A stretch of 49,186 nucleotides of DNA from Paracoccaceae bacterium (GTDB lineage: Bacteria > Pseudomonadota > Alphaproteobacteria > Rhodobacterales > Rhodobacteraceae). Below the pieces are notes generated by a model. It was not told the DNA's origin. It did no database searches and saw nothing but the letters and a program-made list of their open reading frames with translations. This document shows positions 1-49,186 of the stretch, in pieces; position 1 is the stretch's first letter; every line of letters starts with the position of its first letter. The DNA lies in assembly GCA_902633655.1 (NCBI GenBank), contig CACPHA010000005.1, positions 1-49,186 of the forward strand, written 5' to 3'. Both the position numbers and the translations under genes were made by a program.

Positions 1-309
1 GCGCTAAGAATTGCTATCAACACGCTTTTGGATGCTGGGTCTATCGCCCATGATCCACTAACATCGCCAGTTTCAGGAGTAAGTTGTGGCATTTATGCGG
101 GTCAGCCTGTACTTGACCTCGATTATGCAGAAGACAGTGAGGCAGGCGTAGATGGTAACTTTATTATGACAGGAGACCAACGCCTTATTGAAATCCAAGT
201 GAGCGCAGAAGGATCAACTTTTTCCCGCGCGCAGATGGATAAGCTTATGACACTAGCTGAAAAGGGAATAGGCGAGTTAGTTGAAGCCCAATTACAGGCT
301 ATTGCATGA
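1..309 (+). CDS. rph: Ribonuclease PH, C-terminal fragment
   Basis: This is the 3' end of a gene cut by the window edge. The frame is open from base 1 and reads [13 protein letters not shown] at the start. The stretch with [19 protein letters not shown] and the segment [13 protein letters not shown] match the conserved C-terminal half of RNase PH, the phosphorolytic 3'-5' exoribonuclease that trims tRNA 3' ends. About 102 residues of roughly 235 are present, so the N-terminal half lies outside the window. Its TGA overlaps the ATG of rdgB by 4 nt (ATGA), and rph-rdgB coupling is common in alphaproteobacteria. The call is secure for the visible part; the start cannot be judged. Confidence 0.93.
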
Positions 310-917
310 GCCGTGATATTAGAGGAGAGAAAATTGTTGTAGCAACGCACAACCAGGGGAAGCTTGAAGAAATCTCTGCTCTTTTAGTTCCACTAAGTTC
401 CGAAATCCTGAGTGCAAAAGAACTTCAGCTATCTGAACCGGAAGAAACAGAGGATACATTTGTCGGAAATGCGAGGATCAAAGCCCATGCCGCCGCAAAA
501 GCAAGCGGTCTGCCTGTATTGTCTGATGATAGCGGTATAGAAATTGATGCATTGGACGGTGCACCAGGGGTCTATACAGCAGATTGGGCAGAGACTTCTC
601 GGGGCAGAGATTTCAACGTAGCAATGAGAAAAGTGCATGAAATGCTCGAAGGTAAAGATGCGCCTCATCCTAGAATTGCTCAGTTTTGCTGCACTATAGT
701 GTTAGCTTGGCCAGACGATTATGAAGTTATTTTTGAAGGGAAAGTTGAGGGCAAAGTGGTCTGGCCCATGCGTGGTAAACGAGGCCACGGCTATGATCCA
801 ATTTTCCAACCAAAGGGTTATAGTATTACTTTTGGAGAAATGAACCGTTGGGAAAAAAACAAAATCAGTCATCGGGCAAAAGCGTTTGAAAAACTCTTTA
901 GATATTTCACCGCGTGA
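306..917 (+). CDS. rdgB: RdgB/HAM1 non-canonical purine NTP pyrophosphatase
   Basis: This 203-residue protein of normal family length hydrolyses dITP, XTP and ITP to the monophosphates, keeping deaminated purines out of DNA and RNA. The N-terminal [13 protein letters not shown] is the HAM1 substrate-binding signature (usual form xxATxNxGKxxE). [20 protein letters not shown] carries the catalytic acidic residues, and GHGYDPIF with the C-terminal SHRAKAF is also typical. The start ATG sits inside the rph stop, so translation is probably coupled. The 3' end overlaps the proposed hemW start by about 32 nt. Nothing in the sequence looks damaged. Confidence 0.96.
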
Positions 918-2079
918 AGATTGGCGTAACGCTGGTTTCAGTATATACGTCCACTGGCCATTTTGTGCGGCAAAGTGCCCATACTGCGATTTCAATAGCC
1001 ACACTGCCATCAGCATTGAAGAACGTATTTGGCTAGAGGCTTATACAAAAGAAATTGACCGCGTCTCTAGGTTGACCGGCCCTCGGGAAGTTGGGTCAGT
1101 CTTTCTCGGTGGAGGAACGCCAAGTTTAATGAGCCCTGGCCTTGTGGATGGAATTCTCGATAAAATTTCCCGGGTTTGGAATGTTGATCAGAATTGCGAA
1201 ATAACGCTAGAAGCCAATCCAACCTCTGTTGAAGCCAACAAATTCAAGGGATTTAAGGTAGCTGGAATAAATCGGGTCTCGATGGGAATTCAATCACTTA
1301 ATGATAATGACTTAAAACGTCTAGGGCGACTCCACACCGCTAAAGAGGCGCTTGCCTCGTTTGAAATTGCCCGGAATGTATTTGAAAATACAACTTTTGA
1401 TTTGATTTATGCCCTTCAAAACCAAACCATAGAAAGTTGGAAAAGTGAATTAAAACAAGCTCTTAGTCTTTCATTGGAACACATGTCTCTATATCAATTA
1501 ACCATTGAACCCGGGACAGCCTTTGGGGAAATATACGCCAATGGAGGCCTTAAGGGATTGCCAAGCGATGACTACGCTTCCGATCTTTTTGGTACGACTG
1601 CTCTGCTATGTGAAGCGCATGGACTTCCTGCCTATGAGGTTTCAAACCATGCTCGGCCAGGCTCTGAATGTCGTCACAATTTAAATTATTGGAATTATGG
1701 AGATTATGCTGGTATTGGGCCAGGCGCTCATGGTCGTCTTTCTCTCGATGGGGTCCGATATTCGACTGAAGCTTATCGGCAACCAGATCAATGGTTACAA
1801 CAGGTTTTTAAAGGTTGCGGAGATAGCCTTAAGACTACTCTATCTGACAAGGATCAAGGGGTAGAAATGGTGCTAATGGGTATGCGGATGAAGCAAGGTA
1901 TATCACTCAAAAGATTTTCGACTTTTTTTGGAACAGAGATTAAACCAAATATCATTGCCGATTTGAAGGAATCAGGATTGATAGCAGTAGAAGCGGGGCG
2001 TCTCCGTACAACACATAGAGGAACACTGGTATTGAATTACGTAATAAAAGAGATTCTGCCAGAAGTGGTGGTCTGTTGA
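886..2079 (+). CDS. hemW: HemW radical SAM heme chaperone (HemN-like)
   Basis: This 397-residue radical SAM protein carries the 4Fe-4S/SAM motif C27-x3-C31-x2-C34 in HWPFCAAKCPYCDFN. GGGTPSLM and the later HNLNYW are typical of the HemW/HemN branch. HemW proteins bind heme and are thought to deliver it to target proteins; older annotations call them coproporphyrinogen III oxidase-like. The start is a TTG at 886 inside rdgB. No ATG lies between it and the conserved [14 protein letters not shown] segment, so a rare start and a 32-nt overlap seem unavoidable. It converges with parB across an 80-nt AT-rich gap in which no clear hairpin is visible. Confidence 0.93.
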   Translation: MKNSLDISPREDWRNAGFSIYVHWPFCAAKCPYCDFNSHTAISIEERIWLEAYTKEIDRVSRLTGPREVGSVFLGGGTPSLMSPGLVDGILDKISRVWNVDQNCEITLEANPTSVEANKFKGFKVAGINRVSMGIQSLNDNDLKRLGRLHTAKEALASFEIARNVFENTTFDLIYALQNQTIESWKSELKQALSLSLEHMSLYQLTIEPGTAFGEIYANGGLKGLPSDDYASDLFGTTALLCEAHGLPAYEVSNHARPGSECRHNLNYWNYGDYAGIGPGAHGRLSLDGVRYSTEAYRQPDQWLQQVFKGCGDSLKTTLSDKDQGVEMVLMGMRMKQGISLKRFSTFFGTEIKPNIIADLKESGLIAVEAGRLRTTHRGTLVLNYVIKEILPEVVVC

Positions 2080-2161
2080 TTGATCTTCCTGTTATCCAAA
2101 TTATTTTGCGATTAACTGTAATTCCAAATGTTTAAATTATATTTAATTTGATGCGCTACAC

Positions 2162-3073
2162 TTAAGCCGACAAATTGATCATACGGCAAATATCATCCAA
2201 CTGCTCCAAAGATGTATATGCAATGATAACTTGGCCACTTGCCTTATCAACCTGATGATTAACTTGAACCTTCATAGCAATGGCTGAAGATAAATCACTT
2301 TCAAGAGCCTTAGTGTCTGCATCTTTATAAGAATTGGTATTGGTGCCAGGTTTTTTTTGTTTCAAGTTTAAATCTTTTCCATCACAATTTCTAACGAGCC
2401 GCTCTGTTTCTCGAACAGAAAGTCTTTTGGAAATAACAAGTTGGGCTAATTGACTCGCATTTTGACTAGTAATTAATGAGCGGGCGTGACCCGTACTAAG
2501 CCTACCCTCTTTTAGATGAGTTTGCACGTCAGCTGGAAGACTCAAAAGCCTCAAAAGGTTGGCGATGTAGCTGCGGCTTTTACCAAGCGCTTCCGCCATT
2601 TGCTCCTGTGTACGTTCAAATTTTTCCATTAGCTGTTGATAACCAGTTGCTTCTTCAATTGGATTAAGATCTGCTCGTTGGATATTCTCAATAATCGCAA
2701 CCTCAAGTACTTCAGAGTCAGAGAAGTCCTTTAAAATTACTGGTAAATCATGCAACTGCGCTATTTGGGATGCCCGCCATCGCCGTTCGCCAGCTACAAT
2801 TTCATATTCATTTTCATTTAAAGGACGTCTTCGGACTATAAGCGGCTGGATTATACCCTTTGCTAGAATAGATTTTGCCAAGTCGTCCAAATCACCTGGT
2901 GTAAAACTTCGCCGAGGTTGATTGGGGTTGGGATGAATTTTTTCTATTGGAACATATACTTCTGAAAAAGAGTTGGGCTTCAAAGACGTGTTTTTGTTTT
3001 CTGTATTAGTCTCTACATCGGCCATAAGGGCAGATAGTCCACGTCCGAGACCTTTTGGTTTAGAAGATGACAT
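2162..3073 (-). CDS. parB: Chromosome-partitioning protein ParB
   Basis: ParB (303 aa) is a CTP-dependent clamp that loads at parS and spreads on origin-proximal DNA. The N-terminus has GLGRGLSALMAD, the short peptide that contacts ParA. This is followed by IHPNPNQPRR and GERRWRA (CTP-binding ParB/Srx core), then a helix-turn-helix stretch with TQEQMAEALGKSRSYIANLLRL that reads parS. The C-terminal part (VNHQVDKASGQVII, then a short helix) fits the dimerisation domain. It lies 9 nt after parA in the same orientation, and two parS-like sites lie 1.4 and 3.3 kb upstream in rsmG and mnmG. Length and order are those of the chromosomal, not plasmid, type. Confidence 0.97.
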   Translation of the reverse strand: MSSSKPKGLGRGLSALMADVETNTENKNTSLKPNSFSEVYVPIEKIHPNPNQPRRSFTPGDLDDLAKSILAKGIIQPLIVRRRPLNENEYEIVAGERRWRASQIAQLHDLPVILKDFSDSEVLEVAIIENIQRADLNPIEEATGYQQLMEKFERTQEQMAEALGKSRSYIANLLRLLSLPADVQTHLKEGRLSTGHARSLITSQNASQLAQLVISKRLSVRETERLVRNCDGKDLNLKQKKPGTNTNSYKDADTKALESDLSSAIAMKVQVNHQVDKASGQVIIAYTSLEQLDDICRMINLSA

Positions 3074-3082
3074 AAATAACCT

Positions 3083-3895
3083 CTAAGCAGTTGAAATCAT
3101 TTGATTATTTTTAAGAAATTCTTTTGCAAGATCTCTGTAGGCTTGAGCACCTTTTGATGAAGGGTCATAAGACAAGACCGAAAGAGAATGCGATGGAGCC
3201 TCGCTAACTCGAACATTACGTGGAATAATCGACTTATATACCAAATCCCCAAGGTTTTCCCTCGCATCCTCTTCGACCAATAATGATAGATTATTCCTGG
3301 CATCAAACATAGTCATGATAATACCCTCTATTCGAAGGGTCTCGTTGGTAGTCGTCCTTATCTCTCTGATAGTTAACATCAACTGCGAAAGGCCCTCCAA
3401 AGCAAAAAACTCACTTTGAAGAGGAATGAGAACTGAGTTTGCTGCAACCATTGCGTTTACTGTAAGAAGGTTTAGTGAAGGAGGGCAATCAATAAAGATA
3501 AAATCAAAATCATAACTTGAGATCGAGTCTTGCATCAAAGCATTCCGAAGCATAAACAGGCGTTTTTCATTGGAAAACAGTTCAATGTCGGCTGAACTAA
3601 GATCTATAGTTGCTGGTATAATTGATAAATTATTGACGCCTGTATGTTGTATTACTTTCTCCAATTCGATATCGTCCAACAAAAGTTCAAAGGTCGTAAA
3701 CTTTCGCTCTTCCGGGGGTATACCGAGGCCGGTGGATGAGTTTCCCTGCGGATCCAAGTCAACGACCAGAATTTTTTTTCCTACCTCAGCAAGTGCAGCA
3801 GAAAGGTTTATTGATGTGGTTGTTTTCCCTACACCACCCTTTTGATTTGCGATCGCAATAATCTTAGCGCCTTTTATTTTTGTTAGTTCAGGCAC
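3083..3895 (-). CDS. parA: Chromosome-partitioning ATPase ParA (Soj)
   Basis: ParA is a Walker-type ATPase of 270 aa that forms nucleoid-bound dimers and pulls ParB-parS complexes apart. The deviant Walker A motif KGGVGKTT is at residues 19-26, with the signature lysine at 19; VVDLDPQGNSSTGLG and FIFIDCPPSLNLLT follow. The short N-terminus before Walker A, with no helix-turn-helix, marks the chromosomal class. The start overlaps the 3' end of rsmG by 8 nt, so it probably belongs to the mnmE-mnmG-rsmG-parA-parB transcription unit. No defect is visible. Confidence 0.97.
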   Translation of the reverse strand: MPELTKIKGAKIIAIANQKGGVGKTTTSINLSAALAEVGKKILVVDLDPQGNSSTGLGIPPEERKFTTFELLLDDIELEKVIQHTGVNNLSIIPATIDLSSADIELFSNEKRLFMLRNALMQDSISSYDFDFIFIDCPPSLNLLTVNAMVAANSVLIPLQSEFFALEGLSQLMLTIREIRTTTNETLRIEGIIMTMFDARNNLSLLVEEDARENLGDLVYKSIIPRNVRVSEAPSHSLSVLSYDPSSKGAQAYRDLAKEFLKNNQMISTA

Positions 3896-4505
3896 AAGAA
3901 ATGCTCCCCATTTTTAAAATAACTGCCCCTGCTTGCGTTTTACTTTTAATTACTTTTAGCTCAAAATTCCATTGTTTTCGGGCATATTCAACATCTTTTT
4001 TCCAAGCCCGTCCTTTTGGAAAAATGCAAATTGTACTTTTATTAATATGTGCACTTGCCAACTTAAGGAGAGTATCAAGAGGAGCAAGAGCGCGGGCTGT
4101 TACTACATCTATGCGTGGTAGTGTAACATTCTCAATCCGGCTGTCGTAAACGGAAACCTTTAATCCAAGTTCTCGGTTCGCATTTCGCAAAAACGCTGAT
4201 TTGCGTTTATCGCTCTCCACTAAGTGAACTTCCGTTCGGCGACCACCGCCATCGAGCAATATTGCAAGCACCAACCCAGGGAAACCACCGCCAGTTCCAA
4301 AATCAGCATAGCTATCCAATTTATTCGGCAAAAGTGGATAAATTTGCATAGAGTCCCGTATATGTCGCAGCCAGACCTTATTTTGGTCACCGTGCGATAT
4401 CAGGTTAATGGAACCAGACCACTTTGAAACAAGCTCCTCAAAGAGCTTTAGCCGATCCATTGTTTCACGTGAAACATTTAGATTAGCACCTAACTTAGAA
4501 CCCAT
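3888..4505 (-). CDS. rsmG: 16S rRNA (guanine-527-N7)-methyltransferase RsmG (GidB)
   Basis: This SAM-dependent enzyme methylates G527 of 16S rRNA; its loss usually gives low-level streptomycin resistance. The SAM-binding stretch [17 protein letters not shown] and INLISH are characteristic. The ATG at 4505 is preferred over a GTG at 4514, giving about 205 aa; both overlap the end of mnmG, by 16 or 25 nt. The peptide NVSRET near the N-terminus is encoded by a perfect 16-bp parS palindrome (4462-4477), so this stretch serves both protein coding and ParB binding. It is followed by parA with an 8-nt overlap. Confidence 0.95.
4462..4477. promoter_or_regulatory. parS centromere site, perfect palindrome
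   Basis: The 16 bases TGTTTCACGTGAAACA match the widely conserved bacterial parS consensus exactly and form a perfect palindrome. The site lies inside the rsmG coding region, where it encodes part of NVSRET, about 5 kb from the proposed origin and just upstream of parA-parB. ParB dimers would load here and spread. Confidence 0.93.
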
Positions 4506-6376
4506 TTCGAACACTCAGAAAGCCTTTTTCGCTTTACTTTTCCCAGTATAAGCAAAGCCGCAGCCGGTGTCATGCCGTCTATTCGAAGGGCCTGGCCAAG
4601 GTCACGTGGCCGGACCATAGCGAGTTTTGATTTTAACTCATTTGAGAGGCCGTCTATCCGGCTATAATCAAAGCCTTTTGGTATAATTTGATCCTCATCG
4701 TGTTTAAGCGTTTGCACATCCCTTTGCTGACGAGTAACATAATTCGAATAAAGCGCATCGCGCGCTATCTGTTCAAAGATGCTGCTTTCAAAATCCCTAA
4801 GGCTTGGGTCCAATTTAACTAGATCGGCAAAATCAACACCCTGAAAAGCCAGTACTTTATAAAGACTGCGCCGGGAGCCGTCTGAGGTTACATAAATACC
4901 GCTGCTATTAAGTTGTTTGGGTGTATATTCTAGTTTTTTAAGTTGAGTCTCCAGCTTTTGAAGACTTTCACACTTACGGCCAAATAAGATTTTGCGCTCC
5001 TCGCCGACACACCCAATTTGAATCCCCATCGGTGTTAACCTTTGATCTGCGTTATCTGCGCGCAATGAAAGCCGGAATTCGGCGCGAGAAGTAAACATTC
5101 TATACGGCTCACTGACCCCTTTCGTCGTAAGATCGTCTATCATCACGCCAATATAGCTATTGCTGCGAGAGAAAAAAATCGCTTCGCCACCCAAAGCAAA
5201 GCTAGCAGCGTTCAAGCCGGCAACAAGCCCCTGTGCTGCTGCTTCTTCATAACCAGTCGTGCCATTAATTTGACCTGCAAGAAAAAAGCCCTCAGTTCCA
5301 CGTACTGCAAGCGTTGTGTCAAGAGATCTAGGATCGATATAGTCATATTCAATTGCATACCCTGGCCGCTTTATTTTGGCGTTTTCAAGTCCGTAAATAG
5401 ATCGAACATAGGCGTGTTGCACTTCTTCTGGCAAAGATGTGGATATTCCGTTTGGATAGATGGTCGAATCGTCTAATCCTTCTGGTTCTAAAAATATTTG
5501 ATGGCTTGACTTGTCAGCAAAGCGCACAATTTTGTCTTCTATAGAAGGGCAATACCTGGGGCCAATTCCTCCTATGCGCCCACTATACATTGCTGAACGG
5601 CTCAGATTTTCATGAATGATTTCATGCGTCTTTTCATTTGTGTGCGTTATTCCACAAGAAATTTGGCGGTTGAGAAGCCCTGATGACATAAAGGAAAATA
5701 AAGCGGCATCGTCATCACCCGGCTGCCTTTCTAGTTTGTCCCAGGCTATTGTATTACCGTCTAGTCTTGGTGGCGTTCCAGTTTTCAATCTACCAATATC
5801 CATACCAAGATTATCGATACGTTCCGCCAACCGAATGGAGGGGCTGTCACCCATTCTTCCACCTGAGACCTGTCTTTCGCCTATATGGATCACACCCCTC
5901 AGAAAGGTACCGGCTGTGAGAATAGTGCTGCTTCCGTGAACCTCACTACCGTCCGCCAGGCATACCCCAGTCACCTTAGTTTCAGTACCCAATAGATCTA
6001 CAACTTCTCCGAGAATTATATCTAAATTATGTTGCCGCTCGACAAATGAAGTAATAGCTTCACGATACAAATTCCGATCGATTTGAGCTCGTGGGCCCTG
6101 CACCGCTGGACCTTTTTTGCGATTCAAGAGACGAAATTGAATTCCAGCGATATCCGCGGCTTTCCCCATAACTCCATCGAGAGCGTCAATCTCCCTTACA
6201 AGATGACCCTTTCCTAGTCCGCCAATGGCTGGATTACACGACAGCGTCCCAAAATCTCTGTGCCGAAGTGTAACTATCGCCGTCCTAGCCCCCATTCTGG
6301 CCGCTGCTGCTGCTGCTTCACATCCAGAATGACCACCGCCAACTACAACAACATCATAATGTTTCACGTGGAACAA
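4490..6376 (-). CDS. mnmG: tRNA uridine-34 5-carboxymethylaminomethyl modification enzyme MnmG (GidA)
   Basis: MnmG is an FAD/NADH protein that works with MnmE to place (carboxymethyl)aminomethyl groups on wobble uridine 34. The dinucleotide-binding motif [14 protein letters not shown] starts close to the N-terminus. [28 protein letters not shown] and the C-terminal [10 protein letters not shown] are family hallmarks. An upstream TTG at 6394 would overlap mnmE. The TTG at 6376 is preferred because it begins 2 nt after the mnmE stop and yields the N-terminus (M)FHVKHYD, about 628 aa in all. That N-terminus is encoded by a parS-like palindrome (6360-6375). It is co-oriented with rsmG and slightly overlaps it. 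Confidence 0.95.
6360..6375. promoter_or_regulatory. Second parS-like site, one mismatch
   Basis: TGTTTCACGTGGAACA (plus strand) differs from the perfect parS palindrome at one base, a variant seen in natural parS sites. It lies at the very start of mnmG, where on the minus strand it encodes FHVKH. It is 1.9 kb from the perfect copy at 4462 and about 3 kb from the proposed oriC. Confidence 0.85.
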
Positions 6377-6378
6377 CC

Positions 6379-7665
6379 TCACTTCCCTAAGCAAAAGCTG
6401 GAAAATATTTCGTCCAACACGTCTTCGACTCCTACCTTACCAATTAGGGAATCCAATGACATAATTGCTCGCCGAATATCTTCTGCCACTAATTCACTGA
6501 TTTCCGTGCAACTTTCAAGCTTTTCCTTTGCACGATCGATATTTTCAATGGCAGACGATAACGCAACCCGATGTCGGGTTCGCGTAGCTACACCAATCCC
6601 AGACAACTTATTTTGCAAAATTAAGGATAGTTTTGACACAAGATCTTGGATACCGGCCCCGGTTTTTGATGAAACAGCGCCCTTTACTCCTGTTAAATCT
6701 CCCTTGGTATATACCACGAGGTATTCGCTCTCCTTTTCGATACCACCAGGCAAGAGCCCATCGTCCGTTAAAATGAGTGTTAGATCAGCGTGCCTACTTC
6801 TTTCTTTGGACCGCTCTATTCCGATGCGTTCAACCTTATCCTCTGTTTCGTGTATCCCCGCTGTATCCAAGAATGTTACTGGCAGACCATTTAAATCCAT
6901 CCTTACCTCTAGTACATCACGTGTAGTACCCGATATTTCCGATGTAATGGCTGCCTCTCTTCCAGCTAAGCTGTTGAAAAGGCTTGATTTTCCCACATTA
7001 GGTCGCCCAACAAGTGCCACCTCAAAACCTTCGCGTACGCGCTCTGCTAACCGAACACCTTCTACTTCTTTTTTTAAATCAGATCTCATTTCAACTAACA
7101 AACCAACTATCTCAGGGTAAACATCCTCCGGTATTTCCTCATCCGCAAAATCAATTGTTATCTCTAAAAGAGCTTTTACCCTTACTAAATTTGCTCGCCA
7201 CCTCTCAGTCTTTAATCCCAATTCACCAGAAAAAACACGTTGCGCCTGTTTTTGCTGCTCTCTTGTTTCAGCGGCTACTAAATCCGCAAGACCTTCCACC
7301 TGTGCAAGATCAAGTTTATTATTTTCTAAAGCGCGCCGAGTGAACTCTCCTCGCTCAGCCAACCTGACTCCTTCTATAGTTAAAAGCGTTTCACTTATGG
7401 CATCAAAAACTGCCTTACTTCCGTGAACCTGCAGTTCAAGCACATCCTCCCCAGTGAAACTTCCTGGTTCCTCAAAAAAAACAACAAGCCCCATGTCAAT
7501 TAAATTGCCATGGAGATCTCGAATTTTCACGTAGTGGCTGAAGCGTGGCTTTGGGCAAATGCCACACAGCTTTTCAGCAATTAAAAGTGCTAATGGACCA
7601 GATGAACGAATAACAGCTACACCAGCCTTACCAGGGGCAGATGCAAGAGCGAAAATGGTGTCCAT
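6379..7665 (-). CDS. mnmE: tRNA modification GTPase MnmE (TrmE)
   Basis: This is the GTPase partner of MnmG in wobble-uridine modification. The N-terminal tetrahydrofolate-binding domain starts [19 protein letters not shown]. The central G domain has G1 [10 protein letters not shown]2/G3 ISGTTRD and DTAGIHE. The protein ends in FCLGK, matching the usual C-terminal FC(I/L)GK box whose cysteine is required for modification. A GTG at 7668 and an ATG at 7665 are both possible; the ATG is taken, giving 428 aa. The stop is followed after 2 nt by the mnmG start, so the partners are translationally linked. Confidence 0.96.
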
Positions 7666-7695
7666 CACTTAGATCTTAAAAAAACAAGTTAAGAG

Positions 7696-8962
7696 TTAAG
7701 TGTTCATGGAATCGAAAAATTCCGAATTTGTTTTAGTTTGCTTTAGCTTAGAAATCAAAAACTCAATTGCATCTGTTGTACCCATAGGATTGAGAATTCT
7801 GCGTAACACGAAAGTTTTTTGCAAATCTACTTTATCTATCAGAAGATCTTCTTTGCGAGTCCCTGATTTCAAAATATCAATCGCTGGAAAAACTCGCTTA
7901 TCCGCTACTTTGCGATCTAATATTATTTCAGAATTCCCCGTGCCCTTAAATTCTTCAAAAATCACCTCATCCATTCGACTACCTGTGTCGATAAGAGCTG
8001 TTGAAATGATTGTTAACGATCCGCCTTCTTCTATGTTTCGTGCTGCACCGAAGAATCTTTTTGGCCTTTGTAGCGCATTTGCGTCAACACCACCCGTCAA
8101 AACCTTTCCCGATGATGGAATGACTGTGTTAAATGCCCTTCCAAGCCTTGTTATCGAATCGAGAAGAATAACGACATCTCGTTTATGCTCCACAAGCCGT
8201 TTTGCTTTTTCTATAACCATTTCAGAAACAGCCACATGACGCGTGGCTGGCTCATCAAATGTCGATGATATGACCTCACCCCTTACTGATCTTTGCATAT
8301 CTGTTACTTCTTCAGGACGTTCATCGATCAATAAAACAATTAGAAAACACTCTGGGTGATTGTTTTCGATACTAGTTGCTATATTTTGTAACAAAACCGT
8401 TTTACCAGTCCTAGGAGGCGCTGTAATCAGAGATCGTTGGCCTTTTCCAATAGGCGCAACTAAATCTATTATCCTTGCAGAACGATCTTTGATAGTTGGA
8501 TCTGCTATTTCCATTGTCATTCGTTCGTCAGGATATAACGGTGTCAAGTTGTCAAAAGCGATCTTATGACGTGCTTTTTCTGGATCTTCAAAATTAATCT
8601 TTACCACATGGGTTAGGGCAAAATAGCGTTCTTGGTCTTCTGGAGACTTAATCACACCCTCGATTGTATCGCCTGTTCTCAAGGAAAACTGACGAATCAT
8701 GTCTGGTGAAACGTATATATCATCAGGCCCAGGTAAATAGTTTGCTTCGGGTGATCTCAAAAAACCCAAACCCATCCTGTAGAACTTCTAAAACTCCATC
8801 CCCTGATATTTCCCAGCTGTCATCGGCACGCTCTCGTAAAATCTGAAACATGATTTCACCTTTGCGCATCGTTGATGCATTCTCGATCTCAAGCTCCTCT
8901 GCCATTGCCAAAAGGTCTTTAGGGCTTTTAACTTTCAAATCAGAGAGTTTTAAGCGTTTCAT
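7696..8962 (-). CDS. rho: Transcription termination factor Rho, split by a one-base frameshift
   Basis: Two overlapping reading frames together make one normal Rho. The N-terminal piece (from ATG 8962) carries the Rho N domain and RNA-binding start: LNLSDLK-like leader, [18 protein letters not shown], then [12 protein letters not shown]. The second frame continues with [20 protein letters not shown], the Walker A motif [22 protein letters not shown] and the normal C-terminus. The join falls at an A6 run on the plus strand (8759-8764, T6 in the gene); five bases would restore one continuous protein of about 420 aa. As written, translation would stop soon after residue 70. Rho is essential in many alphaproteobacteria and the rest is perfectly conserved. 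A sequencing or assembly error, or decoding by slippage, is therefore at least as likely as real loss. Confidence 0.9.
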
Positions 8963-9635
8963 GTGCTACGCCCTTTTTGTGTGCCAAAAATATCGATTTT
9001 TGCGATGATAAAATGCCAGGATCGGCAAAGTTTTGCTAGACCACTCACTTAAAATAGTCAAGGTCTGTAAGAATATTACAGCTATGGAAAGAAATAATAA
9101 CCACCATAAGAACTTGTGTTATTATTTTAAACGACAATATTAACGGCCATTAATCCATTTTTCAAAAGAGAAAATTCCTTCCTTCGATCGGTCAGTAGTA
9201 TGAACTACCATTTTCGGCTGATAAAAAAGTTTAGGTTGGATATAGGCTGGTACCCAAATTGTACGCACGTGTTCTTAGAAAGTCTCTAAATCGCTATAAT
9301 AAAATAATTATGTAAAGATATGATGATGATGCTGAGAACATAAAATATGTGGATTAGTAGTTATCTACATTTTCATCAGCACTCCTTCATAAAAAAGATT
9401 TTAATCAATTAAATAAAGTAACAAGTTATCAACACGTTAGACTGTAAATTTTACATTGATATTTATTATTGATATTTACTAACAGTATCCACAAGATTTT
9501 AGTTGTCCTTTTCAACAGTGGACAAATGTAAAAGAATAGCCTGGTCTGGTTTTGTTTTACTGGATTATAAAAAAAACCAGCGTTGTACCAAGGTTTTATT
9601 AAATTAATATCTGAGAAAGCCACAAAGTTATCAAC
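8963..9635. other. Probable chromosomal replication origin (oriC), AT-rich with DnaA boxes
   Basis: This gap of about 670 nt lies between divergent rho and maf and holds no convincing gene. It is strongly AT-rich, especially around 9285-9330 and 9380-9480, as expected for an unwinding element. Two exact TTATCAACA DnaA boxes are at 9426-9434 and 9628-9636. One-mismatch relatives are at 9361-9369 (TTATCTACA), 9485-9493 (GTATCCACA) and 9509-9517 (TTTTCAACA), and TGTGGATTA at 9348-9356 is a minus-strand relative. Genes run away from it on both sides, and parAB/parS lie within 7 kb. A short minus-strand reading frame around 9429-9623 is regarded as chance. Confidence 0.8.
9426..9434 (+). promoter_or_regulatory. 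DnaA box (TTATCAACA)
   Basis: Exact match to the common alphaproteobacterial DnaA 9-mer, in the AT-rich core of the proposed origin between rho and maf. Confidence 0.75.
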
Positions 9636-9636
9636 A
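9628..9636 (+). promoter_or_regulatory. DnaA box overlapping the maf start codon
   Basis: A second exact TTATCAACA. Its last A is the first base of the maf ATG, in the position where a ribosome binding site would normally lie, so DnaA bound here would also cover the translation initiation region of maf on the DNA. Confidence 0.7.
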
Positions 9637-10241
9637 TGCCAAACATAGTAATATTAGCATCCTCGTCACGAATTAGATCTATGCTTTTGAATAATGCAGG
9701 TATTTTTCATCAAGTAAAAAATGCTTTAATAGATGAGGATGAGGTTAAAGCAGCTTTGAAACTAGAGAGAAGATCCCCAAGGGATGTTGCAGATGTTCTA
9801 GCTGATATGAAATCGCGAAAAATATCGATCCAATACCCAGACTCATTTATAATTGGGTGTGATCAGGTGTTGGTGTTCAACGGTGAATTATACTCTAAAC
9901 CAAAAACAAAGATTGACATGATCTCACAGCTGAATGCTATGAGTGGAAAAACCCACGAGTTTCTTTCTAGTTCAGTTATTTATCGGGAACGTACCCCAGT
10001 CTGGCGACATATTGGAACGGTAAAAGTTACATTGCGAGATCTTTCATTAAAGTTCATAGAAACATATGTTGAGGAAGGATGGGACACTATAAAAGATTGT
10101 ACAGGTGGCTACAAAATTGAGGGAAACGGTGTTGGTTTAGTGAAAAAAATAGAAGGCGATTATTTCAGTATCTTGGGGTTGCCATTATTAGAAATAGCAA
10201 GTTTCTTTGAAACACACGGAGTTTTAGATAAGTGCCAATAG
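9636..10241 (+). CDS. maf: Maf-like nucleotide pyrophosphatase
   Basis: Maf proteins (201 aa here) hydrolyse nucleoside triphosphates such as dTTP/UTP or m7GTP to monophosphates and have been linked to septum control. The phosphate-binding N-terminus reads ILASSSRIRSMLL; the usual ASxSPRR is modified here, with SRIR in place of SPRR. IIGCDQVL and the segment GGYKIEGNGV are typical of the family. The gene follows the proposed oriC directly, has no recognisable Shine-Dalgarno, and overlaps aroE by 10 nt. The subclass of substrate cannot be told from the sequence by eye. Confidence 0.9.
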   Translation: MPNIVILASSSRIRSMLLNNAGIFHQVKNALIDEDEVKAALKLERRSPRDVADVLADMKSRKISIQYPDSFIIGCDQVLVFNGELYSKPKTKIDMISQLNAMSGKTHEFLSSSVIYRERTPVWRHIGTVKVTLRDLSLKFIETYVEEGWDTIKDCTGGYKIEGNGVGLVKKIEGDYFSILGLPLLEIASFFETHGVLDKCQ

Positions 10242-11065
10242 AAAATATCCCCCTTGCAGCAGTACTTGGATCGCCTATCTCACACTCTAAATCGCCCACT
10301 CTTTATAACTATTGGTTTAAAAAATATTCAATTAGGGGTCATTATATTCCAATTGACGTAGATCCATCAAACTTAAATCAAATACTGCGAGTTATGCCAA
10401 AGATGGGATTTGTAGGCGCAAACGTCACGATACCCCACAAAGAAATAGTTTTAACCATAGCTGATCAAATATCCGACCGGGCAGCAGTAATAGGAGCAGC
10501 AAATACTTTAAGCTTTACAAAGGCAGGAAAAATATTTGCGGATAACACAGATGGCGAAGGGTTTATTGAAAATCTTCGACATCATTATCCAAGTTGGAAC
10601 CCTAAAGAGGGCCCAGCCATAGTTTTAGGAGCCGGCGGGGCATCTCGGGCTGTTGTTTCAGCACTATTACAAAATTCTACTCCCGAAATTTGGATCGCTA
10701 ATCGAACCCGAGCGAGAGCAGAAAAAATGACGTCAGATTTTGGAGCAAGGCTTCGTGTCATAGATTGGTATGCAGTGAGTAAATTCATTTCTGAAGCGGC
10801 GACATTGGTAAATGCAACTTCACTGGGAATGATTGGAAAGCCAAAGCTGCAGATCGATTTGAGACCTCTTTCCAAGAAAACGCTTGTGTCTGATCTTGTG
10901 TACGCACCACTGGAAACAGATCTATTGCTTTTTGCTAAAAATAAAGGTTGTAGGACTGTGAACGGGATTGGAATGTTAATACATCAGGCGATGCCAGGAT
11001 TTTCCCGCTGGTTCGGTACAAAGCCAGCGATTGATCACGAAATCAAGAATTTGTTACTAGCATGA
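10232..11065 (+). CDS. aroE: Shikimate dehydrogenase AroE
   Basis: This enzyme reduces 3-dehydroshikimate with NADPH in aromatic amino acid synthesis (277 aa). The N-terminal substrate domain has LGSPISHSKSP; NVTIPHKE contains the catalytic lysine region. The nucleotide-binding loop is VLGAGGASRAVV, followed by NATSLGM and NGIGMLIHQA near the C-terminus. The GTG at 10232 lies within the last codons of maf. The stop overlaps coaE by 4 nt (ATGA). Together maf-aroE-coaE-dnaQ form a tight operon leaving the origin; aroC lies elsewhere in the window (37430-38536). Confidence 0.95.
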   Translation: MPIENIPLAAVLGSPISHSKSPTLYNYWFKKYSIRGHYIPIDVDPSNLNQILRVMPKMGFVGANVTIPHKEIVLTIADQISDRAAVIGAANTLSFTKAGKIFADNTDGEGFIENLRHHYPSWNPKEGPAIVLGAGGASRAVVSALLQNSTPEIWIANRTRARAEKMTSDFGARLRVIDWYAVSKFISEAATLVNATSLGMIGKPKLQIDLRPLSKKTLVSDLVYAPLETDLLLFAKNKGCRTVNGIGMLIHQAMPGFSRWFGTKPAIDHEIKNLLLA

Positions 11066-11667
11066 CTTTTGTGATTGGTCTAACTGGATCTATCGGTATG
11101 GGCAAATCTACAACGGCAAAACTTTTTGCGGAGTTCGGATGCGCCACATGGGAAGCTGATGAAGCAGTTCATCGATTATATCGAAAAAAGGGTGCAGCCG
11201 TAGAACCAATCAGTAATCTGTTTCCATCAGCTATAGTAAATGGTGCCGTATCGCGCGAAAAGCTAAAAAGCATTTTGCTGCAAGAACCTTTGGCTTTCTC
11301 AAAGCTAGAAAAAATTATACATCCTCTCGTTGCATCAGATCGCGCAGCATTCATTGAAAAAAATATAGCCGATATTGTCGTGCTTGAAATCCCTTTACTA
11401 TTTGAAACGGGGGAGGATAAAACTGTGGATGCAGTCGTTTGTGTTGTTTCTGACGAAATCACACAAAAACAAAGGGTTTTTGCAAGGGGTACGATGACAG
11501 AAGACCAGTTACTGCAAATATTGGCTAGACAGATGCCCACTGACGAAAAATTAGAAAAATCTGACTTTGTGATAAATACGGACAATATAAATTTGGCAAG
11601 AGAGCAAGTCTCGAAAACACTGAAAAAGATCCATGATAGGTTAAAAAATGCGCGAAATCGTTCTTGA
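11062..11667 (+). CDS. coaE: Dephospho-CoA kinase CoaE
   Basis: CoaE phosphorylates the ribose 3'-OH of dephospho-CoA in the last step of CoA synthesis (201 aa). The P-loop GLTGSIGMGKST lies at about residues 6-17. The DADxxxH-like element is WEADEAVHRLY, and VVLEIPLLFETG is the central hallmark. It starts inside the aroE stop codon and its 3' end overlaps dnaQ by 20 nt, so the operon is continuous. No defects are seen. Confidence 0.96.
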   Translation: MTFVIGLTGSIGMGKSTTAKLFAEFGCATWEADEAVHRLYRKKGAAVEPISNLFPSAIVNGAVSREKLKSILLQEPLAFSKLEKIIHPLVASDRAAFIEKNIADIVVLEIPLLFETGEDKTVDAVVCVVSDEITQKQRVFARGTMTEDQLLQILARQMPTDEKLEKSDFVINTDNINLAREQVSKTLKKIHDRLKNARNRS

Positions 11668-12343
11668 CACTGAAACTACAGGGCTCGACCCTAACGACGG
11701 ACATCGGATTGTAGAAATTGGTGGAATAGAGTTATGGAACCGCCTTCCTACTGGAAAAGTCTATCACGAATATATCAATCCTGAACGAAAAATGCCTTCG
11801 GAGGCTTTAGCGGTTCACGGCTTATCAGATGCATTCCTTCAGGACCAACCAGTTTTCTCGCAAGTAGCCCAAGATTTAATAACATTCATTGGCAAATCCC
11901 AATTGGTTATTCACAACGCCTCTTTTGATATAAAATTTCTAAATTGGGAATTGCAATCGTGCAACAAAGGGCTGATACCCAAGCACCAAGCAACAGACAC
12001 GTTGTCTATGGCACGTAAAAAATTTCCAGGATCTCCTGTTTCACTTGATGCGCTTTGTCGCCGGTTCAATATAAATAATTCCTTCCGAAAACTCCACGGT
12101 GCACTGCTTGACTCAGAAATTCTGGCCGAGGTGTACCTTGAACTCACCGGCGGTCGCCAACCAAATTTAGAGCTTGCAGTCACGAAGGAGATTCAAACAA
12201 AAATGTCGAACAAAAGCGATGAAACTGTCCGAATACGCCCTAATCCACTTCCAACACTTCTTACAAAAGAAGAAAAAAAAGCGCATGAAACTTTTATCTC
12301 GCAACTTGGGGAGCAGGCACTTTGGATGAAGATCAAATTGTAG
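11648..12343 (+). CDS. dnaQ: DNA polymerase III epsilon subunit (3'-5' proofreading exonuclease)
   Basis: This 231-residue DEDDh exonuclease subunit provides proofreading for the replicative polymerase. Exo I is LDTETTGLDP, Exo II is IHNASFDIKFLNWEL, and Exo III with the catalytic His-Asp is LHGALLDSEILAEVYLEL. The C-terminal tail (TLLTKEEKKAHETFISQLGE) is typical of alphaproteobacterial DnaQ and probably links to the alpha subunit. The start lies 20 nt inside coaE. It converges with secB with only 7 nt between the two stops, and no hairpin is visible there. Confidence 0.95.
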   Translation: MREIVLDTETTGLDPNDGHRIVEIGGIELWNRLPTGKVYHEYINPERKMPSEALAVHGLSDAFLQDQPVFSQVAQDLITFIGKSQLVIHNASFDIKFLNWELQSCNKGLIPKHQATDTLSMARKKFPGSPVSLDALCRRFNINNSFRKLHGALLDSEILAEVYLELTGGRQPNLELAVTKEIQTKMSNKSDETVRIRPNPLPTLLTKEEKKAHETFISQLGEQALWMKIKL

Positions 12344-12350
12344 ACTTACC

Positions 12351-12857
12351 CTAGTTTAAAGGGGTCACAGAACGATCTCGTCCATCCTGATTGATTTGCT
12401 GATTCCCTGCTTTCTGTCCGATTTTAGTTTTGTACAACTGCAGGAAATCTATGTTTTCTAAATTTAAAGATGGAAAACCACCGTCACGTGTTACATCGCT
12501 TACAATCCGCCGTATAAAAGGAAACAACATACGCGGACATTCAATTAACAGAAATGGGTGCAACTGGGCTTCTGGAAGGCTGGATATTTGGAAAATTCCG
12601 CCATATTCCAGTTCCAGAAGAAATAGTTGTTCAGAAGTATTTTTTGATTTTGAGTCAACCTTAAGCTTTACAACCACTTCGAATTGTTTTTCGGGAATTC
12701 TTTTTTTTGCATCCAAACTTACCTGAACTTGAACATCTGGGCTAACCTCCCCCTCTATACCCTTTTGCGCAAGGATGTTTTCAAACGACATGTCTCTTAT
12801 GAATTGAGCAAGAATGTTCATCGATGGCTGTGGGGTTTTGGATACTTTTTCCGCCAT
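12351..12857 (-). CDS. secB: Protein-export chaperone SecB
   Basis: SecB is a tetrameric cytosolic chaperone that keeps secreted preproteins unfolded and hands them to SecA. The conserved stretches NILAQFIRDMSFENI, LELEYGGIFQI, and IECPRMLFPFIRRIVSDVTRDGGFP are all present. Two in-frame ATGs are possible. The one at 12857 has a good GGAG 6 nt upstream and is chosen over 12869, which has none, giving about 168 aa. It converges with dnaQ, and fxsA lies upstream on the same strand. Confidence 0.95.
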   Translation of the reverse strand: MAEKVSKTPQPSMNILAQFIRDMSFENILAQKGIEGEVSPDVQVQVSLDAKKRIPEKQFEVVVKLKVDSKSKNTSEQLFLLELEYGGIFQISSLPEAQLHPFLLIECPRMLFPFIRRIVSDVTRDGGFPSLNLENIDFLQLYKTKIGQKAGNQQINQDGRDRSVTPLN

Positions 12858-12926
12858 TTTCATCTCCATTATTCTTATATTGGATGCAATTACCAGTTGT
12901 CCTCACTCTCCTCAACACTTGTTTAA

Positions 12927-13406
12927 CTATTCATCTTTTTGACGTGATTTTCGGCTATCTTCTTCCTTGTACTCACCCTCAATAATAACAGACTTATTCG
13001 GGTTTCTACCGTATCGGCGGTGACTACTGTATGAATTCGTCCCCATAACACTTCGCTGAAACCCGACTTTGTTCTTGATAAATTTAAAAGTCTGAGCTCT
13101 AAACCAAGGTGTCAGTAACAAAAAACCAAATGCATCTGTGAAAAAGCCAGGAGTTAATAAAAGCGCTCCCGCAAATAGTATCATGACACCGTCTGCTAAA
13201 GTTTTATCGGGGTTATCTACTGTTAAGAACCCATTTTTTATATTTCCAAAAGTCGCAATCGCTTGAGATCGAACAAGAATGGCTCCCAAGGCAGCGGTGA
13301 TAATTACGATTAGCAAGGTAGGAAATAGCCCAAGCCAACCACCAATTTGGACAAAGAAAGCAATCTCAATTATAGGAATTGCTACAAACAAACAAAATAA
13401 CCACAT
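12927..13406 (-). CDS. fxsA: FxsA family membrane protein
   Basis: FxsA proteins are small inner-membrane proteins; in E. coli overproduction relieves exclusion of phage T7 by F plasmid. Hydrophobic segments are visible at the N-terminus (MWLFCLFVAIPIIEIAFFVQIGG), in LLIVIITAALGAILV, and around MILFAGALLLTPGFFTDAFG, the last being the family hallmark. The tail after about residue 120 is charged and ends EEDSRKSRQKDE. The ATG at 13406 with AGGA upstream matches the usual MWLF start; the longer form from 13442 adds 12 unusual residues. It is transcribed divergently from the Tim44-like gene. Confidence 0.88.
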   Translation of the reverse strand: MWLFCLFVAIPIIEIAFFVQIGGWLGLFPTLLIVIITAALGAILVRSQAIATFGNIKNGFLTVDNPDKTLADGVMILFAGALLLTPGFFTDAFGFLLLTPWFRAQTFKFIKNKVGFQRSVMGTNSYSSHRRYGRNPNKSVIIEGEYKEEDSRKSRQKDE

Positions 13407-13518
13407 ATGAATTTTTCCTGACTTGCTGTAGAATGTGGACATGTTCTTTTCTGTAACCTACATACTAAGAACGATTAAAATTTTTCTATAGGCGTGACAA
13501 GAGGGTCAACGAAAACTT

Positions 13519-14163
13519 ATGAAATATGAAATTCTGATTCTTTTGGGCATAGCTGTTTTTCTCATTTTCCGTCTTCGCAGTGTTTTGGGGACGAGAGAGG
13601 GCTTTGAAAAACCACCATCCCAATCCTTAAAAACCAAAAAGCCACCAGACTTTCAAGTGATTGAAGGTGGACCCGATACAGATATTGTAGATCATGTTGA
13701 ACCAAACTCACCGATGGTTGCCAAGCTTTTATCGATTAAGCGCGTTGATCCCAATTTTAAACTTACCGATTTCCTAATTGGAGCCCGAGCAGCATATGAG
13801 CTGATTTTGATGGGTTTTGAGCGTGGTGAAATCAACGAGATCCGACAATTTTTATCCGATGAAGTAGCAGAAACCTTCGACTCTGTAATTAAAGAACGGG
13901 AGGCACAAGGTATTAATATTGAGGCAGAGTTTGCTGGAATACGTGAAATTAAGTTACAAGGAGTCGAGTTTGAAACATCAACAAACATTGCAGATCTCAC
14001 TGTCAATTTCGTTGGAGAACTGATTTCAGCTGCAAAAAATAAGGCGGGAGAGATTGTTGAGGGAGATGAAAAACAAATTAAACGTCAAAAAGATATATGG
14101 ACTTTTTCAAAGGATATGAGCGCGAGTGATCCGAACTGGCGACTGGTCGCAACGGATGAATGA
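13519..14163 (+). CDS. Tim44-like domain protein (TimA type)
   Basis: This 214-residue protein has an N-terminal hydrophobic anchor (ILILLGIAVFLIFRLRSVLG), a low-complexity linker, and a C-terminal Tim44-like domain from about residue 70. Recognisable elements are FKLTDFLIGARAAYELILMGFERGE and DIWTFSKDMSASDPNWRLVATDE. Bacterial members are related to the mitochondrial import motor subunit Tim44, and their role at the inner membrane is not well defined. It sits between fxsA (divergent) and the Smr gene in the origin-proximal cluster, its usual place in Rhodobacterales. The family call is firm; function is inferred. Confidence 0.9.
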   Translation: MKYEILILLGIAVFLIFRLRSVLGTREGFEKPPSQSLKTKKPPDFQVIEGGPDTDIVDHVEPNSPMVAKLLSIKRVDPNFKLTDFLIGARAAYELILMGFERGEINEIRQFLSDEVAETFDSVIKEREAQGINIEAEFAGIREIKLQGVEFETSTNIADLTVNFVGELISAAKNKAGEIVEGDEKQIKRQKDIWTFSKDMSASDPNWRLVATDE

Positions 14164-14238
14164 TCAGGTATTTTATCACATATTTGTGCGTTTCGTTTTA
14201 AGTAAAGAGTCTAGTGATCTCATGCTGCATTGAATAAA

Positions 14239-14811
14239 ATGGCAAAACGTAAGCTAACCTTAGAAGACAAAGCCATTTGGAAAAAGGTGACTGAGAATAC
14301 AAAGCCCCTTTCTAAAGTAATTATGCCTTCAAAAGATGAGACGGCAGTTAAGAGAATGGTAAAACCACCTAAAATTGTTCTGGTTACTCCTGAAGTGCAG
14401 ACCCGAAGCACATTATCAAAAGTTAAATACTCTTCGTCAAAACCTGGGAAGCCTGAGGTTCATATGAACCAAAAAACATTTTTCCAAATGACCCGTGGTC
14501 GTATGGAGCCAGATGCAAAGATTGATCTACACGGTTATACTCTATCCGATGCTTTTCCAGTGCTAAGAAAATTTGTCCAAAATAATTATAAATATGGGCA
14601 CAGATTAGTCTTGGTTATAACGGGAAAGGGAACCAGTAGAAAACTTCTTCCAGATGAAACAGGTAGCACAGGGGTTTTAAGACATCAGGTACCAAAATGG
14701 CTGGCATTACCAGATTTTGTGGATAAAATATTACAAGTGCATCAAGCACATCTTAGACACGGGGGTTCTGGCGCACTATATGTTTATTTGCGGCGCCAAA
14801 AGAAAATGTGA
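14239..14811 (+). CDS. Smr/MutS2-like domain protein
   Basis: This protein of about 190 aa has a basic N-terminal region (MAKRKLTLEDKAIWKKVTEN) and a C-terminal Smr domain. The Smr hallmarks DLHGYTLSDA, VLVITGKGT and HLRHGGSGALYVYLRRQK are present; Smr domains are often nucleases acting on structured DNA or collided ribosome mRNAs. The ATG at 14239 is taken rather than a TTG at 14230. In relatives, as recalled, an mltA gene lies between the Tim44-like gene and this one; here only 75 nt separate them and no remnant is seen. Confidence 0.88.
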   Translation: MAKRKLTLEDKAIWKKVTENTKPLSKVIMPSKDETAVKRMVKPPKIVLVTPEVQTRSTLSKVKYSSSKPGKPEVHMNQKTFFQMTRGRMEPDAKIDLHGYTLSDAFPVLRKFVQNNYKYGHRLVLVITGKGTSRKLLPDETGSTGVLRHQVPKWLALPDFVDKILQVHQAHLRHGGSGALYVYLRRQKKM

Positions 14812-15206
14812 GCTAAGATGAACTTTGATATGTTTATGTAGGTAAGGTATACTGCCGCAATCTAATAATATTTTAGCTAATTCAAAATTTATCAAGAAAT
14901 GCCGGAAATTTGACTTGGGCTCCTGTAGCTTATGCAAATTGATGCTAAATAAAGTATGAATACTTGGCCTTAGGTATCTTCTTGAGAAAAGTAATACCAA
15001 ATGTGTTTAACTCGCCCATTCTGTCAAAATGTTTTTAACACTAATATTAAGAGGCGGATATCAAAGATATTACAAAGGGAAGGTTTAGTTGGCGAGAGTA
15101 CCCAGGAGTCGAAAAATATCTCTATCCATGTTATACAATAAAAAGATTTAAAAACTATTCGGTTATTTGATATCCGAGAAAAAATTTTTGATCATGGGAG
15201 GATCTA
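14812..15206. other. Intergenic region, no gene recognised
   Basis: This is about 395 nt of AT-rich sequence with stops in all frames. No tRNA, terminator or convincing gene remnant was recognised. It ends with GGGAGGATCTA, a strong ribosome binding site for the coxS-like gene, so it presumably contains that operon's promoter, which could not be placed. Confidence 0.6.
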
Positions 15207-15689
15207 ATGATAAACGTGAAAATGACGGTTAATGGCAAACCGGCATCAGGAAGCGTAGAGGGCCGGACACTTTTAGTGGATTTCCTGCGTAATAGTCTTA
15301 ATTTGACAGGAACGCACGTTGGTTGTGATACAAGCCAGTGTGGCGCTTGCACGGTCCACGTAAATAGTAAGGCAGTAAAAGCATGTACGATTTTTGCGGC
15401 AGACGCGGATAAATCAGACATTAAAACTATTGAGGGTCAGGCTAATAAGGATGGATCCCTCAATTTTATTCAACAGGCATTTCAAGATTACCATGGACTT
15501 CAGTGTGGCTTTTGCACTCCAGGTATGGTCATGGTAGCAGTAGAACTACTGAAAAGTAACCCTAAGCCAACAGAGGCTGAAATCCGAAACTATCTGGACG
15601 GGAATATCTGCAGATGCACTGGTTACCACAACATTGTTAAATCTATAATGGCTGCATCGGGTCAGGACGTTTCAGCAATAGCAGCATAG
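15207..15689 (+). CDS. coxS: CoxS-like iron-sulfur subunit of form II CO/xanthine dehydrogenase family
   Basis: This 160-residue small subunit of a molybdenum hydroxylase carries two [2Fe-2S] clusters. The plant-ferredoxin-type N-terminal cluster is C40-x4-C45-x2-C48 in HVGCDTSQCGACTVHV, with a further cysteine near 60. The C-terminal cluster is in LQCGFCTPGMVM and ICRCTGYHNIV. It is first in an S-L-M operon, an order typical of form II (putative CODH) operons rather than form I. All cluster cysteines are present and the gene is intact, although the following large subunit is broken. True CO oxidation by form II enzymes is debated. Confidence 0.9.
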   Translation: MINVKMTVNGKPASGSVEGRTLLVDFLRNSLNLTGTHVGCDTSQCGACTVHVNSKAVKACTIFAADADKSDIKTIEGQANKDGSLNFIQQAFQDYHGLQCGFCTPGMVMVAVELLKSNPKPTEAEIRNYLDGNICRCTGYHNIVKSIMAASGQDVSAIAA

Positions 15690-15727
15690 TAAAAACAATA
15701 ACCCAGCTTAGTTAGCAAGGAGATTTT

Positions 15728-18104
15728 ATGGTGCCTAAAGACAGTGGAATTGGTGCAAGTACGAGACGAAGAAAAGATGTTTGATTTTTAATGGGTTTGG
15801 GCCAGTATACAGATGATATTTCGTTGACTCGCCAAACATTTGCAGCTTTCGCTAGAAGCACAGTTGCTAATGGACAAATAAAAAAAATTGATGCTTTAAG
15901 AGCTGAAAAAATGCCAAGTATTTTGGCTATTTTCACTGGCGAAGACTTCCTAGACGTTGTCGGGAATCCAGCTGGTTGGTTAATTAATAGTCGTGATGGT
16001 GAACCAATGAAAGAGCCGAAAAGACCGGTTCTTGCACAGGGTAAAGTGCGACATGTAGGTGATGCTTTTGCCGCGGTGATTGCTGAGACAGAGGAACAGG
16101 CAAGAGATGCAATTGATGCTCTTGATGTGGAAATAGATAAACTTCCAGCCGTAATAGATATGAAGTCCGCTCTAAAACCCGGTAACGCCCTGGTACATGA
16201 TGAGATCGAAACAAACCAATGTTTTGACTAGGGTTGGATTGAAGACAATAGGCAAGCCACTGACGAAGTCATTAAAAATGCGCATCACGTTACGGCCTTA
16301 GAGCTAGTTAACAATCGCCTGTTTCCCAATCCAATGGAGCCGCGCGCATCTGTTGGCGTTTATGATCCTGGCACTTGGGATTACACTCTATACACTACAT
16401 TCCAAAACTCTCACTTAACGCGTTTGTTGGTATGTGTATTTGTTCTTGGGATACCAGAAAATAAACTAAGAGTAGTAGCGCCCGATGTTGTTGGTGGGTT
16501 TGGATCTAAAATCTATTACTATGGTGAAGAGGCCTTAGTACTAGCGGCTGCTAGACGCCTTGGTCGTCTTGTTAAATGGACAGCCTTTCGTTCTGAAAGT
16601 TTTTTGTCAGATGCGCATGGACGAGACGATCTTACAAAAATTGAGATTGCATTTGACGAGTCAGGAAAGTTAACGGCCTTTAGAAGTGAGACACATGCAA
16701 ATGTTGGCGCGTATTTATCTAACTTCTCAACAGCGACTCCAACATTTCTGCACGGCACGCTCATGTCTGGCAATTATGCCGTTCCAACTTTTTATGTAAA
16801 TGTTAAAGCTGTTTTTACCAATACAGCACCAGTTGATGCGTATCGTGGTGCGGGCCGCCCGGAAGCAACGTATTCATTGGAGCGGGCAATCGATAAATGT
16901 GCTCAAGAAATGGATATGGACCCGCTTGAGATTAGGCGGATAAATTTTGTAAAACCGGAACAATTTCCATACACCGGCGTGGCGGATTTGGAAAATGATA
17001 CGGGCGATTATGACGCTTTGGTAGATAAACTAGAAAAGCTTGCGGATCTTGAAGGATTTTCAGCGAGGCGTTCAGAAAGCAAAAAAAAACAGAAAACTGC
17101 GCGGCTTGGGTGTAAACACTTACATTGAGGCCTGTGGAATTGCGCCGTCCAACTTTGTTGGTGTCTTAGGTTTTCGAGTAGGACTATACGATGCTGCTAC
17201 AGTGCGCGTGAATGCAACGGGTAATATATCTGTAATGGTGGGTGCGCATAGCCATGGTCAAGGCCACGAAACAACGTTCCCGCAAATTGTCTCGGAATTG
17301 CTTGGTGTAGCGGAAGAAAGCGTTGAGATTGTTCACGGCGGTACGGCAAAAACCCCATTCGGAATGGGCTCCTATGGCTCAAGGAGCTTGGCAGTACGCG
17401 GTTCTGCGATTGTACGTGCAACTGAAAAAATTATAAGTAAATCAAAAAAAATAGCTGCCCATATGTTGGAAACGTCCGAAGTGGACCTAGAATTTTCAGC
17501 GGGAGCCATCAGAGTAGCAGGAACAGATAAATCGGTTTCATTTGGGGAAGTGGCATTTAAAGCATACGTTCCTCACGACTTTCCACATGAAGAGCTTGAG
17601 CCTGGCTTAGAGGAGTCCGCATTCTACGATCCTGCAAATTTCATATACCCTGCAGGTGCTTACGCTTGTAAAGTGGAAGTTGATCCTGAAACTGGTAAAG
17701 TCAAAATTTGCAAGTTTACGGCTATTGATGATTTTGGAAATGTAATCAATCCATTGATAGTGGATGGGCAAGTACATGGAGGTCTAGCTCAAGGCATTGG
17801 ACAAGCACTTCTTGAAAGTTGTGTCTATGACAAAAACGGTCAGTTAGTTTCTGGCAGTTTTATGGATTATTTAATGCCGCGTGCTACGGATATGCCGCAG
17901 TTTACTGTAGATCATTCTTGTATTACGCCATGTATTCATAATCCGTTGGGCGTTAAGGGCTGCGGAGAAGCTGGGCCGATAGGCTCACCGCCTGCGGTTG
18001 TAAATGCGGTTATAAATGCCCTTCAGTCTGGCGGTCACACTCACGTCACCCACATCGATATGCCAATGTCACCATCACGTGTCTGGTCAGCGATAAATAG
18101 TTAA
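15728..18104 (+). pseudogene. coxL: Form II CoxL-like molybdenum hydroxylase large subunit, disrupted
   Basis: One gene in three pieces. An ATG at 15728 behind AAGGAG starts VPKDSGIGASTRRRKDV, then an in-frame TGA (15782-15784) interrupts before FLMGLGQYTDD. A TAG at 16229-16231 interrupts after NQCFD, where a tryptophan is usual. A run of nine A (17081-17089) shifts the frame; eight would restore it. The rest is well conserved. AYRGAGR marks the form II active-site loop (form I has AYxCSFR), and VKGCGEAGPIGSPP contains the catalytic glutamate. PDVVGGFGSK replaces the usual PDVGGGFGSK. The molybdopterin-binding subunit would be about 790 aa if whole. Intact coxS and coxM flank it, so the decay looks recent. 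At least the two stop codons cannot be homopolymer read errors. Confidence 0.88.
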
Positions 18105-18118
18105 TCGAAGGAAATACT

Positions 18119-18901
18119 ATGCATAACTTTGAATTCTTAAAACCTTCGACTGTTAAAGATGCGGTTGCGGCTCTAGATACAGAAGATGCCCAAGCGCTGG
18201 GTGGTGGGCAAACATTGATCCCTGCAATGAAGCAGCGACTTGCTGCACCAAAAAAGTTGGTTAGCTTGGGGGGTATTGCTGACCTGCAGGGCGTCAAAAT
18301 CTCTGGTGAGGTGGTATCTGTTGGGGGCTCAACTATACATGCGGAGGTTGCTGCCGCCAATGTATTCTCGGGTCTTAAATTGCTTGCCGGTGGTATTGGC
18401 GATCCAGCAGTACGAAATCGCGGAACAATCGGAGGGTCACTCGCCAATAACGATCCGGCAGCTTGTTACCCGGCAGCTGCTCTAGGCACAGGTGCAACCA
18501 TCATTACAAATACCAGGAAAATTGCAGCGGACGATTACTTTCAGGGGATGTTCACAACAGCATTGCATGAAGGTGAAATTATCACATCTGTTACCATGCC
18601 AGTCCCTGAGGTATCAAATTATCAAAAGTTCGAACAGCCTGCGTCGCGCTTTGCGCTTGTTGGAGTTTTTGTTGCAAAATATGCTGATTGGGTGCGTGTA
18701 GCGGTCACAGGCGCGTCCGAAGATGGAGTGTTTCGCTGGAGCGAAGCTGAAGCGGCATTTAGCGCGAGCTTCTCAGCCGATGCGTTGAGCGATCTTAGCC
18801 TTGATGCCTGTGGTATGATTGAGGATCTACACGGAAGCAAAGCGTATCGAGCGAATCTAGTCAAAGTTTTGGCGGGTCGCGCTGTAAGCGCCGCAAGCTA
18901 A
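18119..18901 (+). CDS. coxM: CoxM-like FAD-binding subunit of form II CO/xanthine dehydrogenase family
   Basis: This 260-residue medium subunit binds FAD and passes electrons from the iron-sulfur subunit. The two FAD motifs are visible as ALGGGQTLIPAMKQRL and RGTIGGSLANNDPAACYPAA; the second holds the usual TIGG. The protein ends near VLAGRAVSAAS. It starts 15 nt after the coxL stop and is followed by a strong terminator, closing the operon. The gene is intact, but without the large subunit it would have no redox partner. A form II assignment rests mainly on its operon. Confidence 0.9.
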   Translation: MHNFEFLKPSTVKDAVAALDTEDAQALGGGQTLIPAMKQRLAAPKKLVSLGGIADLQGVKISGEVVSVGGSTIHAEVAAANVFSGLKLLAGGIGDPAVRNRGTIGGSLANNDPAACYPAAALGTGATIITNTRKIAADDYFQGMFTTALHEGEIITSVTMPVPEVSNYQKFEQPASRFALVGVFVAKYADWVRVAVTGASEDGVFRWSEAEAAFSASFSADALSDLSLDACGMIEDLHGSKAYRANLVKVLAGRAVSAAS

Positions 18902-18921
18902 ACGATCAAAGGCAATTCTAA

Positions 18922-18949
18922 AAAAACCCCGTTTCTGAGCGGGGTTTTT
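18922..18949 (+). terminator. Rho-independent terminator after the cox-like operon
   Basis: A 10-bp inverted repeat (AAAAACCCCG, 8-nt loop, CGGGGTTTTT) lies about 20 nt after the coxM stop. It has A and T runs on both sides, so it could work in both directions. Confidence 0.9.
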
Positions 18950-19033
18950 GTTTCGTTCTATAACGGCAAGGCATTGTATGCCGTTGTTGCAGTAGGTATA
19001 TGTCGGTAGTTTCAAAATCTGGAGTACCGCGAA

Positions 19034-19861
19034 ATGTCCAATAGTCAGTTAAAAACTGCGATCGAAGCCGCTTGGGACTTAAGAGATCAAATCACTCCTC
19101 AAACAACCGGTGAACAACGCGAGGCAATTGAAGATACACTCAATGCATTGGACAGCGGTAAGTTACGGGTAGCAGCACGTCAGGAAAATGGCGCATGGCA
19201 TGTAAATCAATGGGCCAAAAAGGCTGTGCTTCTTGGGTTTCGGATTAAGGATATGGAAATCCAGGATGGAGGCCCGCAAGCATCAGGCTGGTGGGACAAG
19301 GTTGACAGCAAATTCAAAGACTGGGGTGATGATCAATGGCGTTCAGCAGGATTTCGAGCGGTGCCCAACTGTATTGTGCGTAAATCTGCCTTTATTGCCT
19401 CCGGCGTGGTATTGATGCCGTCATTTATAAACCTTGGCGCCTATGTAGACGAAGGCACTATGGTTGATACCTGGGCCACAGTGGGAAGTTGTGCACAGAT
19501 TGGTAAAAACGTGCATCTTTCAGGCGGTGCTGGGATCGGGGGGGTTCTTGAACCAATGCAAGCTGGTCCAACAATTATTGAAGATAATTGTTTTATTGGT
19601 GCACGGTCTGAGGTTGTCGAAGGCTGCATTGTTCGGGAAGGATCTGTCCTTGGTATGGGAGTCTATATCGGCCAATCTACAAAAATCGTTGATCGCGAGA
19701 CAGGCGATGTGATGTATGGCGAGGTCCCTCCATATTCCGTGGTTGTTTCTGGAAGCATGCCATCTAAAAACGGTATATATCTTTACTGTGCTGTTATTGT
19801 GAAGCGTGTGGATGAAAAAACCCGCAGCAAAACTGGCATTAATGAATTGTTGCGTGATTGA
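19034..19861 (+). CDS. dapD: 2,3,4,5-Tetrahydropyridine-2,6-dicarboxylate N-succinyltransferase
   Basis: DapD transfers succinyl from succinyl-CoA in the succinylase route to diaminopimelate and lysine. The protein (275 aa) has an N-terminal helical part and a left-handed beta-helix of hexapeptide repeats, including [38 protein letters not shown] and [19 protein letters not shown] lies 9 nt before the ATG. dapE, the desuccinylase of the same pathway, lies 1.1 kb downstream with two genes between, so this is a lysine/peptidoglycan precursor cluster. Confidence 0.97.
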
Positions 19862-19981
19862 TCCGGTACTAAGGATAGCGTTGGATAAAATAAGGGATGG
19901 AGCGTAATTACGGCCTCTTTGTGTCGCACGTAGGGGCTCTACCAAACTGGATATGAAGAGCGATAAGCGCTGGTTTAGATT

Positions 19982-20329
19982 ATGATCAAGAAACAAAAGC
20001 CGTCAAAAACTGAAGATGTTTTTACACTTGTCGTCCAGGTCGGTCGCTGCAAAGCAGATGGTTTACCTACCGGGTGTTCTGGGGCAGGTATCTTATGCTA
20101 TACAGCTGCCGCGACTGAAGACAAAGCTGTGCACGAAACGGTGAGATTGCTAAAGAAGGCTGACATGAACCCACTTGACGTTACTGGTTATGGAACGATT
20201 GTAGAACTTGAGTCAGATGGGCAGGTTTTATCAGATGAGGAAAAAGACCTAATGACCAAGGCCAAAGAGGAAAATTCTGTTGTTATTGCAGAAATCACCC
20301 CATTTTTCGAAAATATGTCTGAAAAATAA
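19982..20329 (+). CDS. Conserved hypothetical protein between dapD and dapE
   Basis: This 115-residue protein of unknown function was not assigned to a family. Visible features are a Cys-containing core (VVQVGRCKADGLPTGCSGAG followed by ILCYTAAA), an acidic C-terminal half, and no membrane segment or signal peptide. It is likely a real gene: codon use and composition resemble its neighbours, and its TAA overlaps the ATG of the HAD gene by one base. Position in the dap cluster suggests a housekeeping role, but none is claimed. Confidence 0.72.
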   Translation: MIKKQKPSKTEDVFTLVVQVGRCKADGLPTGCSGAGILCYTAAATEDKAVHETVRLLKKADMNPLDVTGYGTIVELESDGQVLSDEEKDLMTKAKEENSVVIAEITPFFENMSEK

Positions 20330-20973
20330 TGAAAACTGTATTTCTTGATCTTGACGGAACACTCACTGATGCCGGTCCGGGAATTCTGAATTCTGTGGCT
20401 TATACACTCGAAAAAATGGGACTTCCTTCTTTTGCGGGTGATGGTACTTGGATGGTGGGCCCGCCTTTATGGGACAGCTTTCGTCAACTCGGTGTTCCTG
20501 AGGATGCTCTGGATGATGCTGTACAACATTACAGAGACCGATATGGTCACACCGGATGGTCGGAAAACAGCTTATACGATGGTATTTTATCAGAGCTTAA
20601 GACGTTGAAATCGCTTGAATATAAACTTTGTATTGCTACATCTAAACATAAGACGTATGCTCGAAAAATCACCCAATATTTCGGTATTGCTGAATATATG
20701 GATCATGAGTTTGGATCAAATAGTGACGGAACACATGCGGATAAAACCTCTTTAATTCGCTATGGTATGACCCAATCAGATGCCAGCTCTGATCAATGCG
20801 TTATGGTGGGTGATCGCCATTACGATATTATCGGTGCTCAGAATAATGGATTGCGTTCTTTAGGTGTGGCTTATGGCTATGGTGGGCGCCAGGAACTTGA
20901 AAAAGCTGGTGCAACAGAGATAATTTCAAAACCATCTGACCTTGCTGAAGCTATCATAACGCTTTTATCATAA
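20329..20973 (+). CDS. HAD-family hydrolase, phosphoglycolate phosphatase-like
   Basis: This haloacid dehalogenase-fold phosphatase has 214 aa. Motif I is FLDLDGTLTD at residues 4-13 with the nucleophilic Asp. Motif II falls in LCIATSK, and motif III/IV in CVMVGDRHYDIIGAQNNGL. The cap domain between motif I and II is of the helical C1 type, as in Gph/PGP enzymes. It overlaps the preceding gene by one base and dapE follows after 12 nt, so it is co-transcribed with the dap genes. The substrate cannot be deduced; phosphoglycolate or another small phosphate ester is likely. Confidence 0.88.
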   Translation: MKTVFLDLDGTLTDAGPGILNSVAYTLEKMGLPSFAGDGTWMVGPPLWDSFRQLGVPEDALDDAVQHYRDRYGHTGWSENSLYDGILSELKTLKSLEYKLCIATSKHKTYARKITQYFGIAEYMDHEFGSNSDGTHADKTSLIRYGMTQSDASSDQCVMVGDRHYDIIGAQNNGLRSLGVAYGYGGRQELEKAGATEIISKPSDLAEAIITLLS

Positions 20974-20985
20974 AAGGCCCTAGAA

Positions 20986-22131
20986 ATGCCGTACATTGAT
21001 CCAGTTGATTTGACCGTGAAATTGATCCGATGCCCTTCTGTCACACCAAACGAAGCCGGTGCGTTGACACTTTTACAGGAACTTTTGGAGCAAAACGGAT
21101 TTAAATGCACTCGCGTACCCCGTGGAAAAGTTGATAATCTATTTGCACGGTGGGGCGAGGGGCGTAATGGCGTAACATTTGGATTTAACGGACACACGGA
21201 TGTCGTTCCTGTCGGGGACCTGAAAGCTTGGAGCGTAGATCCTTTTGGCGCTGAGCAAAATGAAGGGTTTCTTTATGGTCGTGGGTCTGTTGACATGAAA
21301 TCCGGCGTGGCTGCCTTCGTTGCAGCAGCTATTGATTTTGTGAAAAGCTCACCACCAGATGGTTCAATTGTCATTGCGATTACCGGAGATGAAGAAGGTG
21401 ACGCGATCGATGGCACCACAGCGCTTCTGGACTGGATGAAAAAAAATAACGAACAAATAGATCACTGCCTTGTGGGTGAACCAACATGCCCTGAAACCTT
21501 TGGCGATATGATAAAAATTGGTCGGCGTGGGTCGATAACCGCATTTTTTACCGCAAATGGTGTGCAAGGTCATTCTGCCTATCCCCATCTTGCTAAAAAT
21601 CCAATTCCTGCAATGGTTCGCCTGATGGATGGGCTTGCCGATCGTGAGTTGGATCAAGGGACCGAACATTTTGATCCTTCAAATTTGGCAATTACAACCA
21701 TTGATACGGGAAACCCTGTGAATAATGTGATCCCTGGCCAAATTAAAGCGACGGTGAACATCCGATTCAATGATGCGCATTCTGGTCAAAGCCTCAGTGA
21801 CTGGATCATGGAGCAGACAAACCGGGTGGCCCATCAGACAGGAATTGAATTTAGCGTGGACATTAAAAGGTCCGGGGAAAGCTTCCTGACTTTGCCAGGA
21901 CAACTGTCTAGCATCATTTCAAATGCGGTTTATGCAGAAACGGGTAAAACACCAGCGCTTTCAACAACTGGTGGGACGTCAGATGCGCGTTTCGTTAAAG
22001 ATATATGTCCTGTCGTTGAATTTGGGCTTGTGGGGAAAAGGATGCATGGTGTTGATGAGCGTGTAGCGGTAGAGCAAATACATTCTCTAAAGGCCGTCTA
22101 TACGCGTGTATTGCAAGATTATTTTGCGTAG
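20986..22131 (+). CDS. dapE: Succinyl-diaminopimelate desuccinylase
   Basis: DapE is a di-zinc M20-family peptidase-like enzyme of 381 aa that releases succinate from N-succinyl-LL-diaminopimelate. Zinc-binding elements are [11 protein letters not shown] (first His and Asp), [11 protein letters not shown], and [13 protein letters not shown] (catalytic Glu and ligand). VGEPTC is a further ligand region, and the final histidine lies in [11 protein letters not shown]. The lid domain has [14 protein letters not shown]. This completes, with dapD, the succinylase branch. A decayed glycosyltransferase gene begins 8 nt after the stop. Confidence 0.97.
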
Positions 22132-22138
22132 ACACATT

Positions 22139-22723
22139 GTGCAAAATCAACTGGTATTTATGCTAAAAGAACCTTGAGCTGGGCGCGTGAAAACGCGCTT
22201 AGGTAACGAAATTGGGATGGTCCCAGCCGCATGGTGGTTTCGCCATCAATTCCGCAGCCTTCTGCGCCGGCTGTCTGAACCTAGGTGGATGATAACGCTT
22301 GCCGTGACCCCAGATTGAGCTAAATTTCCAACAGGTAATTGGCCTGCCCATTTTTCACGATTACCACAGGGGTAGGGCGATTTGGGACAACACACGCACA
22401 GGATATTCTCAAACGCTTGGTGGGGGCCAGTTTGCACTATTGGCGCTGATATTCCAGACATCTCAAAGCACCACATACGTAAGGCTTTCAAAGTTTTAAG
22501 GGGCAATGATTGGGTTTTTGGTCCAGCCTCGGATGGTGGCTATTGGCTAATTGGTACAAGGCGCATTTCCCTTCATCCTCCAAACCTTTTCAAAAAGCTT
22601 CGTTGGTCTAGTAAAGACACGCTTTTTGATACGCTTAAAATATTGCTAAATGCCCGCATTGGTTTGATTGATGCCCTCAGGGATATAGATACATTGAGTG
22701 ACTTGCAAAAATGCAACTTATGA
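22139..22723 (+). pseudogene. DUF2064/TIGR04282 glycosyltransferase remnant with three in-frame stops
   Basis: Read in one frame from a GTG at 22139, the sequence follows this glycosyltransferase-A-like family. It shows FMLKEP*AGRVKTRLGNEIG, MVPAAWWFRHQ, TIGADIPDISKHHIRKAFK and DWVFGPASDGGYWLIG, to a stop at 22723. Three stops interrupt it: TGA 22175-22177 where Arg or His is usual, TGA 22316-22318, and TAG 22373-22375. No frameshift is evident over about 195 codons, so the damage is point mutation only. The 22382-22723 part remains open but would lack the nucleotide-binding N-terminus. This gene follows dapE in several Rhodobacterales, as recalled. Confidence 0.85.
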
Positions 22724-22778
22724 TTCAGGGCTCGTAAATGCCAATGACCCTCTGCTATTCACATGATAAAGAGATTTC

Positions 22779-25025
22779 ATGACAAAACTACCCCAGCGTG
22801 CAGATATTTTGGAGTGGATCGCGCAACATCCAATGCAAAGAACAAAAAGAGACATCACAAAAGCATTTTGTTTAAAGGGGGCTAAGCGCGTTGAACTTAA
22901 AAAACTTCTCAAAAAACTTCAAGAGGAAGGCGTATTGGAGAAAGACAAAAAATTTTACCAAAATCCAGACGTCCTCCCGCCAGTAACGCTTTTGCGTATT
23001 TCCCATAAATCTGAAGAAGGTTATTTGTTTGCCAATGCTCCAGAATGGTTGGGTCGATCTGGAGAACCAGAAATTATTATGGTTTTGCGCCCAAACGATA
23101 AAGCGCTTAGCTTTGGTGACAAAGTGCTGGCGCGGGTGCAATTGATCAATCCTGAGACAGATCAATACGAAGCTCGCGTCATCCGGAAATTAGGTGTGCC
23201 AGGCGAAAAGGTGCTTGGAATTTTTAGGATCGGCCCGGCAGGGGCGCGGATCATTCCAATCGAAAGAAGTGGCAAAGAATGGCGGGTCCAATACGGTTAC
23301 ACGCAGGGTGCGAAAGATGGTGAATTGGTCGAGGCAGAACGAAAAGGTCCATCGGTTCGTTTGGGCTTGCCCCAAGCCCAGATCGTTGCCCGGTTGGGCG
23401 ACCCGTCACAGCCTAAAACAATTTCTCTAATTGCGATGCATCAGCACAACATTCCAGACGATTTTCCAAAAGCGGTCTTACGGGAAGCAGAGCAAGATTG
23501 GACGATTTCTGACGCAGGAAGAGAAGATCTTCGAGAGTTACCTTTCATCACTATAGATCCGCCAGACGCGAGAGACCATGATGATGCCTGTTATGCAGTG
23601 CCAGACGATGATCCCAATAACCAAGGGGGATATATCATCTGGGTCGCAATTGCAGATGTTGCTCATTATGTAAGGCCCGGGACGGCCTTGGACAAAGAGG
23701 CTCTGAACCGCGGAAATTCAACGTATTTCCTGGACCGGGTCGCGCCAATGCTGCCTGACCACCTCTCTGGTGACTTATGTAGCCTTCACGAAGGTGTCGA
23801 TCGATTCTGTATTGCAGTTAAAATGAAAATAGATACCGAGGGAAGAAAACTTTCGCATAGCTTCCACCGTGGGATTATGCGGTCGGCGGCAACCCTGTCC
23901 TATGAACAGGTCCAATCTGCTTTTGATGGGGAAACGCATGAATTGGCTGGAACAATATTAAACCAAGTGATCATCCCCATATATCACGCCTATCACGTCC
24001 TTTTGAAAGCGCGCGAAAAGCGCCAACCGCTTGCCTTGGATTTACCAGAAAGACAGATTGAGTTGAGTGAAAATGGAACAGTTACGGCAGTTAAATTCAA
24101 AGATCGGTTGGACTCGAACCGTTTAATAGAAGAATTCATGATTCTTGCAAATGTTGCTGCTGCTGAAACACTCAGTACCAAAAAAAAGCCCCTCTTGTTT
24201 CGGGTGCACGAACATCCAGCAAAAGAAAAATTAGATGCATTGCGCGAAACGGCACAGTCCTGTGGTCTGGTTTTAGCCAAAGGTCAAGTTCTGAAAACAT
24301 CGCACATCAATGTCCTATTGACTGCCGCACGTGACATCGACCAGTCAGAATTGATTAATATGTCAACGTTGCGAGCCATGAGCCAAGCCTACTACAATCC
24401 CGAAAACATCGGTCATTTTGGCTTAGCACTGCGGTCATATGCGCACTTCACCTCACCAATTCGCCGATATGCAGATCTTATTGTGCATCGCAGCCTTATT
24501 TCCGCACATGCCTGGAAGGATGATGGATTAACTTACAACGATGTAGAAAATTTACCCAATACAGCTGAGCAGATATCTCATACAGAACGCAGGTCTATGA
24601 TGGCCGAACGGGACACAGTAGATCGTTATCTTGCCGCTTATCTATCAGAGCGCAAAGGGGTTGAATTCACAGGTCGCATTAGTGGGGTAGTGAAATTTGG
24701 CGTCTTTGTGCGACTTGATGAAACAGGCGCCGAAGGTCTTGTTCCTATACGGAGAATATCGCGTGAATTTTTTCATTATAAAAAATCTATAAATACTCTT
24801 CAGGGGTCGGAAACTGGTTTTGAAGTAACTTTAGGACAACCCGTACTTGTGCGCTTGGTAGACACCATGGCTGAGGCGGGTGGGATAACTTTTGATCTTT
24901 TGGAAGTAGAAGGTAAAGTTCTTCCTTCCGGTACAGGACGGCAACGGATAATTAAAAAGGCAAAGTACAAGAAAGCCAAGGGGCGCCGGTTAAAGGTAAA
25001 TGACTCCAAAAAGAAAAGGCGTTAA
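22779..25025 (+). CDS. rnr: Ribonuclease R
   Basis: This processive 3'-5' exoribonuclease (748 aa) can degrade structured RNA. The N-terminal winged-helix region is followed by cold-shock-type RNA-binding segments. The RNB catalytic domain begins around residue 250, with the magnesium-binding ITIDPPDARDHDDACYAVPD, then FLDRVAPMLPDHLS, and YAHFTSPIRRYADLIVHR later. An S1 domain follows around residue 630-710 (GRISGVVKFGVFVRLDETGAEG), and the tail is lysine-rich (GRRLKVNDSKKKRR). The ATG is preceded by AAAGAGA. The last 26 nt overlap the transglycosylase start. Confidence 0.97.
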   Translation: MTKLPQRADILEWIAQHPMQRTKRDITKAFCLKGAKRVELKKLLKKLQEEGVLEKDKKFYQNPDVLPPVTLLRISHKSEEGYLFANAPEWLGRSGEPEIIMVLRPNDKALSFGDKVLARVQLINPETDQYEARVIRKLGVPGEKVLGIFRIGPAGARIIPIERSGKEWRVQYGYTQGAKDGELVEAERKGPSVRLGLPQAQIVARLGDPSQPKTISLIAMHQHNIPDDFPKAVLREAEQDWTISDAGREDLRELPFITIDPPDARDHDDACYAVPDDDPNNQGGYIIWVAIADVAHYVRPGTALDKEALNRGNSTYFLDRVAPMLPDHLSGDLCSLHEGVDRFCIAVKMKIDTEGRKLSHSFHRGIMRSAATLSYEQVQSAFDGETHELAGTILNQVIIPIYHAYHVLLKAREKRQPLALDLPERQIELSENGTVTAVKFKDRLDSNRLIEEFMILANVAAAETLSTKKKPLLFRVHEHPAKEKLDALRETAQSCGLVLAKGQVLKTSHINVLLTAARDIDQSELINMSTLRAMSQAYYNPENIGHFGLALRSYAHFTSPIRRYADLIVHRSLISAHAWKDDGLTYNDVENLPNTAEQISHTERRSMMAERDTVDRYLAAYLSERKGVEFTGRISGVVKFGVFVRLDETGAEGLVPIRRISREFFHYKKSINTLQGSETGFEVTLGQPVLVRLVDTMAEAGGITFDLLEVEGKVLPSGTGRQRIIKKAKYKKAKGRRLKVNDSKKKRR

Positions 25026-26145
25026 ATTGCAATCTGAGGGGACATTCAGGAATTGGCTAAATGGGTTTCGGGCAAGATATTTGAACGAATTAGACCCTAA
25101 GAGAGTTGATGACTTTTTGTTTCGGGTTAGGTTTCTACCGGACATATTGCAAAAAGATAAAAATCAAGCTGAATTCTCACTGTCCTTATCGGATTATATC
25201 AACCGCGTTTGCACTGAAGATCGATTAAGCCTAGGGCAGAAACTTTATGATGAGTGGTTCAAGCCATTAAAGGAAATTGAAAAAACCTATGGTGTACAGG
25301 CCCCGATCCTTATGTCAATTTGGGGTATCGAAACATCCTATGGCCAGATAAGGGGCGATTATCAGGTATTTTCTGCTTTATCTACGTTGGCTTTTGATGG
25401 GCGACGACGGACGTTCTTTGAAACAGAATTGTTCGCAGCTATAAAAATTGCTGATCAATATAACGTGCCATCGAAAACCTTGACCGGCAGTTGGGCTGGT
25501 GCAATGGGGCATATGCAATTTATGCCAACAATCTATCAAGAACACGCTATTGATTTTGACAGGGATGGGTTTGCCGATATTTGGTCAGAAAACCCGATTG
25601 ATGCTTTGGCTTCTACGGCTGCATATCTTGCCTATCATGGGTGGGATGGCTCCTTGCCATGGGGAAATAAGGTGACGTTGCCCAAGTCATTTGAATATGA
25701 ATTGACAGCACCAAAGTTGCAAAAACCCGTGTCTTATTGGGAATATTTGGGACTATCAGGGCTTCCAGAGGATAAACACGCAATGGGGTCTATTATCGTA
25801 CCGAATGGGGTGTTTGGACCGGCATTTTGGGTGAGTGAGAATTTTGATGTTTTGAAGATTTATAATAAAGCGATTTCCTATGTTCTTTCTGTTGGGCTTT
25901 TGAGTCAAGGTTTAAAAACTGGCGAATACCTACAGCTTGATTGGCCAAGAGAAACGCGACCATTGAAGCGAAGTGAAATGCAGAATCTTCAGAAACGGTT
26001 GAGTGATATTGGATGCGATACAAAGGGCTGCGATGGATTTTTTGGCCCAAATACAGAATTTGCCATACGCAGATTTCAAAAGAAAAATGGCCTTATCGCA
26101 GATGGCTATCCCAGCCCAAACCTCTTAGCGCGCTTGGGTCTGTGA
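25000..26145 (+). CDS. MltB-like lytic murein transglycosylase without a visible signal peptide
   Basis: This 381-residue protein has an MltB/SLT_2 domain (about residues 15-280) and a C-terminal peptidoglycan-binding_1 domain (about 325-378, QNLQKRLSDIGCDTKGCDGF). The catalytic glutamate is in SIWGIETSYGQIRGDYQV; GSWAGAMGHMQFMPTIY and DIWSENPIDALASTAAYLA are strongly conserved. The N-terminus is MTPKRKGVKLQSEGTFRNWL. It is basic and hydrophilic, with no hydrophobic core, whereas such enzymes are normally exported. The ATG is preceded directly by an in-frame TAA, so no longer form is possible. Either export is lost or another route is used; the enzyme may be non-functional in the envelope. 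Confidence 0.9.
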   Translation: MTPKRKGVKLQSEGTFRNWLNGFRARYLNELDPKRVDDFLFRVRFLPDILQKDKNQAEFSLSLSDYINRVCTEDRLSLGQKLYDEWFKPLKEIEKTYGVQAPILMSIWGIETSYGQIRGDYQVFSALSTLAFDGRRRTFFETELFAAIKIADQYNVPSKTLTGSWAGAMGHMQFMPTIYQEHAIDFDRDGFADIWSENPIDALASTAAYLAYHGWDGSLPWGNKVTLPKSFEYELTAPKLQKPVSYWEYLGLSGLPEDKHAMGSIIVPNGVFGPAFWVSENFDVLKIYNKAISYVLSVGLLSQGLKTGEYLQLDWPRETRPLKRSEMQNLQKRLSDIGCDTKGCDGFFGPNTEFAIRRFQKKNGLIADGYPSPNLLARLGL

Positions 26146-26171
26146 AATAGGAATCAAACTGGCAGGATCGA

Positions 26172-28523
26172 TTAACCCTCACCGAACGGAATCCACACCG
26201 TTTTTATTTCCGTTGCGGCGTCAAGAAACTCTTTACCTTCGCCGGTTTCCCCAAGCCAATCTCTATCGTACCCGTAATTGACCCAGCTTCGTTTTAGGTT
26301 CAAGGATGCCCCTTGCTCTATGGTTTTTGACAGGTCTTTTGATGAAAAGCTCCAGATTGCATCGATGTTCATATGTTTTGCCAAAGTGTCACAAAGGTCT
26401 TGGTGTGTTCCCGTTAGGATGCTGACTACGCCCTTGGGCACATCAGATGTGTCCAATATCTGATAAAATTCTGTAGCCACTAGCGGATAAGCTTCAGAGG
26501 CAACCATGATCATGCGATTTCCCATGCTTAATCCGGGCGCCAAGGTGGATATCAAACCCAATAAAGGCCAATCATCAGGGCAAATGACTCCAATTTTACC
26601 AACGGGTTCGTTCAGTTTAAGGGCAAGCCCGCGTATTGGAACATTTCTGATGTCACCATCAAATTTATCCGCCCATGCTGCATAAGTGAAAAGACGATCA
26701 ATGCTCGCCTCGACTTCTTTTTGACCGTTCCTGCGCCCAGTAAGCTTGTTGATTAATTTTGCAAGTTCTTCACTGCGCGCAGATATATTTTCAGCCATAT
26801 AATATAGAATTTGCGCCCGCAGATGCCCATGCGTCTCTGACCAGGATGCAGCTTTATCCGCTGCTTCAACTGCGTTACGGATATCCTTTCGGTTGGCAAG
26901 TGGCACGTGACTTACAAATTGGGACTTTGCATCAAACACTGGGCTTGAATAGCCGCTATCCGGACGAACTTGTTTGCCCCCAACATAAAGCTTTGCTGTG
27001 CGGTCCAAAGAATAAGCAGCCCTAATAGAGCCATAATTCGGCTGAATAGGCACTGACTTTTTAAGCTTTGTATCACGTGGTTTTGTATAGGCTGTTAAGC
27101 CTTCCCACCCGCCTTCACGACCAAAACCGCTTTCGCGCATACCGCCGAAACTGGCGCTTGCATCAAACATGTTTGTCCCATTTACCCAGACGACACCCGC
27201 CTTCAGTTTGGGAGTTAATCCAAGGCACAGATTAACATTTTCGCTCCAGACCGATGCAGCCAGACCATAACGGGTGTCATTTGCAAGTTTTGCGGCTTCT
27301 TCTGAAGTGCGAAAGGTTGTTGCGACAAGAACAGGCCCAAAGATTTCCTCCTGCATCAGCGTATCAGCAGTTTCCAATCCAGTGATTAGGGTGGGTGGAA
27401 AATAGCATCCCTTCTCGGGAAGGCCTTCTTCGATTTGAAACATCTGGCCGGTTTGGTTTTCAGATAAAAGGTTCGTAATGCGTGTCTTTTGAACTGGATC
27501 GATAACGGCGCCAATATCAATCGATTTGTCCATTGGGTTCCCCACGCGCAATTTTTTCATACGGTTTTTGATTTTTCCAATCAACCTCTCAGCAACGCCT
27601 TCTTGCATCAAAAGCCTTGAACCAGCACAGCATACTTGTCCTTGATTAAGCCATATGGCATCTACAATACCTTCAACGGCGCTGTCCAAATCTGCATCAT
27701 CAAAGACGATAAATGGCGACTTTCCACCAAGCTCCAAAGTCAACGACTTCCCTGTTCCAGCCGTTGCTTCCCGAATTTTTCGACCCACTTCGGTCGATCC
27801 AGTAAATGCAATTTTGTTAATGTTAGGCTCGGAAACGATTATTTCACCGGCACGCCCATCGCCGGTGACAATATTGACCACGCCATCGGGCAGACCGGCG
27901 TCTTGACACAGTTCGGCAAACAATAATGCAGTAAGAGAAGTGTATTCCGCCGGCTTTAAAACCACCGTATTTCCCATGGCAAGAGCAGGGGCAACTTTCC
28001 AAGCAAGCATCAATAGAGGAAAATTCCATGGGATGATTTGTCCGCAGACGCCCAGCGGTTTGCGATCACGCAAGATTTTTTCTATAAGTTGCGCCATTCC
28101 GGCGTGATAGTAAAAATGGCGTTGTGCCAGCGGTATATCGATATCGCGGCTTTCGCGGATTGGTTTACCGTTATCAAGGGTTTCAAGGGTTGCAAAAAGC
28201 CGGCTTTGTTTTTGTAGAATCCGGGCGATTGCATAAAGGATTTTGGCACGTCCATGACCGCCTATTGCCTCCCAACCAGGTTGGGCCGAACGTGCAGATT
28301 TAATAGCCATAGACACTATTTTTTCAGTGGCCTGACTGACCTTAGCCAATTCGTTCATAGTTGCTGGATTGATCGAGGAAAACAGATTTCCAGGTTTTGT
28401 AAACTTCCCACCAATGAAATGACCAAATTCGCAGTTATGAGAGGCTATCCATTTAAAAGCCTCTTCGCTTGCTTCGGGAGCTCTACCGTAGTCCATCGTT
28501 TCAAAAATCTGACTAATACTCAT
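26172..28523 (-). CDS. ALDH16-type double-domain aldehyde dehydrogenase
   Basis: This 783-residue protein has two aldehyde dehydrogenase modules. The first (about 20-500) is complete: ELGGKSPFIVFDDAD holds the catalytic base region, NQGQVCCAGSRL the nucleophilic cysteine, and EEIFGPVL the cofactor region. The second (about 510-783, from AKLYVGGKQV) resembles an ALDH N-terminal domain but has no matching catalytic cysteine. This layout is that of the ALDH16 family, known from Rhodobacterales such as Loktanella, where the second module serves assembly. It is followed by deoC upstream on the same strand (20-nt gap), suggesting oxidation of acetaldehyde from deoxyribose phosphate cleavage. The stop is 26 nt from the mltB-like stop. 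Confidence 0.92.
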   Translation of the reverse strand: MSISQIFETMDYGRAPEASEEAFKWIASHNCEFGHFIGGKFTKPGNLFSSINPATMNELAKVSQATEKIVSMAIKSARSAQPGWEAIGGHGRAKILYAIARILQKQSRLFATLETLDNGKPIRESRDIDIPLAQRHFYYHAGMAQLIEKILRDRKPLGVCGQIIPWNFPLLMLAWKVAPALAMGNTVVLKPAEYTSLTALLFAELCQDAGLPDGVVNIVTGDGRAGEIIVSEPNINKIAFTGSTEVGRKIREATAGTGKSLTLELGGKSPFIVFDDADLDSAVEGIVDAIWLNQGQVCCAGSRLLMQEGVAERLIGKIKNRMKKLRVGNPMDKSIDIGAVIDPVQKTRITNLLSENQTGQMFQIEEGLPEKGCYFPPTLITGLETADTLMQEEIFGPVLVATTFRTSEEAAKLANDTRYGLAASVWSENVNLCLGLTPKLKAGVVWVNGTNMFDASASFGGMRESGFGREGGWEGLTAYTKPRDTKLKKSVPIQPNYGSIRAAYSLDRTAKLYVGGKQVRPDSGYSSPVFDAKSQFVSHVPLANRKDIRNAVEAADKAASWSETHGHLRAQILYYMAENISARSEELAKLINKLTGRRNGQKEVEASIDRLFTYAAWADKFDGDIRNVPIRGLALKLNEPVGKIGVICPDDWPLLGLISTLAPGLSMGNRMIMVASEAYPLVATEFYQILDTSDVPKGVVSILTGTHQDLCDTLAKHMNIDAIWSFSSKDLSKTIEQGASLNLKRSWVNYGYDRDWLGETGEGKEFLDAATEIKTVWIPFGEG

Positions 28524-28543
28524 GGGTTTTCTCCAAAATAGGA

Positions 28544-29539
28544 TTAGGCCATCGGGTGACGGTGGGATGCGGAATAAGCCCCAGTGACAGAATGTTCAAG
28601 CTGGCGTTCAATATCGCCCAAAAGTGAAGAGGCCCCAAATCGGAATAAATCCGCGCTTAACCAAGGGTGCCCCAATTCTTCCTTGATGAGTGACAGGTAA
28701 GTTAGCGCATCTTTGGCCTTTGAAATACCACCAGCGGGCTTATAGCCGACCATGAAACCGGTCTGTTCATAATAATCTCGAATGGCTCGCACCATGACCA
28801 AAGATACTGGCAGAGTTGCGTTCACATTTTCTTTGCCTGTGGATGTTTTTATAAAATCAGCCCCCGCCATCATGCAAATCAGAGATGCACGTGCCACATT
28901 GCGTAAACTGCCTAATTCGCCAGTTGCCAAAATGGTTTTAAGATGCGCCTCCCCACAGGCTTCACGGAATTGTTTTACTTCGCTATAAATTGCTGTCCAG
29001 CTATGGGTAAGAACATGTCTACGGGATATAACGATGTCGATCTCTTGTGCGCCTGCCGCAACACTTTCTTTGATTTCTGCAATCCGAAGATTAAGAGGAG
29101 ACAAGCCGGCAGGAAAGCCAGTTGATACGGCTGCAACAGGAATTCCGGAGCCCTCTAATGCTGAGACTGCGGCGTTGATCATGTCGTGGTAGACACATAC
29201 TGCACCGACTTTTATTGAAGGCATGTCAAACTGTCCCAGAATATCAGCACGTACAGGGTGTTTCGCCTTTTCACAAAGGCGACGTACCCTGTTTTCTGTG
29301 TCGTCTCCAGAGAGAGTTGTCATGTCAATACAGGATACCGCGCGCAGCAACCATGCGGCCTGATTGGTTTTTTTCACAGAACGCCGTGTGGAAAGAGTGG
29401 CAGCACGCCTTTCGATTGCCGATGTGTTGGCCTGGGCTGACATCGCCCAATCCATATCAAGCGGTCGACCGGGATTACGGATCCTATGATTTGAAACAGA
29501 GCGCATTGCAGAAGAGAAAGGCTGATTATCCATACCCAT
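28544..29539 (-). CDS. deoC: Deoxyribose-phosphate aldolase
   Basis: DeoC splits 2-deoxyribose-5-phosphate into acetaldehyde and glyceraldehyde-3-phosphate (331 aa). The Schiff-base lysine is in GADFIKTSTGK and the second catalytic lysine in VGYKPAGGI; EIDIVISR is the strand with the conserved Asp. About 60 extra N-terminal residues (MDWAMSAQANTSAIERRAA and neighbours) precede the barrel, as in the longer class of the enzyme. Two close ATGs (29539, 29533) are possible. It is co-oriented with the ALDH16 gene, fitting a nucleoside catabolism pair, and divergent from the metal transporter operon. Confidence 0.95.
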   Translation of the reverse strand: MGMDNQPFSSAMRSVSNHRIRNPGRPLDMDWAMSAQANTSAIERRAATLSTRRSVKKTNQAAWLLRAVSCIDMTTLSGDDTENRVRRLCEKAKHPVRADILGQFDMPSIKVGAVCVYHDMINAAVSALEGSGIPVAAVSTGFPAGLSPLNLRIAEIKESVAAGAQEIDIVISRRHVLTHSWTAIYSEVKQFREACGEAHLKTILATGELGSLRNVARASLICMMAGADFIKTSTGKENVNATLPVSLVMVRAIRDYYEQTGFMVGYKPAGGISKAKDALTYLSLIKEELGHPWLSADLFRFGASSLLGDIERQLEHSVTGAYSASHRHPMA

Positions 29540-29607
29540 ACCAATATTTTACAATGTAAAGCGTGACATGTAGGGTGTTGAATGACAAGATTTTGTTAAA
29601 AATAAAC

Positions 29608-29658
29608 TGCAAATAATTCGCATTTGCATTGACTTTCTGCAAATAATTCGCATTTTCA
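29608..29658. promoter_or_regulatory. Tandem Fur/Mur-type operators upstream of sitABCD
   Basis: A 19-nt sequence is repeated exactly at 29607-29625 and 29637-29655, 30 bp apart (about three DNA turns). The first copy is part of a perfect inverted repeat, TGCAAAT-N7-ATTTGCA (29608-29628). The second (29638-29658) has one mismatch. A TTGACT at 29629-29634 between them could be a -35 element. The layout resembles sites of Fur-family Mn regulators (Mur) known upstream of sit operons in alphaproteobacteria; that it binds such a protein is inference. Confidence 0.75.
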
Positions 29659-29677
29659 CCAGTGAGGTGGTGCTCTT

Positions 29678-30640
29678 ATGATGAATCGAAGAAACTTGCT
29701 TGTTGGATTGGGCGCTGGGTTAGCGCTTTGCCCAGATCTTGGGCGGGCATCAAACGCGTCCCTGAATATTATTGCTACAACTGGTATGGTTACAGATTTG
29801 GTTTTGAATATTGCTGGGCCCATTGCTGAAGTTAGAGGAATAATGGGTTCTGGTATTGATCCTCACTCTTATCGTCACACCCGCAGCGATATTGTGTCGA
29901 TGACAAAGGCCGATATCGTGTTCTATCACGGGCTTGGGCTTGAAGTTCAGATGCTGGAACTTTTTGAACAGCTTTTAAAAAAGGTGACGGTGCACTCTGT
30001 AGCCGATCAGCTTGATTCTTCACGACTGCTGAAACATGCAGATTATGAAAACGCATATGATCCGCACATATGGATGAATCCTTTGATTTGGGCGGGGACC
30101 ATAGATCCTGTTCTAGACGTACTGAGTCATGCAAGGCCGGAACGACGGGACGTATTTATTAAAAATGCCAACCGCTATCGCATGCAGCTTACGGAGTTGG
30201 ATGCTTATTCAAATGACGTTTTATCCAGTGTTCCAAAAGAAAGTGCGATTTTGATCACTGCGCATGATGCATTCGCTTATTTTGGGGCCGCTTATGGATT
30301 TGAGGTTATTGGTGTTCAGGGAATATCAACTAATTCAGAGGCAGGGTTATTCCGAATAGGCGAATTGGTCGAAATATTGGTAAAACGCGAGATTGCAGCT
30401 GTTTTTGTTGAAAGCTCAGTGTCTGATCGCAATCTGCTCGCTTTGATGGAGGGCGCAGGAGCTCAAGGACATGAAGTGTCTTTGGGCGGTGAGCTATTTT
30501 CTGATGCTATGGGGCCTGAGGGTAGTTATGAAGGAACATATCTTGGAATGATCGATCACAACGTTACAACAATTGCCAAAGCGCTCGGAGGAATTGCTCC
30601 GGATCGTGGTTGGCAAAATAAGCTCAAATTGGGCACCTAA
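29678..30640 (+). CDS. sitA: Metal ABC transporter substrate-binding protein (SitA/MntC type)
   Basis: This 320-residue periplasmic cluster A-I protein binds Mn, Fe or Zn. A signal peptide starts MMNRRNLLVGLGAGLALCP; the two arginines before the hydrophobic stretch may make it a Tat substrate. Metal ligands are suggested by the His in GIDPHSYRHT, the His in DPHIWMNP, the Glu in VFVESSVSD and an Asp near the C-terminus. No long histidine-rich loop is seen between the first two, which argues for Mn/Fe over ZnuA-like Zn binding. GAGGTGG lies before the ATG. It is first in sitABCD behind tandem operators; the stop overlaps sitB by 1 nt. Confidence 0.93.
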   Translation: MMNRRNLLVGLGAGLALCPDLGRASNASLNIIATTGMVTDLVLNIAGPIAEVRGIMGSGIDPHSYRHTRSDIVSMTKADIVFYHGLGLEVQMLELFEQLLKKVTVHSVADQLDSSRLLKHADYENAYDPHIWMNPLIWAGTIDPVLDVLSHARPERRDVFIKNANRYRMQLTELDAYSNDVLSSVPKESAILITAHDAFAYFGAAYGFEVIGVQGISTNSEAGLFRIGELVEILVKREIAAVFVESSVSDRNLLALMEGAGAQGHEVSLGGELFSDAMGPEGSYEGTYLGMIDHNVTTIAKALGGIAPDRGWQNKLKLGT

Positions 30641-31440
30641 TGTCAGGTATTACGCTTGTCTCAAATCGGGGCTTTACTTTGGAAGGACAAACAGGACAAG
30701 ATGCTCCGCTGAACATCCGTGGAATGACGGTTTCCTATGGGCAGATGCCTGCTGTTTATTCTATAGACCTGAAGGTTAAAAGTGGTTCCATATTTGGGAT
30801 TTTAGGTCCAAATGGTGCAGGGAAGTCGACCCTTTTAAAGGCAGCGATGGGCATTTTGCCCGTTGTTTCGGGCCAAATTTCATTTTTTGGAAAACCCCTG
30901 AAAGAGGCGCGTCACCAAGTCGCCTATGTCCCTCAACGCACCAGTGTGGACTGGGATTTTCCAGCAACCGTTTACGATGTAGTGATAATGGGACTTTATC
31001 CCTCTCTCGGACTTCTGCGCCGTATTTCAAAGTCAGACAAAGCTAAAGTGGCAGAAAGCCTTTCCAAGGTTGGGATGCAGGATTTTTCTGACCGTCAAAT
31101 TGGTCAATTATCTGGTGGTCAGCAGCAAAGGGTATTTCTTGCGCGCTCCTTGGTGCAGCAGGCTGATGTGTTTTTGTTAGACGAACCTTTTGCAGGGGTT
31201 GATGCAGCAACGGAGTCGGCCATCATGTTGGTCTTGCAAAATTTGCAGGCTGAGCAAAAAACAATTGTTGTCGTCCACCATGATTTAAGCACTGTGACTA
31301 CTTATTTTGATCACTTATTCTTGATAAACCGCCAATCTATCGCTTATGGGCCTGTTGGAGAAGTTTTCACAAAGGAAAATCTCACAAAAGCCTATGGTGG
31401 AAAACTTGGAAGTACCCAATTGGGTACGATAGGGCTTTAA
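30640..31440 (+). CDS. sitB: Metal ABC transporter ATP-binding protein
   Basis: This cytosolic ATPase (266 aa) powers the metal importer. Walker A is GPNGAGKST, the ABC signature LSGGQQQRVFLARSL, Walker B VFLLDEPFAGVD, and the switch histidine is in VVVHHDLS. About 25 residues precede the ABC domain. It shares its start A with the sitA TAA and is followed by sitC with no gap. Two different permeases follow, as in SitABCD/MntABCD systems. Confidence 0.95.
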   Translation: MSGITLVSNRGFTLEGQTGQDAPLNIRGMTVSYGQMPAVYSIDLKVKSGSIFGILGPNGAGKSTLLKAAMGILPVVSGQISFFGKPLKEARHQVAYVPQRTSVDWDFPATVYDVVIMGLYPSLGLLRRISKSDKAKVAESLSKVGMQDFSDRQIGQLSGGQQQRVFLARSLVQQADVFLLDEPFAGVDAATESAIMLVLQNLQAEQKTIVVVHHDLSTVTTYFDHLFLINRQSIAYGPVGEVFTKENLTKAYGGKLGSTQLGTIGL

Positions 31441-32652
31441 ATGCTGTGGTCAGCACTTTCCCTGTCTCTAGGATATAACGCAACTCTTGTCACGCTTGGA
31501 TCAAGCCTGCTTGGGGCAGCCGCTGGAATGGCTGGGACATTTCTGTATTTAAGCAATAAAGCGTTGATTAGTGACGCAATTTCCCACGCCACTTTGCCGG
31601 GACTGGGACTGGCGTTTTTGATGGCACGTGGGTTTGGCTGGGATGAGCGACAGTTGGCCATACTTCTCACCGGATCGGCGGCTAGTGCTGCCTTGGGGTT
31701 GTATTTTGTGACTTTGCTCACGCAAAAAACAAGGCTGACCCAAGACACTGCAATCGGCTGTGTGCTATCCGTATTCTTCGCCTTTGGAGTTGTCCTTCTT
31801 ACAATCATTCAAACTGTTCCCGGAGGGCGAAAGGCAGGACTTGAAAGTTTCCTTTTGGGGTCAACGGCAGGAATGTTGTATTCAGATGCGCTTTTGATAC
31901 TTATTCTGAGCCTTTTTACAACGCTTTTACTCTTGGTTTTCCTGCGACCCATTAAATTGATTACATTTGACGCAAGTTACGGCGAAACCTTAGGATTTTC
32001 TTCGCGGCGAGTGGAAATACTTGTTCTTTTTGTTGCCTTAGCGGTGACTGTACTTGGGATGAAAATAGTCGGCCTGATATTAATTGTCGCATTGTTGATT
32101 ATTCCAGCAGTCAGCGCGCGATTTTGGAGCGAAAAAGTGGATGTAATTTTCCTAATATCTGCTGGGTTTGGCATGATTTCAGGCTATATTGGATCAACAA
32201 TTTCAGCTATTTCGCCAAGTTTGCCGACGGGTCCAATTATTGTTTTATGTAGCTTTGGTGTTTTTTTGACCTCTTTTATTTTCGCGCCACAGCGTGGGAT
32301 TTTGGCGGTAGCGTTGAACCATCATCGGTTTCAGAAAACAGTCCACCTGACACAGGGACTTTTGTTAGTCGCTCAGGGTCAATCCATATATGAACCAAAG
32401 ACCCATCGACTACTGAGGCGCTTAGGGTATGTTCGGGCTGATGGTGTCGCAACAGAGGTTGGCAATTCTATGGCAGCGAAAACGCTCTTGAATGAACGGC
32501 GCTGGTCGCATTGGAATAAATTAGTCAGGGACAGTGATCAATTTGATGACCAAACTGTTTTTAGTCTTATGGATATTGAAAAGAAACTTACCCAAGATCA
32601 AATCAATATGATTGATCAAGGCTTGGTGCAAAAACAACAAGGGCAGGTATGA
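31441..32652 (+). CDS. sitC: Metal ABC transporter permease with C-terminal extension
   Basis: The first 285 residues are a normal ABC-3 family permease with about eight hydrophobic segments and motifs such as NKALISDAISHATLPGLGLAF. The protein is 403 aa, some 110 longer than usual. The extension from about residue 290 is soluble and charged. It contains KTHRLLRRLGYVRADGVATEVG and NERRWSHWNKL. This resembles the DtxR/MntR-like winged-helix tails reported on some TroC/MntC-type permeases. A regulatory or metal-sensing role is inference. Adjacent to sitB with no gap and overlapping sitD by 4 nt. Confidence 0.92.
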   Translation: MLWSALSLSLGYNATLVTLGSSLLGAAAGMAGTFLYLSNKALISDAISHATLPGLGLAFLMARGFGWDERQLAILLTGSAASAALGLYFVTLLTQKTRLTQDTAIGCVLSVFFAFGVVLLTIIQTVPGGRKAGLESFLLGSTAGMLYSDALLILILSLFTTLLLLVFLRPIKLITFDASYGETLGFSSRRVEILVLFVALAVTVLGMKIVGLILIVALLIIPAVSARFWSEKVDVIFLISAGFGMISGYIGSTISAISPSLPTGPIIVLCSFGVFLTSFIFAPQRGILAVALNHHRFQKTVHLTQGLLLVAQGQSIYEPKTHRLLRRLGYVRADGVATEVGNSMAAKTLLNERRWSHWNKLVRDSDQFDDQTVFSLMDIEKKLTQDQINMIDQGLVQKQQGQV

Positions 32653-33563
32653 TGGCGAGCGAATTTGTAGCGCTTAGTTTAACGCCTGTTTTGATTGCAG
32701 CCTTCGCAGGAATGGCCTGTGCCTTACCTGGAAACTTTCTTGTTTTAAGAAAACAGGCTCTGATTGGAGATGCAATAAGCCATGTTATGCTGCCTGGGAT
32801 TGTTGTTGCCTATCTTATCTCAGGGCGCGTAACAACATGGCCAATGATGTTTGGCGCTGCTGGTGCCGCAATTGTTTCTGTCTTTCTGATTGAGATTATT
32901 CGTCGCTTGGGGCGGATCGAATTTGGAGCCGCGATGGGAGTCGTGTTTACCGCCATGTTTGCTGCTGGTGTCCTGCTTTTAGAGCAGTCAGAAACAAGTG
33001 AGGTCCATTTGGATGTAGAACATGCCTTATTTGGGAATTTAGAAATGTTGATATGGCTGCAATCGGATGGTTGGGGCTCTTTGCTTGATCTAAACGCGCT
33101 TGCGCAAATGCCACCCCAGTTCTTTAGAATGTTGACTGTTTTTTTGTTGATTTGCTTGTTCACATATATTTTCTGGCGTCCCTTAGTTTTGATCAGTTTT
33201 GATGAAGCATATGCCCGCACCATCGGAACACAGGCCCCTTTGATAGGATTACTTCTGGTAATTTTCGCTGCAATAACAGCCGTGGCGGCTTTTGATGCCG
33301 TTGGATCGATCATTGTAATTGCTATGATCCTGTGTCCCCCAGCTTCCGCCCGACTTTTGACCAACAATGTAAGGACGCAAGTATTTTTGAGTTTGGGTCT
33401 CGCGCTATCTGCCACTTTGGCTGGTTATATTTTGGCGAGTTATGCTCCTCTCTGGTTGGGATTTTCTGACACTGTGAGTGCGGCAGGGATGATTTCAACC
33501 CTTAGTGGAGTGTTTCTGGCTTTTTCAGCGGTCTATGGGCGACATCGGAAAAGAATTGTTTGA
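32649..33563 (+). CDS. sitD: Metal ABC transporter permease, second subunit
   Basis: This ABC-3 family permease of 304 aa has no C-terminal extension. LRKQALIGDAISHVMLPGIVVAYLI is the characteristic N-terminal signature; further membrane segments are visible throughout, including AAITAVAAFDAVGSIIVIAMILCPPASA. It probably pairs with sitC as a heterodimer. The start overlaps sitC (ATGA). A decayed gene begins right after the stop, and no terminator is apparent. Confidence 0.94.
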   Translation: MMASEFVALSLTPVLIAAFAGMACALPGNFLVLRKQALIGDAISHVMLPGIVVAYLISGRVTTWPMMFGAAGAAIVSVFLIEIIRRLGRIEFGAAMGVVFTAMFAAGVLLLEQSETSEVHLDVEHALFGNLEMLIWLQSDGWGSLLDLNALAQMPPQFFRMLTVFLLICLFTYIFWRPLVLISFDEAYARTIGTQAPLIGLLLVIFAAITAVAAFDAVGSIIVIAMILCPPASARLLTNNVRTQVFLSLGLALSATLAGYILASYAPLWLGFSDTVSAAGMISTLSGVFLAFSAVYGRHRKRIV

Positions 33564-33565
33564 TA

Positions 33566-33886
33566 GGAGCAAGACCGGAACAGGCAGTACTAACGCGCGA
33601 TACGGATATGACTAAGATTGAGCAAACGCGTAGTGCTATTGAAACATGGTCGGTGGTCTCAGCGATCATAGAATTGCAGATATAGGCGATTTTTTCAGAA
33701 CAATTTCGCTGGGTGGGCAATCAAGGATCCGGTCCCAAAGGTGGTTTGCGCGCCTTTCAGGAGAAGTGGCAAAAACCATTTTAAGCTGCGTTTTCGGGTA
33801 AAGTGTACATTGACGAAGTTCGTCTTTACATGGGTAAATAGGCAGCGGCGTTTTGCGGCCAAGAGGCCGTGCATAAAGGTGACTTC
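33566..33886 (+). pseudogene. SnoaL-like cyclase remnant, 3' end missing
   Basis: Read in the frame of the ATG at 33608, the sequence gives FRWVGNQGSGPKGGLRAFQ, WQKPF*AAFSGKVYIDEVRLYMGK* and GQEAVHKGDF. This follows the SnoaL-like/ester-cyclase family (usual text around KVYxDEVRxxMGEWAACFG, then EATHxGEFMG). Stops interrupt at 33683-33685 (TAG), 33782-33784 (TAA) and 33839-33841 (TAG). The last third of the domain is missing: the match ends near 33886, exactly where the opposite-strand desaturase remnant begins. It lies directly after sitD. Confidence 0.7.
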
Positions 33887-34744
33887 ATGATAACGATGAT
33901 TCAGCTGGTGGAAAAGTCTCCAATTTTAGCTCACCCTTTATCGGCAACGTAGAGCTTTTCAAATCCAGAATTTGAAAAAACTGCATGGATCAATTGGATG
34001 AAACCATGGAACATAATGTGCAGGGGGTGGGTTGGAACAAAAATGAATAATAAAATTGGTAGAGAAAAGCAGACAATCCACTGGGTGCATGGATATTACT
34101 GACCAGGGCCCAACGTTAACATTCCTATCATGTAGAGCATGGGAGATTCGGTATAGAGGTGGCCAGTGTAGTACTCCATGGACCCAGTAAAAATGAAAAC
34201 TGCCCCACAGTATAAAGAATGGAAACATGACAAATAATCAAAACGTTTTACCGGAAAAAGAATACCGGATCATACCTGTTTGCCATTGCCCAGAATAATA
34301 TACATTGGGCTACAGAGTCAGAGTTTGACACCACTCGCTAAAGTCTAAAACATATTATCATGGACCTGGTTTCTGAAGGTGAATGTTTCGTTGTTTTGCG
34401 TGGGTTGACGTGAATCAAACTTGAATGCTTTCTTTTGACTTTTTAATCGGCACAATCAGATATTCAGAAGTCCAGCACATATCGTGAGTGGGACAAAATT
34501 CGCAATCCAGACTTGTATGACCCATTTTAGTTCTACACTTTGCATAGTGGAAAGTGGGGGATGGATTATGAAATAGGCTACAACGGCTAAGACCACTGCT
34601 AGAGTGGTGGTTGCGGCTGCGAGCCAATAGGCTGAATACCAGTGCCATATTGCTAATGGTTTGGGCGGCCATTCAAAAATAGGATTTAACGCAATTGGTT
34701 TTGCGGGCCGGTAAAGCCAACGCTGAAGTTCAGAGTCGCTTTAA
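33884..34744 (-). pseudogene. Sterol desaturase/fatty acid hydroxylase remnant
   Basis: In the minus-strand frames, most of a sterol desaturase family protein can be followed. RWLYRPAKPIALNPIFEWPP and IWHWYSAYWLAA come first, then FTFRNQVHDNMF*TLASGV. In another frame WGSFHFYWVHGVLHWPPLYR, HALHDRNVNVGPWS and MHPVDCLLF appear, and finally SGFEKLYVADKG and FHQLNHRYHE. Damage includes a TGA (34458-34456), a TAG (34347-34345), more stops and at least one frameshift near 34320. The start codon is lost. The metal-binding histidines are also changed (HALHD for HALHH, HPVDC for HPVEH). The C-terminus is cut off at the junction with the SnoaL-like remnant. Confidence 0.82.
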
Positions 34745-34765
34745 CATGGTCTGGTCATGTTCTAC

Positions 34766-35521
34766 CTATTGGCTGTAGTTGCAACCTTCTTCATCTAGAA
34801 TAGCTTTTAGTTCCTCAAAATGCCGTTGGTCTTGCTCTGCAAAAGTATCAAGCTGATCAGCTACCTTGGAAGCCACTTCATGGGATAAAACTTTAAGTTG
34901 TTGGCCTGTCTGCAATGCGCGGATATATGTTTCTGCGGCGCGTTCAAAATAGTATAGCCTATTAAAAGTATCGCCGACATTGGCGCCAATTATTAAAACC
35001 CCATGGTTGCCCATTATCATGACCCTTTTTTGGGGATCCTGAAGCATTGCAGCACAGCGTTCGCCTTCATCTTCAAAAGCAAGCCCCCCGTATTCATCGT
35101 CGATCACATACCGATCATAAAAAGCCGCACAATTTTGATCTATTGGTGGAAGCCGACTATCCTTAAGCGATGCTAGAACTGTGGCATGTATAGAGTGTAC
35201 GTGCATGGCGCATCTAGCGTGAGGACAACGGCGGTGGATTGACCCATGTAATCCCCAGGCTGTTGGATCTGGAGCATTAGGTCCGGACAGAGTTTCTGGG
35301 TCATTGGCATCGATCTCAATGATATCGCTTGCTTTTATCCGAGCGAAATGGCTCTGATTGGGATTCATTAGAAATTTGGTGCCATCTTCATTTATAGCAA
35401 GTGAAAAATGATTTGCGACACCTTCATGATAGTTTAAGCGCTCAGTCCAGCGAAATGCAGCAGCTAAATCAACACGTTCCTTCCAGTAACCCATGTTCAG
35501 TCTGATATGTGAGATGGACAT
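34766..35521 (-). CDS. Class II aldolase/adducin family protein
   Basis: This 251-residue protein has the zinc-dependent class II aldolase fold. Zinc ligands are suggested by MHVHSIHATVL (His-x-His) and a later His in MGNHGVLIIG; the N-terminal NHFSLAI segment aligns with the substrate loop. The family includes fuculose- and ribulose-phosphate aldolases/epimerases and decarboxylases, so the reaction cannot be fixed. It stands alone, with the desaturase remnant downstream and a long AT-rich gap upstream. The gene appears intact. It could once have worked with the lost neighbours, but this is speculation. Confidence 0.88.
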   Translation of the reverse strand: MSISHIRLNMGYWKERVDLAAAFRWTERLNYHEGVANHFSLAINEDGTKFLMNPNQSHFARIKASDIIEIDANDPETLSGPNAPDPTAWGLHGSIHRRCPHARCAMHVHSIHATVLASLKDSRLPPIDQNCAAFYDRYVIDDEYGGLAFEDEGERCAAMLQDPQKRVMIMGNHGVLIIGANVGDTFNRLYYFERAAETYIRALQTGQQLKVLSHEVASKVADQLDTFAEQDQRHFEELKAILDEEGCNYSQ

Positions 35522-36150
35522 CTCTTGTCTCCCCTTTTTTAACTATAGACCCTCTTTTTTTAATTTTACGAACGTTACATTAGTTTAGTATGCTCGCGCC
35601 AAAGGTATCACATTTTAACTAAACTTACACTTCAACTGGCTTTGAAGGTACCCTAGAACATCAAGTTTTTGATAAACTATCATAGGCCTACAGATATTGA
35701 TTTTTGCCTTGCGTCTCTTAAAGATTATTTAATCACAAACTTTGGATTAAGCTTGGATCTATAAGTGTAAAATTTATATCGCATCAGTTCAATTCTTACA
35801 TATATAATTTTATTTGTTCTAATGCAGGTTTTGTTAACTAAGGGCGAAAAGATACCTTATTGTGGTTCTATGTAGTTTGCTGTGGCCAAAAAATAAAAGA
35901 AATCCATGGTTCAAGAATTTTTCTCATTGGCAAACAGTAAACGGAGCGATTAAGGAAAATAGACATTCAATACCTCCAGGCTTCGAAATTTTGCAGTTTT
36001 CAGTGGCCCGGATCCATATAATTTGGTTAAACATGGGAATAAAGGATGTAAATTGCAAATTAAAGTACGCTAATTGTTGTATTAATAAACAACATTCAGT
36101 TAAAGTCTGCCAATGAGGACACAAATCTTGGGCAGCTTAGGAGAAAATTA
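35522..36150. other. Long AT-rich intergenic region upstream of HU
   Basis: About 630 nt with no gene recognised. A plus-strand frame at 35862-36116 gives no family resemblance and is judged chance. In many proteobacteria lon precedes an HU gene, but no Lon remnant was found. The region ends with TTAGGAGAAAATTA, the ribosome binding site of the HU gene, so it must contain that gene's promoter. Confidence 0.55.
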
Positions 36151-36438
36151 ATGTCTAAACCAATGACAAAAACACAGTTGGTAGCAACACTCGCTGATGA
36201 AATGGGTTCAGATAAAAAATCAGCAGGCGGGGCGCTTGACGCAGTTTGTAACATTATCACTAGGGAAGTTTCTGGAGGTGGTGCTGTAACTTTGCCTGGA
36301 GTTGGGAAAATTTCGTGCAGGGAGCGTCCGGAGCGGATGGTAAGAAATCCTGCCACTGGTGAACAGTTTAAAAAGGAAGCGGACAAAGTTGTTAAGATGA
36401 CAATTGCCAAGGCACTTAAAGATAGCGTCAACGGCTAA
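36151..36438 (+). CDS. hupB: HU-family nucleoid DNA-binding protein
   Basis: This 95-residue histone-like protein bends DNA as a dimer. TKTQLVATLADEMGSDKKSA is the N-terminal helix pair, and LPGVGKISCRERPERMVRNPATGE is the beta-arm signature, with the proline tip in RNPATGE. AGGAGA precedes the ATG at good distance and a terminator follows, so it is a single-gene unit. Intact and of normal length. Confidence 0.94.
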   Translation: MSKPMTKTQLVATLADEMGSDKKSAGGALDAVCNIITREVSGGGAVTLPGVGKISCRERPERMVRNPATGEQFKKEADKVVKMTIAKALKDSVNG

Positions 36439-36463
36439 TTCACTTGATAAAACTTAGAGTAGG

Positions 36464-36487
36464 AGGGTCGCAGCAGCGGCCCTTTTC
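36464..36487 (+). terminator. Rho-independent terminator after hupB
   Basis: An 8-bp stem (AGGGTCGC, loop AGCA, GCGGCCCT, one T-G pair) begins 26 nt after the HU stop and is followed by TTTTCATTTTTTTT. Confidence 0.87.
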
Positions 36488-36537
36488 ATTTTTTTTGACA
36501 CGTGCGACCAGGATGATTGGGTTTTTGGAGATTAGTG

Positions 36538-37416
36538 ATGGACCTTCGTGCCATTTTTATGGGTGTTTTATTTTCGTTGATCTGGTCGTCAGCTTTTAGT
36601 TCTGCGAAAATAATTGTCGCTGTTGCACCGCCCTTGCTGACCTTATCAATAAGGTTCTTTATAGCTGGTATAATTGGTGTGTGTATCGCCCGGTTCCTTG
36701 GTCAAACCTATTATCTTACAAGAGGCCAATGGAAAGCAACGATCATTTTTGGAATTTTCCAGAATGCCCTCTACCTGGGCTTAAACTTTTTGGGTATGCA
36801 GACCGTTGAGGCTTCACTTGCCTCTATAATTGCATCATCGATGCCCTTGATGGTGGCGTTTGCAGGATGGGTGATATTCCGAGAGCGTTTGTCCTTGCTA
36901 GCAAGTGTCGGATTATGCCTGGGTTTTCTGGGCGTTGCTATGATTATGAGGCTCAGGATTACGGATGGTGCAGATAGCTATGGAATTGTTCTTTGCATGA
37001 TCGGTGCGGTGGCATTGACGGTTGCAACTCTTGCGGTGCGGGGTGCAAGTGAAGGTGGCAATGTGATGATGGTTGTAGGGTTGCAGATGATCATCGGAGC
37101 TGTATTCCTGGCCATAGCTGGCGCTTTATCAGAAAGTATTTATGTGACTTGGAGCTGGCCCTTCATTCTTGCATTTTTATACACAACCCTGATACCTGGT
37201 CTAGCTGCGACATTTATATGGTTCATGTTAGTAAATCGGATTGGCACCGTTAAAGCAGCAACATTTCATTTTCTTAATCCATTTTTTGGAGTTGTAATTG
37301 CTTCATTCGTATTGGGGGAAGCGATGAGTGTAGTAGATTTTGTAGGAGTAATTGTCATAACTATTGGTATCTTGGCAGTTCAAATGTCTAAAAAATCTTA
37401 TTTAGGCGGTGGTTAG
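36538..37416 (+). CDS. EamA/DMT-family transporter
   Basis: This protein of about 293 aa of the drug/metabolite transporter superfamily has roughly ten hydrophobic segments in two EamA repeats. The first is around LIWSSAFSSAKIIVAVAPPL to GWVIFRERLSL. The second ends around TFHFLNPFFGVVIASFVLGE, typical of such exporters. The ATG at 36538 with GGAG 7 nt upstream is chosen over a TTG at 36517. The substrate is unknown. It converges with aroC, whose stop is 13 nt away. Confidence 0.9.
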   Translation: MDLRAIFMGVLFSLIWSSAFSSAKIIVAVAPPLLTLSIRFFIAGIIGVCIARFLGQTYYLTRGQWKATIIFGIFQNALYLGLNFLGMQTVEASLASIIASSMPLMVAFAGWVIFRERLSLLASVGLCLGFLGVAMIMRLRITDGADSYGIVLCMIGAVALTVATLAVRGASEGGNVMMVVGLQMIIGAVFLAIAGALSESIYVTWSWPFILAFLYTTLIPGLAATFIWFMLVNRIGTVKAATFHFLNPFFGVVIASFVLGEAMSVVDFVGVIVITIGILAVQMSKKSYLGGG

Positions 37417-37429
37417 AGTTTTATCTTAG

Positions 37430-38536
37430 CTACCCAATAGAACCATAAGTACTCTCACCCATCTGACCCCGGTGCAGTAGAAAGTGATCAAGAAGTACAC
37501 ACGCCATCATGGCCTCTCCGACTGGTACAGCACGGATCCCAACGCATGGGTCATGTCGGCCCTTTGTAATTACTTCAATGGGTTCGCCTGAATTCGTTAT
37601 GGATTTCCGAGGTGTCAGAATGGAAGAGGTTGGTTTTACTGCAAAGCGAACAATAACATCCTGCCCGGTGGAAATTCCCCCCAAAATTCCACCTGCATGG
37701 TTCGATGAATAAGCAGGTTCCCCATTGCTATCCATGAATATCTCGTCCGCGTTAGCTGAACCTGTCAAGTTGGCGGAGGCCATCCCTTCACCAATCTCAA
37801 CCCCTTTCACCGCGTTGATTGACATCATTGCTGCCGTTAAGTCCGCATCTAGTTTGCCGTAGATCGGCGCACCTAGCCCAACTGGCATGCCTTTAGCCAC
37901 GACTTCAATCACGGCACCAACAGAGTTATGGTCCTTACGAATATCGTCTAGGTAGGCGGCCCAGTCAAGAGCCGCCTTTTCATCGGGCACCCAAAAAGCG
38001 TTTTGATGTATTTGATCTATATCAAAATTTTTACGATTTATTCGCAGTTCACCCATTTGTACCATGTAACCTTTAATGCTCAGGTCTGGTAAAAGTTCCC
38101 TTAAAGCGGCGCGGGCGATACCACTGGCTGCGACACGGGCAGCCGTTTCGCGTGCAGAAGACCGGCCGCCACCGCGATAATCCCGTATCCCATATTTTTG
38201 CCAGTATGTAATATCTGCATGCCCTGGCCGAAAAGTTTCTGAAATATCCCCATAGTCCTTGGATCTCTGATCTATATTGCGGATCATAAGCTGAATGGGC
38301 GTACCGGTTGTTTTACCTTCAAAGACGCCTGAAAGAATTTTTACTTCATCAGCTTCACGGCGCTGAGTGGTGAATTTGTTTTGACCTGGCTTTCGTTTAT
38401 CTAACCAGTTTTGGATTTGGTTTTCGTTAATACTGATCCCGGCAGGACAGCCGTCAACTGTAGCGCCTAATGCTGGCCCATGGCTTTCGCCCCAGGTTGT
38501 AACTCGGAACAAATGTCCGAAACTGTTTAAGCTCAT
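37430..38536 (-). CDS. aroC: Chorismate synthase
   Basis: AroC makes chorismate from EPSP with reduced FMN (368 aa). The sequence starts [30 protein letters not shown], with GESHG the family signature. [35 protein letters not shown] follows, and the C-terminal part has [19 protein letters not shown]. The gene is complete, and the gap upstream (38537-38683, AT-rich) probably holds its promoter. aroE lies at 10232-11065. Confidence 0.97.
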
Positions 38537-38683
38537 TACAGCGCTCCTTTAAAAAAAGGCAATATAAGTCTGCTCCCGAAGTGACAAGAGTATTTGTCAA
38601 GGTAGCAATTGTAACCGATTTATTGTTGATACCCAAGAATTTCTGATTAAAGTTTTAGCCTAAAACTGCATGATGAATATTAT

Positions 38684-39409
38684 TTATAAACTCATTCCTC
38701 CAACGCTTGCACCGCCACAGACGTAAAGTGTCTGGCCAGTAACAAAGCTATTTTGGGGATCACAAAAAAACAAAAATGCTCTAGAGACATCTTGGGTAGT
38801 ACCCAATCTGCCCACCGGGATGCGTTTTTTTAGGCTTTCTTCTTGTTCACTGCCCTTTTCGATTAAACCCCAGAAATTGTCGGTCTGTATGGGGCCAGGT
38901 GCCACAACATTAACCGTGATACCATGGGGGGCTAATTCCAACGCCCAGGTACGGGCCATACCAGTGATACCTGCTTTGGTAGAGCTATAAGCAGTCCTAC
39001 TAGGCAAGCCAAGGGCAGCGCGTGACCCGTTAAAAATAACGCGACCAAAACGGCGTTCTTTCATTCTGGGCAAAACTGCTTTAAGTAGCGAGAGTGCCGA
39101 ACCAAGGTGAAGTTGTGCAAGCTCCCTAATATCACTTGGATTTGTTTCCTCAATTAGATTAGGCCAGATCAGGCCCGCATTGTGGATCAGATGGGTCACA
39201 TTGTGAAGCTTTTCTACTTGTTTGGCAGCTAATGCAACTGCCCCATCATCAAAAAGGTCAACTTCAATTGAAAATAAGTTTTCATCAGTTACCTTGGGAG
39301 CGTTACGAGACATGGAAATGACTCTATACCCCTGAATAAGCAGCCGTTTAGCTAGGTCCGCACCTATTCCTTTATTACCTCCTGTTATCAATGCAGTATA
39401 TTTGGTCAT
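38684..39409 (-). CDS. Short-chain dehydrogenase/reductase, last gene of the catabolic operon
   Basis: This canonical SDR has 241 aa. The cofactor loop is TGGNKGIG (residues 9-16), NAGLIWP the NNAG-type motif, the catalytic Ser is in FNGSRAALG, and YSSTKAG carries Tyr-x3-Lys. The C-terminal RIPVGRLGTTQDVSRAFLFF is typical of 3-oxoacyl-ACP/cyclohexanol-type reductases. It is seventh and last in the 38684-46072 operon and starts inside the stop of the cyclase-family gene (ATGA). A likely role is oxidation of a hydroxy or dihydrodiol intermediate; the substrate is unknown. Confidence 0.92.
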   Translation of the reverse strand: MTKYTALITGGNKGIGADLAKRLLIQGYRVISMSRNAPKVTDENLFSIEVDLFDDGAVALAAKQVEKLHNVTHLIHNAGLIWPNLIEETNPSDIRELAQLHLGSALSLLKAVLPRMKERRFGRVIFNGSRAALGLPSRTAYSSTKAGITGMARTWALELAPHGITVNVVAPGPIQTDNFWGLIEKGSEQEESLKKRIPVGRLGTTQDVSRAFLFFCDPQNSFVTGQTLYVCGGASVGGMSL

Positions 39410-40194
39410 GTGTTACCTCCTGGAATCATCGCCATGACCCGAAGTGGGCTTCCGGTGCCATCCTTAATTTTCAAGGGAGCAGCAAGAAGGATGGCACCTG
39501 TCGGAGGCAGCTGGTCCAGATTGGCCAGACACTGAAGCCCATATTTCCCAGCGCCATGAAGGAAGTAATGCGCAGGATACGGTGGATTATAATGGCCTCC
39601 TTGACCAGCATCTGTACCAACGGTTTCCGTACCAAACCCGCGAATATCCCTCTCTTCAATCAGAAAACGGATTGCTTCGGGCGTTGGGCCGGGAGAGTGT
39701 GGCCCGTCTTCACGCATGTTGAGGTAGTTCCGTCCCGACTTCTTAGACCAGTCTGTGCGCATAAGCACCCAACACCCATTTGGAATTTTTCCGTAATTAC
39801 TTTCCCAATCAGATATGAAAGGTGCAGTAAGTTCGAAATCTTCATCCATTGCGGCGCCTAGGGTGCAATCAATCACAACAACAGGTCCTATAAACTGTTC
39901 AGGGGCGATGGCATCCACTGAATTATCTGGTAGATCACGACCTGAAATCCAATGTGAAGGTGCGTCAAAATGTGTGCCTGTGTGTTCGGAAAGGGTCAGG
40001 TTATGCCATTTCCAAGCAGGACCTCTATGATCATAGGCACTAAGTTCTTCCATCCGAAATCGGGCGCATTGATTAAATTCTGGCGGAAGAATAATGACTG
40101 GAAAATCAGGATCTAGCGTGTGAGTAAGATCTACGATTTTCACACTTCCGTCTGCGATTGCGGTTGCGAGCTTCGTCAGGAGCTTCATGCTCAT
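39406..40194 (-). CDS. Cyclase-family (kynurenine formamidase-like) metal hydrolase
   Basis: This 262-residue protein of the cyclase/KynB superfamily carries the hallmark SEHTGTHFDAPSHW, whose histidines and Asp bind metal. VDLTHTLDPDFPV lies near the N-terminus and GTETVGTDAGQG near the C-terminus. Members hydrolyse formylkynurenine, isatin or ring-opened products, so it may cleave a cyclic intermediate in this operon. Both junctions (with the DUF35-SDR gene and the SDR gene) are 4-nt overlaps. Intact. Confidence 0.9.
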   Translation of the reverse strand: MSMKLLTKLATAIADGSVKIVDLTHTLDPDFPVIILPPEFNQCARFRMEELSAYDHRGPAWKWHNLTLSEHTGTHFDAPSHWISGRDLPDNSVDAIAPEQFIGPVVVIDCTLGAAMDEDFELTAPFISDWESNYGKIPNGCWVLMRTDWSKKSGRNYLNMREDGPHSPGPTPEAIRFLIEERDIRGFGTETVGTDAGQGGHYNPPYPAHYFLHGAGKYGLQCLANLDQLPPTGAILLAAPLKIKDGTGSPLRVMAMIPGGNT

Positions 40195-41447
40195 GGGCCC
40201 TCTCCAGCAAGTGTCATTTCACGTTCCAGGATGTGGGGGCTTTCCCTGAAGCGTTCGAAGAGATCTTTGGCCACATCTCCGCAATAGGTTTCTTCAAGTC
40301 CATTCCGTAGCCCTTCTACAAGGTTTTTGGCTACTGTTTCTGGTGAGACTTTTGGAGGTGGTAAAGGTTGATACCAGTCGTCCTCCGTTGGGCCGCAATA
40401 AATGTTCATGACTCTAAGACCAGCGGTGCGAAATTCTGCCCTGAGAGATTGGCTCAAAGATCGCGCTGCCGCGTTAGAGGCAGAATAGCACCCATATTGG
40501 GGATTATTTGACAGCGAATGAACTGACAGAATATTAACCCAAGCAACTGCCGCATTTTCACCATCAGCTGTTCGAGTGCACATAGCAGGGCCAAAAGCCT
40601 GTGCCAAGCGCATCAGCCCGAAGTAATTCACCTCGATCTCTTCTTTTGCCATTGCAGTATCGCCCCGCACAAAGACTCCGCCTGGGCGAACAAAGTGGGC
40701 ATTATTAATTAAGATATCGGTCTTCCCACCAATAGCGCCTGCAAGTTTTTGAACTGATTGCGTGTCTGTTACGTCTAGGGGAAGCACCTCGACTTTATCC
40801 AGTTGGGCAACGGCCTCTTGTCCAGGGTAGGGGCGCCAATTTTCCGATTCACCGATAAAGATTAGAGACGCTCCCGCAGCAGCTAAAGATTTAGCAATAT
40901 AGGGTGTATTTGGGTTGCGGGCATCTGTGATTAGGATTCGCCGGTGTTTCGGGTCGCTGGTCATCGCTCTAAGTTGTGGGTCGTCTTCCATATATAGGCT
41001 CCGCTTTTGGGGAAGTGCGAACAGAACAGCCTGTCCAGATCGATCAAGCCGATTGATGATTTGCACACGGCCATTCCGCTCACAATCACCATGAAGGTGA
41101 CAGATAATCACTGGCCCTGAATCAAGTTTAACGGTGCCAGTGCGCCAGGGGGTCCGTTCACGAAAATAGGGCTTAATTGATGTGCGTAACCTCGTTTCTG
41201 CAAGGATGCTGCCCAGGCAGTCTGTATCTTTCCACCTGAGTTCAGTGGATAAGCAATTACTACAAGCATCACGTGGCGGATACTGAATTTTCCCGCACTC
41301 GGTACATTGCTGAAGGGCAAAACGCCCTTCAGCTGCGGCTGCGCTCAGCCCAAGTGCAGCTCGGCTACGAGCCTCTGGCGGGCGTGTTGGTGAAACAGTA
41401 CGCTTTTGCGGATCTTTTCTTGGTGGTGGTAAAAGTGGGTTTGTCAT
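40191..41447 (-). CDS. DUF35 (zinc ribbon plus OB-fold) fused to a degenerate SDR
   Basis: This 418-residue fusion has a proline-rich leader, then a rubredoxin-like zinc ribbon (C48-x2-C51, C62-x2-C65 in QCTECGKIQYPPRDACSNCLS), and an OB-fold part to about residue 155. An SDR-like domain (about 165-400) follows. DUF35 proteins usually partner thiolase-fold enzymes, here encoded just upstream. The SDR half has lost its key features: the glycine loop reads ITDARNPNTP instead of TGxxxGIG, and Tyr321-x3-Asn325 (YSASNAA) replaces Tyr-x3-Lys. ILINNAHF and the serine in NILSVHS remain. It is probably structural or altered in function. Both neighbours overlap it by 4 nt. Confidence 0.85.
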   Translation of the reverse strand: MTNPLLPPPRKDPQKRTVSPTRPPEARSRAALGLSAAAAEGRFALQQCTECGKIQYPPRDACSNCLSTELRWKDTDCLGSILAETRLRTSIKPYFRERTPWRTGTVKLDSGPVIICHLHGDCERNGRVQIINRLDRSGQAVLFALPQKRSLYMEDDPQLRAMTSDPKHRRILITDARNPNTPYIAKSLAAAGASLIFIGESENWRPYPGQEAVAQLDKVEVLPLDVTDTQSVQKLAGAIGGKTDILINNAHFVRPGGVFVRGDTAMAKEEIEVNYFGLMRLAQAFGPAMCTRTADGENAAVAWVNILSVHSLSNNPQYGCYSASNAAARSLSQSLRAEFRTAGLRVMNIYCGPTEDDWYQPLPPPKVSPETVAKNLVEGLRNGLEETYCGDVAKDLFERFRESPHILEREMTLAGEGP

Positions 41448-42619
41448 GGGTTAGCCGCCTTGAGAATAGCTGCACCTGAGCAAACTCCGCGGTCATAGTT
41501 GATCATACCAAAGCCTGATACAAGCGCAATTTTTGCCCCACCTACTTGTGTCCCTCCGGCCTGTTGCGAGACTTGCCGTATCGCTTCTACCAATCCAATA
41601 AATCCACCGGCTGCTCCTGCCTGCCCTGCGGAGAGCTGACCGCCAGAGGTATTGTGGGGGAAATCCCCTTTGATCGTCATATCTTTACCACTTAGAAAAT
41701 GAGGCGCTTCGCCTTTTCCGCAAAATCCAAGGTCTTCGATCTGCATGGCGACAATGACGGGGTAATCATCATAGGTTTGTACAACGTCTATTGCATCCGG
41801 ACTGCAGTCCGCCATGTCCCAAAGTTCATCGACATCTACAGTCCACCCACCTCTGAGCTGGATTGGATCTTCAGCGTGGGCATTGTGTCTTTCTATCGTA
41901 CCAGCAATGCGTGCAAAGGGTATCTTGCGACGTTCAGCCTCTTCTTGCCGCATTACGAGGAAAGCGTCAGATCCGGCACAGGGCATAACACAATCAAAGA
42001 GGGCGATTGGGTCGGAAATGGTTTTTGCCTTCATATAATCGCTTAGAGAAAGAGGCTTTTTCATTACGGCGCCGGGATTTAAAAGTGCATTTTTACGTTG
42101 TGCAACGCATATTCTGCCAAAATCTTCGCGAGTGGCGCCAAATTCCTGCATGTAGCGATCTGTGAGAAGTGCGAAATTAGTATTTGGTCCGCCGTAGCCA
42201 TAGGGGTAGGAGGCGTCAGACGCAAAGCGTGAAAAGCTTGAGAGCATTAGCCGAAAACTGTCGATATGGTTAGTATCCCCTGCAACACATGCCACAATAT
42301 CCGAATCTCCGCACTGTACCGCACGAGCAGCGCGTCGCAGCGCTACGACACCGCTCGCTCCACCCATTGGGATATGATCGAGCCAGCGGGGAGAAAGACC
42401 AAGGTGTTGAGTCAGACCAACCGCAGTGTCAGGAAATAGTGTAAAGCTTGAAACTGTGAATCCGTCTACATCAGCTGGTTGTAAGCCCGCAAGACTAAGG
42501 CTACCCTTCAGGGCTCGAGCTATCCACCAATGAGCGGTTTTGATAGAATACCGCTGATAAGGCATCGAGAATGGTGCTGTAAGCACAATACCTTCATATG
42601 ATCGGCGCCGCTGCATCAA
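41444..42619 (-). CDS. Thiolase-fold protein lacking the nucleophilic cysteine (Ltp/SCP-x-like)
   Basis: This 391-residue thiolase-like protein is of the SCP-x/Ltp branch. YDDYPVIVAMQIEDLGFCGKGE matches the YDxFT...LEDLGFC element, and HNTSGGQLSAGQAGAAGGFI with the GFGMINYDRGVCSGAAIL end is typical of this branch. Where degradative thiolases have C-A-S-G, this protein has G87-A-S-G (IPMGGASG), so it lacks the acylatable cysteine. Ltp2-type members of this kind act as retro-aldolases together with a DUF35 protein, and a DUF35 fusion follows immediately. A carbon-carbon lyase for a CoA thioester is the best inference. Confidence 0.85.
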   Translation of the reverse strand: MMQRRRSYEGIVLTAPFSMPYQRYSIKTAHWWIARALKGSLSLAGLQPADVDGFTVSSFTLFPDTAVGLTQHLGLSPRWLDHIPMGGASGVVALRRAARAVQCGDSDIVACVAGDTNHIDSFRLMLSSFSRFASDASYPYGYGGPNTNFALLTDRYMQEFGATREDFGRICVAQRKNALLNPGAVMKKPLSLSDYMKAKTISDPIALFDCVMPCAGSDAFLVMRQEEAERRKIPFARIAGTIERHNAHAEDPIQLRGGWTVDVDELWDMADCSPDAIDVVQTYDDYPVIVAMQIEDLGFCGKGEAPHFLSGKDMTIKGDFPHNTSGGQLSAGQAGAAGGFIGLVEAIRQVSQQAGGTQVGGAKIALVSGFGMINYDRGVCSGAAILKAANP

Positions 42620-44238
42620 ATAGTCTGCCTTTTTTTCAGATGTGCCGTAGTGATCGTATTTGGCTCGTCCAACAGTATTACCGCATTTTTTTTTAATTCT
42701 GTCCTTTCAATTTTCTGGGTGGCTGTAAGAGGCAATTCATTTACAAAGCAAACAAAACCTGGGGCCTTATAATAGGCCATCTCCACCAAGCACCATTCCA
42801 TAACTTCAATTGCCGTATCTTTTGATGGAAGTTCAGTGATTATGAAGGCAAAGACTTCTTCCCCTCTTATGGGATCTGGGACTGAAGTAACTCCCACAGA
42901 AGAAACTGCAGGATGGCGTAAGAGAACGGATTCTACCTCAAGGGCGGCAATATTTTCACCGGATCGGCGAATGATGTTTTTCTTACGATCAACGAAGAAA
43001 ACATTTCGGTTTTCTTCTTGTCGCACCATATCACCGGTGTGAAACCAACCATCTTTCCAGGCCTCTTCGGTTGCTTCAGGATCCTTATAATAATGGGAGA
43101 AAAATCCATATCTTGGATTGCCCGAGGAGCGCCGAACAAGCAATTCGCCAGGCATATTTTCGGGGACATCATTCCCATACTCATCAATAATTTTGCATTC
43201 AATATCTTGTCCAGGTTGTCCTAGACAGGATTGACCTATCAAACGATCTGTAGTGCTTGCCGCTATTACAGCGCCAGCGCCCGTTTCGGTCATGGCCCAG
43301 GCTTCGACAAGCGGTATGCCGAAACGTTTTTCAAATGCGCGATGTAATTTTGGATCAATGCCTGCACCAAATCCAAATCGAACGGAATGTAGTTTTTCTT
43401 CAAGGCAAGGTTTTATACTCATTAGGAGGGTAGGCATCACTCCAAGATAGTGTAGGCTGGTGGCTCTGGACTGCGATACATCAGCCCACCATGTATCGGG
43501 ATGGAAGCGATCAAGTGCGATCAGGCAACCACCAATCCGTACCATCGCCATAAAGGAGTATGCCATAGCGTTCATATGAAACATCGGCAAAGGTGTGATC
43601 ATCCGTTCGCCTTTACGTGATAGGCTGGCCAAGCCCCCTACATTTGCATACCAATCGCCTGCCAAGAGAAAATATGTATTTGGCAAAACACACCCCTTTG
43701 GTTTTCCAGTAGTTCCGGAGGTATACAGAAGGGCTGCTTCTTGCGTCTCTTCGTTTTTATATTTGGTTACGACGCCGCAACTGGAGGGAGGTTCAATTGG
43801 ATCATTTGGCCCAATAACTTTCACGCTTAACGGTACGGACTTGCTTGCTCTTTTGAGTTCGTCCTGGCGGGATGCAATAGTGATAATAAGCGCTGGCTCG
43901 GAATGACTTATTAGGTATGTAAGTTCTGTAATGCGCAGATCAGGGTTGATTGGCACAACTGATATGCCAAGCCGATTCAATGCCAGCCAGATCAAAAAGT
44001 AAATTGGTCTATTTTGCAATAGCATGGCGACCCGCATGCCCCTTTGGTAACCGGCCCTATCGAAGGCCTTGTGATATTGCAAGACGCGTTTAAGTGCTGC
44101 TTCATAGCTGATTGCTCCAGGCTCAATTTCATAAATTCTTGCCGTTTCTGGCATAACTTCAAGAAAATCTCGTTCTGGCCACTGTTTTGCTGTTTGTTCA
44201 AAAGCAGCAAAGACGGATTTTGGCTCGGGCAGAGTCAT
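42616..44238 (-). CDS. Acyl-CoA synthetase (class I adenylate-forming)
   Basis: This 540-residue AMP-forming ligase has the P-loop-like LLYTSGTTGKPKGCVLP, an aromatic-rich substrate/nucleotide region around EAWAMTETGAGAV, and GWFHTGDM with the conserved Asp. DRKKNIIRRSGENIAALEVE is the hinge, and PLTATQKIERTEL contains the catalytic C-terminal lysine. It would activate a carboxylic acid to its CoA thioester. In this operon it follows the dioxygenase and precedes the thiolase-fold protein, with 4-nt overlaps on both sides. The substrate is unknown; the closest resemblance by eye is to crotonobetaine/carnitine- or fatty-acid-type ligases. Confidence 0.92.
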   Translation of the reverse strand: MTLPEPKSVFAAFEQTAKQWPERDFLEVMPETARIYEIEPGAISYEAALKRVLQYHKAFDRAGYQRGMRVAMLLQNRPIYFLIWLALNRLGISVVPINPDLRITELTYLISHSEPALIITIASRQDELKRASKSVPLSVKVIGPNDPIEPPSSCGVVTKYKNEETQEAALLYTSGTTGKPKGCVLPNTYFLLAGDWYANVGGLASLSRKGERMITPLPMFHMNAMAYSFMAMVRIGGCLIALDRFHPDTWWADVSQSRATSLHYLGVMPTLLMSIKPCLEEKLHSVRFGFGAGIDPKLHRAFEKRFGIPLVEAWAMTETGAGAVIAASTTDRLIGQSCLGQPGQDIECKIIDEYGNDVPENMPGELLVRRSSGNPRYGFFSHYYKDPEATEEAWKDGWFHTGDMVRQEENRNVFFVDRKKNIIRRSGENIAALEVESVLLRHPAVSSVGVTSVPDPIRGEEVFAFIITELPSKDTAIEVMEWCLVEMAYYKAPGFVCFVNELPLTATQKIERTELKKNAVILLDEPNTITTAHLKKRQTI

Positions 44239-44717
44239 GGAAGTAGCTGTATGTTTCCAAAAGCGGCGTCAGAATTCAGTAAGTCAACGCGCTTGTTTGC
44301 AATGCGTAAACTTCCCTTTATCCGCTTTAATTCATGGGTTGCGGTCAGTGCCAAAAGAAACTGTTCATCCAGTCGCGTTTCCACATAGTGCATTGAGGTA
44401 TTTGTCACATAGTGACCTTCTTTATTGTCGAGTTTGTCGACAAAAGGACGTTGAATCACGTGGTGACAGCGGCTTTTTGGTTTTTGGCTAAAGGTACGTG
44501 CTCCGTTCAACCGTTCCACGCGCAGTTTAAGCATAAACATATCCTCATACATTAACGAGGTAACAAAAAGCGGATCATCCTGTTTATAATCCAGTGGCAT
44601 CCAGTAATGTCCATCCGGAATCCAAAGTTTGAGCCAATCATCATAATGCCCTTCATCCAGCATTCTGGCTTCGGCATAGATAAAGTCAATCAAATCATCT
44701 TTGGATATGTCGCTCAC
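44235..44717 (-). CDS. Ring-hydroxylating dioxygenase beta subunit
   Basis: This small structural subunit of a Rieske oxygenase is about 160 aa from a GTG at 44717. A longer frame from 44780 is open, but the GTG overlaps the alpha stop by 4 nt (GTGA) as at the other junctions, and gives SDISKDDLIDFIYAEARMLDEG, the usual beta start. WIPDGHYWMPLDY and the C-terminal LRIANKRVDLLNSDA are typical of SnoaL-fold beta subunits. It would form an alpha3beta3 enzyme with the alpha subunit. Its stop overlaps the acyl-CoA ligase start (ATGA). Confidence 0.92.
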   Translation of the reverse strand: MSDISKDDLIDFIYAEARMLDEGHYDDWLKLWIPDGHYWMPLDYKQDDPLFVTSLMYEDMFMLKLRVERLNGARTFSQKPKSRCHHVIQRPFVDKLDNKEGHYVTNTSMHYVETRLDEQFLLALTATHELKRIKGSLRIANKRVDLLNSDAAFGNIQLLP

Positions 44718-46072
44718 TCTGCGGCCTCTATGGCACTGACTGTACTTTGTGGCATTGTAGTAGTCATAAAGCGTCGCCAAGCATCGAATTGGTTTCGCAT
44801 TTGCCGCTCTGTTGTCCCATTTTCTACGGCTTCTTTAGAAAAGTCTTCTTCTTTTCCCGGATAAAGCCTCTGCAAATTCACCCACTCGATTCCATCGGAC
44901 ATCAAGCCCTCTTGGGCACGTTCATACATTTCAAGATCATCATGTCCTACTATCGATGTTGGTGCATTGATCATCCGATTATACATTGCTGTACGTGCCA
45001 AAAGTTCATCAGGAGCGTCTATCAGACGGTAAATATAGCTTTCAACAAGGGTTTTGTCTGGGCTTAGCGGTATGAAGTTGCGTAGCTGCTGAATAGGTCC
45101 TTTGACCATGATAGAAGGAAAATAAATCGTGTTGTGACGGTTTTCATCCAATATGCTTTTTGCACGGCTCTCGCCATATGCTTTACTCATTGCTTCAAAG
45201 TATCCTGGTATCGCTGAGTAGTCAGAGTGAATTGAATGGTTTACTCCTGTATGCCCATGACCATTGGGCCAAGTACGAATTCCCATATCTTCGAAAAACG
45301 CGTAGGGAGACATGAATGGTGCAATAATCTGCATGGCTGGAGGCTGGGGTTTAGGGCTGCCCAGTTTTTTCCAAATCTTTTTAGCAGTTCCCGCAGAGCT
45401 TTCATGAGCTACCATGGGGTGGCAGGTGTCTGTTTGATTCTCAACCAGCATTTTCCAATTACACTTATGCATGTAGCGCAAAGGTGGCCCTGCAACCTCT
45501 AGCTTCCCTGCAGGGGAGCGATCCACCATGTTATCAATGGATGAAAGACTATCTAGGAAAAATTCTTCAAAATCGATACCTTCCTTTGCTAGGCGGGCAA
45601 ATATAAAGCCACGATAATTTTTGACAGCGCCGACAGCTTTCATACCTTTTGAATTTTCATTTTTATCGAGTCCTGTGCCTTCATAGCCATTTTTCAGAGG
45701 TATAGCGAGCAGGCATCCGTCAGTCTTAAAAGACCATGCGTGGTAGGGACAACGGAAAAATTTACCAGTATTACCTTCACGGTCGAGGGCAATCTTTGTA
45801 CCTTTGTGCGGGCATCGGTTGTGTAAAACTTTAACTCCATTGTCGGTATGGCGGACTTGTATAACGGGTTGATTGCCAATCTGTGTCGTGAAGTAGTCAC
45901 CTTGTTTAGGGGTTTGGCTCTCATGGCCTACAAAAACCCAAGTGTTTGCAAATAGATGGCGCATTTCTAGTTGATAGACTTCATTGCTAGTATAGACATC
46001 GCGATGAACTTGATAGCCCTGCACCATGGAATCGATGTCTTCAGCTTTAAGTGTAAGGCGCGTCTCAAGCAT
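44714..46072 (-). CDS. Ring-hydroxylating dioxygenase alpha subunit (Rieske)
   Basis: This 452-residue catalytic subunit has Rieske ligands C87-x-H89 (NRCPHKGT) and C108-x2-H111 (FRCPYHAWSF). The mononuclear iron site has D215-x2-H218-x4-H223 in NQTDTCHPMVAH. The long C-terminal domain ends IEAAE. GGGGGAAAG precedes the ATG at 46072. It heads the operon that ends at 38684. It would hydroxylate an aromatic or cyclic substrate with O2, NADH and an electron-transfer partner, but the reductase upstream is broken, so it must borrow another or be inactive. The alpha subunit is intact. Confidence 0.92.
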   Translation of the reverse strand: MLETRLTLKAEDIDSMVQGYQVHRDVYTSNEVYQLEMRHLFANTWVFVGHESQTPKQGDYFTTQIGNQPVIQVRHTDNGVKVLHNRCPHKGTKIALDREGNTGKFFRCPYHAWSFKTDGCLLAIPLKNGYEGTGLDKNENSKGMKAVGAVKNYRGFIFARLAKEGIDFEEFFLDSLSSIDNMVDRSPAGKLEVAGPPLRYMHKCNWKMLVENQTDTCHPMVAHESSAGTAKKIWKKLGSPKPQPPAMQIIAPFMSPYAFFEDMGIRTWPNGHGHTGVNHSIHSDYSAIPGYFEAMSKAYGESRAKSILDENRHNTIYFPSIMVKGPIQQLRNFIPLSPDKTLVESYIYRLIDAPDELLARTAMYNRMINAPTSIVGHDDLEMYERAQEGLMSDGIEWVNLQRLYPGKEEDFSKEAVENGTTERQMRNQFDAWRRFMTTTMPQSTVSAIEAAE

Positions 46073-46156
46073 GTCTTTCCCCCGCTACAAATCAAGCACA
46101 AGCTGTGGTGACTTAGCGTGGCTGAGTCATATTTGCATGAGTTCTCCCTCAGCATG

Positions 46157-46325
46157 CTATGCATCTGAAGGCACCACATTACGGATGACTGTCATCCCCC
46201 TGATAATGTTGGTTTGGCAAATACCATAATCGCCACGCTGGCGTTCATAGAAGTTATCTTTGCCTTTTGCGTCTAGAACGTCAATGACGGACTTATCTGT
46301 TTGGACTTTGAATATCTCTCTTTTT
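46157..46325 (-). pseudogene. Remnant of a dioxygenase reductase (2Fe-2S C-terminus)
   Basis: A short minus-strand stretch reads EIFKVQTDKSVIDVLDAKG, then NFYERQRGDYGICQTNIIRG and a TAG at 46159-46157. This follows the C-terminal plant-type ferredoxin domain of phthalate/vanillate-type reductases (usual xSCxQGDCGICQTxxxxG). Two cluster cysteines appear as tyrosines, and upstream frames are broken by stops. The FAD and NAD domains are not recognisable in 46326-46495, although weak fragments may be there. It lies just upstream of the dioxygenase alpha gene, its expected place. Confidence 0.65.
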
Positions 46326-46495
46326 TAGTAGATCAGCCTAAAAAGTTCGCGACTTGTTGTACTTTCAAGTTTGGAAAACAATTCAAGCAGGGTTTGTACT
46401 CTGTGAGGACCAGCCGGTTATGAGGTATGTTTTTTAGTTCTGCTAAGACCGCTGAAAAGTGTGCCTTTATTTGGTAGAAAAAGGTATTTTGCAGA

Positions 46496-47803
46496 TCACA
46501 CTAATCCCGTTAAATCAAACTTTTCGTGTGGAAAATATTTTTCTAATCGAATATCGGCTGATCGTGCGTGCCCTTCCATTCCCTCGAGACGAGAAATACG
46601 GGCTGTTGCTACAGCAACTTGCTTGGATCCCTCACGGGTCGCCCTCTGCCATGTGACAATTTTCATAAATTTATGGACTGATAAACCACCAGTATAAGAT
46701 GCTGCGCCTGAGGTCGGAAGCACATGATTGGTTCCCGATGCTTTATCACCATATGAAACAGTTGTTTCCTCACCTAGAAATAAGGAACCGTAGCAACTAA
46801 GCCTATTAAACCACCAATCTAAATCATTGGCTTGTACGGTGAGGTGCTCTGGAGCATAGCTATCTGCAGTTGCTGCCATTTCTTCCCGATTTTGGCATAA
46901 GATAACTTCAGCATAATCCCGCCATGCTGCAAGTGCATTATTTCTGTTAAGCTCTGGCAAGTCTTCAATTAATCTAGGAACCAAGTTCAAAATTTTTTCC
47001 GCCAGAGAACGGGTATCTGTTACAAGCCAGACGGGCGAGTTATAACCATGTTCAGCTTGGCTGACTAAATCAGTTGCGACAAAAAGTGCATCGGCACTTG
47101 CATCGGCAAGGATGCAGCTGTCTGTTGGGCCGGCGAGCATGTCAATACCAACCTGTCCAAAAAGTTTGCGTTTTGCTTCTGCAACATATTGATTTCCTGG
47201 CCCAACCAGGATATTCGCTTTAGGCAATCCAAAAAGTCCATATGCCATTGCTGCCAGACCTTGTACTCCACCCATTGCAAGTATCTGATCCGCTCCACAA
47301 ATATGCGCTGCATAGATGATTGCAGGTGTGATGCCGATCTTAGGGGCTGGTGGGGAGCATGCGATAATATGTTTGCATCCTGCAACTTTAGCAGTTGTAA
47401 CCGTCATTATTGCGCTAGAAATATGGCTGTATCGGCCGCCTGGCACGTAACAACCTGCTATGTTTATTGGAATCGCTTTTTGGCCAAGAATCAAACCTGG
47501 TTCTACTTCGTATTCAAAGTTGGAGACGGTAGATTTCTGAGCTTCGGCAAACCTCCTTACATTGTTATGACTGGACAGTATATCTGCTTTGAGTTTATCT
47601 GAAACTAAACAACTTGCATAATCAATTTCTTGCCGTGACAAAATAGCCGGCCCGTTATAACGATCATATAGCGCTGAATACTCCAAAGCTTTCGTTTCAC
47701 CTCCCGATTCAATATCGGCAAGAATAGTTCGGACAGTTGTACTTACTTCAGGTGGGTCTGATTTTGAAGTTAAAGTTGCTTTTTTTAGGTATTCATAAGC
47801 CAT
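46496..47803 (-). CDS. hpsN: HisD-like NAD-dependent dehydrogenase (HpsN/sulfopropanediol type)
   Basis: This 435-residue member of the histidinol dehydrogenase superfamily resembles (R)-sulfopropanediol 3-dehydrogenase (HpsN) more than true HisD. AGCYVPGGRYSHISSAIMTV, GVQGLAAMAYGLFGLPKANI, VGPGNQYVAEAKRKLFGQVG and GIDMLAGPTDS are all present, with SYAPEHLTVQ and TRISRLEGMEGHAR-like text at the end. GGAG precedes the ATG. HpsN oxidises dihydroxypropanesulfonate, a marine organosulfur compound, but no other hps gene is visible here. Other alcohols are possible, and it stands alone between the TerC gene and the reductase remnant. Confidence 0.8.
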   Translation of the reverse strand: MAYEYLKKATLTSKSDPPEVSTTVRTILADIESGGETKALEYSALYDRYNGPAILSRQEIDYASCLVSDKLKADILSSHNNVRRFAEAQKSTVSNFEYEVEPGLILGQKAIPINIAGCYVPGGRYSHISSAIMTVTTAKVAGCKHIIACSPPAPKIGITPAIIYAAHICGADQILAMGGVQGLAAMAYGLFGLPKANILVGPGNQYVAEAKRKLFGQVGIDMLAGPTDSCILADASADALFVATDLVSQAEHGYNSPVWLVTDTRSLAEKILNLVPRLIEDLPELNRNNALAAWRDYAEVILCQNREEMAATADSYAPEHLTVQANDLDWWFNRLSCYGSLFLGEETTVSYGDKASGTNHVLPTSGAASYTGGLSVHKFMKIVTWQRATREGSKQVAVATARISRLEGMEGHARSADIRLEKYFPHEKFDLTGLV

Positions 47804-47887
47804 CTAATCTCCACTTATTAGCATATTTAGCCATGTATATCTTTCGCCTAATTCGAATTTTTTGTGCTTCCAAACGTGATTAGAAAT

Positions 47888-48553
47888 TTAATGTCCTTTT
47901 CCAAAATCAAAACCATTTATAAATCCGAGCATTGGCCCAATGCCATGAGAATTATCGAAAAAACCTCGAAAAAGCATTTCAGCAGCTACGTAGATTAGTA
48001 CAGCTAACCCTATCCAGCTAATCCAGCGATAGGAAGCTAAGAGGTGCATTATCAAAGTAGCTGCAAATGCCATTAGAACAATTGCTAATCCGAGGCCGAA
48101 TACCAGCATTGTAGTATCGCCATCGGCTATTGCTGCCACTGCTAGGACGTTGTCTAAAGACATTGAAACGTCAGCAATGGTAATTGAAACAAGAGCTGAA
48201 AAAAGGGTCTTTTTGTTAGTTTTTGTCGGCGCCTGCGCGATGGTCATGTTCGACATTTGTAAAGCTTTAGTTTGCTCCTCGGAGCTTTGACGAATTTCAA
48301 CAAATAATCGCCAACAAACCCAAAACAAAAGTACAGACCCGAAGAATAAGATACCTGGTATCGCCAACAGCTTTGTTGCAATAATAGCGAAAATAATTCT
48401 TAAAACGGCGGCAATTACCATTCCATAAAAAATCGCTGTCTTACGCAATTCGGGGGACAAACCAGCTGCAGCCATACCGATGATAAGTGCGTTGTCTCCT
48501 GATAATATTAGGTCTGCAATAATGATCTGCCCAAAATCGAGTGCTTGATCCAT
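47888..48553 (-). CDS. TerC-family membrane protein
   Basis: This 221-residue integral membrane protein of the TerC/YjbE type has about seven hydrophobic segments. The two conserved acidic elements are LSGDNALIIGMAAAG at the N-terminus and ADVSMSLDNVLAVAAIADGD in the middle, which in related proteins are linked to metal (Mn) export. A charged loop near residues 86-115 separates the halves. It starts 2 nt after the GMC stop behind GGGAG, so the two are probably co-transcribed. Its metal link is inference. Confidence 0.9.
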   Translation of the reverse strand: MDQALDFGQIIIADLILSGDNALIIGMAAAGLSPELRKTAIFYGMVIAAVLRIIFAIIATKLLAIPGILFFGSVLLFWVCWRLFVEIRQSSEEQTKALQMSNMTIAQAPTKTNKKTLFSALVSITIADVSMSLDNVLAVAAIADGDTTMLVFGLGLAIVLMAFAATLIMHLLASYRWISWIGLAVLIYVAAEMLFRGFFDNSHGIGPMLGFINGFDFGKGH

Positions 48554-48555
48554 TA

Positions 48556-49186
48556 TTAAGTGTCTCCCTCCAGTATCATGTCTGAAACTTTTTCACCAAT
48601 CATGATTGAGGGTGCATTGGTATTCCCTGAAGTTATAGTTGGCATTATTGACGCATCTGCGACGCGCAGACCTCTCACACCATGTACACGTAGGCGCGCG
48701 TCTACTACACTCATCAGGTCCGAGCCCATTTTGCAGGTTCCGGTAGGATGATAAATCGTTACTGCCGTGTTTCGCGCCCACTCTAATATACCCTCTTCAT
48801 CATCCATAGAAATTGTTTGGCCGGGAGAGTATTCTTCAGTAATATGCTTTTCCAAAGGATCAGTGGCTGCTATTTCCCGCGCTATTTGAATACCTCGAAT
48901 AATAGTCTTTTGATCCATTTTTGTAGCTAGGTAGTTGGGATATATCGCCGGATAAATTCGACTATCTGGCGACTTTAGCTTAATACTTCCAGTGCTTTCA
49001 GGGCGTAGCTGAAGTACTGATGTAGTGAATGCGGAAAAAGGATGCGTTCCCTCCATAATATTGTTTGCGCTGAAGGGTTGGATGTGAAACTGAATGTCAG
49101 GAGTTTCAAGATCGGGGTGCGTTTTCAAGAAGCCGGTGCCCAAACTTGCAGCCATTGTCATCGGTCCAGTTCGTTTAATTGTGTAT
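48556..49186 (-). CDS. GMC oxidoreductase (choline dehydrogenase-like), C-terminal part
   Basis: The frame is open to the window edge, so about 210 C-terminal residues are seen and the FAD-binding N-terminus is outside. [47 protein letters not shown] (active-site His) and [20 protein letters not shown] are characteristic of GMC enzymes. It would oxidise an alcohol using FAD. Its stop is directly followed by the terC start. The substrate cannot be told. Confidence 0.9.

Follow-up and report, generated by a model that had tools for sequence, protein, structure and literature searches.

A reduced iad-type auxin degradation operon in a Paracoccaceae bacterium and a suggested retro-aldol step in its pathway

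The window analysed here, a stretch of 49,186 nucleotides from a draft Paracoccaceae genome, carries seven genes that by homology and gene order are the iadDEFGHIJ core of an iad-type operon for the degradation of indole-3-acetate (IAA; auxin). The explanation we consider likely joins this identity with a retro-aldol mechanism of carbon-carbon cleavage and with a deletion of about 2.3 kb, the seven genes having been kept and being probably in use. Two points go beyond prior knowledge. This copy has lost its MarR regulator gene, the pre-operon region and most of iadC, and the motifs missing from IadG and IadH suggest that these two proteins act as a retro-aldolase. An operon of seemingly unknown function thereby gains a likely substrate, and auxin degradation is placed in lineages that include marine relatives, a setting in which algal-bacterial signalling by IAA is under study.

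Identity and layout of the operon

All seven open reading frames described in a previous sequence-only reading are present with the domains it had named (Table 1). They lie on the minus strand, iadD beginning at 46072 and iadJ ending at 38684; for IadH the PF01796 score of the window copy is slightly under the cut-off. One operon serving one pathway, as that reading had it, fits these data well. So does the chemistry it had guessed (ring oxygenation, CoA activation, C-C cleavage, hydrolysis and oxidation of a cyclic acid), the acid being by our assignment an indole acid, IAA. That it did not recognise the combination as a described pathway does not stand by its own criterion, as iadD to iadJ have been reported in Variovorax paradoxus CL014 (PMC12633357, PMC9613470, PMC10374108), where the gene names and roles were assigned at the locus iadC-K2 (PMC12633357). 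In Variovorax others have demonstrated the reactions of IadCDE and of IadJ and have found F, G, H and I to be required.

Table 1. Features of the operon and its neighbours in the window
Feature	Position	Strand	Basis
iadD, Rieske oxygenase large (alpha) subunit, 452 aa	44714..46072	-	PF00355 + PF00848 (Pfam)
iadE, Rieske oxygenase small (beta) subunit, 160 aa, GTG start	44235..44717	-	PF00866
iadF, AMP-forming acyl-CoA ligase, 540 aa	42616..44238	-	PF00501 + PF13193; position in conserved order
iadG, thiolase-fold protein without nucleophilic Cys	41444..42619	-	PF22691; TTG start, or ATG at 42616
iadH, N-terminal ChsH2-type zinc ribbon/OB (DUF35) + degenerate SDR, 418 aa	40191..41447	-	PF12172, PF01796, PF00106
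iadI, isatin hydrolase A relative, 262 aa	39406..40194	-	PF04199
iadJ, SDR, 241 aa, TGxxxGIG + YxxxK intact	38684..39409	-	PF13561/PF00106
iadC remnant, C-terminal ferredoxin domain of PDR/VanB-type reductase	46088..46426	-	tblastn
hisD-family gene, upstream, same strand as operon	46496..47803	-	TIGR00069
aroC-like gene, downstream neighbour	37430..38536	-	name from reading of sequence, no family search

The best PDB matches of IadD are the IadDE structures of Variovorax (7yls/8h2t and 9o71, E about 1e-165). It is identical to 7yls_B at 240 of 428 positions (56%) and keeps all metal ligands. Eight of the nine residues of the IAA pocket are identical to those of the Variovorax protein, two of these eight being also iron ligands, and the same eight are found in 13/13 IadD compared. 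IadE, encoded next to iadD, has its best match in 7yls_A (E 1.3e-38) and also matches 9o71, and both subunits are orthologous to Variovorax IadDE. An unknown pathway was rejected because of the PDB matches of IadD and IadI together with the published roles of the iad genes.

The window operon has the order D-E-F-G-H-I-J, and the synteny in other genomes that one would look for was found, C-D-E-F-G-H-I-J being present in two Variovorax-like genomes (L105 and L106) whose IadD is 94% identical to 7yls_B. The first set of loci was gathered via IadH, which makes it unsuited to judge the generality of the gene set, and a search based on IadD was added. Within about 19 kb its eight other loci comprise three with the full D-J order, two with C-D-E-J and one each with C-D-E-F-J, C-D-E and D-E; the full order is thus one form of the iad locus. 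Compared with the Variovorax locus the enzyme types from D to J are the same, but the window has neither an intact iadC nor a MarR gene beside the operon, and iadK2 was not recognised in it. Iad operons were also taken from plasmid records of Roseibium, Sulfitobacter, Paracoccus and Ruegeria and from G006 and G004, two draft genomes of the same genus as the window; they share the gene order and mostly the same overlaps. All of them retain iadC (one is cut at the record start), whereas the window holds only its last third as a pseudogene.

Of six ATGA or GTGA overlaps claimed from the sequence five are borne out (GTGA at D/E; ATGA at E/F, G/H, H/I and I/J). The F/G junction reads TTGATG and is ambiguous, since a TTG start gives a 4-nt overlap and an equally likely ATG start an overlap of 1 nt. 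For comparison, 138 pairs of neighbouring genes on one strand, all from outside the operon, were taken from 16 stretches of the same genome (the window and 15 of 20 kb) with a crude ORF picker accepting ATG, GTG and TTG alike; in 24 of them (17%) a start codon giving a 4-nt overlap was available. Against this background, overlaps at five of six junctions exceed chance (P about 8e-4 for at least five, assuming independent junctions). Among 11 loci with D-J such a start is available at D/E in 11, E/F in 10, G/H in 11, H/I in 10 and I/J in 10, and at F/G in seven of the ten that could be judged. The overlaps are compatible with translational coupling; with one junction ambiguous, the strict coupling and fixed stoichiometry that had been proposed are too strong a claim. 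Annotated starts differ at some junctions of the relatives (1 nt at D/E in Roseibium, a gap at E/F in Paracoccus).

Lost reductase gene, regulator and upstream region

Between hisD and iadD lies a remnant of iadC, immediately upstream of the operon, which the first reading had overlooked. Its 113 codons include four in-frame stops (one TGA, one TAG and two TAA), against none in the 2,464 codons of the seven operon genes, and three of the four motif cysteines are lost. By tblastn it matches positions 210-310 of Roseibium IadC at 42% and the IadC of G006 at 44%. About two thirds of iadC are gone and no reductase gene stands next to iadD. Four stops together with three lost Cys codons make an assembly error unlikely. 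Another locus, L109, likewise has no iadC in its stretch.

In Roseibium, two Sulfitobacter, G006 and G004 a MarR gene in divergent orientation directly precedes iadC. No match to the MarR of G006 or G004 was detected in the window, and the closest match within its own draft genome is 29% identical. In all five genomes of the genus that have this locus, hisD is followed by an alcohol dehydrogenase (ADH) gene, with a single SDR gene intervening in G003 and G005; the window gave no match to ADH. The operon of G006 sits at the same place, between hisD and aroC, with an aroC-like gene adjoining iadJ there too. Measured against G006, a single deletion of some 2.3 kb would have taken the ADH gene, the divergent MarR gene, the pre-operon region and the first two thirds of iadC. 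No sigma-70-like promoter was found before iadD (1.4 expected by chance), a single terminator-like site in the 3' end of hisD is near chance level and an Rfam search of the window gave no match. The seven genes are perhaps transcribed by read-through from hisD, and IadD/E would receive electrons in trans from a reductase encoded elsewhere. Elsewhere in the draft the only reductase-like match, at 36%, lies on contig C41 inside an open reading frame of 1,070 aa, and no relative of IorA was found. At 55.6% completeness the draft does not allow presence or absence to be called for a reductase acting in trans, a regulator, a transporter or a route to anthranilate. We filed the window copy as a reduced member of the iad-type operons because in Variovorax iadDE suffice for IAA loss and iadC only speeds the pathway. 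A copy without its reductase gene offers a natural test of IadDE running on other reductases.

The operon might instead be non-functional or dying already, yielding no useful product without reductase, regulator and promoter while its reading frames have not yet decayed. Besides the iadC pseudogene and the loss of the MarR gene and pre-operon region, this is favoured by reports that IadD/E are inactive in vitro without IadC and that iadC is “strictly required” in some strains (PMC10374108). Related copies decay too: iadF of G004 has an internal stop, G001 retains only a broken MarR gene beside hisD-ADH and L014, a Rhodobacter-labelled MAG, lacks iadD. A further gene of the window, for a Mo-hydroxylase large subunit, is also broken. 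We nevertheless regard a dying operon as somewhat unlikely, with seven full-length frames and the tested catalytic motifs intact right beside so damaged a remnant, and with Variovorax iadDE reported to degrade IAA alone, if more slowly (PMC9613470, PMC12633357). In E. coli iadDE were functional in one strain and not in another (PMC12633357), which counts against the reading we favour. That the seven genes are intact while the neighbouring remnant holds its stops argues that they are probably still used. Relaxed selection on the operon is possible, as identities to Roseibium are 3-5 points lower for D, E, F, H and J of the window than for those of G006, 1 point lower for G and not lower for I. 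These identities and the intact frames were used because dS was saturated or not computable for most pairs in the dN/dS comparison of the window, G006, G004 and Roseibium.

Proposed carbon-carbon cleavage and fate of isatin

In the pathway we propose, IadD/E would oxygenate IAA, IadJ would oxidise the hydrated product to dioxindole-3-acetate (DOAA) and IadF would convert DOAA to DOAA-CoA, a tertiary beta-hydroxyacyl-CoA. This ester would then undergo retro-aldol cleavage to isatin and acetyl-CoA, catalysed by IadG in complex with the DUF35 part of IadH, after which IadI would open isatin to isatinate and other enzymes would lead to anthranilate. The cleavage step is suggested by what the two proteins lack. 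Aligned with Ltp2 (6ok1) and thiolases, IadG has a Gly at the column of the nucleophilic Cys, and this Cys is missing in 34/34 IadG homologues, Variovorax-like genomes included; thiolytic cleavage by IadG was dropped for this reason. The SDR half of IadH was scored for the TGxxxGxG cofactor motif and the YxxxK dyad, the textbook SDR motifs. Neither occurs in any of 33 homologues, two of them from Variovorax-like genomes, while the zinc-ribbon cysteines are present in all 33. IadJ, taken as control, has YxxxK in 20/20 sequences and TGxxxGIG in 18, with SGxxxGIG in the other two. Since IadG is without its Cys and the SDR part of IadH without cofactor and catalytic motifs, the sequences suggest a retro-aldolase producing isatin and acetyl-CoA and not the published thiolase and alcohol dehydrogenase.

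Both features by which an Ltp2-type aldolase can be recognised in sequence, a thiolase fold lacking the Cys and a ChsH2-type partner domain, are present. In the alignment of IadG with Ltp2 one Tyr position is matched and another Tyr-bearing region of Ltp2 is not; the Tyr of this unmatched region is presumably catalytic. Ltp2 with the DUF35 domain of ChsH2 has been reported to cleave a tertiary alcohol, and the steroid side-chain aldolases Ltp2-ChsH2(DUF35) and Sal-Shy resemble IadG-IadH in that DUF35 is fused to another enzyme domain, inert in ChsH2 (PMC11321319) and apparently likewise inert in IadH. They differ in that the substrate here would be an indole acid instead of a steroid and the fused domain is an SDR instead of a MaoC domain. 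As DUF35 was reported dispensable for Ltp2 activity (PMC11321319), its role may be only to hold the complex together. The idea that the pseudo-SDR of IadH pairs with IadJ, on the model of ChsH1/ChsH2, was not adopted because seven stretches of 17-25 kb (L019, L024, L066, L068, L069, L070 and L071) have G and H without recognised D, E or J. IadH was modelled with AlphaFold on an alignment of five sequences; at a mean pLDDT of 48.6 and a pTM of 0.46 the result was too poor for a fold search. We lean slightly towards a wider account in which retro-aldol cleavage by IadG and the IadH DUF35 domain to isatin and acetyl-CoA holds for operons with iadG-iadH-iadI, the IadH SDR would be a conserved pseudoenzyme scaffold, G-H-I would form a portable isatin module found also without the oxygenase, and the window pathway would run on a borrowed reductase after the deletion placed the operon behind hisD.

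IadI has its best PDB match in 5nnb (E 2.6e-145) and keeps the HxGTHxDxPxH metal-binding motif, which places it in the family of isatin hydrolase A (5nnb, 5nna) as a close orthologue. Roseibium aggregatum has an iad operon whose IadI shares 246 of 257 residues (96%) with 5nnb, from which we take 5nnb to be the Labrenzia enzyme, Roseibium and Labrenzia being two names of one genus. For crystallised relatives of IadI, isatin hydrolysis was shown by others. The work on isatin hydrolase A in PMC6117287 mentions isatin in the IAA breakdown of Bradyrhizobium, and neither “operon” nor “gene cluster” is used in it. Across the open main texts of the searched literature we found no co-mention of “isatin hydrolase” with “iadI” or “auxin degradation”. 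Our assignment links a solved enzyme, isatin hydrolase A, to its operon.

In the published scheme IadG acts as a ketothiolase and IadH as an alcohol dehydrogenase, the two together taking off the acetyl group in a reductive step, and IadI is classed as a broad amidase. These roles were assigned from annotations and from C8H7NO2, which accumulates in an iadI deletion and is reported, in place of isatin, after IadFGH (PMC12633357). This compound may arise from isatin by reduction inside the cell. With the motifs of IadG and IadH missing throughout their homologues and IadI close to isatin hydrolase A, we judge the published scheme unlikely. The retro-aldol reading offers a testable correction of the least-understood iad steps, and work is under way to engineer this pathway into bacteria of roots (PMC12633357). 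The string “aldol” occurs nowhere in PMC12633357; the terms indole-3-acetic acid, retro-aldol and isatin co-occur in a review.

That the same enzymes serve a related indole or oxindole acid such as halogenated IAA, a thought raised by the single pocket change (Leu211 of Variovorax IadD is Gln in the window protein and in all 13 IadD compared), seems very improbable, given the identity of the remaining eight pocket residues and all metal ligands, downstream enzymes suited to DOAA and isatin, and reports that IadCDE is less active on 4-Cl-IAA and inactive on IBA and IPA (PMC10374108).

Operon layout and pathway identity

The operon consists of seven genes on the minus strand whose domain order is given in the table. 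An earlier sequence-only reading of a seven-gene catabolic operon was essentially right, but its 4-nt overlap at every junction is clear at only five of the six. The junction sequences from D/E to I/J are GTGA, ATGA, TTGATG, ATGA, ATGA and ATGA, where the third (F/G) is ambiguous and allows a start at TTG (4 nt) or ATG (1 nt). A 4-nt overlap is possible in 24 of 138 other same-strand neighbour pairs (16 stretches of the own genome), so the run exceeds chance, with a probability of about 8e-4 for at least five of six if junctions are assumed independent. Across 11 D-J loci, which are mutually related and thus non-independent cases of recurrence, the 4-nt start is found at D/E in 11, E/F in 10, G/H in 11, H/I in 10 and I/J in 10, and at F/G in 7 of 10 judgeable loci.

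Among solved structures the alpha subunit matches 7yls/8h2t and 9o71 best, the latter identified in a figure legend of PMC12633357 as IadDE of the indole-3-acetate (IAA) degradation locus of Variovorax paradoxus CL014. The main text of PMC10374108 does not mention 7yls or 8h2t; all 14 IadD residues numbered in that text match 7yls_B in letter and position. Window IadD shares 240 of 428 aligned residues with 7yls_B and keeps the Rieske and iron ligands as well as 8 of 9 pocket residues, the sole change (Leu211 to Gln) being common to all 13 IadD compared. IadE is the top match of the beta subunit, and the cyclase IadI matches isatin hydrolase A (E 2.6e-145); IadI from the iad operon of Roseibium aggregatum (= Labrenzia aggregata) has 246 of 257 residues in common with the crystallised enzyme (5nnb). 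In PMC12633357 the genes are named reductase (iadC), oxygenase (iadD/E), acyl-CoA synthase (iadF), acetyl-CoA acetyltransferase (iadG), alcohol dehydrogenase (iadH), kynurenine formamidase by annotation (iadI) and dehydrogenase (iadJ), and anthranilate fell when iadCDE was deleted as a unit and when any one of F, G, H, I and J was deleted. Two loci, L105 and L106, from two Variovorax-like genomes (IadD 94% identical to 7yls_B), directly show the order C-D-E-F-G-H-I-J, and the window shares D to J with them in the same order. Synteny in other genomes was found. The view that the gene combination belongs to no described pathway does not hold: the pathway is already known as iad of Variovorax (PMC12633357), and the window copy is a reduced member of this kind.

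Loss of the reductase and regulator, and signs of use

The unexpected point of the window copy is its lost reductase and regulator. A full or nearly full iadC lies just upstream in 11 of 13 iadD loci of our 32-stretch table, and in L021 the record begins within the gene and shows its 3' part; the window has only a remnant, which matches the final 115 residues of the reductase of G006, a draft genome of the same genus, and carries four stops, with three of four motif Cys changed or lost. In the IadD-based set iadC is present in 7 of 8 loci and was not seen in the L109 stretch. The order in G006 is hisD, ADH, divergent MarR, iadC-J, aroC, and ADH follows hisD in all five same-genus genomes having the locus (in G003 and G005 with an SDR gene between); G002 gave no close hisD match. 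No match to ADH or MarR is left anywhere in the window. This is most simply explained by a single deletion of about 2.3 kb that began just behind hisD and reached into iadC. Two other genes of G006, an AMP-nucleosidase-like and a VOC-like one that lie between a class II aldolase gene and a DMT transporter gene, are also absent from the window, and a SnoaL-like match there is only partial (all three named by eye from sequence); these are further signs of local gene loss.

Behind this deletion the seven genes retain 2,464 codons without a stop and keep the tested motifs, which we take as a sign that iadD-J are probably still used with a reductase from elsewhere. In favour, iadDE alone is reported to degrade IAA in Variovorax, although more slowly (PMC9613470, PMC12633357); against, IadC is reported to be needed by IadD/E in vitro and, for some strains, in the cell (PMC10374108, PMC12633357). 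Also against use, the own draft (55.6% complete) holds one other reductase-like match, inside a long open frame; for five of the seven window proteins identity to Roseibium is 3-5 points lower than for the G006 copies; and relatives are losing the operon, with an internal stop in iadF of G004 and only a broken MarR in G001. The reductase-like frame and a P450/oxidoreductase gene that follows the Roseibium iad region are possible electron donors for IadDE.

The G004 stop lies in the last sixth of iadF with the frame open afterwards, and is either a sequencing error or early decay. In G001 (84% complete, no close IadH or IadD match) the broken divergent MarR sits right after hisD-ADH and is likely the scar of a lost iad operon. 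A Rhodobacter-labelled MAG has truncated iadC and iadE, a frame break in iadJ and no iadD match. Elsewhere in the window, the large subunit of a Mo-hydroxylase (CO-dehydrogenase/xanthine-dehydrogenase family) is broken.

Locations of features (plain numbers, window; G000, its own draft; G001-G006, same-genus drafts; L, fetched stretches)
Feature	Location	Remark
iad operon	46072-38684 (-)	Pfam: Rieske oxygenase alpha, beta; AMP-binding ligase; thiolase C-terminal domain; ChsH2-type zinc ribbon + OB + SDR; cyclase; SDR
iadC remnant	46088-46426	
Gene-loss regions vs G006	35521-36541; 33560-33889	
Mo-hydroxylase 2Fe-2S subunit	15207-15689	open
Mo-hydroxylase large subunit	15690-18104 (+)	early in-frame stop; frame change between 17040 and 17128
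Mo-hydroxylase FAD subunit	18119-18901	open
IadC-like reductase match	G000:C41:15678-16583	within 1,070-aa open frame
P450/oxidoreductase gene	L020 18801-21119	cytochrome P450
iadF stop	L017 (G004:C237) 5739-5741	in-frame
Broken MarR gene	L091 (G001:C1:79000-93000) 3118-3524	site where G006 has iad operon
iad genes, Rhodobacter-labelled MAG	L014 2270-7906	
Second iadD-iadE pair	L105 4203-5947; L106 3597-5350	~10 kb from first; 56-57% identical to 7yls_B
G-H-I modules	L068, L069, L070, L066, L019, L024	no IAA oxygenase in stretch

Proposed carbon-carbon cleavage by IadG and IadH

According to PMC12633357 oxidation ends at dioxindole-3-acetic acid (DOAA), and the acetyl group is proposed to leave by 'reductive removal' via IadF, IadG and IadH. 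The sequences of IadG and IadH do not fit such a step. In window IadG the thiolase Cys column aligns to Gly, and the motif Cys is absent from 34/34 homologues (in L022 a Cys stands two positions further along, and L067 is poorly aligned there). In 33/33 IadH homologues, including L105 and L106, where Phe and Lys stand at the pair, the SDR half is missing both the glycine-rich motif and the Tyr/Lys pair; the four zinc-ribbon Cys of IadH are kept in all 33. IadJ has YxxxK in 20/20 and TGxxxGIG in 18 (SGxxxGIG in two). Judged from these motifs, IadG and IadH are likely misassigned in the published scheme, which is the second unexpected point besides the losses in the window copy.

By analogy with steroid side-chain aldolases we infer a retro-aldol-type cleavage. 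DOAA-CoA would be a tertiary beta-hydroxyacyl-CoA that IadG-IadH could split into isatin and acetyl-CoA by Ltp2/Sal-type chemistry, and isatin would then pass to IadI, the isatin hydrolase relative encoded by the next gene. PMC11321319 describes cleavage of a tertiary alcohol by Ltp2 with the ChsH2 DUF35 and Sal as an Ltp2 homologue that binds the DUF35 of Shy, and reports DUF35 as dispensable for Ltp2 activity. The product C8H7NO2 reported in PMC12633357 would then be isatin reduced off-path.

Distribution of iad loci and the G-H-I module

Nearly all of the 32 stretches tabulated (window included) were found via IadH. The 13 with iadD also have E, F, G, H and I, and iadJ except in L017, which is cut by the contig end; they include two gammaproteobacteria, Aestuariivita, Roseibium, Sulfitobacter, Paracoccus and Ruegeria. 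When 397 genomes from the phylum were searched with IadD, nine matched, own included (E <= 1e-100). Within about 19 kb, three of the eight other loci are full D-J and the rest shorter, namely two C-D-E-J without F-G-H-I nearby (L107, L108), one C-D-E-F-J (L110), one C-D-E (L112, IadD 42% to Variovorax) and one D-E (L109), so the seven-gene form is one of several. A second iadD-iadE pair occurs in L105 and L106. Among plasmid records an IadH relative is present in 35 (34 over at least 80%) and IadD in 34 (E <= 1e-100), the latter including Variovorax, Pseudomonas and Pantoea. Of 387 genomes sampled from the window's class, 9 have an IadH match (E <= 1e-60; own included), and 61 relatives gave eight (E <= 1e-20), five full length (G000, G004, G006, G033, G020) and three to the SDR half only. 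Together with the gene content, such relatives suggest an alphaproteobacterial origin of the window.

In seven of the tabulated stretches (17-25 kb) G and H are present but D, E and J were not recognised; six of these also have I, and from this arrangement G-H-I looks like a portable module. Two of 30 IadI (L068, L069) lack the His found behind TDAGQ in the others, so not every IadI-type member need be an isatin hydrolase. Asp/Glu racemase genes adjoin the modules of L068, L069 and L070, and that of L068 lies near genes for 3-hydroxyanthranilate dioxygenase and indolepyruvate ferredoxin oxidoreductase.
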